From the NCBI GenBank assembly GCA_016182605.1, contig JACPGE010000010.1, positions 1 through 35,018 of the forward strand: a stretch of 35,018 nt of DNA, read 5' to 3'. Shown here one piece after another: positions 1 to 35,018 of this stretch (the stretch's first letter is position 1; every line of letters begins with the position of its first letter). The position numbers and the translations under genes were made by a program. This stretch comes from Candidatus Hydrogenedentota bacterium. Lineage in GTDB: Bacteria > Hydrogenedentota > Hydrogenedentia > Hydrogenedentales > JAEUWI01. The notes beneath the pieces are model-generated. The model saw only the letters and a list, made by a program, of their open reading frames with translations. It made no database searches and was not told the origin of the DNA.

Positions 1-453
1 TTGCTGTTGGGCGATCCCGTGCGTGCAAGGGGGCTGTTCGGGTGCTTCGATGGACAATCCCCACGCTCATCGAGTGAAGGGCTACTTTGGGCGCTTCGCG
101 TAGCACGGACCACACGGAAAAAGAAGAAAAAAGAAGGAAGGGGGCTGTCCCCGCCGGGTATGCGTTTCCTCAACGCCGCAGCACCGTCCCGCACCGGCGC
201 GGGGCTGTCCCCGGAACGTGAACATCCTTTGGATCGGAATGGGGGGCGTTCTGGTCTCGTATTCGTGTGTGTGTTGTTGACGCGGTATGGCTGCAAGCAA
301 TGTTGTGAGGGATCAAAGCCGGGTGCAACCCGGCGATCCCAGAGAGGGAATTCAGGCAAAGCCGCAAAGCCTCCGCGTTGCTCATTGCTGCAAACGCGCC
401 AATCAAACAACTTACAGCAATGGCCGCAGGAATTTCTTCGAAGGATTCGAAGA
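1..453. other. Gene-poor region with no credible CDS
   Basis: No reading frame here has a ribosome binding site, a recognisable domain or a natural start. The open frames are low-complexity and mutually overlapping, as expected for non-coding DNA. The stretch contains an A/G-rich run (117-140) and two copies of a short hairpin-capable motif, listed separately. It sits downstream of the leftward cytochrome/monooxygenase gene and probably separates it from a gene outside the window. Confidence 0.6.
141..212. repeat. Two copies of GGGGCTGTCCCC
   Basis: The 12-mer GGGGCTGTCCCC occurs at 141-152 and again at 201-212, 60 bp apart and in the same orientation. Each copy can fold as a 4-bp GGGG/CCCC stem with a CTGT loop. 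Short G-run/C-run motifs like this are seen in REP-type elements mobilised by RAYT transposases. No transposase is present in the window, so that assignment is only inference. Confidence 0.4.
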
Positions 454-499
454 ACTTGACGGGTTGTAGTACGGATACTTGACGGGTTGTAGTACGGAT
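454..499. repeat. Perfect 23-bp tandem duplication
   Basis: A 23-bp unit beginning ACTTGACGGGTTG and ending GTACGGAT is present twice back to back, at 454-476 and 477-499, without a mismatch. It lies just beyond the terminator of the leftward cytochrome gene and overlaps no gene. It may be a recent slippage duplication or a pair of protein-binding iterons. Confidence 0.9.
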
Positions 500-532
500 T
501 GGGGGCCGAATAGTCCCCATGGCGCGGCATGA

Positions 533-563
533 AAAGAGACCGGTTCGCGGGAACCGGCCTCTT
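533..563 (-). terminator. Rho-independent terminator of the cytochrome c/monooxygenase gene
   Basis: The arms AAGAG.CCGGTTC and GAACCGG.CTCTT form a stem of about 12 bp with one mismatched pair around a GCGG loop. Read on the minus strand, the stem is followed by the U-rich run CTCTTTTC. It starts 23 bp after the stop codon of the leftward gene at 587-1813, as expected for an intrinsic terminator. Confidence 0.75.
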
Positions 564-586
564 GTAAGACTGTGGATCGAAGTGGA

Positions 587-1813
587 CTACTTGGCGGTCG
601 CCTCGTCGGCCCAGGAGAGAAAAATGCCGCCCATGAGCATTTCTTCCCAGGTCTGTTCGCCCCAGCGGACGGGCTTGGAGGGATCGGGGTTGTTGGGGTT
701 GTTGGCGGAGTTGTCGAAGCGGCCAACAATGCGGAAGACCGTACCCGCGGGGACACGCAGCGGCTCTTTCAACTGATAGTCGAGTTGCCAGTTGAAATCA
801 TAGGCGGGGACCGAACAGGCGAGCACCTCTTTGCCGTCAGGATACTTCAGGAAGAAGTCCATCGCCTTGCCGCGGTAGTGCATGTGCGGTGTGAAGGAGT
901 AGACGGTGGCGTCGGCGGGGATCTTCTTGGAGGCTTCGACCACATAATCGTCGTGGTGCGGGGGGATCTTGAAGTCATCATTGACCGCAAAGGCGGTCCG
1001 CAGCACTTCCTTTTCCGGGCCGCCGGCGAAGATGATACCCAGCCTCGACCGATCCTTTTCTTCCTTGCCCGTGGGGGTGTAGTGCACCTGCCAGATGAGC
1101 TTGGAGCCCTTCGGGATCTTGCGCACGACACCGTCGGGGAAGATGCCCGGGGGGGAGCCCGGCGCGTAGACGTCGAGCATGTTCTCCGTGAAGTTCCCCC
1201 GCGAGTCACCCTCTGCCTGGGGCTCCTGGAGGAAAATGATGATGTGGTGGACCGACTTCATGTTGCCCGGGCGCACTTCGATGGCCTTGACGTAACGGTC
1301 CTCCTCAAAATCGATGTCGCTCGTGAAATACCGATACGCCACGACGCCTGTGGCGGCGATGGTGACTTCTTCGGGCATCTCCAGCACGACGTCGGGCTCT
1401 CCGATGCCCCACTCGTCGTTGAAGACACGCGGCACCGGCAGCTTGGCGGGGTCGCCCTCGGGCATGCCGCCCTCCACCCAGGCGTTGAGCGCGGCCAGCT
1501 CCTCGGGGGTGAAGGACGGGTCGTTGGCCCATTCTCCCACGTGCGGGTCAAGGCCCCACGGCGGCATGCGTTTGCTGTTCACCACTTCCTGAATCATCTT
1601 GCCCCAGCCCTTCACCTGCCGGTAGGACATGAGGCTGAAAGGGCCCAGGCCTTTGGGGCGATGGCATTCCTGGCACTTGGCTTGGACAATACGCGAGATT
1701 TCCTGGGAATAAGTGACCTGTTGCGCCTCGCCGGCCGCCGCAGTGCCTCCCCAAAGGACCGCGAGCGCGCACGCTCCCACGGACACCGCCCCACACCAAG
1801 ATATTCGATTCAT
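587..1813 (-). CDS. Secreted cytochrome c fused to a PHM-like type II copper monooxygenase
   Basis: This is a 408-aa exported protein. Residues 1-27 form a signal peptide. A monohaem cytochrome c domain follows, with CQECH at 47-51 and Met83 in MPPW as the likely sixth ligand. Residues ~140-400 resemble peptidylglycine/dopamine monooxygenases. The copper ligand motifs appear in the family order: HH at 189-190 (CuH), His244 in QVHY (CuH), HMH at 310-312 (CuM) and Met392 in EEM (CuM). The cytochrome could deliver electrons directly to the copper centres; that is inference. The ATG at 1813 was chosen because it begins the signal peptide and has GGGAG upstream; an in-frame extension to 1894 has neither. 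The gene stands alone, with its own terminator at 533-563. The substrate is unknown. Confidence 0.85.
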   Translation of the reverse strand: MNRISWCGAVSVGACALAVLWGGTAAAGEAQQVTYSQEISRIVQAKCQECHRPKGLGPFSLMSYRQVKGWGKMIQEVVNSKRMPPWGLDPHVGEWANDPSFTPEELAALNAWVEGGMPEGDPAKLPVPRVFNDEWGIGEPDVVLEMPEEVTIAATGVVAYRYFTSDIDFEEDRYVKAIEVRPGNMKSVHHIIIFLQEPQAEGDSRGNFTENMLDVYAPGSPPGIFPDGVVRKIPKGSKLIWQVHYTPTGKEEKDRSRLGIIFAGGPEKEVLRTAFAVNDDFKIPPHHDDYVVEASKKIPADATVYSFTPHMHYRGKAMDFFLKYPDGKEVLACSVPAYDFNWQLDYQLKEPLRVPAGTVFRIVGRFDNSANNPNNPDPSKPVRWGEQTWEEMLMGGIFLSWADEATAK

Positions 1814-1915
1814 GCCCTGTTCTCCCTGCTTGACCGTTACACGACGGCAACACACTTGGGTACTAAGACCCGTGCAACGGGGAAGGAGATTCAAAGATGA
1901 ATCCGATGAAAGTGC

Positions 1916-1944
1916 TTGACAGCCCGTGCCCAGGCGCGTATACT
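1916..1944 (+). promoter_or_regulatory. Sigma-70 promoter of dinB
   Basis: A perfect -35 box TTGACA (1916-1921) is separated by 17 bp from the -10 box TATACT (1939-1944). Transcription would begin near 1951, giving a leader of about 55 nt before the dinB start at 2006. The -10 box lies inside the LexA-like palindrome at 1939-1962. Confidence 0.8.
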
Positions 1945-1962
1945 GTAAATATATTCAGTATA
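1939..1962. promoter_or_regulatory. LexA-like SOS operator overlapping the dinB -10 box
   Basis: TATACTG and CAGTATA are perfect 7-bp inverted arms separated by 10 bp. The core CTG-N10-CAG (1943-1958) is the layout of the gammaproteobacterial LexA box, and its inner bases CTGT...TCAG differ from CTGT...ACAG at one position. A protein bound here would cover the -10 box and the start site. DinB-type polymerases are classic SOS genes, which supports the reading. The LexA specificity of this lineage is not known to me. Confidence 0.7.
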
Positions 1963-2005
1963 TTCACGGCGGGCTTCGCCCCGAGAACAGCAGGCGCTTA
2001 TCCCT

Positions 2006-3211
2006 TTGGAACGACGTATTTTACATATCGACATGGACGCCTTCTTTGCGGCGGTGGAGGTGGTGCGGAACCCCGCCCTGGCTGGGAAGCCCCTGATCAT
2101 TGGCGGCACGAAGGAAGATCGGCGGGGGGTGGTGTCGACGGCCTCCTATGAGGCACGCCACTTCGGGGTGCATTCCGCGATGCCGCTCACGGAGGCGATC
2201 CGGCTGTGTCCACAAGGGATCTTCATGCGGGGCAACACCGCGTATTATCAGGAGGCCTCTGCGCAGGTGCGGGCCATTTTGGAGACGGTGACGCCGGAGG
2301 TGCAGATGGCTTCCATCGATGAGGCCTACCTCGATGTAACGGGATCGCAACGGCTCTTTGGGGGGGACGATGCGATTGCGGCGTATATCAAGTCGGAAAT
2401 CCGGGCGCAAACGGGTTTGCCGTGCACCATCGCCATCACGCCGAACAAGCTGATCTCCAAGGTGGGGTCGGACTATGCGAAGCCCAATGGCTATCTGCGG
2501 GTGGGCGCGGGGGAGGAGCGGGCCTTCCTCGCGCCGCTTTCGGTGAAGAAACTTCCGGGCGCGGGTCCGCGCACGTGCACGGTGTTGACCTCGCTGGGGA
2601 TCGTCACGGTGGGGGAATTGGCGACGGCGCCGCTCCGGGTGCTGGAGCGTGCTTTTGGTGTGTCAGCCGCCGTGTCGTTGCAGCGCATGGCCTTGGGGGT
2701 GTCGAACAGTGTGGTGGAGACGGCGCACGTTCCCAAATCCATCAGCCGGGAGACGACTTTTCCAAAAGATGTGGGGGATTGGGCGCAACTGGAACGGATG
2801 GTCGCCTTTCTGACCGAGCGGTGCGCGTATGCGTTGCGGGAGGAGGGGATGGAAGCGAAGCGGGTAACGTTGAAGGTGCGCTACGGGGATTTTGAGACCA
2901 AGACCTTTGCCAAAACCCTGGAGGAAGCCACGAGTGTGGACAGCGTGCTGGCCGGGGCTCTTCAGGCCATGCTCCCGAAGGGGCAAGCACGGCGTGCCCC
3001 GGTGCGCCTGATCGGTGTCGCTTTTGGAATGCTCCGCTCGAACCAGCATCAGACCCTGCTCTTTGACGGAAGCAACAGCGAAAAGTGGGAGCAGGTGCTG
3101 GGGCGGGTGGACGGGGTGCGCCACAAGCTGGGATTTGAGGCGGTGCGCTCGGGCCGTTCGCTGGGGGTATCCCGGCGCGCAGGCTGGGATACATCCGCAC
3201 TTTCACGATAA
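2006..3211 (+). CDS. dinB: DNA polymerase IV (Y-family translesion polymerase)
   Basis: This 401-aa protein has the normal length of DinB. The N-terminal LHIDMDAFFA carries the catalytic Asp9, and SIDEAYLDV supplies Asp105-Glu106, the other metal-binding residues of the palm. The fingers, thumb helix-hairpin-helix region and little-finger domain follow in the usual order. It copies past damaged template bases at low fidelity. The start is a TTG at 2006, because the next ATG (2032) lies beyond Asp9 and would remove a catalytic residue. The ribosome binding site is weak, so translation may be poor. Transcription is probably SOS-controlled through the palindrome at 1939-1962. No recA, lexA or imuB homologue is nearby. 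Confidence 0.95.
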   Translation: MERRILHIDMDAFFAAVEVVRNPALAGKPLIIGGTKEDRRGVVSTASYEARHFGVHSAMPLTEAIRLCPQGIFMRGNTAYYQEASAQVRAILETVTPEVQMASIDEAYLDVTGSQRLFGGDDAIAAYIKSEIRAQTGLPCTIAITPNKLISKVGSDYAKPNGYLRVGAGEERAFLAPLSVKKLPGAGPRTCTVLTSLGIVTVGELATAPLRVLERAFGVSAAVSLQRMALGVSNSVVETAHVPKSISRETTFPKDVGDWAQLERMVAFLTERCAYALREEGMEAKRVTLKVRYGDFETKTFAKTLEEATSVDSVLAGALQAMLPKGQARRAPVRLIGVAFGMLRSNQHQTLLFDGSNSEKWEQVLGRVDGVRHKLGFEAVRSGRSLGVSRRAGWDTSALSR

Positions 3212-3260
3212 CTTTGGAGAAGCGCGCCCCAATGCGGGGCCAACGAAAAGGAACACGATC

Positions 3261-3329
3261 ATGTACAACACCATTGCGCGCGTCATTATCCTGCGGAACC
3301 AGGTTCGTTACTGGCTGCGCCGCATCTAA
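3261..3329 (+). CDS. Possible 22-aa basic microprotein
   Basis: An ATG at 3261 opens a 22-codon frame encoding a basic, partly hydrophobic peptide (starts MYNTIARVII, ends RYWLRRI). AAAGGA lies 8-9 nt upstream, a better ribosome binding site than that of dinB. It begins 49 nt after the dinB stop and could be cotranscribed with it, so it may be SOS-induced. Small basic amphipathic peptides under SOS control are known as membrane toxins, but nothing here shows that function. No family was recognised, and it may be a chance frame. Confidence 0.35.
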   Translation: MYNTIARVIILRNQVRYWLRRI

Positions 3330-3475
3330 CCCGCAGATTTCACCACTTCAAGGCTTTCTGGCAACAAGCTTTTCTTGGAACGTGGTGAACTGTCCGGGTT
3401 AGAAGCACTCGCGGGGCTGGAACGCGCCATCCATCCCGGGTGCACCCGCCCAAGATGCGCCGATTCCGCGCAAAG

Positions 3476-3484
3476 TGCTAGACT
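3476..3484 (+). promoter_or_regulatory. gltX: Candidate extended -10 promoter for the gltX operon
   Basis: TGCTAGACT fits the extended -10 pattern TGn-TAnnnT and would start transcription near 3490, about 120 nt before gltX. No good -35 box lies 16-18 bp upstream, as is usual for extended -10 promoters. The rest of 3330-3610 shows no gene; it holds a 12-bp palindrome, GCCGTGCACGGC, near 3503. Confidence 0.35.
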
Positions 3485-3610
3485 CCCTCCCTGATGTGTG
3501 CGCCGTGCACGGCCGCTCGGGAAATCCCTGCGCGGGCCGGGATGGGCCACCGCGAACCACCTTGAATTGGCGCATCGCCCGGGACGTTTTCATTGCCTTC
3601 AGGAGACCTC

Positions 3611-5092
3611 ATGACGACTGTTCGCTGCCGTATTGCCCCGTCCCCCTCGGGGTTCTTGCATATCGGTACTGCCAAGATCGCCCTCTTTAACTGGCTCTAC
3701 GCCCGGAAGACAGGCGGAAAATTCGTGTTGCGCCTGGAAGATACGGACGCGGAACGCACGGAGGAGGAATTCGTCCAGGCGATGTGCGCCGGGTTCAAGT
3801 GGCTGGGCATCGAATGGGACGAGGGGCCCGAGTTTGGCGATGAACCGGAGCGCGGCCCCTTTGCGCCGTATCGCCAGTCGGAGCGCAAGGCCCTCCACCA
3901 GGAGGCCTGCCGGAAGCTGCTGGCGTCGGGCCACGCCTACCGCTGCTATTGCGGCAAGGAGGAGCTTGAAGCGGAGAAGGAACAGGCGCGCGCGGAGGGG
4001 CGGAACCCCCATTACAGCAGGAAGTGCCGCGATCTGACGCCGGAGCAGATCGCCGCGAAGGGCGATGCGCCGTTTGCCGTGCGTTTCCGGGTGCCGGAGG
4101 GCTTCACCGAGGTCCACGATGTGGTCCAGGGGGTGGTCCGCATGGAGAACACCCAGATCGACGACTTCGTTATCCAGAAATCGAATGGGGACCCGATTTT
4201 TCATTTGGCGGTGGTGGTGGACGATGGCGAGATGCAGATCACCCATGTGATCCGGGGGGACGACCACCTCACGAACGCCGCGAAGCACGTGCTGCTCTTT
4301 AACGGCTTGGGCTACGCCCTGCCGGTCTTTGCCCACCTGCCCATGGTGCTCGACGAGAGCGGCAAGAAATACAGCAAGCGCCTCCACGGGGCGAACGTGC
4401 TCGACTGGCGCGACGATGGCTATCTGCCCGAGGCGCTGATCAACTATGTGGCCCTGCTCGGCTGGACCCCGGAAGAGGAGGGCCGCGAACTCTTTACGCT
4501 GACGGAATTGATCGCGGCCTTCGACCCGCGCCGCTGGGGCAAATCCGCGGCGCGCTTCGACCTGAAGAAGCTGCAGTGGCTCAACGGCCAGCACATCCGC
4601 AATCTTTCGCTGGAGGCGTTGCTTGAGCGGCTGCTGCCGCGCCTGCGCCAGGCGGGTTGCAACGTGGACAGCCGGCCCACGGAATGGCTCCTGAAGATGA
4701 CCGCCCTGTGCCGGGAAAAACTCACCACCCTGAACGACATCGTGGAGGTGGCCGGCTTCTTCTTCTCCGAGTCCGCCGTGTACGACGAAAAAGGGGTGAA
4801 GAAACAATGGGGCGCTCCGGAGAGTCTGACCTATTTGACCGTCATGAGTGAATTGCTTTGGAACGCCACCTCGTGGGAGGTGGGGCCGCTGCACCAGCTA
4901 TTCGAGGACAAGGCCGCGGAACTGGGCATCTCCATTGGGAAACTGATGCCCTCGCTGCGCTTGGCCCTCACGGGAAAGACCGGCGGCCCCGATCTCTTCG
5001 CGGCGCTGGTGCTGCTGGGCCGGGACTCGTGTCTGCGCCGTATTGAGAACGCCAAGATTCACATTCAATCGATTCGGGAGAACATTGCATGA
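3611..5092 (+). CDS. gltX: Glutamyl-tRNA synthetase
   Basis: This 493-aa class I aminoacyl-tRNA synthetase charges tRNA-Glu in the cytoplasm. The HIGH-type motif is HIGT at 17-20 and the KMSKS-type motif is KYSKR at 253-257, as in bacterial GluRS. A C-x-C pair near residue 115 (RCYCG) begins the position where many GluRS enzymes bind zinc. The C-terminal third is the helical anticodon-binding region. The ATG at 3611 was chosen because AGGAG lies 6-7 nt upstream and the family N-terminus starts there; an upstream in-frame ATG at 3593 lacks such a site. Its stop overlaps the start of the next gene (ATGA), so the two are translationally coupled. Whether it also charges tRNA-Gln cannot be told from sequence. 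Confidence 0.96.
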   Translation: MTTVRCRIAPSPSGFLHIGTAKIALFNWLYARKTGGKFVLRLEDTDAERTEEEFVQAMCAGFKWLGIEWDEGPEFGDEPERGPFAPYRQSERKALHQEACRKLLASGHAYRCYCGKEELEAEKEQARAEGRNPHYSRKCRDLTPEQIAAKGDAPFAVRFRVPEGFTEVHDVVQGVVRMENTQIDDFVIQKSNGDPIFHLAVVVDDGEMQITHVIRGDDHLTNAAKHVLLFNGLGYALPVFAHLPMVLDESGKKYSKRLHGANVLDWRDDGYLPEALINYVALLGWTPEEEGRELFTLTELIAAFDPRRWGKSAARFDLKKLQWLNGQHIRNLSLEALLERLLPRLRQAGCNVDSRPTEWLLKMTALCREKLTTLNDIVEVAGFFFSESAVYDEKGVKKQWGAPESLTYLTVMSELLWNATSWEVGPLHQLFEDKAAELGISIGKLMPSLRLALTGKTGGPDLFAALVLLGRDSCLRRIENAKIHIQSIRENIA

Positions 5093-6063
5093 GTTCCTAT
5101 ATCGTTGGGGTCGACGTCGGGGGGACCTTTATCAAGACTGCGATCGTCTCGTGGGACAAGCGCGTCATTGGCAAGTCGTCGTGCCCGACCCACGCCCAGG
5201 AAGGCCCCCAGGCCGTGATGGACGCGATGGAGGGCGGCGTGCGCGATCTCGTGGCCCAGAACAAGATTTCCATGAGCGAAGTGATGGCCGTCGGCATTGG
5301 CGCGCCGGGCCCCATGAATTGGAAGACCGGCGTGGTCTACAGTCCGCCGAATCTCGCGGGCTGGAAAGACGTTCCCCTGGGCACGGAGATGCAGAAGCGC
5401 CTCAATGTGCCCTGTTTCATCGACAACGACGCCAACGCCGCCTGCTATGGCGAATTCTGGCTCGGCGCGGGCCAGGGCGCGGAGAATATGGCCGTGCTCA
5501 CGCTGGGCACCGGCGTGGGCGGCGGACTCATCGTCTTCGGCCTCCTGCTGCGCGGGGAAGACGGCACCGCCGCCGAACTCGGCCACCTGAAGGTGCAGCG
5601 CGACGGCCGCCTCTGCGGCTGCGGATCGCGCGGCTGCCTGGAGGGCTACGCCTCGGTCACCGGCATGGTGCGCACCGCCATCGAAGCGCTGGAGAGCGGC
5701 CGCTCCTCGCTCATCCACGACTTGTGCCAGGGCGACCACGCGCGCATCACCGGCAAGATGATTTTCGAGGCGGCGCAGGAAGAAGACGAAGTGGCGCTGT
5801 GGACCTTCGAAGAGACCGCCACCTGGCTCGGCCTCGGCATTGCCAGCATCATCAACTTTCAGAACCCCGAGAAAATCGTGCTCTGCGGCGGCATGATCGA
5901 CGCCGGTGAAATGCTTTTCGAACCGGTCCGGCGCGTCGCCAAGGCCAATGCCTTCCAGGTGCCCGCCGAACGCTGCAAGATTGTGCCCGCAGGGCTCGGC
6001 GCCGACTCCGGCGTGCTGGGCGCCGCGGGCTGTGCCCTGGCCCGCTACGAAGCCGCGAACTAA
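5089..6063 (+). CDS. ROK-family sugar kinase (glucokinase-like)
   Basis: This 324-aa cytoplasmic kinase would phosphorylate glucose or a related hexose or N-acetyl sugar with ATP. The phosphate-binding motif DVGGT is at 9-13. The catalytic Asp is Asp114 in DNDANAA. The ROK zinc site is complete: His166 (GHLKV) and Cys176, Cys178 and Cys183 in CGCGSRGCLE. The start overlaps the gltX stop by 4 bp. A second sugar kinase follows 24 bp downstream. No DNA-binding domain precedes the kinase, so it is an enzyme rather than an XylR/NagC-type repressor. The exact sugar cannot be assigned. Confidence 0.9.
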   Translation: MSSYIVGVDVGGTFIKTAIVSWDKRVIGKSSCPTHAQEGPQAVMDAMEGGVRDLVAQNKISMSEVMAVGIGAPGPMNWKTGVVYSPPNLAGWKDVPLGTEMQKRLNVPCFIDNDANAACYGEFWLGAGQGAENMAVLTLGTGVGGGLIVFGLLLRGEDGTAAELGHLKVQRDGRLCGCGSRGCLEGYASVTGMVRTAIEALESGRSSLIHDLCQGDHARITGKMIFEAAQEEDEVALWTFEETATWLGLGIASIINFQNPEKIVLCGGMIDAGEMLFEPVRRVAKANAFQVPAERCKIVPAGLGADSGVLGAAGCALARYEAAN

Positions 6064-6087
6064 AACCGCGGACAGGATGCACGCCGC

Positions 6088-7023
6088 ATGATCGTGACGC
6101 TGACGCCCAACCCGTGCGTGGACAAGACGCTCTATTTGGAGACGTTGCGCCTGGGAGAGAAGCACCGTGGTCTGCGCGCGAGTGCCGTCGCCGGCGGCAA
6201 AGGGTGTAACGTCTCCCGGGCCCTCAAGTCGCTCGGCTATGAGACCCGCGCCCTGGTCATCGTGGGCGGCCCCACGGGCCGGCACGTGGTACAGATGATC
6301 GAAGAGGAGGATCGGGTGCCCTGCACGCCCATCTGGGTCCAGGGCATGACCCGCACCATCACCACAATTCTGGAAGCATCCGTCCACCGGCAGACGCCCC
6401 TCTTTGAAGACGGCCCGGCAGTCAACCCGGCGGAAAAAAGCGCCGTGCTCGCCGCCTTTCGGCAGGCGGTGCAGGGCGCGCGCGTGGTCACCCTCAATGG
6501 CGCCGTGACCAGTCCCGAAACCCTCACCGATCTTTATGCGCAGTGCATCCCCATTGCACGCGAGGCTGGAGCCAAGGTCATCCTCGACTCCTATGGCCCG
6601 GAGTTCGCCGCGGGCCTCGCCGCACGCCCTAACGTCATCAAACCCAACCTCGAAGAAGCGGCCGCCCTGATGGGCCGCTCCCTCTACGGCGTCAGCGCCC
6701 GGCGCGACGCACTCCGCTACTTTCTGGATCAGGGCGTCGATGCCGTGGTCCTCTCCATGGGAGCCGAAGGCCTGCTCTTCGCCGACGGCATCCGCTCATG
6801 GCAGATCACGCCCCCAGTGATAAACGAGGTCAACCCGGTGGGATCCGGCGACGCCCTCGTGGCGGGCCTCGCCATTGGCCTGGCCGAAGACTGGGAATGG
6901 GATCGCAGCCTTCGCTTCGGCATAGGCGCCGGCGCCGCCAACGCCATGACTTGGGACATTGGCCATTTCGAAGTGGGCGAGGTCAAGCGTCTCGGCGCAC
7001 GGATGGTCATCCGGGATTTTTAG
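6088..7023 (+). CDS. PfkB-family sugar kinase (1-phosphofructokinase/tagatose-6-phosphate kinase type)
   Basis: This 311-aa kinase belongs to the FruK/LacC branch of the ribokinase superfamily. The N-terminus LTPNPCVDKT is typical of that branch, GGKGCNVSRAL (36-46) is the substrate-side signature, and GSGDA at 252-256 carries the catalytic Asp255 and the anion hole. It probably phosphorylates a hexose phosphate such as fructose-1-phosphate or tagatose-6-phosphate. It is the last gene of the gltX-ROK-PfkB operon. A PTS fructose transporter, the usual partner of fruK, is absent from the window, so the FruK assignment is uncertain. Confidence 0.88.
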   Translation: MIVTLTPNPCVDKTLYLETLRLGEKHRGLRASAVAGGKGCNVSRALKSLGYETRALVIVGGPTGRHVVQMIEEEDRVPCTPIWVQGMTRTITTILEASVHRQTPLFEDGPAVNPAEKSAVLAAFRQAVQGARVVTLNGAVTSPETLTDLYAQCIPIAREAGAKVILDSYGPEFAAGLAARPNVIKPNLEEAAALMGRSLYGVSARRDALRYFLDQGVDAVVLSMGAEGLLFADGIRSWQITPPVINEVNPVGSGDALVAGLAIGLAEDWEWDRSLRFGIGAGAANAMTWDIGHFEVGEVKRLGARMVIRDF

Positions 7024-7032
7024 GCCGGAAAT

Positions 7033-7048
7033 TTTCCCGCGGGGGAAA
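7033..7048 (+). terminator. Weak hairpin after the kinase operon
   Basis: TTTCCC and GGGAAA form a 6-bp stem around a GCGG loop, 9 bp after the PfkB stop. No U-run follows on the plus strand, so termination efficiency is doubtful. The stronger hairpin at 7097-7120 may also stop this transcript. Confidence 0.4.
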
Positions 7049-7096
7049 TCAACCGGGAACCCGCGCCACGGCTTTCAGCGGGGCTTACTGAAGAAA

Positions 7097-7120
7097 TCAG
7101 GCTCCCGCGGGGGAGCCTGA
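7097..7120 (-). terminator. Terminator of the three-lipoprotein operon
   Basis: TCAGGCTCCC and GGGAGCCTGA form a perfect 10-bp stem around a GCGG tetraloop. Read leftwards it is followed by TTTCTT, so it acts mainly as the intrinsic terminator of the VWA/LRR operon, 26 bp after its last stop codon. It lies between two converging operons and may work in both directions. Confidence 0.8.
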
Positions 7121-7146
7121 CTTGGGGTTTGAATGGGGGAGGGAAC

Positions 7147-10100
7147 TCAGGGACCGCCACCGTTTGCCTGCACCGTGATTGCCGCGGACTGACCTTCGGT
7201 CGAACTCGTGATGTTCAGTGTGGTCTGATTGATGCCCTCAGGGAGGGCGCTCCGGAACAAGCGCACAAAGAAGGTATCGCTCTGGTTGGGGCCAAGGCTA
7301 CCCGCGAAACGGTCGAGACTCAACCACTGTGGCAAGAGTCCCGGCTCTATCGCCCAGATCAGTTCGCTCTGCCCCGTGTTGGTAATCGTCAGCTGCAGAT
7401 CGCTAATGGTCGACTGGAAGTCAAGAAAGTTCGTGCTGACTAGCAAGACGGGCGGCGCCACTTCGAAACGCAGGACGATTCCCTCGCCTTCCGTTTCCAG
7501 GCCGAGCGATCCAAAGGTATACGTGAAGTTGAATATTCCCTCGTACTGGCCCGGCGGCAAACTCCGGTTCACCGGGATGGAGATGACCGTGGGATCGCGC
7601 GTGCCGGTCACGAAGCCTTCCTGGGGCTGCACGAAGCGCGAATCGGTCACGATGGCATCGATGGTGCCGATGTTCAGCACAAACGCAAGACCCACATCTA
7701 CAAGCGGATCGCCCGGCTCGAAGCCCGGACGCACGTGGCTTCCGCCCAGATTCAGCAATTCGAGCTGCAAGGTATCGATGCCGGTTCCCAAGTCGAATAC
7801 CACCGGGTCTGTCGAAGCGGGGAGGGGGATGGAGCCGGCACCGATAAAGGGTGCCGGGAACGAGGGCGCCAGGAACGGCGTCTCATCGGTTACCAGAAGG
7901 CTGTCTGGATAGGTGAAGTAGTGGGAGTTGAAGCTGGCGGAATGCACAGGCTCGTTCACTTGGAAGTTCACAAAGAACGGCAGGTCGTAGTCCGTGATCG
8001 TGATGCGCATCAGCTCGCCGAAATCGCCATAGGTGAGCGGGGTGCCGGTGGGGGAGGAGGCGGTGAATTGCACGCCACTCTGGACGAAATCCCAGTCGCC
8101 AATGAGGCCGCCCTGCGAATTCGGTACCGCCGCGACCGCGAAGTCAGGCGTAATATCCCCGAAAATACCGGCCTCCGGCGTGATTTCGAAAACGAAGCGG
8201 TTGATGTTGCGCGGTATGTAGTCCGCGTGCACCACGATGGTATAGCTGCCATCCGGGTTCAGGCCGAGGTTGCGCAGGGAAATCTGCCCCAGGCGCACGT
8301 CGCCCGCGATGGACTCGAAGTCAAGCTGGGTTTGCTCGTACTCGCCATTGATGCTTCCCTGCTCTTCAAGGCAGGTGGAATTCGAATCGTTTGGATCGTT
8401 GAAGGAGAGCTTGCCGTTTACCTTGATGTTGCGCGCTTCTTTGAGGGTCACGTAACTCAAGATCACTTGGGACGCCAAATCCTTGGGCACCGACTGGTCG
8501 CAGGTGTCGTCTTCCAGAGTCTGGCACCAATCGGCCAATTCGGCGAAGACGGGCTCCCGGACGGGCGCGCCGAAAGGATCGATCTCGCCGGTTGGGCGGT
8601 TGCGCGTTGCGTAGAAGTGTCCGCCCGAGGCCGCGGACAGGCGCACCAGCGGATCGCTGGCCACCTTCTCGCCCCAGCCCACGGCCATGAAACGCACAAA
8701 GCTGTTCCGGAGCGCGTCCTGCGCATCCGTGATGTTCCCCGGCGGCGTCGTGAGGCGGCCGTCCGTGACGCACACCAAGGCGCGCACATCCGCATCGTCA
8801 AAGGGAATATAATTGAATTGGCTGTCTTCATTGTCCAGCAAATCCGCCGCGCTGATTACCGCGGGCAGCAATTGGGTCGCACCGTGGTCCAGAACATTGA
8901 TTGCGTTGAGGCGCGCGAGCAGAACGTCCTTGTCAGTGGTAAACGTGTCGGGACTGCCTTCGCCCGTGATGGCGCGCACGGGACTTGCTTCGCTGCCAAA
9001 GGTGCGCTCATTGAAGACCGCCAGAGCCACGCGGTAGTTGGGATCCAAATCCGCGATCATTTCGCTCACCGTGGTTTCGTAGAGGGTCTGCAGGGCATCG
9101 TTGCCATCGACCTGGGGGAGTTCCCCGTTGTCTTCCAGCACCTGCGCCGCGGCGAGCATACTGCCGGAATAGTCGAGCAGGATAAGCGCGTTGGTCCGCA
9201 GGCGGTTGCCCTGTTTGAGGAACTGCGAGGTTTCCTCGACCGCAAGCGGGTCGTCGTTCTCCGCAATATCGAACAAGCCGCCGACGGCGCTCACCTGCGA
9301 ATCTGGAATCGGCAGCACCTGACTCTTGATATTGCGCAGGAGGAGCACCGATCGGACCTGAGAGGGGATCCTGAGACGGGGGAGGGCGGTTTCGATCGTA
9401 AGTTCGGGCGCTTCGACGCTCACGTTGACCTCAACGGGCACCACATCCGGATCGGGGATGCGTTGTCCCGATAGCGGGTCGGTGATGAAAGCCGTAATGA
9501 CGAGCTTGGCCGCCGCGCCGGCGCCGTCCAGTTGGGAGCGGTCCACCGTGACGCTGATGGGCTGGAAGTCGAGGATGATTCCCGGGGGCACGCCGATGCT
9601 GGAACCGGTTTCGGGGAAGACCGAAAGCCATTCCTTGCTGGAAGTGACCTGGAAATCCAGTTTCGTGCCGGTGTCGCCACTGTTGGCGATGCCCAGTGTT
9701 TGCGAGATGGAAGTGATGCTGAAGGCCATTGCCGATGGCGCGGTGGCTATCGAGATCTCGGGCTCCACCAGGATCTCCACTCGAAGAAGAAGGAGTTGCT
9801 GATCCGGCGCATTGGACGTGATGGTCAAATCGGCTTGCGCCCCACCCACGGAGAGGGAATCGCGGCTGACGGTAATCTTGATCGACTGTTGGCGGCCCGG
9901 ATCGAGGCTGTCCTGCGTGGGCGTAATGGAAGTAATCCAGGCCGGCAATTGGGCGGGGTCTATCATCCAGTTCAGGGTGCCATTGCCCGTGTTCCGGATC
10001 ACGAAAGTCACTTCGGTCAGGTCGGAGTCGAGATTGACAAAGGGCACGCCGAAATCGTCGATACCCTGGGCGATCAGTTCCATCACCGGCACCCGGGGAA

Positions 10101-11742
10101 TCGCCGCGGTTACCGTCACAGAGACGGGGGGCAGGGGAAGGGGCTCGAGGGGAAGTTCTTGAGGAATGGAGCCTGCGACACTAAAGGTGTGGGAGAGGTT
10201 GAACTGTCCCGCGGGCGCATTGGCGCGATCGACCACTATCGTGATCAAATCGGTATTCTGCGTGACCGTGCCGGAAAGCACGGGCCCCGTGGCTTCTTCA
10301 ATGGTGAGCCAGGCAGGGAATCCGGCCAAGGCAATGGACCAGTCGATCGTACCGATACCTTTGTTAAATACTGCCACAGTCTCGCGGGTTCCCGCGGTTC
10401 CAAAATCCACGTTGCGCGGAACCACGCTCAGGCCGGCGGGTTCCGGGCGCTCCATCGTCACCACGATGGTTTCGCTGCCCGTGGCGTAGGCGACACTTAC
10501 ATTGCTCTCGTAGACGCCGGGATCGACCGCAAGAGGATTCGCAGTGAAGGTTATCACCACGGTGTTGTTGAGCGTGCCCGCGGTTACATCCGTCCGAAGC
10601 CATTGCTGATCGAAGGCGGGGATGGATACGGTGAAATCGATCGGCAACACGCCCACGTTGGTAATGGTCAACGGGTGCGTCGTTTCCTGGGAGATGATAC
10701 CGAAGTCAATGGTGTTTGTGCTGACTTCGAGCGGCGGCACTTCGATTACCGACATACGGGCCGGCACAACGACCGAGAAATCGATCGAGGGCATGAACAC
10801 GAACAAGTCGCCCGTGTAGTTACCCACCGCCAAGCCGTCGGGCTCGGCCGTCAAATTCACGCTCCGCGATTCTCCCGGATCCAGGCTGAAGCTGGGTGGG
10901 GATGCCTGGAACCACGAGGTTGGATCATTGCTTGTGGGAAGTATTTCCAGGTCAATAGCTTCGGCAGTGATATTGGTTATGGTTATACTGCTTTCAGCCG
11001 TGTCCGTTATGCCGCCAAAATCGATCGATTGCGACGAAACGCTGAAGGGCGATATGACTGTGTCCAACAGAAGCACGTAGTCGCCGCCATTGGAAGTGAT
11101 TAGAAGTTCCGTCAGGGGGGTGCCGATCGGCAGCCCTGTGCGATTTATCGTCACAGCGACCTGCTGTGTAGCGCCAAGCTGCGTCAAAGTGCCCGACGCG
11201 GGAGAGACCGTGATCCACGGTGTGGAGTCCGGTACGTCGACGGCCCAGTTCAGGGTTTCGTCCCCGTTATTGGTGATTTGGAAGGTTTGGCGGGTTGTTG
11301 TGGCGTCAAAACTCAAGAGCCCGGGGAAAACATTCAGTTCCGCGGCAAGCGACTGACTCACGCTGACGTTGGTTGACTGGTTTCCGCCGTTGGAGGTAAA
11401 GGAGACCGTCCCCGTGGTGACCCGGCCTGCGGGAAGCTGGGTACGATCAATCTCTAGCGTAATGAACTGCACGCCCGTTTCAAGGTTTCCACTCAGCTCG
11501 GTACCCTGTTTTCCCAGTTCAGGGATGGACAGCGTCAACCAGGGCGCATCTTCCACTGACGCTTCCCAATCCAGGACGCCACTGCCGGTGTTTTCAATGC
11601 GGATATTCTTCACGCTCTCCGACGGGCTGAAGTCGACCGCAAGGGGACTGACCAGGAGGGTGGGGGGGAGCACAATACATCCGCAAAATAGAGCGAGCAG
11701 AGCCATTACGGTGAGCGCCCGCGTCCAATGGGTCAAACGCAT
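7147..11742 (-). CDS. Giant VWA lipoprotein with ASH/BACON-like repeats (1531 aa)
   Basis: Residues 1-21 are a lipoprotein-type signal (ALLALFCGC). About seven ~100-aa beta-sandwich repeats follow, each built on the pattern sxxxDFG...ITNxGxxxLxWxV...WLxVxPxxG, resembling ASH (ASPM-SPD2-Hydin) and BACON domains. A von Willebrand A domain begins near 850, with the MIDAS sequence DYSGS at 857-861, a metal-binding Thr in GATQL and VTDG further on. A region containing DYIPRNINR (from Asp1174) is shared with the next gene. The C-terminus holds two more sandwich repeats. The start at 11742 has GAGGAG 8 nt upstream and opens the signal. An in-frame ATG at 11799 overlaps the upstream stop as ATGA and could be used for coupling. 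A surface adhesion or scaffold role is inferred. Confidence 0.85.
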   Translation of the reverse strand: MRLTHWTRALTVMALLALFCGCIVLPPTLLVSPLAVDFSPSESVKNIRIENTGSGVLDWEASVEDAPWLTLSIPELGKQGTELSGNLETGVQFITLEIDRTQLPAGRVTTGTVSFTSNGGNQSTNVSVSQSLAAELNVFPGLLSFDATTTRQTFQITNNGDETLNWAVDVPDSTPWITVSPASGTLTQLGATQQVAVTINRTGLPIGTPLTELLITSNGGDYVLLLDTVISPFSVSSQSIDFGGITDTAESSITITNITAEAIDLEILPTSNDPTSWFQASPPSFSLDPGESRSVNLTAEPDGLAVGNYTGDLFVFMPSIDFSVVVPARMSVIEVPPLEVSTNTIDFGIISQETTHPLTITNVGVLPIDFTVSIPAFDQQWLRTDVTAGTLNNTVVITFTANPLAVDPGVYESNVSVAYATGSETIVVTMERPEPAGLSVVPRNVDFGTAGTRETVAVFNKGIGTIDWSIALAGFPAWLTIEEATGPVLSGTVTQNTDLITIVVDRANAPAGQFNLSHTFSVAGSIPQELPLEPLPLPPVSVTVTAAIPRVPVMELIAQGIDDFGVPFVNLDSDLTEVTFVIRNTGNGTLNWMIDPAQLPAWITSITPTQDSLDPGRQQSIKITVSRDSLSVGGAQADLTITSNAPDQQLLLLRVEILVEPEISIATAPSAMAFSITSISQTLGIANSGDTGTKLDFQVTSSKEWLSVFPETGSSIGVPPGIILDFQPISVTVDRSQLDGAGAAAKLVITAFITDPLSGQRIPDPDVVPVEVNVSVEAPELTIETALPRLRIPSQVRSVLLLRNIKSQVLPIPDSQVSAVGGLFDIAENDDPLAVEETSQFLKQGNRLRTNALILLDYSGSMLAAAQVLEDNGELPQVDGNDALQTLYETTVSEMIADLDPNYRVALAVFNERTFGSEASPVRAITGEGSPDTFTTDKDVLLARLNAINVLDHGATQLLPAVISAADLLDNEDSQFNYIPFDDADVRALVCVTDGRLTTPPGNITDAQDALRNSFVRFMAVGWGEKVASDPLVRLSAASGGHFYATRNRPTGEIDPFGAPVREPVFAELADWCQTLEDDTCDQSVPKDLASQVILSYVTLKEARNIKVNGKLSFNDPNDSNSTCLEEQGSINGEYEQTQLDFESIAGDVRLGQISLRNLGLNPDGSYTIVVHADYIPRNINRFVFEITPEAGIFGDITPDFAVAAVPNSQGGLIGDWDFVQSGVQFTASSPTGTPLTYGDFGELMRITITDYDLPFFVNFQVNEPVHSASFNSHYFTYPDSLLVTDETPFLAPSFPAPFIGAGSIPLPASTDPVVFDLGTGIDTLQLELLNLGGSHVRPGFEPGDPLVDVGLAFVLNIGTIDAIVTDSRFVQPQEGFVTGTRDPTVISIPVNRSLPPGQYEGIFNFTYTFGSLGLETEGEGIVLRFEVAPPVLLVSTNFLDFQSTISDLQLTITNTGQSELIWAIEPGLLPQWLSLDRFAGSLGPNQSDTFFVRLFRSALPEGINQTTLNITSSTEGQSAAITVQANGGGP

Positions 11743-11795
11743 ACTGTACTCCTCATCCCTTGCCATCCATCGTGCCGCGAATCCTTTTCCCGTAC

Positions 11796-14700
11796 TCATG
11801 GCAGCACCACAATCAGCGTTACTGCAACTTCCTGAACCGGCTTGAATTCCAGGTCGGTCGTGAAGGTCAGAATGCCCGGGACATTGCGGGTCGGAATGCC
11901 GGTCCGGTCCACGGGGATGTTGAGCGTTTCACTTTCCCCGGGCGCCAAGCTACTGCGGGGCTCCGTTCGATTGCCGGCGCCATAGGTGATGCCGTCCTCG
12001 ACAATCCAAGTGGGAAGCTCATCCGTTTCCAGCGCCCACGTGAAGGTCTCGAGCCGGTTGTTGGTTATGGTCAGCGTGAAGCTGTTCCGGTTTGCCGCAA
12101 TTTCGAAGGGATTCGGCACGACAAAGGAATCCGGGAAATCGGGGTCATCCGGCGCGGGATCGTTGAAATCGGGGATGCCATCGCCTTCCTCGCCCACGCC
12201 ACTGTCCCGGTCCCATTCGAACTCGCGTTCTGGATTTATTCCAGGCGCCTGGAGCGTCACCAGATCGCGGGCAGGGGAGGCAATGTCCGAACGGCCCAAC
12301 TGGATGGAGAGGGGCCGGTCTGGATTCGTGCGTTCTCCGGGATAGAGGAAGTACTTCGAGTCCGACGGCTTCCCGCCACTCGCGGGCTCCACCAGCAGGG
12401 GGTTGTCCACACGCATGTACAGGAGAAACTCCGGATTCCGGCCGGCAAGGGCCGGGTCGTCGAAGAGCGCGACATAGTCTTGCAGATTCGAATAGGTTAT
12501 CTGCAACAGGCTGCCGAAGGAACCGAAGGGAAGGGGGTTCTCCTCATTGGTAACGAGAAAATAGACGCCATCGCTCTCCGGCACCAAGCGCCAGCCGCCT
12601 TGGGTTGCAAGGAGTCCGTCCGGCGCGATTTCTACTTGAACATTGGCTCCATCGAGTGCCGTCTGGAAGGATGCCGGCACGTCCTCGGGAAGGCCGGTGT
12701 AGAAGCGCACCCGCAAGCGGTTTACATTGCGTGGAATGTAATCGGTGTTCATAAAGACTTCGGCGCGGAAGCGTTGATCCGGGGCCGTCGTCCGCAAGTC
12801 CTCGATAATGCCCGTTGACTTCAGGGAAATCTGGCCGCCCAGAACATCACCGGGAAAGAAGACGCCATCGCGCATGAAAGGGCCTTCAATAACCTCGCCG
12901 TTGGGCTGGGTGTAACGGCCGATGATGGCGTATTCGAATTGCGTTTGTTTTGGCGTGATATAGGTCAAGACGATCTGATTCTGGAGTTCGCGCCAGAGCG
13001 TGCCCGGTTCGTCCCGCAGTGCAACCGAAATGTCCTCGGCTAACGAATTGTCGATGTTCGGCGTGAACTGTATTACGGCCGAGCCTGTGCCCGCGCCACT
13101 GGTAATGAGGATCTCGCCTTCGGTTCGTTCCAAGGCCGGGTAATCGGTCGGATCCAGATTCACGGTAATCGTCTGGCTGTTGCCCGGGCTCACATTGCCC
13201 GAACTGGGATTGATGCCGGTGACAAATTCCGTGTCGTTCCCCGCTCGCACATTGAAGGAGAAGGAGGAGGCGCCCATGTTGTGGATCTGAAAGCTCGCCG
13301 TGTTGGCGCCCGACATCGTGAGGCTGTCCAGAACCAGGCTCTTCTCGCCGCCAAGAATGGCGGTGAGGCCTTCCGCGGTGCCCGCGGTGTACAGGTGGCC
13401 GCCACTGTCGCGGGATACCGTGATCAGATCCGCAGTATTGACCGTTTCGCCGTTTGGGCTGTACGAAACAGGGTAGAGGCGCACGCGGGATTCTTCGGCG
13501 GTCGTCGTTACGTCGGAGAGGGTCGCCACGGACGCATTGTCTTCGCCGTCGGTCACATAGACAATGGCGCGCACATCGGCGTCGTCAAAGGGCAGGGTCT
13601 CGGGCGGATCTTCGGCCTCGAGGAGTTCCATCGTTTCAAGCAGGGCATCGTTGATATCCGAAGTGCCAAACTGGGCCTCGGGCAGCGTGAAGGCATCCAA
13701 GGCCGCCTTCAGGGATTCCCGATCGGTTGTGAATTGATGAATCACCCGGTTCGGCTGTTGAACGTTGTTGTAGAAAAGCAGAGCGACCCGGTAGCTGGGG
13801 GGGAGGTCGTCTATGAAGCGGCGTGTGGCCGCCTTCATAATGGAAACGGCCTCGCCGCGCTCCAGGCCATTCACGGGATCGGCCGTTCCCGCATTCAGCA
13901 TACTGCCGGTGTAATCCAGAAGGATGGCCAGGTTCACTTGCAGTTCATTCGTCAGAAACTGGTTCGTTTCGTTCAAGTCTAGCGCAACATCGTCTTCAAA
14001 AATTACAAACTGAAGTTTCTTGCGCTCTTCTTCGGTCTGCGTGGGCACAACCTGTCCCAGAGAATCCCGCACGAGGAATACGAAGCGCATGACATAGGGG
14101 GGGCGGCTCCGGTTCAGGGTGCCTTCCACCTGGAGCGGTTGGCGTTCCACGCGAATGACAAGTTCGGCGGGTTCCACAGCCGCCTGGGCCGTGGAGAAGG
14201 AACTGTCGAAGGCGGTCACGGTGAGGGTCCGGAGTTCGACGTCTTCGCGCAGATTGTTGCGGTTGATGGTTACCGTGATCGGTACGCCATCGATAGGCGT
14301 GTTGTTTTCCTCACTGAAAAAGTCCGAATCGGGACCATTTGTGTTGCCCTGCACGGGCGCCACGGCCGCGATCACCGGGTTGGCCGCGCGCTCATCTTCA
14401 TGGGTGATCTTGAAGAACAGGAGGGAATCCGTCGGACCGGTATTGGCCACGTAAAAGGTCAGTTGGGTTTCTTCCCGTCCAAAGTCCAGGGTTTCAATCG
14501 GTGTCACGCGTGGAGGAAAAACCTCCGTGCTCGGCGGCGAGGATATCGCGATGATGGGCACGGGAAGGACGTCGACCACGATCGGAACGATGATAAAGGC
14601 GCCTTCCGAACGGACAATCAATTGGTAGTTATTGCTGCCCTTCAGAATGTTCTCGGGATCGGTGACCTTGGCCTTGATCGCGTCCGTTTCGTTGGGGGCC

Positions 14701-15626
14701 AGCGAGCCAAACGATGATGACAGACTGATGGGCACCGACTGTGCGGCGTTGTCCAGGTTCACCAGTTCGAGGGTGTAGAGATGGCCGCCGCCGCTCATAT
14801 GGCGGATATTCAGCGTTGCTTCTGGCTGGGGCAGGGGATCGCCCTCATCGTTCTGGCCTTCCACAAGATGCAACAACAAGGTAGACGGAGTGACGCTCAG
14901 AAAATTCAGGGGCGATCCTATGCTAAAAGTCACCAGAGCCGTGCCGATGGAGGATTCCACCAAGAGGCCGAAATCGTCTCCGCCCGGAGGGAGGGTCACA
15001 TTCACGGTCGTGGATTCGCCTGTGGCGGTCGTTCCAAGCGCTGGCGAAAGCGTGATGTTGGAAGGGACTGCGCTCACCTGACCCGGTTGAGAAAGATTCG
15101 CCACAAAATTTATGGCCCAGTTGATTGCGAGCGGACTGCCATTGAAAATCTGAAAACGGGCTGTGGTATCGGTGGCCGAGAGGGAGATGGCCGAAGGCGT
15201 TACAGTCAGTTGGTTCTGTACTTCCATTGAGATCGGCACTACGACCGTGCCGCCATTCGAGGTGATGCGCACGCCGGAATTTACATAGATCCCGACGGCC
15301 TGACCGGTGCGTGAAGCCACCAAGCCGATATGGTCCACTTCCTTGCTGGTGGTGCCGAGCGTTGCGCTAAGGCTCAACCAGGGCACATCGCCCGCCACCC
15401 AATCGGCATCTTCGCTGGCCCGTACTACCTCTTGCGCTGTCCACTGAAGACTCGTCTGACCCAGGTTCGTGATAACCAGTGCGCGATTGATGCCATCGGT
15501 GCTGAAGTCGATCGATCCGGGGGAAACCAGGAGTTGGGGGGGGAGGCTCTGCGGGCAGCCCGTGAGCAGGCCTGCCAGAAGGGGCAGCACCATGAGTATT
15601 TGCAGGCGTAGTCTCGTTAGAGCCAT
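11796..15626 (-). CDS. Giant VWA lipoprotein with ASH/BACON-like repeats, paralogue (1276 aa)
   Basis: The N-terminus has a clear lipobox, LLTGC, then beta-sandwich repeats of the same type as the downstream gene. The VWA domain carries the MIDAS sequence DYTGS at 571-575, the metal-binding Thr in FGTSD and VTDGEDN. Between the VWA domain and the shared DYIPRNVNR motif (from Asp962) there is an extra sandwich repeat of about 75-90 residues that the paralogue lacks. A C-terminal sandwich repeat ends the protein. Asp/Pro-rich spacers such as DDPDFPDS occur near 1160-1180. The ATG at 15626 has GAGGTAG about 7 nt upstream and begins the signal peptide; an in-frame extension to 15689 has no such features. 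It is the middle gene of the operon. Confidence 0.85.
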   Translation of the reverse strand: MALTRLRLQILMVLPLLAGLLTGCPQSLPPQLLVSPGSIDFSTDGINRALVITNLGQTSLQWTAQEVVRASEDADWVAGDVPWLSLSATLGTTSKEVDHIGLVASRTGQAVGIYVNSGVRITSNGGTVVVPISMEVQNQLTVTPSAISLSATDTTARFQIFNGSPLAINWAINFVANLSQPGQVSAVPSNITLSPALGTTATGESTTVNVTLPPGGDDFGLLVESSIGTALVTFSIGSPLNFLSVTPSTLLLHLVEGQNDEGDPLPQPEATLNIRHMSGGGHLYTLELVNLDNAAQSVPISLSSSFGSLAPNETDAIKAKVTDPENILKGSNNYQLIVRSEGAFIIVPIVVDVLPVPIIAISSPPSTEVFPPRVTPIETLDFGREETQLTFYVANTGPTDSLLFFKITHEDERAANPVIAAVAPVQGNTNGPDSDFFSEENNTPIDGVPITVTINRNNLREDVELRTLTVTAFDSSFSTAQAAVEPAELVIRVERQPLQVEGTLNRSRPPYVMRFVFLVRDSLGQVVPTQTEEERKKLQFVIFEDDVALDLNETNQFLTNELQVNLAILLDYTGSMLNAGTADPVNGLERGEAVSIMKAATRRFIDDLPPSYRVALLFYNNVQQPNRVIHQFTTDRESLKAALDAFTLPEAQFGTSDINDALLETMELLEAEDPPETLPFDDADVRAIVYVTDGEDNASVATLSDVTTTAEESRVRLYPVSYSPNGETVNTADLITVSRDSGGHLYTAGTAEGLTAILGGEKSLVLDSLTMSGANTASFQIHNMGASSFSFNVRAGNDTEFVTGINPSSGNVSPGNSQTITVNLDPTDYPALERTEGEILITSGAGTGSAVIQFTPNIDNSLAEDISVALRDEPGTLWRELQNQIVLTYITPKQTQFEYAIIGRYTQPNGEVIEGPFMRDGVFFPGDVLGGQISLKSTGIIEDLRTTAPDQRFRAEVFMNTDYIPRNVNRLRVRFYTGLPEDVPASFQTALDGANVQVEIAPDGLLATQGGWRLVPESDGVYFLVTNEENPLPFGSFGSLLQITYSNLQDYVALFDDPALAGRNPEFLLYMRVDNPLLVEPASGGKPSDSKYFLYPGERTNPDRPLSIQLGRSDIASPARDLVTLQAPGINPEREFEWDRDSGVGEEGDGIPDFNDPAPDDPDFPDSFVVPNPFEIAANRNSFTLTITNNRLETFTWALETDELPTWIVEDGITYGAGNRTEPRSSLAPGESETLNIPVDRTGIPTRNVPGILTFTTDLEFKPVQEVAVTLIVVLP

Positions 15627-15737
15627 GTACGCTACCTCGTATTCCTGATTAGAAAAACTTCCACAGCACGGCAATCTTCGCGTCCGCAAGGTTCACTCTG
15701 GATGGAATGGCTCGAAGACCCATGCCCGCAAGCAGCC

Positions 15738-16352
15738 TCAGTTCGCGCCGGTATCCGGCTCGGAAAAAATCAACACCACGCCGGCATCCAGCAGCGCCTG
15801 GTAATCTTCAAACCAATAGTCCAGCACGTTGCCTTCTTCGTCAAGTGTCGTCTTCACGGGAAGATTCAATATGTCGCCGTCACCCAGGCCGCCCGCCCGC
15901 GAATTCGCCGCCAATGGAGACCAATTGATGATTTCGTTGCCGTCGCCAAACAAGATGACTTCTTCAAGGAAGAACAGCCCGGCCAGGGCTTCGATGTTCG
16001 TCACCTCGTTGTCGCCCAAATCGAGCCGGCGTAAATTCACCAGGCCTTCCAGCGGTGTGATGCTCTGCACCAGGTTGGTGCGCAAATCCAGGGTTTGCAG
16101 AAAGCGGCAATACTGCAGGCCTTCGAGATTGCGGATATTCAGCGCCGAAGCCTGAATCTCACGGGCGTCCAGCAGGTCGTCCCGGGTCAACAGGCCCAAT
16201 GGCTTGCCGATGGAGGCGCGAACGGCCGATTCCAGGGCGGCATCGGGAAAATAGACGATACCACTGAAAATAGACGGACACCCGCTTAATCCTGCCAGCG
16301 CGGCTCCGGTTACACAGACCAATGCGAATGTTCGCCACATGTTGCTCTTCAT
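15738..16352 (-). CDS. Small leucine-rich-repeat lipoprotein
   Basis: This 204-aa protein starts with a lipoprotein signal ending LAGLSGC. Residues ~60-140 hold about four 22-residue leucine-rich repeats of the internalin type (LQTLDLRTNLVQSITPLEGL, then LRRLDLGDNEVTNIEAL). The C-terminal 60 residues carry no recognised domain. The ATG at 16352 has AGAGGTGG upstream and opens the signal; an upstream in-frame extension to 16400 does not. It is the first gene after the promoter at 16449-16477 and lies 111 bp before the first giant VWA gene, with no terminator between. LRR proteins bind other proteins, so it may be a partner of the VWA proteins; this is inference. Confidence 0.8.
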   Translation of the reverse strand: MKSNMWRTFALVCVTGAALAGLSGCPSIFSGIVYFPDAALESAVRASIGKPLGLLTRDDLLDAREIQASALNIRNLEGLQYCRFLQTLDLRTNLVQSITPLEGLVNLRRLDLGDNEVTNIEALAGLFFLEEVILFGDGNEIINWSPLAANSRAGGLGDGDILNLPVKTTLDEEGNVLDYWFEDYQALLDAGVVLIFSEPDTGAN

Positions 16353-16448
16353 GCGAACCACCTCTTTCCAAGGACACGATGCAACCGAGCGCCGGTCCAT
16401 GCCCTATCCGCCTGAGAAAGGGTTGGCCGACGACTGTTTTCAGGTTTA

Positions 16449-16477
16449 ATTATCTGTGCTTTCCCGCAATTTGTCAA
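16449..16477 (-). promoter_or_regulatory. Sigma-70 promoter of the LRR/VWA lipoprotein operon
   Basis: On the minus strand a perfect TTGACA (16477-16472) is separated by 17 bp from GATAAT (16454-16449), which matches the -10 consensus at five of six positions. The start point would be near 16442, giving a leader of about 90 nt before the LRR gene. The surroundings are AT-rich, unlike the coding DNA. Confidence 0.75.
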
Positions 16478-16568
16478 CAATTTATTTGGAACGCCGGCGT
16501 ATTGCCATGGGACCGTTCTGGCAGGGCATCGGGCATGATTCCAAACGTCGACATTCGGGCTATGCTGT

Positions 16569-16760
16569 TCAGCCAGTTCCATTTCCACCATCATTTGGCA
16601 CGGGAATAGTGCACTTCTCTTCGATGAAGCCCCCGAAGGGCGAGGAGCCACCGAAGGAGCCCAGCAAGGCGTTAAAAGTGGTAAATACGATGCAGATCAG
16701 GTCTTGAAATGCATCGGCGCGGCCTGCGCCACATCGGGTGATCGGGTGAACATGTTTCAC
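16569..16760 (-). CDS. Possible 63-aa small protein with a perfect Shine-Dalgarno
   Basis: A GTG at 16760 follows a full AGGAGG (16770-16775) by 9 nt, the strongest ribosome binding site in the window. The peptide has a short hydrophobic stretch (LICIVFTTFNALLGSFGG) followed by a Gly/Ser/Pro-rich tail ending PNDGGNGTG. It contains two cysteines and no recognised domain. An ATG 7 nt further in is out of frame and too far from the site. The gene lies between the palindrome at 16833-16845 and the LRR operon promoter, reading towards that operon. It may be a small membrane-associated protein; function unknown. Confidence 0.5.
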   Translation of the reverse strand: MKHVHPITRCGAGRADAFQDLICIVFTTFNALLGSFGGSSPFGGFIEEKCTIPVPNDGGNGTG

Positions 16761-16832
16761 AGGTTCTTTCCTCCTGGCGTAAGGGCATGTGGGGATCGGG
16801 GCCATTGGAAGACCACCAAACCGGCTATTTTT

Positions 16833-16845
16833 GTAAACAGTTTAC
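16833..16845. promoter_or_regulatory. 13-bp palindrome, operator candidate
   Basis: GTAAAC-A-GTTTAC is a perfect inverted repeat with a one-base centre. It lies 57 bp upstream of the ribosome binding site of the leftward 63-aa gene. Palindromes of this size and base content are typical of operators for LacI/GntR-type dimeric repressors. No regulator gene is adjacent, so the binding protein is unknown. Confidence 0.45.
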
Positions 16846-17110
16846 TTGAGCGGGAGGGAGAAGTCAAGTCTAAAAAAGCGCGCTTCCCATAGTGTTTTCC
16901 ATCATCTGGTATGGGTAAGGCTGGATATATCAATTGGTTGTGTTCCCGCTTGCGCTGGGACAGCCCAGAATGCGGAATTCTATCCGAAGTTTCGTAGCTT
17001 AATCTACTTAGAATTCTGAGAATTCATGAGTTCAGCGGCTTTCCGGGGGCGCTTGGCGCCGGAGCCTGGGGAGGGGGGAGAAGGCGCTTCGCCTCGGGCC
17101 AAATAATTGA
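16846..17110. other. Intergenic stretch with no gene
   Basis: No credible reading frame is seen. The left part (16860-17030) is AT-rich and contains GAATTC three times (16975, 17011, 17020). It changes abruptly to very G-rich sequence from about 17040. The G-rich block continues into the hairpin cluster at 17111-17175. Confidence 0.5.
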
Positions 17111-17175
17111 TGGCACGCATACACGGGGTATGCGTGCCACCCTTGGGCAATGGGGGAAGCGCACGAGGCGCTTCC
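17111..17175. repeat. Pair of strong hairpins, REP-like
   Basis: Two perfect hairpins stand 15 bp apart. The first has a 12-bp stem, TGGCACGCATAC / GTATGCGTGCCA, with loop ACGGG (17111-17139). The second has an 8-bp stem, GGAAGCGC / GCGCTTCC, with loop ACGAG (17155-17175). The loops are both 5 nt and similar. Neither has a U-run, so these are not simple terminators. Their position after the amt-P-II operon and the surrounding GC-rich sequence suggest a REP/BIME-type intergenic element. Confidence 0.6.
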
Positions 17176-17249
17176 TTGGGAGGCTCTTTGAAGGGGAAGG
17201 GCTCGGAGAGACTTGCCGCACCGGAGCCCATACCTGAGATAATTGGTCA

Positions 17250-17298
17250 GGGGAACCGGATTCCGCGGCCATTGCCGCACGGTTGAATCCGGTTCCCC
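17250..17298 (-). terminator. Long hairpin after the amt/P-II operon
   Basis: GGGGAACCGGATTC (17250-17263) and GAATCCGGTTCCCC (17285-17298) pair perfectly over 14 bp. The 21-nt interior folds further through CGGC/GCCG. It begins 14 bp after the P-II stop codon, in the right place to end the leftward transcript, although the following bases (ACCAATTAT) make a poor U-tract. It may serve as a 3'-end stabiliser. Confidence 0.6.
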
Positions 17299-17312
17299 CG
17301 GTTAATCCGGAG

Positions 17313-17654
17313 TTATCCTATGGCTGCTTCGCCGAGTTCACCCGTTCGAATGCGCACGCATTCCTCGATGTTGGTCACGATGATTTTGCCGTCGCCGATG
17401 TTGCCGGTCTTCGCTCCCTTAACGATGGCGTCGATGGTGACTTTGGCGAAATCGTCGTTCACCGCGATTTCGAGGCGGATCTTTTTGAGGAGATTCACTT
17501 CGACATCGACGCCCCGGTAGGATTCGTGGTAGCCCCCCTGCTGGCCGCAGCCCAGGGAGTTGGTGACGGACATCTTGGTGACCCCGGCCTCATAGAGGGT
17601 CTGCTTCACTGCGGTGAGTTTTTCGGGCTGTATATAGGCTATGATGAGTTTCAT
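17313..17654 (-). CDS. glnB: P-II nitrogen regulatory protein without Tyr51
   Basis: This 113-aa protein aligns without gaps over its first 65 residues to my recollection of E. coli GlnB. It forms trimers that sense ATP/ADP and 2-oxoglutarate and bind the ammonium channel. The B-loop TGNIGDGK and the C-terminal RIRTGE are conserved. In the T-loop, Tyr46 (SYRG) is kept but position 51, the uridylylated tyrosine, is Val, and position 49, the cyanobacterial phosphoserine, is also Val. Control would therefore rest on ligand binding alone or on another modification. It lies 44 bp after amt in the same operon, so it is most likely a GlnK-type Amt gate. Confidence 0.93.
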
Positions 17655-17698
17655 GGTGTTTCATCCTGTGGTGCGGGTTTCAATTTAACGGGGCCTGC

Positions 17699-19072
17699 TC
17701 ACTGATTGTTGAAGATCTGGAAGCCGGAGTAGCCTTCCATGCCGTGTTCCCCGATATCGAGGCCACGGATCTCTTCATCCTCGGAGACGCGCAGTCCGAC
17801 GGTGTACTTCAAGGCCAGAAAGAGGACCATACCGGTACCGAAGGCCCAGACAAAGGCCGCGCCTGCACCGAGCGCCTGAATCAGGAGTTGATCGGCGCCG
17901 CCGCCGTAGAACAGACCGCTGCCCGTGTTGAAGAGGCCCACCGCGAGGGTCCCCCAGAGGCCGCAGACACCGTGGACGCTTACCGCACCCACCGGGTCAT
18001 CGATCTTGAGGACGGCATCGAGCAGGAGGATACTGAGCACGACAAGCACACCGGCAATCAGGCCGATGATCACGGCGCCCATGGGGGAGACCCCGTCGCA
18101 GCCGGCGGTGATGCCGACCAGACCGGCGAGCACGCCGTTCATCGTCATCGAGCCATCGGGTTTCTTCACGATGATCCACGCGGTGATCATGGCGCTCAGG
18201 GCGCCGGCCGCGCCTGCCAGGTTCGTGGTGACCGCGATATAGCCGATCATGCCGTTGCCGGTGGTAGTGCTGCCCGGGTTGAAGCCGAACCAGCCGAGCC
18301 ACAGGATAAAGACACCGAGCGCGCCCAGCGCCAGATTGTGGCCGGGGATGGCGCGCGGCCGGCCGTCGGGACCGTATTTGCCAATCCGGGGTCCCAGAAT
18401 GATGGCGCCGGCGAGGGCCAGCCAGCCGCCTATGGAGTGCACGACGGTGGAACCGGCGAAGTCGAGGAAGCCCTTGGCTTCCAGCCAGCCCGCCGTGTCG
18501 CCATAGAGGCCATTCCAACTCCATGCGCCGAAGATCGGGTAGATGAACGCCGAGATTAGGAGGCTATAGATCAAATAGCTTACGAATTTCGTCCGTTCCG
18601 CCATGGCGCCCGAAACGATGGTCGCCGCAGTGGCCGCGAAGACCGTTTGGAAGATAAGGAACGTGAAGGGCCACTGGGTGTCAAAGGTGTCGCCGTAAGG
18701 GGCAAAGTTCAGGAAGAAATCCGATGTGCCGATCCAGCCGGAGTTGTTCATCCCAAACATAAGCCCGAAACCCACCATGAAGAAGGCGAGCGAGCCGATA
18801 GCAAAGTCCATCAGGTTTTTCATGAGGATGTTGACGACGTTTTTCGCGCGCGTGAAGCCGGCTTCTACCATGGCGAACCCGGCCTGCATAAAGAAGACCA
18901 GGAAGGCGGCCACACAGGTCCACACGATGTTGAGGTTGTTCTGGATATCGGTCGCCATGGCCACCGGATCTGCCGGGGCCTCGTCCTGCGCGTCCACCAC
19001 GGGCGCCAGAATGGCGAGCCCCGCGATGAATAGCGCACCCAGAAATAGCTGCTTCTTGAATCCCATACCCAT
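17699..19072 (-). CDS. amt: Ammonium transporter (Amt/MEP/Rh family)
   Basis: This 457-aa inner-membrane channel conducts ammonium. It begins with a cleavable signal (MGMGFKKQLFLGALFIAGLA) and about eleven membrane spans follow. The pore twin histidines are His212 (VVHSIGGW) and His367 (SVHGVCGLW), and Asp204 in FLDFAGST matches the conserved pore-entrance aspartate. The C-terminal tail ending HGMEGYSGFQIF is the usual P-II contact region. The ATG at 19072 has AAAGGA upstream and starts the signal; a second ATG two codons later (19066) is almost as good. The longer frame to 19309 is not supported. The P-II gene follows, so the order is amt then P-II, the reverse of the common glnK-amtB order. 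Confidence 0.95.
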   Translation of the reverse strand: MGMGFKKQLFLGALFIAGLAILAPVVDAQDEAPADPVAMATDIQNNLNIVWTCVAAFLVFFMQAGFAMVEAGFTRAKNVVNILMKNLMDFAIGSLAFFMVGFGLMFGMNNSGWIGTSDFFLNFAPYGDTFDTQWPFTFLIFQTVFAATAATIVSGAMAERTKFVSYLIYSLLISAFIYPIFGAWSWNGLYGDTAGWLEAKGFLDFAGSTVVHSIGGWLALAGAIILGPRIGKYGPDGRPRAIPGHNLALGALGVFILWLGWFGFNPGSTTTGNGMIGYIAVTTNLAGAAGALSAMITAWIIVKKPDGSMTMNGVLAGLVGITAGCDGVSPMGAVIIGLIAGVLVVLSILLLDAVLKIDDPVGAVSVHGVCGLWGTLAVGLFNTGSGLFYGGGADQLLIQALGAGAAFVWAFGTGMVLFLALKYTVGLRVSEDEEIRGLDIGEHGMEGYSGFQIFNNQ

Positions 19073-19120
19073 AGGTTCCTTTCTGCTGTACGTATTAAGT
19101 TGCGAAGGTAAAATTTTTTC

Positions 19121-19137
19121 CAACTGCATTTCAGTTG
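19121..19137. promoter_or_regulatory. Operator-like inverted repeat upstream of amt
   Basis: CAACTG and CAGTTG are perfect 6-bp inverted arms with a 5-nt spacer, 49 bp upstream of the amt start. No clear sigma-54 promoter (GG-N10-GC) was found between 19073 and 19310. The element may bind a nitrogen regulator, but this is only positional inference. Confidence 0.35.
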
Positions 19138-19579
19138 CGCTTGCGAATACACCGGGCGAACGGCGCATGCGTTGACGCAGCAACCAAGCCCTGCCGTAAA
19201 CGCGTCTGGACTGGATGCGGCACCGGTCACATTCCGTTTCATTGGCCCTTCCTGCCGCTCCCGTGAGGGGCAAGTCTAGATTGATTCCAACCGGCGCTCT
19301 TGCCGCCAAAGCGATCTTTGGAGAAGCTCAAGATACAGAGCGTTTGCGCGTTTTCAACGCTCTATCCGGCTGAAACAAACCCAAGGTGATACGGGAGGAG
19401 CAAGTGATATGCCAAGTTGAAATTGGCGGCTTGTTGGGCTTGGATCGCTAATGAGAAGACCGGCTTGAGGCAGGATTGCGCGCCCAGCTTTCCTCACAAG
19501 ATCTTTGTTTGACGGAACTTGGCGCTGCGCCGTGCTACGGCGGGATACTGCGAGGGGAAAGCGCCTGGAAAAGCTTTGC
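19138..19579. other. Intergenic region between amt and the DUF1501 gene
   Basis: No credible gene is present. A hairpin with 8-bp arms AGAGCGTT/AACGCTCT and an 11-nt loop lies at 19337-19363. The amt promoter should lie in the left part but was not identified with confidence. The right part carries GC-rich sequence and runs into the structured element at 19580-19626. Confidence 0.4.
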
Positions 19580-19626
19580 TCCTACAATCTGGTACGGATT
19601 CCCAGGGGGCGTACGGACTTGTAGGA
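19580..19626. repeat. Nested, symmetric inverted repeat
   Basis: TCCTACAA (19580-19587) pairs with TTGTAGGA (19619-19626), and inside it GTACG pairs with CGTAC. The two stems are separated by 4 unpaired bases on each side and enclose a 13-nt loop, so the 47-bp element is symmetric (8-4-5-13-5-4-8). It is followed by G- and C-runs up to the DUF1501 stop at 19716. It could be a REP-type element or a structured 3' end of the leftward transcript. Confidence 0.5.
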
Positions 19627-19715
19627 ATTGGAGCCACGAAGCGGCTACAGGCAGGTGGTGTTGCGTGGTCCCCCCCAAAGGCGGCTGGGGGAGTGGGGGG
19701 CCGCAGGTGGAAGCG

Positions 19716-21134
19716 CTACGCGATCAGGTCGTGCATCACATTGCCGTAGACGTCCGTCAGGCGGTAGTCCCGGCCCGAATAGCGGTAGGTCAATTCGGTG
19801 TGGTTGATGCCCAGCAGGTGCAGGATGGTGGCGTGGAGATCGTGCACGTGCACCTTGTTCTCCACGGCGTGCCAGCCATACTCGTCCGTGTTGCCGTAGG
19901 TGAGACCGCCCTTCGTGCCGCCGCCCGCCATCCACATCGTGAACCCGAAGGGATGGTGCTCCCGGCCGTTGTCGCCCTCGGCCGTCGGCGTGCGGCCAAA
20001 CTCGCCGCCCCACAAGACGATGGTCTCGTCGAGCAGCCCGCGCGCCTTCAGATCCTTCAGCAGACCCGCAATGGGCTTGTCCGTCGCGGCGCAGTTCAGC
20101 GGCAGTTCCTGTTTCAGGCCGCCGTGCTGATCCCAGAGCTGGCAGCTCGATCGTTTGGCGGTCTGTGTGTGGTAAACCTGCACACAGCGCACGCCGCGCT
20201 CCACCAGACGCCGCGCCATAAGACACTGCTTCCCGAAGATCGCGGTGGACTCTTCGTTCAGTCCATACAAGTTCTGGGTGGCTGCGGATTCCCCGGCCAC
20301 ATCGAAGGCCTCCGGCGCCTCGGTCTGCATGCGGTAGGCCAGTTCAAACGAGGCGATTCGCGCGCTCAGGCGGGAGTCCTCTTCCCGTGCCGCCGCGTAT
20401 TCCTGGTTGACCGCGGCGAGGAGGTCCAGTTGCTTCCGCTGCATCGCGCCGGAATAGCGCGGGTTGGCCAGGTTGGCAATGGGCGCGTCCAGGTTGGAGA
20501 CGAGCGTGCCCTGATAGGCTGCGGGCAGGAAACTCGATCCCCACAGTGGCGCGCCCTGGGCCGGCTGCGCCGGACTCAGCACCACGAAGCCGGGCAGGTT
20601 CTGGTTCATGGTGCCCAGGCCATAGAGCAGCCACGAGCCCAGGCTGGGCCGCGAGAAACTCTGCTCGCCCGTGTTCATCTGGAGGCAGGCGCCGTTGTGG
20701 TTGATGTTGTCCGCCACCATGGAGCGGATCATGCAGAGGTCGTCCGCGCAGGTCGAAAGGTGTGGGAGCAGTTCGCTGAATTCCATGCCCGATTCCCCGT
20801 GGCGGGAGAACGTCCAGGGCGATCCGAGCAAGTTGCCGGTCTTGGTGCGTTCCAGCTTGGGCTTCTCGAAGGGCAGGGGCTTGCCCATCTCCGCCAGGAG
20901 GCGCGGCTTCGGGTCGAAGAGGTCCACATGAGAAGGGCCGCCAGACATGAAGAGGAAAATGAGGTTCTTGGCTTTGGGCGGAATGTGGGCAGCGCGCACG
21001 GCGAGGGGATTCTGCGTCGCGGCCAGGGCTCCGGATTGTTGCAGGACCGTGGCCAGACCCAGCATGCCAAAGCCATTGGCGAACTGCTTCAGCGCCTGGC
21101 GCCGGGAGTAACGGGGGGGATGATTGCTGTCCAC
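19716..21134 (-). CDS. Tat-exported DUF1501 protein (sulfatase-like fold)
   Basis: This 472-aa protein belongs to the DUF1501 family, which shares the alkaline phosphatase/sulfatase fold and is abundant in Planctomycetes. The N-terminus has a twin-arginine signal, YSRRQALKQF, followed by a hydrophobic stretch. Family motifs include MSGGPSHVDLFDPKP near 65-80, GGEFGRTP, HHPFGFTMWMAGGG and the C-terminal GRDYRLTDVYGNVM. The GTG at 21134 was chosen because GAGGAG lies 6 nt before it; an in-frame TTG at 21149 would put that site inside the gene. It starts 11 bp after the PSD1 cytochrome gene ends, the standard pairing. The enzymatic activity of the family is not established. Confidence 0.92.
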   Translation of the reverse strand: MDSNHPPRYSRRQALKQFANGFGMLGLATVLQQSGALAATQNPLAVRAAHIPPKAKNLIFLFMSGGPSHVDLFDPKPRLLAEMGKPLPFEKPKLERTKTGNLLGSPWTFSRHGESGMEFSELLPHLSTCADDLCMIRSMVADNINHNGACLQMNTGEQSFSRPSLGSWLLYGLGTMNQNLPGFVVLSPAQPAQGAPLWGSSFLPAAYQGTLVSNLDAPIANLANPRYSGAMQRKQLDLLAAVNQEYAAAREEDSRLSARIASFELAYRMQTEAPEAFDVAGESAATQNLYGLNEESTAIFGKQCLMARRLVERGVRCVQVYHTQTAKRSSCQLWDQHGGLKQELPLNCAATDKPIAGLLKDLKARGLLDETIVLWGGEFGRTPTAEGDNGREHHPFGFTMWMAGGGTKGGLTYGNTDEYGWHAVENKVHVHDLHATILHLLGINHTELTYRYSGRDYRLTDVYGNVMHDLIA

Positions 21135-21145
21135 GGTGGGGCTCC

Positions 21146-24100
21146 TCAATCGACGAAGACGAATTCGTTGGCGTTCAACAGGACCTGCGCGTAAGCCGTC
21201 ACCCCTTCGGGAGCGGGGTAGCCCAGTGCGGGCAGGGCCTCCCGCGTCAGGGTGATTTCGCCGGGGGACGGGGCACGCATATATATACGTCCATACAACG
21301 CGTTGGCCAGGCCCTCGGCATCGGCCGCGGCAGGCGCCATAGCCGACGCCAGGCGCTCCGATTCGCTCAGCATAAAGGGATGGTTCATGAGAAACAAGGC
21401 CTGGGGGGAGACGGTCGTCTCCAGACGCTTCGGAATGATGGAGGTGGGGTCGGCCGCGTCAAACAGCATGGGGTAGGTGCTCCGATCGGATCGCACCGTG
21501 CGCAGGTAGAGCGTGCGGCGGGGTGTGTCCAGTTCCTTGAAGGCTGGCCCGCCCGCCGTGAGATCGAGGCGTCCAGAAACGGCCAACAGACTGTCGCGCA
21601 GGGCTTCGGCTTCGAGGCGCTTGCGGTTCATCCGCGCCAGCAACAGGTTCTCGGGATCCTGTTGCAGCGACTGCGCGTTGCCGCGCGAATCCTGTTGCCA
21701 CGCCGCCGTGTTCAGAATCAGGCGGTGCATCTCTTTCATCGACCAGCCCGACGCCATGAAGCGCCGCGCAAGATAGTCCAGCAATTCGGGGTGGGTGGGG
21801 GCTTCGCCCTGCTTGCCGAAGTCGCCCGGTGTGCGCACGAGTCCCTGCCCGAAGTGGTGCTGCCAGATACGGTTCACCATGACACGCGCCGTGAGCACAT
21901 TATCGGACGACGCCAGCCAGTTGGCCAGTTCAACACGGCCACTGCCGCCGGTGATGGGGGCCTGTTCCGCGCCCGCCAGGATCAGCGGCATGCGGCGCGG
22001 CACCAGATCGCCCAGATTGTTGTAGTCGCCCCGGCGGTGCACACGCACATCCTGCACACCCACATAGCCCGTGTTCGGCACCGGCCCCTCCTGAATGCCC
22101 ACGGCGTAGTCGAGCGGGGGGAAGGGCTGGGCTTCCAGTTGCGCCACTTCGGTGTCGATCTCCTGAAGCCGTCCCGGTGCAGTCGGAGGTGTTGCGATCC
22201 AGAAGGGCCCGGTCTCGCCGAGGAGCTGGGCCGTGATCGCGCTGCCGGCCGCCTCCGGATGGGCCAGGGCCGCGTCCACCAAAGATTGAATCGCAGCGGC
22301 GGCCTCAGTGAGGACGTCCTCGCCGCGCGCACCGCTGGAGACTGCTTTAGAGGCGCTCCACCACGGCGAGAAGAGCACCGGATCGGCCGTCAGGCCTTCG
22401 GTGCCATCGAGCAGCCACCATACTGCGGGGTGGCCTTGCGCGTCGGGCAGGGGATTGCTTTCCGTGAAGTGGGGGACCACCTCCTGGGAAATGTTCCACG
22501 TGGAGCCGGAAGTAGCTTGTATAGTGATGTCGATCACCGTGCTGTCGCAACTGTGATCGCCCTTCGGCGCGATGGTTAGGAGCAGGCTGTCGCCCTCCTG
22601 CACGGTGAGGGGCGCTTCGGAGGCGAAGGGGGCCGACGCGCCATTGTCCACAGCGCCTGATAATACCGATTGAAGGACTCCGCCGGTGAGATATTCGACG
22701 CGCCACTCCACCCCGTCGCCACAGGTGCCGTCCGCATCGGCGATCCGCCCCGTGATCTGAATGGTGTCCGCAACGGGACTCTGCCACTCCACGCGCACCG
22801 GCACACCGGGCGCCGGATGGACCACGAGAGACTGGGCGGGCTGGGTGATGCTCAGGTACTTAAGTTCATTGGTGGTCGCGTTTGCGACGGACGAGGGGAG
22901 CGGCGCTTCGGTGCGGCGCGCATTCAATCCCGCGTTACCGGCGACGTCGCGATCGATGACGTTCAGCGTACGATACGCGCCCGGACTCACGTAGCGCTTC
23001 CAGCGCTCGACCGATTCCGCGTTCAGTTCCGGACCGGCAGGCGCGCCCTGCCGCGACGCGAGCAGATAGGCGCCGGTCTTGGCCGCTTCCTGACGCGCCC
23101 ACGCCGTGCGCGACTCTTTTATCAGACCCTCGCGCTCGCCACGCAACGCAGCAAGGCGAGTTTCACGCTCCGCACGCGCCGCCAACTCCTCCTTCGATGC
23201 GATGGGCAGATGCAGAATGGGGGAGCCCTCGGTCTTCGCGCCGGGCCCCGGCAGGATCGAGCTGCTGAAGAAGATCCCCGCGAGCCCGTAGTAGTCCTCT
23301 TTCACGAACGGATCGAACTTGTGATCGTGACACCGCGCGCAGGCCATGGTGGAACTCAGGAAACCGCGCGTCACCATGTCGATCTGATCGTCCACGATAT
23401 CCGCCACCATCTTCTCCTTGTCCGCGTCGCCCTGGGGCCAGTTGCCGATGGCGAGCATCCCCGTGGCGATGAGACCGTCCCGGTTGAAGCCGCCGTCCGG
23501 CCCGGGCAGGAGATCGCCCGCAATCTGGTAGCGCACGAACTGATCGTAGGGCATGTCCGCGTTGAAGGCGTTCACCACCCAGTCGCGGTAGCGCCAAATC
23601 TCCACGGGGTCCGTCGCGGCCGTCGCGCGCGAGTCGAAGGAATCGGTATAGCGCACCACGTCGAGCCAGTGCCGCGCCCAGCGCTCCCCATATTGCGGCG
23701 TGGCCAGCAGCCGCTCCACCTCCTCGGCGAAGGCACCGGGCGCTTCGTTCGCCACAAAGGCCGCCACCGCCTCCGGGGTGGGCGGCAGCCCGGTAAGATC
23801 ATAGGTCAGCCGGCGCAGGAGCGTCCGCCGATCCGCGGGGGACGCAGGGGAGAGTCCCGCAGCCTCGATCTTCGCGAGGACGAAGTAATCCACCTCGTTC
23901 CGGGGCCAAGCCGCCTGCTGCACGGCGGGCACCTCGGGATTCGCCAGCAACTGATACGACCAATGGGCTGACGCCGGCACGGCTACAGGAGCCGTTGGCG
24001 CTTCCGGGTAGACTGGCCAGGGCGCGCCCTGGGTCACCCACGCCGTCAGGACGTCAATCTCCGCCTGCGGCAATTTGCCTGGGGGCGGCATCTGGGGTTT

Positions 24101-24406
24101 GCCTTCATAGCCGATGACGGTAAGCAGCAGGTTCTCCCCGCCGACGAGAGGCCCCCGCGAACCGCCCTTCTGGAAGGTGGCCGCATTGTCCAGGCGCAGT
24201 TCCGACTTCTGGGTCTCCGCGCCGTGGCATTCGAAACAGCGCGCCGCCAGAATGGGCCGCACCTTCTGCTCAAAGAAGAAGGCCGGGTCTGGAGGCGGCG
24301 TTTCGGCTCGCGCCAGGGGCGCCAGGCACGCCAGCGAAACGAGGGTCCAGGCCGCAAAGCGGCTGCGGCGTGAAAAGGGGCTATAGTTGGCGGTGTCGTT
24401 TTGCAT
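21146..24406 (-). CDS. PSD1-family cytochrome c protein (DUF1549/DUF1553)
   Basis: This 1086-aa secreted protein has a signal peptide (~14-35) and an N-terminal planctomycete-type cytochrome c domain with CFECH at 57-61. A DUF1549 domain follows (DYFVLAKIEAAGL, RHWLDVVRYTDSF) and includes the conserved CARCHDHKFDP. A central beta-sandwich region (~480-640) may bind carbohydrate. DUF1553 forms the C-terminal part (VMVNRIWQHHFGQGLVRTPG). With the downstream DUF1501 gene it makes the two-gene unit found in many copies in Planctomycetes and linked by genomics to polysaccharide breakdown. The ATG at 24406 has no ribosome binding site, but TATAAT ends 7 bp upstream of it, so the mRNA may be leaderless. 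Confidence 0.92.
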   Translation of the reverse strand: MQNDTANYSPFSRRSRFAAWTLVSLACLAPLARAETPPPDPAFFFEQKVRPILAARCFECHGAETQKSELRLDNAATFQKGGSRGPLVGGENLLLTVIGYEGKPQMPPPGKLPQAEIDVLTAWVTQGAPWPVYPEAPTAPVAVPASAHWSYQLLANPEVPAVQQAAWPRNEVDYFVLAKIEAAGLSPASPADRRTLLRRLTYDLTGLPPTPEAVAAFVANEAPGAFAEEVERLLATPQYGERWARHWLDVVRYTDSFDSRATAATDPVEIWRYRDWVVNAFNADMPYDQFVRYQIAGDLLPGPDGGFNRDGLIATGMLAIGNWPQGDADKEKMVADIVDDQIDMVTRGFLSSTMACARCHDHKFDPFVKEDYYGLAGIFFSSSILPGPGAKTEGSPILHLPIASKEELAARAERETRLAALRGEREGLIKESRTAWARQEAAKTGAYLLASRQGAPAGPELNAESVERWKRYVSPGAYRTLNVIDRDVAGNAGLNARRTEAPLPSSVANATTNELKYLSITQPAQSLVVHPAPGVPVRVEWQSPVADTIQITGRIADADGTCGDGVEWRVEYLTGGVLQSVLSGAVDNGASAPFASEAPLTVQEGDSLLLTIAPKGDHSCDSTVIDITIQATSGSTWNISQEVVPHFTESNPLPDAQGHPAVWWLLDGTEGLTADPVLFSPWWSASKAVSSGARGEDVLTEAAAAIQSLVDAALAHPEAAGSAITAQLLGETGPFWIATPPTAPGRLQEIDTEVAQLEAQPFPPLDYAVGIQEGPVPNTGYVGVQDVRVHRRGDYNNLGDLVPRRMPLILAGAEQAPITGGSGRVELANWLASSDNVLTARVMVNRIWQHHFGQGLVRTPGDFGKQGEAPTHPELLDYLARRFMASGWSMKEMHRLILNTAAWQQDSRGNAQSLQQDPENLLLARMNRKRLEAEALRDSLLAVSGRLDLTAGGPAFKELDTPRRTLYLRTVRSDRSTYPMLFDAADPTSIIPKRLETTVSPQALFLMNHPFMLSESERLASAMAPAAADAEGLANALYGRIYMRAPSPGEITLTREALPALGYPAPEGVTAYAQVLLNANEFVFVD

Positions 24407-24412
24407 GTGCCG

Positions 24413-24418
24413 ATTATA
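24413..24418 (-). promoter_or_regulatory. TATAAT -10 box placed for a leaderless mRNA
   Basis: On the minus strand TATAAT is followed by CGGCAC and then the ATG at 24406. Transcription 7 bp after the -10 box would start at the A of the start codon. No convincing -35 box is present 17 bp upstream, and no Shine-Dalgarno lies before the ATG. Confidence 0.5.
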
Positions 24419-24424
24419 CAATGA

Positions 24425-24690
24425 GTTGGGCCACGCTGCGGTAGTCCCGGCCGGGGGCGGTAATCTGGTTGGATAGGGGTAGGGAACAGACGCGTGGAGC
24501 CCGTGATTTATCCGGGCTACATCGGGTGGCCTTCGTTGAGCCAGGTATCAAGGCTTCCGGAGTAGGACGCTGCTTGATGAGCGTCGTGACCCACGCGCCA
24601 CCGCGCATATCTCCACACGGAGACGGAACGCGCAAGAAGTCCGATCACGCTTGATCCGGTTGTCGGGTCGCAATTGCTCCCCCTGAAATT
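24425..24690. other. Divergent intergenic region
   Basis: No complete gene is seen. On the minus strand the bases just upstream of the PSD1 start encode ITAPGRDYRSVAQLIV and a stop, which resembles the GRDYR...LI end of DUF1501-type proteins and may be a gene remnant. A hairpin AGCCCG/CGGGCT with a 9-nt loop lies at 24498-24518. The stretch separates the leftward PSD1 gene from the rightward pseudopilin promoter. Confidence 0.3.
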
Positions 24691-24696
24691 TTTTTC

Positions 24697-24724
24697 TTGA
24701 CACGGGAGAAAAATGATATATACT
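24697..24724 (+). promoter_or_regulatory. Sigma-70 promoter of the pseudopilin gene
   Basis: A perfect TTGACA (24697-24702) and TATACT (24719-24724) are separated by 16 bp. A T-run (24689-24695) precedes the -35 box and may act as an UP element. The start point would be near 24731, giving a leader of about 215 nt that begins in the TGACT repeat cluster. Confidence 0.75.
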
Positions 24725-24762
24725 GAGTCACTGACTAGATGTTAAGTCAGTTAATTTGACTC
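24725..24762. repeat. Nested TGACT inverted repeats at the transcription start
   Basis: Four copies of the AGTCA/TGACT pentamer alternate in orientation: GAGTCA (24725), CTGACT (24731), AGTCAG (24745) and TGACTC (24757). The inner pair forms a 6-bp stem with an 8-nt loop and the outer pair a second 6-bp stem. The cluster covers the predicted start site of the pseudopilin transcript. It is either a tandem operator for a dimeric regulator or a 5'-end RNA structure. Confidence 0.6.
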
Positions 24763-24946
24763 TCACGGGATTCCTGGGCGCTTATGGGGATCCGGAAGGG
24801 TCGATACGGGCTCTGGCACGGTCTCTACCGCATTCGAAGGGCTGAGTCGTATGGGCATTTGGGCATCGCCAAGAGTCCGCGATTGGGCGGGGCAGTGGTC
24901 TGCGTCCCCCGAGAGCGGCGTATTAATAGCAAGGAGAGAAGGAATC

Positions 24947-25849
24947 ATGAAGACAAGAGGGTTCACGTTGATAGAATTGCTGGTGGTTATCGCGATCATC
25001 GGCATCCTCGCCGCGATTTTGCTGCCGGCGCTTGCGCGGGCACGGGAAGCAGCGCGGCGCGCCAGTTGCCAGAACAACCTCAAACAGATGGGACTGGCAC
25101 TGAAAATGTATTCGAACGAGGCGAAGGGCGAGAAGTTTCCGCCGATCCAGCGCCGCATCTCGACCGAACTGACCGGAAGTTCCAGCACCACGCCATGTGA
25201 CGGCACCAGCGCCTTCAATTTTGTATGGGATGGGACATCGATGTACCCGGAGTATCTCTCCGACATCCACGTGCTGGGATGCCCCTCCGACTCCGACGGG
25301 GTGTCCTATTTTGAGGAGGGGGGCTTCAATCAATTCGGCGATCCGGAACTTCCCATCGATCCCTGCCGCTTCATCATCGTCTCGTACGTGTACTGGGGCT
25401 GGATGCTGAACAAGGACACCATGATTCTTCCGGATACGGATGAGAATCTGGTGCCCTCGGATTACGGGGTCAACCTGGACACCAATTTCAAAGACACCAT
25501 CGCGACAATGTTTACGCTGGCTTATCTGACGAATGATTCCAGCGCCTATGACGAAGACGTGGAATACACGCGCGAATCCGGCGAAGACGCGACTTTGCTT
25601 CGGTTGCGCGAAGGGATCGAGCGTTTCCTGATCACGGATATCAACAACCCGGCGGGCACGGCCTCCGCGCAGAGCACGCTGCCGATCATGTGGGACGATG
25701 TCACGCAGAACACGTCTGCCTTCAACCACATTCCCGGCGGATCCAACGTGCTGTATATGGACGGGCACGTCGCCTTTTTGCGCTATCCATCGACTTTCCC
25801 GGTAAGCGCGGCAAACGCCACCTTTGCCGCCACCTACGCCCCGTTCTAA
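24947..25849 (+). CDS. Type II secretion-like pseudopilin with an H-x-DG tail
   Basis: This 300-aa protein has a class III prepilin leader, [19 protein letters not shown], cleaved after Gly5, with Glu at +5 of the mature protein and a hydrophobic helix. The C-terminus has [19 protein letters not shown], the His...Asp-Gly motif of the large pseudopilin family typical of Planctomycetes and relatives. Here the spacing from His to DG is 10 residues. The ATG at 24947 has GGAG and AAGGAA close upstream; an in-frame extension to 24851 would bury the leader and is rejected. It is transcribed alone from the promoter at 24697-24724. No pilin peptidase or secretion ATPase gene is nearby. The central domain has several paired cysteines and may bind a ligand. 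Confidence 0.9.
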
Positions 25850-25899
25850 GCGCCGCCTCCGGCAACGGTGCAAGTGGATAGAAAGCCTCCACGCAAGCG

Positions 25900-25925
25900 G
25901 ACGGGAGGGCCCGGGCCCTTCCGTC
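25900..25925. terminator. GC-rich palindrome after the pseudopilin gene
   Basis: A 26-bp inverted repeat (GACGG.AGGGCC / GGCCCT.CCGTC with one G-T pair) starts 51 bp after the pseudopilin stop. There is no U-run on either side. It may end or protect the 3' end of the pseudopilin mRNA. Confidence 0.35.
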
Positions 25926-26007
25926 CCGCGCGGATGGCGCACTTGGGACGCGCAAACAACGTGCCGGGAACGCGCCCATCAAACCAAACCCAAGAAGGAA
26001 TCGAGTC

Positions 26008-26763
26008 ATGATTGTGAAGTATATTGCCGCCGCTGCCCTGTGCCTTTCGGCCCTGGGTTCCGTAGCTGGGGCTGCCGATACGGCGCCCTCGGCCGATGAC
26101 ATCATCAATGCGTACTTGAAGGCGATAGGCGGGAAAGAGGCCGTCGAAGGGATTCAATCGCGCGCGCTGGAGGGCACGGTGGAGATCCTCTATATGGCGA
26201 TCAAGGCGCCCATCACAACCTACAGCAAGCCGCCTTCGGTCTACACGAAGATCGACATCAAGGAGATCGGCACGTTTGAGAACGGTTACACCGAGGGTGT
26301 GGCGTGGGACATCAACCCCATGGAAGGCACGCGAATCCTCGCGGGCGAAGCCAAAGCCGAGATGATGGTGCGCGGCGCGAAGAATGAGTTCCTCGATTGG
26401 AAGAGTCACTTCAAAGAGGCGAAGTGCACCGGCGAATCGATGGTGGGGGAGACGCCGTGCCACACGCTGGAGATGACGCCACTGGAGGGTCCGGTGCAGA
26501 CCTTTCACTTTGACAAGGTTTCTGGATTGCTGGTGCAGCACGTGATGGAGAACGACAAAGGCTATACCATTACCGCGGCGCTCAGCGACTACAAAGACGT
26601 GGGCGCGCTGAAGTTCCCCCACAAGCACCGGAACACCGGCGGCGAAGTGGAGTTTGAGGTCACTTGGAGCAAGGTGGAGATTAACGGCGAGGTGCCCGCG
26701 GACAAGTTTGTGCTGCCCGAAGCCGTGCGGAAACTCCAGGAAAACCAGGCGAAGAAAGACTAA
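26008..26763 (+). CDS. Periplasmic LolA-like protein
   Basis: This 251-aa protein has a Sec signal peptide (~1-22, ending VAGAAD). The rest resembles the outer-membrane lipoprotein-sorting (LolA/LolB-like) half-barrel proteins that are often annotated as outer membrane lipoprotein-sorting proteins. The pattern includes INAYLKAIGGKEAVEGIQS near the N-terminus and alternating beta strands such as VQTFHFDKVSGLLVQ and GALKFPHKHR, which fit an antiparallel sheet. Such proteins bind lipid or lipopeptide in a hydrophobic groove. The ATG at 26008 has AAGGA about 11 nt upstream. It lies 158 bp after the pseudopilin and 177 bp before the hydrolase, so it may be its own transcript. The assignment rests on overall pattern, not on a diagnostic motif. 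Confidence 0.6.
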   Translation: MIVKYIAAAALCLSALGSVAGAADTAPSADDIINAYLKAIGGKEAVEGIQSRALEGTVEILYMAIKAPITTYSKPPSVYTKIDIKEIGTFENGYTEGVAWDINPMEGTRILAGEAKAEMMVRGAKNEFLDWKSHFKEAKCTGESMVGETPCHTLEMTPLEGPVQTFHFDKVSGLLVQHVMENDKGYTITAALSDYKDVGALKFPHKHRNTGGEVEFEVTWSKVEINGEVPADKFVLPEAVRKLQENQAKKD

Positions 26764-26940
26764 GATGACGGGCGTGGGCCGGGTCAGGGTCGCGCTCGCG
26801 ATGGATACAGTTCGATAATGGGATGAGCCGCCCGGGGCCGTGCGCCTCGTGAACACGCCCTGCTTTACGCGGCATCCACTTCCAGGTAGGATGGTGCGGG
26901 CTTTGGCGAACCTGGACACGGGACAAGAAGGGAATACTCC

Positions 26941-28122
26941 ATGCGGGTCTTGGCTGGACTGACATTGCTGTTGCTGGCGCCGTTGCTGGCAACCGCGGAA
27001 AAACCGGCGGACGGCGCGCGCGTACTCTTGTGGGCCGATGGCGCCCCCGAGGCGCAAGGAGAACGGGATGTCGATCGACCCGGATTCACGGTGCACTACC
27101 CCCCAGAGGGCAAGGCCACTGGGACGGGCGTTATCGTCAATCCCGGCGGCGGTTACAGCATACTCGCCTCCGATCACGAAGGACTCCAGGTGGCGCGATG
27201 GCTCAACTCCGTTGGCGTCACGGCCTTCGTGCTCCGTTACCGCGTGAAGCCTTATGCGCCCGCCGTTGCCCTCCTCGACGGGCAACGCTCGGTGCGCTAT
27301 GTGCGCAGTTACGCCGAAGATTTCGGCGTGGCCGTGGACCGGATCGGGATGCTGGGCTTTTCGGCGGGAGGGCACCTCGCGTCCTCCGTGGGTACGCAGT
27401 TCGACGCCGGCAATGCGTCCGCTGCCGATCCGGTGGAGCAAGCCAGCAGCCGGCCCGATTTTCTCGTGCTGGTCTATCCGGCGATTTCAGGAGAACTCTT
27501 CAGCGCGGGCATGGCGGGCGACTACCAGGCGACGCACACGCTGGTGAGCGATCGGACGCCCCCGGCCTTCCTGGTGCACACCCATGAAGACGGGCTCGTG
27601 ACCCCCAACCATTCCATCCTGTTTTATCAGGCCCTGCTGGAGCACAAGGTTCCGGCCGAGATGCACATCTATGGGTACGGCGATCATGGCCTGGGTATGG
27701 CGCCGGGCGATCCCGATCTGGCGGAGTGGGCGCCAACGCTCGCGCGATGGATGCGCAGAAGCGGATTTCTGACGGCCGGAAAACGCACTGCGGTGCAGGG
27801 CACCGTGAGTGTGGACGGCGCGCCGCTCTTCTGGGGCTGGGTGACGCTCTTGCCGGAAGATCCAAACGCGCCCATAGCGCGGGCCAATTGCGCCTTTGCC
27901 ACGCGCGGCAAGATCGTGATCGACGAGGCGCACGGCCCCGTGCCCGGGCGGCACCGCGTGGAAGTTTTCTCGGTCTGCAAAGACTTCACCGCACCGAAAA
28001 GCGGCGGCTATTCCCTGGACGATGTCGAGCGCTATACCGCTGCAACGCCGGGCGGCGCGTCGCCCATTGTCGTGGACATACAGCCAGGGCAGCCCCTTGA
28101 TATTGCTATTGTGACAAAGTAG
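26941..28122 (+). CDS. Secreted alpha/beta hydrolase (acetylxylan-esterase-like) with a C-terminal domain
   Basis: This 393-aa protein has a signal peptide (~1-19). The hydrolase core spans ~25-275: the oxyanion region NPGGGYSILA, the nucleophile Ser141 in GFSAGG, Asp217 in HEDGLVTP and His249 in YGDHGLG make a complete catalytic triad. This is the BD-FAE/acetylxylan esterase branch, acting on acetyl or feruloyl esters of polysaccharides. Residues ~285-393 form an extra domain (GTVSVDGAPLFWGWVTLLPE...) of the kind seen in Planctomycetes as a carboxypeptidase-regulatory-like beta-sandwich. AAGGGA lies 8 nt before the ATG. The TetR gene follows after 16 bp, suggesting joint transcription. Confidence 0.85.
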   Translation: MRVLAGLTLLLLAPLLATAEKPADGARVLLWADGAPEAQGERDVDRPGFTVHYPPEGKATGTGVIVNPGGGYSILASDHEGLQVARWLNSVGVTAFVLRYRVKPYAPAVALLDGQRSVRYVRSYAEDFGVAVDRIGMLGFSAGGHLASSVGTQFDAGNASAADPVEQASSRPDFLVLVYPAISGELFSAGMAGDYQATHTLVSDRTPPAFLVHTHEDGLVTPNHSILFYQALLEHKVPAEMHIYGYGDHGLGMAPGDPDLAEWAPTLARWMRRSGFLTAGKRTAVQGTVSVDGAPLFWGWVTLLPEDPNAPIARANCAFATRGKIVIDEAHGPVPGRHRVEVFSVCKDFTAPKSGGYSLDDVERYTAATPGGASPIVVDIQPGQPLDIAIVTK

Positions 28123-28138
28123 AGAAGGAGCAGTACGG

Positions 28139-28792
28139 ATGAATTCCAGCAATTCCGGCATGGAGTCGGAACAGGGTACCGAAGACACCTCCCGCATGAC
28201 AGCGCGCGATCGCAGCCGCGTGGAAACCCACCGCAGGCTCATCGATGCGGGCCGCGAACTCTTCGTGGCGAATGGGCTCGCCCGGACCACCGCCGCGGAA
28301 ATCGCGCGCAAGGCCGGCGTGGCCACCGGCACATTCTATATTCACTTCAAGGACAAAGAGGCCCTTCTGGAAGAAGCGTGGGAAGAAGTCTTCCAGCGCA
28401 TCGGCGGTCAAATGCTGTGGATCGCCAATCCCGTCGCGCGGCTCTCCCGCGAATCGGTGCTGGAGAACGCACGCACCAACGCAGAAGTCCTGTTAAGTTC
28501 CGTCGAGGCCCGCGCCGACGCCTTCAGTTTCTGGTTTGGTCCGGAAGTCGCTGCGTCCTCCGCGGGCGAGAAAATTGTCTTTCGCTGGGCCGAAGGCATC
28601 GAGACACGGCTGCGCGTGGAGATCGCACAGGGCGCCGTGTTGAACGGCGTTGATCCCACCGTGGCCGCCCAGGCGATCGTGGGCATGTTCGTGCGCACGC
28701 TCCTGTGGTGGGTCCGCGACAAGAACCGCGCCTCACGCGAGGCCGTCATCACTACCTTAACCATGTATCAAGTTTCTGTGTACAGTTTTTAG
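28139..28792 (+). CDS. TetR/AcrR-family transcriptional regulator
   Basis: This 217-aa protein has an N-terminal helix-turn-helix (~23-70) with the TetR signature ARTTAAEIARKAGVATGTFY followed by HFKDKEALLEE. The C-terminal ligand-binding region is less conserved and its ligand cannot be predicted. AAGGAG precedes the ATG by about 9 nt. It sits between two secreted esterase genes, 16 bp after one and 33 bp before the other, all on the same strand. It therefore probably controls this esterase block and itself, most likely as a repressor released by an ester-derived or aromatic compound; that part is inference. No clear TetR operator was identified. Confidence 0.9.
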   Translation: MNSSNSGMESEQGTEDTSRMTARDRSRVETHRRLIDAGRELFVANGLARTTAAEIARKAGVATGTFYIHFKDKEALLEEAWEEVFQRIGGQMLWIANPVARLSRESVLENARTNAEVLLSSVEARADAFSFWFGPEVAASSAGEKIVFRWAEGIETRLRVEIAQGAVLNGVDPTVAAQAIVGMFVRTLLWWVRDKNRASREAVITTLTMYQVSVYSF

Positions 28793-28825
28793 CGCCGCAC
28801 ATCGTGCGGGAAGAGGGCAAGGCTC

Positions 28826-30427
28826 ATGATCGGGACAAGAACGCTTTCGAAGACACTTCGGGGGGCTGTTGCCCTAATCGCCTTGCTCGCCTGGACGGCC
28901 CACGGCGACCCGCTCGCCATCGATTCGGGCCAAATCAGCGGCGCGATTTCAGAGGCCGATCCCTCCGTGCGCGTCTACCGTGGCATTCCCTACGCCGCGC
29001 CGCCCGTGGGCGATCTGCGCTGGAAGGCGCCGCAGCCCGCCGCGCCTTGGGATGGCGTGCGCGCTTGCGAGCGTTTTGGCCCCGTATGCCCGCAGAAAGA
29101 TCTCTCGGCCATCCTGGGTATTGCCCTGCCGGAAACGAGTGAAGACTGTCTCTACCTGAACGTCTGGACTCCGGCCGAAGCGCCCGCCGGGAAACTGCCC
29201 GTGATGTTGTGGATCCACGGGGGCGCGAACGCATTCGGGTGGGGAAGCCAGCCGGTCTATGATGGCGAGCCCTTCGTAAAGAAGGGGGTCATTCTCATCA
29301 CGTTCAATTTCCGCATTGGACCGTTCGGATTCATGGCGCATCCGCTGCTCTCCGAAGAATCCGAACACAAGGTCTCCGGCAACTACGGCATCCTCGATCA
29401 GATCGCCGCGCTGCAATGGATTCAACGGAACGTCGCGGCCTTCGGCGGCGATCCGGACAATGTGACGATCTTCGGCCAGTCCGCGGGCGGCATCAACGTA
29501 TCCGCACTCTGTCTTTCGCCTCTGGCGAAGGGGCTCTTTCACCGCGCCATCATGTCTTCCGGGCCCTTCATCTGGGACACGCCCCACCTCAAAGGCAACG
29601 GCGCCCCGGGCGAGAGCTTTGAATCCTGGGGGGAACGGTATGCCAAAGCCCTCCTCGGCGAGAACACGCCGGTGACCCTCGCGGCGCTGCGCAGTCTGCC
29701 CGCGGAGCAACTCGTTGCCGGTGTGCTGGAAAAGATGGACTCCTCGCCCATCGCCGATGGTTATGTGCTGCCCGGCTACCCCGCAAGACTTTATGCACAG
29801 GGCAAACAACACCCCGTGCCGCTGCTCGCCGGCGCCAACAAAGACGAGGGCAGCCTCTTCATGCTTGCGGCGCAATACAAGTCGGTGGACGATTACCGCG
29901 CGGGCATCCGCGAGCGTTGGGGCGACCACACCGATACGGTCTTTGCGCTCTATCCGGCGGAGGCGCCGAAGGACTTCATCAAGGCCGTGCCCGCGTTCTT
30001 GACGGACACGCGCGCCCTGGCGCCGACGCGCGCCACGGCGATCGCCACCGTGAAGGCGGGCGCCAAGGCCTACCTCTATCAATACACCCACGTGCAGGCC
30101 TCCAGCCGGCTGAAAGGCTTCGGCGCCCATCACTCTGCGGAGCTGCCCTTCCTCTTCAACCACTTCAATATCCCCGGCGTGCCGCCCGGAGCGCCCGATG
30201 AGGCAGATCTCCGGCTCGCCGATGCCATGCTCACCTACTGGACCCAGTTCGCGAAAACGGGTGACCCCAACGGGAATGGGTTGCCCGAGTGGCCCGCCTA
30301 CGATCCTGCGCGCGACGAGCACCTCGAGTTGGGCGCGGAAATTCGCGTTCAGTCCGGACTGCGCAAGACGTACTGCGATGCCCTCGACGCGATCCAGGGC
30401 AAGATCACGGCGGCGATCGCGCCATAA
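28826..30427 (+). CDS. Secreted type B carboxylesterase
   Basis: This 533-aa protein has a signal peptide (~1-27) and the complete type B carboxylesterase/lipase fold. VRVYRGIPYAAPPVGDLRW is the classic N-terminal block, with EDCLYLNVW and the oxyanion WIHGGAN after it. The catalytic triad is Ser219 (GQSAGG), Glu341 (NKDEGS) and His436 (HHSAELPF). It hydrolyses carboxylic esters in the periplasm or outside the cell, possibly hydroxycinnamate or acyl esters on plant material. The ATG at 28826 follows the TetR stop by 33 bp and has an AAGG sequence close upstream. Length and motifs are full, with no sign of decay. Confidence 0.93.
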   Translation: MIGTRTLSKTLRGAVALIALLAWTAHGDPLAIDSGQISGAISEADPSVRVYRGIPYAAPPVGDLRWKAPQPAAPWDGVRACERFGPVCPQKDLSAILGIALPETSEDCLYLNVWTPAEAPAGKLPVMLWIHGGANAFGWGSQPVYDGEPFVKKGVILITFNFRIGPFGFMAHPLLSEESEHKVSGNYGILDQIAALQWIQRNVAAFGGDPDNVTIFGQSAGGINVSALCLSPLAKGLFHRAIMSSGPFIWDTPHLKGNGAPGESFESWGERYAKALLGENTPVTLAALRSLPAEQLVAGVLEKMDSSPIADGYVLPGYPARLYAQGKQHPVPLLAGANKDEGSLFMLAAQYKSVDDYRAGIRERWGDHTDTVFALYPAEAPKDFIKAVPAFLTDTRALAPTRATAIATVKAGAKAYLYQYTHVQASSRLKGFGAHHSAELPFLFNHFNIPGVPPGAPDEADLRLADAMLTYWTQFAKTGDPNGNGLPEWPAYDPARDEHLELGAEIRVQSGLRKTYCDALDAIQGKITAAIAP

Positions 30428-30554
30428 TATCTTTGCAGGCGCTTCGCGGCTGGAACTGCGCCGCGGGCGCGCAGTACACTGGGCGGAAAGGCGCGATCCG
30501 GATCGATTCCTCGTATTGAAGCGGCCGGAATCCCGTTCTCAGGAGAGTTTCGCC

Positions 30555-31442
30555 ATGTACACCTGCATCTGCTCGCTTCTGATCGCCGCAATCGCCCTCA
30601 CGGCCTCCGCCGAAAACATCGTGGCCGATGGCGCCACACTCGAAACGCTCGCCACGGAATTTGCCTTCACCGAGGGTCCCGCGGCCGATGCCCAAGGCAA
30701 TGTTTACTTCACCGATCAGCCCAACGACCGCATTGTGGTGTGGAGCACGGACGAGAAGCTCAGCACCTATATGCAGCCTTCGGGCCGATCGAACGGCCTG
30801 TGCTTCGATGCGAAGGGCGCATTGTGGGCTTGTGCCGACGAGAAGAACGAACTGTGGCGCATCGCCAAAGACAAGACGTACGAAACGATGCTCGATCGCT
30901 TTGACGGCAAACTGCTCAACGCGCCCAACGATCTCTGGATCACGCCCGGCGGCGCCATCTACTTCAGCGACCCCTACTACAAGCGCGATTACTGGACGCG
31001 CGGTCCCGCGGAACAGGATGTGGAGGCGGTCTACTACATACCGGCTCCTGGGAAGCCCGCCATCCGGGTCATCACGGACCTCAAGCAGCCCAATGGCCTT
31101 ATCGGCACGCCCGACGGCAAGACCTTGTATGTGGCGGACATCGGCGGCAACAAAACGTGGAAGTACAGCATCGGCAGCGACGGCGCGCTGTCCGGCAAGG
31201 CCCTGTTCTGTGAATTGGGCTCCGACGGCATGACCATCGACTCCGAGGGCAATGTCTACCTTACGGGCAAGGGGGTCATCGTGTTCAACCCCGCGGGCGA
31301 ACAGATCGCGCACATCGAGGTGCCCATGCCCTGGACGGCCAACGTCTGCTTCGGCGGTGCGGACAAGAAGTCGCTATTCATCACCGCGAGCACGGGGCTC
31401 TACCGGATGCGCATGCGTGTTTCCGGCGTGGACAGCCAGTAA
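30555..31442 (+). CDS. Secreted SMP-30/gluconolactonase-family lactonase
   Basis: This 295-aa protein has a signal peptide (~1-19) followed by a six-bladed beta-propeller of the SMP-30/gluconolactonase family. The divalent metal and substrate residues are in place: Glu40 (FTEGPA), Asn125 (APNDLW), Asn180 (PNGLIG) and Asp224 (SDGMTI). It opens aldonolactones such as gluconolactone, a step in sugar-acid catabolism. The start at 30555 has AGGAG about 9 nt upstream and opens the signal peptide; the frame extends upstream into the carboxylesterase gene but without a site. It is 127 bp after that gene and 111 bp before the beta-helix gene, on the same strand. Confidence 0.92.
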   Translation: MYTCICSLLIAAIALTASAENIVADGATLETLATEFAFTEGPAADAQGNVYFTDQPNDRIVVWSTDEKLSTYMQPSGRSNGLCFDAKGALWACADEKNELWRIAKDKTYETMLDRFDGKLLNAPNDLWITPGGAIYFSDPYYKRDYWTRGPAEQDVEAVYYIPAPGKPAIRVITDLKQPNGLIGTPDGKTLYVADIGGNKTWKYSIGSDGALSGKALFCELGSDGMTIDSEGNVYLTGKGVIVFNPAGEQIAHIEVPMPWTANVCFGGADKKSLFITASTGLYRMRMRVSGVDSQ

Positions 31443-31553
31443 CGATCTCACCGATCCCCGGGCAAGTCACCATCGCTGGAGAATATCCGGCAAGGTGTCC
31501 GGCGCAATTTAGGGGGCACGTCGCTCCGCCCATACGCAGAAAGTACCCACACG

Positions 31554-33605
31554 ATGTTTCACAGCCTTGCCTGCCTCTTGATCGGCGCCGCCAGTGCGGC
31601 CCTGGAACTGCATGTCGCCCCCAACGGCCTGGACAGCAACCCCGGCACCGAAGCCGCGCCCCTGGCCACGCTGACCCGCGCGCGCGATGTGCTTCGTGAA
31701 GCCAGGGCCACGGGAGGCCTGCCGGCCGATGGCGCCATCGTGTGGGTGCAGGATGGCGACTACGCCTTCACTCAATCTCTCAGCCTCAGCGCGGAGGACA
31801 GCGGTACGGCGGAGGGCCCGATCGTCTATCGCGCGGACCATAATGGCGGTGCGCTGCTCCATGGCGGCCGCGTGCTGCCCGCGGCGCATTTTGCCGCAGT
31901 AACGGATCCGGCGGTACGCGCGCGCATCCCGCGGGAAGCCCAAGCCCCGGTGCGCCAGATCGATCTGCGCGCCGAAGGCATGACGGACTTCGGCGTCTTT
32001 CCAGAGGCCTTCGAGGGCGCCCCCCCGTTGCCTGAACTCTTCTACAATAATCAGCGCATGGCCCTCGCAGGCTGGCCCAACGAGGGCTGGGCGGAGATCG
32101 ACGCCGTCGTGGAAAGCGGTCCCGCGCCCTGGCGCAACCACGTCTCGGACAAGCTCGGCGTCTTCCGTTACGCCGGCGATCGCCCCGCAAACTGGAAAGA
32201 CCCGGCCAGCGTTTACGTCGAAGGCTACTGGTGCTTTGACTGGTCCTGCGAGACCGTGCGGGTGCAGGCCATCGACCCCGTGAAGCGGGAGATCACCCTG
32301 GCCAAGCAACACGTCTATGGTATCGGCAGCGGCAATCCCGCACCGCGCCGTTTCCGCGCCGTCAACCTCCTCGAAGAACTCGACCTGGCCGGCGAATACT
32401 ACCTCGACCGCGGCGCCGGCCTGCTCTACTTCTGGCCGCCCGGCCCCCTGGAAGGCGCGCGTGTGATCCTCTCGCAACTGGGCGATCCCATCGTGGACCT
32501 GAAGGACGCCTCCCATCTAGCCCTGCGCGGCTTCACCTTCGACAGCACCGTCGGCGCCGCGTTGCGCATGAGCGGGGGCGAGGGCAACATCCTCCTGGGC
32601 TGCACGATCCGCAATACGGGGCTGGAGGGCGCCAACATCAGCGGGGGGAAGAACCATACCGTGCAAAGCTGCGACATCTACGACACGGGAACCGGCGGGC
32701 TCCACATGAACGGGGGCGACCGCAAGACGCTCACGCCTTCGGGCCACCGGATTGAGAACAACCATATTTACCAGGTCTCCCGCCGCATGCGCACCCATGC
32801 CTACAACCTGCACATCGAAGGCGTGGGTGTGCAGGTATTGCACAACCTCATCCACGACGCGCCCCACCAGGCCATCGGCGCCGGGGGCAACGATCATCTC
32901 TTTGATCTCAACGAGATTCACCACGTGGGCATGGCCTCAGACGACAGTGGCGCCTTCTATATGGGGCGCAACCCCTCGGATCGCGGCACCGTGCTGCGCC
33001 ACAACTACTGGCACCACCTCGGCAGCACCATGGCCCACGGCAGTTGCGCCATCTACTTCGACGATGGCGACGGCGGCCAGACGGTCTACGGCAACGTGTT
33101 CTACAAGGCCGCGGGCGGCAGCTTCGGCGCCGTCTTCAACCACGGCGGCCACGGCAACATCGTCACCAACAACATTTTCATCCAGTGCTCGCGCGCCATG
33201 GGCGCCGCGCCGTGGTCTCCGGCCATGTGGCAGGAGTGGCTCGATGGCGATCTGTGGAAGCGGCGGCTCCGCGAGGAGGTGGACATCACGAAGCCGCCCT
33301 TTACCGAGCGCTATGCGGATCTGGAAGGCTTCTACGATTCCGCGAAGCGCCTGCGCCTCAACCATGCGGAGCGCAACATTGCCTACCAGTGCGGCAGTTT
33401 CTCCGCGGGCAACTGGAACATGAAAGACTGTATCTCGCTCACCCTCGACCCGGGCTTCGTCGACGTGGAGGCCGGAAACTTCGCCCTGCGCGACGATGCG
33501 GCGATACTGAAGGAACTCCCCGGCTGGACCCCGATTCCCTTCGACCAGATGGGACTCTACCTCGATGAGTTTCGTACGAGCCTGCCGCAACGGCCGCAGG
33601 AATAG
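31554..33605 (+). CDS. Secreted right-handed parallel beta-helix protein
   Basis: This 683-aa protein starts with a short signal peptide (~1-16) and then HVAPNGLDSNPGTEAAPLATL, the DUF1565-like entry strand of many polysaccharide-acting beta-helix proteins. Residues ~320-540 consist of regular helix coils rich in N-x-I/F-x-x-C/G turns (NNHIYQVSRRMRTHAYNLHI, HNLIHDAPHQAIGAGGND, NNIFIQCSR). The family includes pectate lyases, alginate lyases and glycosidases. No catalytic residue set is diagnostic enough to name the activity. A weak ribosome binding site (AGAAAG) precedes the ATG. It is the last gene of the catabolic block; no terminator is evident in the 232 bp that follow. Confidence 0.82.
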   Translation: MFHSLACLLIGAASAALELHVAPNGLDSNPGTEAAPLATLTRARDVLREARATGGLPADGAIVWVQDGDYAFTQSLSLSAEDSGTAEGPIVYRADHNGGALLHGGRVLPAAHFAAVTDPAVRARIPREAQAPVRQIDLRAEGMTDFGVFPEAFEGAPPLPELFYNNQRMALAGWPNEGWAEIDAVVESGPAPWRNHVSDKLGVFRYAGDRPANWKDPASVYVEGYWCFDWSCETVRVQAIDPVKREITLAKQHVYGIGSGNPAPRRFRAVNLLEELDLAGEYYLDRGAGLLYFWPPGPLEGARVILSQLGDPIVDLKDASHLALRGFTFDSTVGAALRMSGGEGNILLGCTIRNTGLEGANISGGKNHTVQSCDIYDTGTGGLHMNGGDRKTLTPSGHRIENNHIYQVSRRMRTHAYNLHIEGVGVQVLHNLIHDAPHQAIGAGGNDHLFDLNEIHHVGMASDDSGAFYMGRNPSDRGTVLRHNYWHHLGSTMAHGSCAIYFDDGDGGQTVYGNVFYKAAGGSFGAVFNHGGHGNIVTNNIFIQCSRAMGAAPWSPAMWQEWLDGDLWKRRLREEVDITKPPFTERYADLEGFYDSAKRLRLNHAERNIAYQCGSFSAGNWNMKDCISLTLDPGFVDVEAGNFALRDDAAILKELPGWTPIPFDQMGLYLDEFRTSLPQRPQE

Positions 33606-33735
33606 CCAGACTTTTCAATGCTTGTATCGAACCGCGCGCCTGATACACACCCCGCAAACACCCGGGCAGATACGGCATTTCAGCGAATAGCGCCGTTTTT
33701 CACTTTGCTTCGAGCTTGCGCTGCGTAGAAAGTGC

Positions 33736-33764
33736 TTGCGCCCGGGAGTGCCGTCGGGTATCTT
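33736..33764 (+). promoter_or_regulatory. Candidate sigma-70 promoter of the DM13-cupredoxin gene
   Basis: TTGCGC (33736-33741) and TATCTT (33759-33764) are 17 bp apart. Each matches its consensus at four of six positions. The start point near 33771 would give a leader of about 67 nt. Confidence 0.4.
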
Positions 33765-33837
33765 CGACTCTGTTGGATGATTATGAATATTTCATTGACA
33801 CCGGCGTGTGGTGTTCCCAATGTGCCAAGGAGCAACG

Positions 33838-34851
33838 ATGATGACCCGTATAAGCCCCCCCTTTCGACGTTTTTTTCTCGCTGGCGTGCTGCTGCTCGTG
33901 TCGGGTGTATCGTGGGGGGCCGTTTCGCCCGAGGGCTGCGCTGCCAGCGATCCCCGTGTGGGCCACGAAGCCAACTTCTCCACCCGTGCCCACGGCGTGA
34001 TGGGCAAGGCAAGCATCATCGACGATTGCACGATCCTCATCGAAAACTTCAACTACGACGGCGGCGGTATCGATGTGCGGGTATATGGCTTTCAGGACGA
34101 ACAACTCAACAACGGCATTTCCCTTTCGGAAGATCTCCGCAGAAGCACCCCCTATGCGGACGAAATGTTGATGGTGTCCCTGCCCGGGGGCGTGACGCTG
34201 GACGACGTTGCCGTGGTCAGTATCTGGTGTGTGGAAGCGGGCGTCAGCTTTGGCGAGGGCGCCTTCGCACCCGCCACGAATGGTGAAGGCGAGTTGTGTC
34301 CTCCCGTGACCACCACAACCTTTAATGTCACCGGCGTCCGGAATCTGACCGATTTTATCATCGATGGGCAGAACGATCCTGCCCTCTTTGTGCGTCGCGG
34401 GCTGACCTACACCTTTAACGTCTCCACACTTGGGCATCCCTTCAACATCAAATCTCAGTTGGGCAGCGGCTCCACCGGGCGCTTCAATAACGGCGTGACC
34501 AACAATGCTGCACAGCAGGGCACCGTCACCTTTGAAGTACCGCTGGACGCGCCGGATAACCTGTTCTATCAGTGCGGCGTGCATTTCAGCATGAACGGTA
34601 CCATCACCGTCTGCGATCAGGATTCCAGTGGCGAAGGAGAAGGCGAGGGAGAAGGAGAGGGAGAAGGCGAAGGAGAGGGCGAGGGAGAAGGAGAAGGAGA
34701 AGGAGAAGGAGAAGGAGAGATGCCTGACGGTTGCGCGGCGTACTTGCAAGCGAAGACGCCCTGGCAGCCCTTGGGAGATCTGCTGCTGACCTTCTTGGGT
34801 CTCGCGGTTCTTGTCGCATCTCGAAATCGATTCTCTTCCGGCGACCGCTAG
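33838..34851 (+). CDS. DM13 + amicyanin-like cupredoxin protein with a Gly-Glu linker and membrane tail
   Basis: This 337-aa protein has a signal peptide (~1-28). Residues ~30-125 resemble a DM13 domain (ANFSTRAHGVMGKASIIDD...DVRVYGFQ), a family proposed to act in redox. Residues ~155-262 form a cupredoxin with all type 1 copper ligands: His200 (LGHPF), Cys246, His249 and Met252 in CGVHFSM. The Cys-x2-His-x2-Met spacing is that of amicyanin. A (GE)15 linker (265-294) is followed by MPDGC, a single membrane span (~313-328) and a basic tail, which look like a C-terminal surface-sorting signal. AAGGAG lies 5 nt before the ATG at 33838; the next codon, ATG at 33841, is an equal choice. An electron-carrier role is likely. 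Confidence 0.8.
   Translation: MMTRISPPFRRFFLAGVLLLVSGVSWGAVSPEGCAASDPRVGHEANFSTRAHGVMGKASIIDDCTILIENFNYDGGGIDVRVYGFQDEQLNNGISLSEDLRRSTPYADEMLMVSLPGGVTLDDVAVVSIWCVEAGVSFGEGAFAPATNGEGELCPPVTTTTFNVTGVRNLTDFIIDGQNDPALFVRRGLTYTFNVSTLGHPFNIKSQLGSGSTGRFNNGVTNNAAQQGTVTFEVPLDAPDNLFYQCGVHFSMNGTITVCDQDSSGEGEGEGEGEGEGEGEGEGEGEGEGEGEGEMPDGCAAYLQAKTPWQPLGDLLLTFLGLAVLVASRNRFSSGDR
34630..34719 (+). repeat. Purine-rich GGN-GAR repeat coding for (Gly-Glu)15
   Basis: Ninety bases encode fifteen Gly-Glu pairs with mixed GGA/GGC and GAA/GAG codons. The last part, with the base after it (34681-34720), is an unbroken 40-base purine run with 6-bp periodicity. Such tracts can form triplex DNA and vary in length by slippage in multiples of six bases without breaking the frame. 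Confidence 0.9.
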
Positions 34852-35018
34852 GCCGGTAGCGGCGGCTTCCATCACGTTTCACTAGTGTCCGGTTGAGTTT
34901 TTCTCGTTCTGCCCCAAGTCATTGCTGAGCAATATATTAGGTGACACGTTTCGTTTTTTCGATTTCATCTTGCCCCTCCGTTTTGGTCATGATTTTTCCT
35001 TTTCGAGTCGAAAAGGAG
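34852..35018. other. AT-rich window end, possible mobile-element edge
   Basis: No gene is complete here. The sequence changes to AT-rich DNA from about 34886, where AGTGTCCGGTTGAG begins; TGTCCGGTTnA is a form seen at the ends of some IS4/IS1634-type elements, but no partner repeat is in view. A perfect palindrome with 10-bp arms TCCTTTTCGA/TCGAAAAGGA and a one-base centre spans 34997-35017. The last bases, AAAAGGAG, would make a good ribosome binding site for a gene starting just outside the window. Confidence 0.35.

Follow-up and report, generated by a model that had tools for sequence, protein, structure and literature searches.

The window, meaning the whole stretch of 35,018 nucleotides analysed here, is contig C38 of a 130-contig genome of 6.76 Mb (completeness 97.9%) from a Candidatus Hydrogenedentota bacterium. 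Near its start lies a gene whose product joins a c-type haem domain to a copper domain like that of peptidylglycine monooxygenase (PHM) and dopamine beta-hydroxylase (DBH). The gene and the elements recognized in it are as follows.

587..1813, minus strand: gene of the haem-copper protein, 408 aa, from ATG at 1813 to TAG at 587-589
1733..1813, minus strand: signal-peptide-like start, residues 1-27, recognized by eye, with low pLDDT
1430..1726, minus strand: c-type haem domain, residues 30-128, matching Cytochrome_CBB3 at E 8e-4, under the cut-off of that model
1661..1675, minus strand: haem-binding motif CQECH, residues 47-51
1565..1567, minus strand: Met83 in MPPW, candidate sixth haem ligand
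602..1420, minus strand: PHM/DBM-type copper domain, residues 132-404, by Foldseek, VIA-align and profile match
1244..1249, minus strand: H189-H190, predicted CuH ligands, aligned to the HH of PHM and DBH
1082..1084, minus strand: H244 in QVHY, predicted CuH ligand, aligned to the QVHY of PHM
878..886, minus strand: H310-M311-H312, the two His being predicted CuM ligands, aligned to the HTH of PHM
638..640, minus strand: M392 in EEM, predicted CuM ligand, a weak sequence match to the DEM of PHM

The preliminary description had proposed a coding feature at 587-1813 without naming its strand; the feature is real and lies on the minus strand, translation and homology being found in this frame only. 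A slightly longer plus-strand frame (572-1900, 442 aa) was rejected as antisense, since all homology falls in the minus frame. The start of the protein, judged by eye, looks like a Sec signal peptide. A terminator scan around the gene gave one site where 1.5 were expected; an inverted repeat seen by eye at 531-566, just downstream of the stop and with a few T residues after it on the minus strand, was left unscored by that scan. Elsewhere in the window two very long adjoining genes of about 1500 and 1270 aa have a lipoprotein-like look (7147-15689, minus strand), and a 1086-aa protein with two CxxCH motifs adjoins a 472-aa secreted protein (19716-24406, minus strand), a pair we take to resemble the DUF1549/DUF1501 pair of planctomycetes.

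An AlphaFold model built from a 58-row alignment reached a pLDDT of 88.8 and a pTM of 0.84. When this model was submitted to Foldseek, ranks 1 to 31 were all PHM or DBH, and VIA-align gave Z scores of 18.4-22.3 for 26 PHM/DBH rows; the double jelly-roll fold of PHM is thus present. The next family was PNGase F at Z 8.8, and the part of the literature consulted gives PNGase F as a distant fold relative (PMC8812541). When 177,635 PDB sequences were searched with a 30-row profile of the copper domain, human DBH was retrieved at E 7e-8 and rat PHM at E 4e-6, with the HH pair, the His of QVHY and the HxH motif aligned in order; the stretch with the Met (DEM of PHM) was recovered as a non-significant second piece only. 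In the structural alignment model residues 141..406 match PHM 62..328, so that Met392 stands 14 residues before the end of the alignment, as does PHM Met314, which we take to be a copper ligand.

Single-sequence and family searches were less sensitive. The window protein alone found chance matches only in the PDB (E 0.36-0.67), did not match the copper-monooxygenase Pfam models (Cu2_monooxygen and Cu2_monoox_C) at E 1, and had no credible family in NCBIfam, where one match at E 0.11 scored 12.7 bits, the cut-off being 100; NCBIfam likewise gave no family for L009, L024 or the redoxin-haem protein P0004. Among 58 relatives, searched at E 0.01, Cu2_monoox_C (PF03712) was matched in 22 and Cu2_monooxygen (PF01082) in one, and some copies from the window's own genome exceed the Pfam cut-off. 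The Pfam model misses divergent members, and the class assignment is made on fold and ligands. Assignment to the lytic polysaccharide monooxygenases was considered and rejected: there is no His before H51, an N-terminal histidine brace is lacking and the fold is that of PHM.

The ligand residues HH189-190, H244 in QVHY, HMH310-312 and M392 in EEM are found exactly at the positions proposed for them, and fold, profile and conservation support well the copper part of the larger proposal, in which a PHM-type domain with all six copper ligands in PHM order is fused to a cytochrome c. A spacing of these residues too wide for two copper sites was considered by way of the fold match to PHM only, and that match argues against it. 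The window protein, seven copies from its own genome and the fetched loci were aligned (98 rows), and seven partial rows were dropped. In all 91 remaining full-length rows C47, C50, H51, M83, H189, H190, H244, H310, H312 and M392 are invariant. Three of the six patterns used to fetch loci carry H312, M392 or CxxCH, so these columns were partly selected; none of the patterns contains H189, H190, H244, H310 or M83. In a wider set all six copper ligands are kept in 152 of 153 copper-domain rows, a set that includes duplicates (L111 repeats L011).

Evidence for the haem part was obtained separately. It carries the CxxCH haem attachment site of a cytochrome c (CQECH), and Met83 is likely the sixth haem ligand, to judge from its invariance. 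Cytochrome c Pfam models recognize the domain weakly in the window protein, and Cytochrome_CBB3 was matched in 46 of the 58 relatives at E 0.01. Folded alone, the domain is predicted to form three helices (pLDDT 85.1); with this model neither Foldseek nor VIA-align gave a PDB match. A profile search aligned two blocks of the domain with the haem region of hydrazine synthase alpha (E 1e-4).

The nearest named relatives of the window protein come mostly from Hydrogenedentota (L010, L011), and in a quick 42-row tree it joins these two and L009 in a four-member clade with full support; L009, labelled Acidobacteria, could be mis-binned or transferred. At E 1e-20 at least one copy was present in 24 of 68 Hydrogenedentota genomes, with up to 25 copies in a genome, and PF03712 was found in none of 14 well-known control genomes. 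The 80 loci kept from the fetch are all titled MAG, and locus labels include Hydrogenedentota, Acidobacteriota, Planctomycetota, Gemmatimonadota, Myxococcota and Pseudomonadota. The window's own genome holds 12 copies at the same threshold, of which 11 keep all six copper ligands and one has lost all six. This last copy (L106, 5581-7260, plus strand, contig C95) retains CxxCH and has an N-terminal extension; going by its residues, it is a natural pseudo-enzyme.

A redoxin-like domain precedes the haem and copper domains in seven of the 12 own-genome copies according to an in-house profile; in Pfam, AhpC-TSA or Redoxin was matched in five (L004-L008) of seven own-genome copies searched, three of them over the cut-off, and no redoxin domain was found in the window protein. 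On contig C85 of the same genome three redoxin-haem-copper genes stand in tandem (L101, 4550-9812, plus strand). A third arrangement was met in a gammaproteobacterium (L080, 3939-8655), where a redoxin-haem gene stands by itself between haem-less copper genes, three in all, and stops at the point where the copper domain would begin. A search around this genome gave copper-domain matches in 25 of 56 genomes. Twenty stretches were examined, of which 19 had been selected because their copper frames are short; stretch L158 is fused and is left out of the count, so that with L080 added the loci with haem-less copper genes number 20. In 19 of these 20 loci (L080, L139-L154, L156 and L157) a same-strand redoxin-haem gene adjoins a copper gene at a gap of 0-241 nt, and each of these redoxin-haem genes carries CxxCH and MPP. 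The sole exception, L155, has a haem-less copper gene and no redoxin-haem gene. Two layouts recur, copper / redoxin-haem / copper / copper and copper / redoxin-haem. The 19 split loci represent few independent events, because the genomes are related. In the 42-row quick tree the split lineage nests inside the redoxin-haem-copper lineage (SH-aLRT 94 and 95), which makes fission the simpler reading.

From these observations we favour, with a probability of about 0.7, a secreted (periplasmic) and uncoupled two-copper monooxygenase that would hydroxylate C-H bonds with O2 and receive its electrons singly through its own c-type haem. The protein would bind two coppers. An electron from the periplasmic cytochrome pool would reach haem c and pass to CuH and then across the pocket to CuM, and O2 at CuM would abstract a hydrogen and insert oxygen into a C-H bond of an organic substrate, all of these steps being modelled on the chemistry of PHM and DBM. 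The haem probably feeds the coppers, since the haem-copper pairing persists in split loci nested within the fused lineage, which is support for a functional link between the two centres; this evidence comes from a gammaproteobacterial clade other than that of the window. The preliminary description had seen in the fused haem a built-in electron source in place of ascorbate. Indirectly, this idea gains from the pairing kept through splitting and from NosR-like neighbours in many gammaproteobacterial relatives.

A different division of labour would leave the copper domain a true monooxygenase supplied by a small-molecule reductant, as PHM is by ascorbate, the haem docking a partner or carrying electrons elsewhere. 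The pseudo-enzyme L106, which keeps its haem motif after loss of every copper ligand, is a point for this alternative and gives at least one instance of a haem part that is not there to serve copper. Against it speak the joint invariance of haem motif, M83 and copper ligands throughout the 91 rows and the pairing retained in 19 of 20 loci after gene splitting, and we consider it unlikely. Alternatively, the copper site would not hydroxylate at all and would instead serve copper storage or sensing, peroxide removal or nitrogen oxide reduction. The redoxin domain of many paralogues could point to peroxide or thiol chemistry, and, to go by their titles, the crystal entries of PHM include complexes with nitrite and azide. 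However, both copper sites and their order are exactly those of the hydroxylases and the window protein is without a redoxin domain, which leaves such a use rather improbable.

In relatives, certain genes recur near that of the enzyme. In 31 of 34 clade I loci (L017-L031, L033-L043 and L045-L052, assigned by nearest representative) the enzyme gene is adjoined by a conserved gene for a secreted, beta-rich protein that fits no known family, located before or after it and always on the same strand (e.g. L031, 7299-8168, plus strand); a profile of this protein found no PDB relative. Among 35 gammaproteobacterial loci (L053-L079 and L081-L088), 25 have a NosR-like gene (FMN_bind plus Fer4_5) within about 5 kb, as in L056 (8588-10651, minus strand), and 17 have a gene for a secreted 'GQPDLQG' protein near the enzyme. 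Two of the NosR-like genes matched the NosR model at E 9e-47 and 2e-43, under the model cut-off. NosR itself hands electrons on to nitrous oxide reductase in the periplasm. The NosR-like gene and the 'GQPDLQG' protein may possibly form an electron route, so that in some relatives electrons would perhaps arrive via a NosR-like quinol dehydrogenase. None of these three neighbour families was found in the window's clade, for which the window, L009, L010, L011, L099, L100, L112 and L113 were examined, and this clade has no conserved neighbour. Among all loci without such neighbours are contigs broken off close to the enzyme gene.

Residues of the presumed substrate pocket were compared with those of PHM, where we take R240, N316 and Y318 to clamp the carboxylate of the peptide. 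In the window protein T308, M394 and G396 stand in these columns; with the clamp residues absent, peptide amidation is unlikely. The clamp columns vary among the own-genome copies, in which the metal ligands are constant except in L106, and the substrate would differ between paralogues and would probably not be a glycine-extended peptide. Haem-less rows (from L080 and L139-L157) differ in that column 308 is Arg in 47 of 50 and column 396 Tyr in 47 of 50, with Ile in place of Asn in 48 of 50; three of the 50 belong to the window's order and are truncated or lie at an edge. An Arg and a Tyr in these columns make it possible that the substrate of the haem-less lineage carries a carboxylate. The same two residues, as well as a fold and ligands shared with PHM, are what could be said for a genuine peptidylglycine hydroxylase in bacteria, one that produces amidated peptides. 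In the case of the window protein this is very improbable, given T308, G396 and M394 in place of the clamp. A Pfam search of the protein found no PAL lyase domain, and NHL genes near L027 and L048, weighed as candidates for the lyase, match Thin/TRIM71 better.

In the portions of the literature covered, PHM is treated as eukaryotic in two papers, a review table places PHM and DBM in its eukaryotic column only (PMC7435645), bacterial haem-PHM fusions are not described in the parts consulted of PMC3494510 or PMC5987398, and a search by titles and abstract openings found no paper on them. We put at about even odds the wider proposal that some six bacterial phyla share a large family of two-copper monooxygenases that are driven by haem and need no ascorbate. 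Its members would come in three builds (haem-copper, redoxin-haem-copper, and split redoxin-haem with several copper proteins) and number 10-25 in some genomes, with metal ligands that stay fixed while the pocket residues change. If true, the family would amount to an extracytoplasmic oxidation system running parallel to the cytochromes P450, with the window protein among its simplest builds. A ligand-complete bacterial family with a tethered donor would offer a simple system in which to follow electrons reaching and crossing two distant coppers, the natural split version would be a ready two-component test, and new oxidation catalysts could come from the family.

Copper enzymes of the PHM/DBM type are those with which animals finish peptide hormones and make noradrenaline. 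The window protein resembles PHM (PDB 1phm, 1sdw) in fold (Z 22, about 2.7-3 A over 250 residues) and in its six ligands in order, and differs in being bacterial, in an identity of about 20%, in the haem c domain in front and in the unmatched clamp residues. DBH (PDB 4zel) is the best sequence-profile match, at the E-value given above, and its fold score is equal (Z 22.0). Where the window protein has a c-type cytochrome, DBH has a DOMON domain, and DBH uses ascorbate. Closer to home, the redoxin-haem-copper fusions of its own genome (e.g. L107, 195-2369) have the same haem and copper domains and ligands and differ by an extra N-terminal AhpC/TSA-redoxin domain. The split gammaproteobacterial genes typified by L080 encode the same domains on separate neighbouring genes; their copper proteins are without haem and, unlike the window protein, have Arg and Tyr in pocket columns 308 and 396. 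In the system of cellobiose dehydrogenase and lytic polysaccharide monooxygenase a haem domain hands electrons to a copper oxygenase. There the haem is a cytochrome b on another protein, and the oxygenase has one copper in a histidine brace and a fold unrelated to PHM, yet its logic is the one proposed here for the window protein.

What the first reader, a model, noticed from the sequence alone, without database searches (positions are those of the whole stretch)
7147..15626. Unassigned domain with a DYIPRNxNR motif after the VWA domain in both paralogues
Both giant proteins carry, 317 and 391 residues after the MIDAS Asp, a stretch containing GQISL, DYIPRN(I/V)NR and a downstream segment with FGxL(M/L)xIT and an F-x-Y-P element. 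It is conserved while the surrounding repeats have diverged, which implies a specific role tied to the VWA domain. I cannot place it in a known family.
Basis: partly seen in the sequence, partly recalled or inferred. Interest (0 to 1): 0.7.

Follow-up and report, generated by a model that had tools for sequence, protein, structure and literature searches.

The report
Cohesin-like domain fused to VWA lipoproteins
Two neighbouring giant surface lipoproteins of a Hydrogenedentota bacterium share an undescribed ~130-residue domain that always follows the VWA (adhesion-type) domain and is predicted to fold like the cohesin docking modules of cellulosomes; it is near-universal in this poorly known phylum, but what it binds is unknown.

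Summary
DYIPRN(I/V)NR lies 317 and 391 residues after the MIDAS Asp in two tandem lipoproteins (1550 and 1297 aa), inside a real domain. No Pfam, NCBIfam or PDB sequence profile matches it, and it is not an ASH/BACON repeat. In 103 of 104 collected proteins it follows a VWA domain; the exception is cut by a contig end. It occurs in 53 of 68 Candidatus Hydrogenedentota genomes and 5 of 132 of a second phylum, and was essentially absent elsewhere in the sample. The two window genes are sister clades from an old tandem duplication, in a conserved LRR-lipoprotein/VWA/VWA block; a compact third class lies elsewhere. AlphaFold2 (pLDDT 83) gives a beta-sandwich whose closest solved structures are cohesins (Foldseek E 1.5e-3, probability 1.00, target TM about 0.5-0.58). 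DYIPRN is the beta2-beta3 turn. Homology to cohesins is not detectable by sequence (hhalign probability <1%), so this is a cohesin-like fold, not a PF00963 member. Likely role: a docking or packing module coupled to a VWA head on an Ig-like stalk. A dockerin partner is unproven: the phylum's dockerin-like tails are missing from most genomes of one family that has the domain.

The parts
7885..8304 (-). New domain in the first protein (P0001 residues ~1166-1305), cohesin-like fold
   Evidence: Profile alignment, AlphaFold2 and Foldseek, natural boundary in homologues
8197..8223 (-). DYIPRNINR motif (P0001 1193-1201), end of beta2 and beta2-beta3 turn
   Evidence: Position; strand assignment
12327..12851 (-). 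New domain in the second protein (P0002 residues ~947-1121)
   Evidence: Profile alignment
12717..12743 (-). DYIPRNVNR motif (P0002 983-991)
8320..8490 (-). Closing hairpin of the VWA domain in P0001 (1104-1160)
   Evidence: G019 and G029 homologues end right after it
12852..13001 (-). Equivalent hairpin in P0002 (897-946)
   Evidence: Alignment
8602..9207 (-). VWA domain of P0001 (~865-1066), intact MIDAS DYSGS
   Evidence: Invariant metal-site columns, Foldseek VWA matches
13380..13949 (-). VWA domain of P0002 (~581-770), intact MIDAS DYTGS
   Evidence: TIGR03436 match E 6.5e-9, below its cut-off; alignment with P0001
13104..13340 (-). Extra ASH-type repeat between VWA and domain in P0002 (784-862)
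   Evidence: PF22544 over its cut-off
7147..11799 (-). P0001, 1550-aa lipoprotein with BACON/ASH repeats, VWA, new domain, further repeat
11796..15626 (-). P0002, lipoprotein with Ig-like repeats, VWA, ASH repeat, new domain; ATGA overlap with P0001
15738..16400 (-). LRR lipoprotein gene, conserved upstream of the pair
   Evidence: Pfam LRR; present in 21 of 23 loci

Best explanation
The conserved stretch is a ~130-residue domain (beginning GDVRxGQI) with a cohesin-like beta-sandwich fold, fused directly after the VWA domain and its closing hairpin (after an extra ASH repeat in P0002) in surface lipoproteins of Hydrogenedentota. DYIPRNxNR is the signature turn between strands 2 and 3; the other near-invariant residues (G, W, G) look structural. 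Shown by computation: the domain family, its boundary, its constant position after VWA, its distribution, the tandem duplication and the three-gene block. Predicted: the fold, and a defined packing of sandwich on VWA. Inferred: the two lipoproteins, with the LRR lipoprotein, form an envelope adhesion or scaffold complex in which the Ig-like repeats are the stalk, the MIDAS of the VWA binds a metal-dependent ligand, and the cohesin-like sandwich packs against the VWA and offers a protein-docking face, within the complex or for another exported protein.
For: AlphaFold2 of the domain, pLDDT 83; Foldseek: cohesins at ranks 1-6 and most of the top 25, probability mostly 0.94-1.00. Joint model of VWA plus domain pTM 0.85, pLDDT 85, consistent with a fixed arrangement. 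VWA metal-site strand upstream in 103 of 104. Tree: class 1 and class 2 sister clades (0.997), class 3 separate. Three-gene block in 21 of 23 loci. Class 3 keeps the domain although only 8 of 24 keep DxSxS, so the domain has a role that does not need the metal site.
Against: No sequence-level link to cohesins. Foldseek E-values only 1e-3 to 1e-2, TM normalised by query about 0.35-0.44. No PAE or coordinates were available, so the VWA-sandwich interface was not inspected. No partner identified; docking is inference.
Confidence: 0.5

Rival explanations
1. The sandwich has no partner of its own: it is a structural cap that stabilises the VWA head, and the cohesin resemblance reflects a common beta-sandwich fold.
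For: Always next to VWA; high joint pTM; near-invariant residues look structural; no sequence link to cohesins.
Against: Two homologues keep the VWA and lose the whole sandwich cleanly; P0002-type proteins have an ASH repeat inserted between VWA and domain, so contact with the VWA cannot depend on direct linkage.
Confidence: 0.35
2. The domain is a receptor for the dockerin-like EF-hand-pair tails carried by many exported Hydrogenedentota proteins.
For: Cohesin-like fold; tails in 41 of 68 genomes, at least 74 copies in four of them; association with the domain 39/14 against 2/13, Fisher p 4e-5, not corrected for phylogeny.
Against: Family f5 genomes such as G010, G033, G024 and G036 have the domain and no tail; the association follows families; canonical PF00963 cohesins in 58 of 68 genomes are better candidate partners.
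Confidence: 0.08
3. A carbohydrate-binding module or adhesin-type sandwich rather than a protein-docking one.
For: A CBM2, a CBM3-like module and adhesin sandwiches are among weaker Foldseek matches.
Against: Cohesins rank above them with higher probability; the alignment shows no conserved exposed aromatic patch that I could recognise, one Trp being near-invariant (surface exposure not tested).
Confidence: 0.08
4. It is a diverged ASH/BACON repeat.
For: It sits among such repeats and is all beta.
Against: No ASH/BACON match in the domain although repeats around it match; hhalign probability 0.2-1.1%; cohesins rather than ASH structures are nearest.
Confidence: 0.02

Closest known systems
Cohesin domain (PF00963), including non-cellulosomal cohesins of C. 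perfringens (2jh2, 2vo8) and Archaeoglobus (2xdh)
   Same: Predicted beta-sandwich with cohesins as nearest solved structures; exported multidomain proteins
   Different: No profile or profile-profile match; always behind a VWA domain; no dockerin partner shown
TMEM132 family: cohesin homology domain next to tandem Ig-like domains, proposed adhesion molecules (PMC6030884)
   Same: Cohesin-type sandwich combined with Ig-like repeats on a surface protein, with no known dockerin partner
   Different: Eukaryotic, no VWA reported there; its cohesin link is supported by HHpred, here only by fold
Bacterial VWA surface proteins (TIGR03436-type; 4fx5, BatB 3ibs, pilus adhesin SpaC 6m3y among Foldseek matches)
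   Same: VWA fold with MIDAS in exported proteins
   Different: P0002 scores below the TIGR03436 cut-off; the domain after the VWA matches no NCBIfam model

Membership tests
Cohesin (PF00963) | Match to the family profile | tested here: not met
   No cohesin match for either window protein at E up to 1 or for any of 78 domain members
Cohesin (PF00963) | Profile-profile similarity to cohesins | tested here: not met
   hhalign probability 0.3, 0.9, 0.3%; positive control: the same phylum's cohesin profile finds PDB cohesins at 4e-16
Cohesin (PF00963) | Cohesin beta-sandwich fold | tested here: met
   Predicted model only; Foldseek top hits are cohesins, probability 1.00, target TM about 0.5-0.58
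Cohesin (PF00963) | Binds a dockerin | not testable with these tools
   Needs a binding assay
Cohesin (PF00963) | Dockerin-like partner encoded in the same genomes | tested here: inconclusive
   Dockerin-like tails in 41 of 68 genomes but absent in many that have the domain; PF00404 not surveyed
ASH/BACON repeat | Match to ASH, HYDIN or BACON profiles | tested here: not met
   Matches lie outside the domain in window proteins; hhalign 0.2-1.1%; among 78 members one weak Ig_CFAP65 match, E 0.23
VWA domain | VWA fold and DxSxS...T...D metal site upstream of the new domain | tested here: met
   Foldseek VWA matches; invariant metal-site columns in class 1; DYSGS and DYTGS in the window proteins. 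Pfam VWA models score below cut-off

The most novel reading that the evidence does not exclude
The VWA/cohesin-like lipoprotein pair is the phylum's surface receptor for exported proteins: a docking system separate from cellulosomes, in which a cohesin-like domain with no detectable sequence relation to cohesins recognises partner modules on many secreted proteins.
Probability: 0.08. Interest if true: 0.75.

Novelty: new variant of a known kind. Interest (0 to 1): 0.42.

Why it matters
It defines a new domain family, near-universal in a poorly studied phylum (Hydrogenedentota) and always coupled to VWA, and gives it a fold and a testable role. If docking is confirmed it would extend the cohesin fold to envelope receptors that sequence searches cannot see.

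Tried and rejected
Single-protein scan of genome contigs found no relatives; the 78-member alignment was too diverse for pattern search, a closer one worked. PDB sequence search with the domain profile: nothing credible. ASH/BACON origin rejected. Sequence homology to cohesin tested with broad and narrow profiles and not found. Dockerin-tail ligand idea tested by co-occurrence and weakened. hhalign run by script failed on input handling, so the compare tool was used. The whole genome was not available as a file. A position-based count of metal-site motifs in classes 1 and 2 picked wrong places because of variable spacing; the pattern count is used for them instead. Literature searches found no description of this domain in Hydrogenedentota in the held library; Peer et al. 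2009 on non-cellulosomal cohesins is not held.

Full report
Check. MIDAS Asp to motif is exactly 317 and 391 residues. The second gene's likely start, ATG at 15626, is preceded by a GAGG-like site, and the two genes overlap as ATGA, so they are probably co-translated. Both begin with a signal peptide ending in a lipobox (FCGC, LTGC), read directly from the sequence.

Relatives. The domain of the second protein was found in 48 of 60 related genomes; titled loci show the host group to be Candidatus Hydrogenedentota. A 78-sequence alignment gave a profile that finds the domain in 53 of 68 genomes of the phylum, 34 of 38 among good-quality ones (the 53 include G019, where only the hairpin part matches). 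Outside, a sample of 318 further genomes gave one strong and one weak hit, and the strong one led to 5 of 132 genomes of a second phylum. A profile including those, run on 386 genomes around one of them, found the same five plus a Hydrogenedentota genome and nothing new. The name of the second phylum was not established.

Architecture. Of 104 collected proteins, 103 have the VWA metal-site strand upstream of the domain, as a rule 180-350 residues away; the other is truncated at a contig start. In the second phylum the whole protein is just lipobox, beta region, VWA and domain, sometimes with a C-terminal extension, so the BACON/ASH repeats are additions and the VWA-plus-domain unit is the core (inference). 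Hydrogenedentota have three classes. Class 2 (P0002-like) and class 1 (P0001-like) are adjacent genes and sister clades; class 3 is a shorter protein elsewhere in the genome (own copy L033:3653-5767). Class 3 keeps the domain, but only 8 of 24 keep the DxSxS metal motif.

Boundary. In two genomes (G019, G029) the class-1 homologue stops right after the hairpin (YDLDLSSIAP*, EYLLDLSTISPVR*), and I saw no remnant of the sandwich in the translated frames that follow. So the LxxQxxLxYxTL hairpin goes with the VWA and the new domain starts at about GDVRxGQI.

Fold. AlphaFold2 on the domain with 41 sequences gives mean pLDDT 83, above 90 across most of the sandwich. Foldseek against the PDB puts cohesins at ranks 1-6 and through most of the top 25, mostly at probability 0.94-1.00, while other beta-sandwiches (adhesins, adaptins, nanobody) score lower. 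The strand order (GQISL; TIVVHADY; RFVFEI; then GG..W; then FGELMRITIT) agrees with that of cohesins (inference, from the strand list and general knowledge of cohesin topology). The motif covers the end of beta2 and the beta2-beta3 turn. E-values of 1e-3 to 1e-2 and query-normalised TM around 0.4 are moderate, so this is a fold-level statement.

Sequence membership. Profile-profile comparison with cohesins from the same phylum gives probability below 1%, about as low as with the ASH/BACON repeats; the cohesin profile itself finds solved cohesins easily. No Pfam or NCBIfam family matches more than a couple of members, none convincingly. It should not be filed as a cohesin.

Surroundings. An LRR lipoprotein gene lies directly upstream in 21 of 23 loci; no other neighbour is conserved to that degree. 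The window's other neighbours (ROK and PfkB kinases, tRNA synthetase, an ammonium transporter) are not part of the block.

Mechanism. Best supported: a lipoprotein-anchored VWA head on an Ig-like stalk, with a cohesin-like sandwich in a defined arrangement with the VWA (pTM 0.85 for the pair). A docking role is inferred from the fold and from retention of the domain when the metal site is lost. The idea that it receives the phylum's dockerin-like C-terminal tails was tested: tails occur in 41 of 68 genomes and are very numerous in some, but most f5 genomes with the domain have none of these tails, so that reading is unlikely as a general rule.

Noticed in passing
L035:21-2591 (end); G000:C84:276-557, G000:C108:39942-40235; alignment A6: A C-terminal dockerin-like tail with two EF-hand-like loops (DxNxDWxIxLxELLRxIQ.YN), in 41 of 68 Hydrogenedentota genomes and at least 74 copies in each of G026, G021, G017 and G008. 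It matches Pfam EF-hand models only below their cut-offs; possibly a phylum-specific attachment or sorting module.
   Followed up: partly
G000:C103:24513-25136; L128, L133, L136, L141, L148: Canonical PF00963 cohesins are over cut-off in 58 of 68 Hydrogenedentota genomes, and in several proteins the cohesin is followed by the dockerin-like tail in the same polypeptide.
   Followed up: partly
window 15738-16400 (-): Small LRR lipoprotein conserved directly upstream of the tandem pair; role unknown.
   Followed up: partly
L033:3653-5767; L037:3296-4966 and 5004-7331: Third class of VWA-plus-domain lipoproteins, often with a degenerate MIDAS (DYSAL, DYSLY), sometimes as two adjacent genes.
   Followed up: partly
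L155 (G054:C448): A class-3-like protein continues after the domain into a sequence resembling a formylglycine-generating-enzyme (SUMF1-type) domain, by eye only.
   Followed up: no
window 19716-24421 (-): Planctomycete-type PSCyt1/PSCyt2/PSD1 protein (1091 aa) next to a second exported-type ORF of 477 aa.
   Followed up: no
L100 (JAACEL010000105.1): Contig titled Nitrospiraceae has the same length (12340) as contig C154 of G054, a genome of the window's order; the title is probably a misassignment.
   Followed up: no
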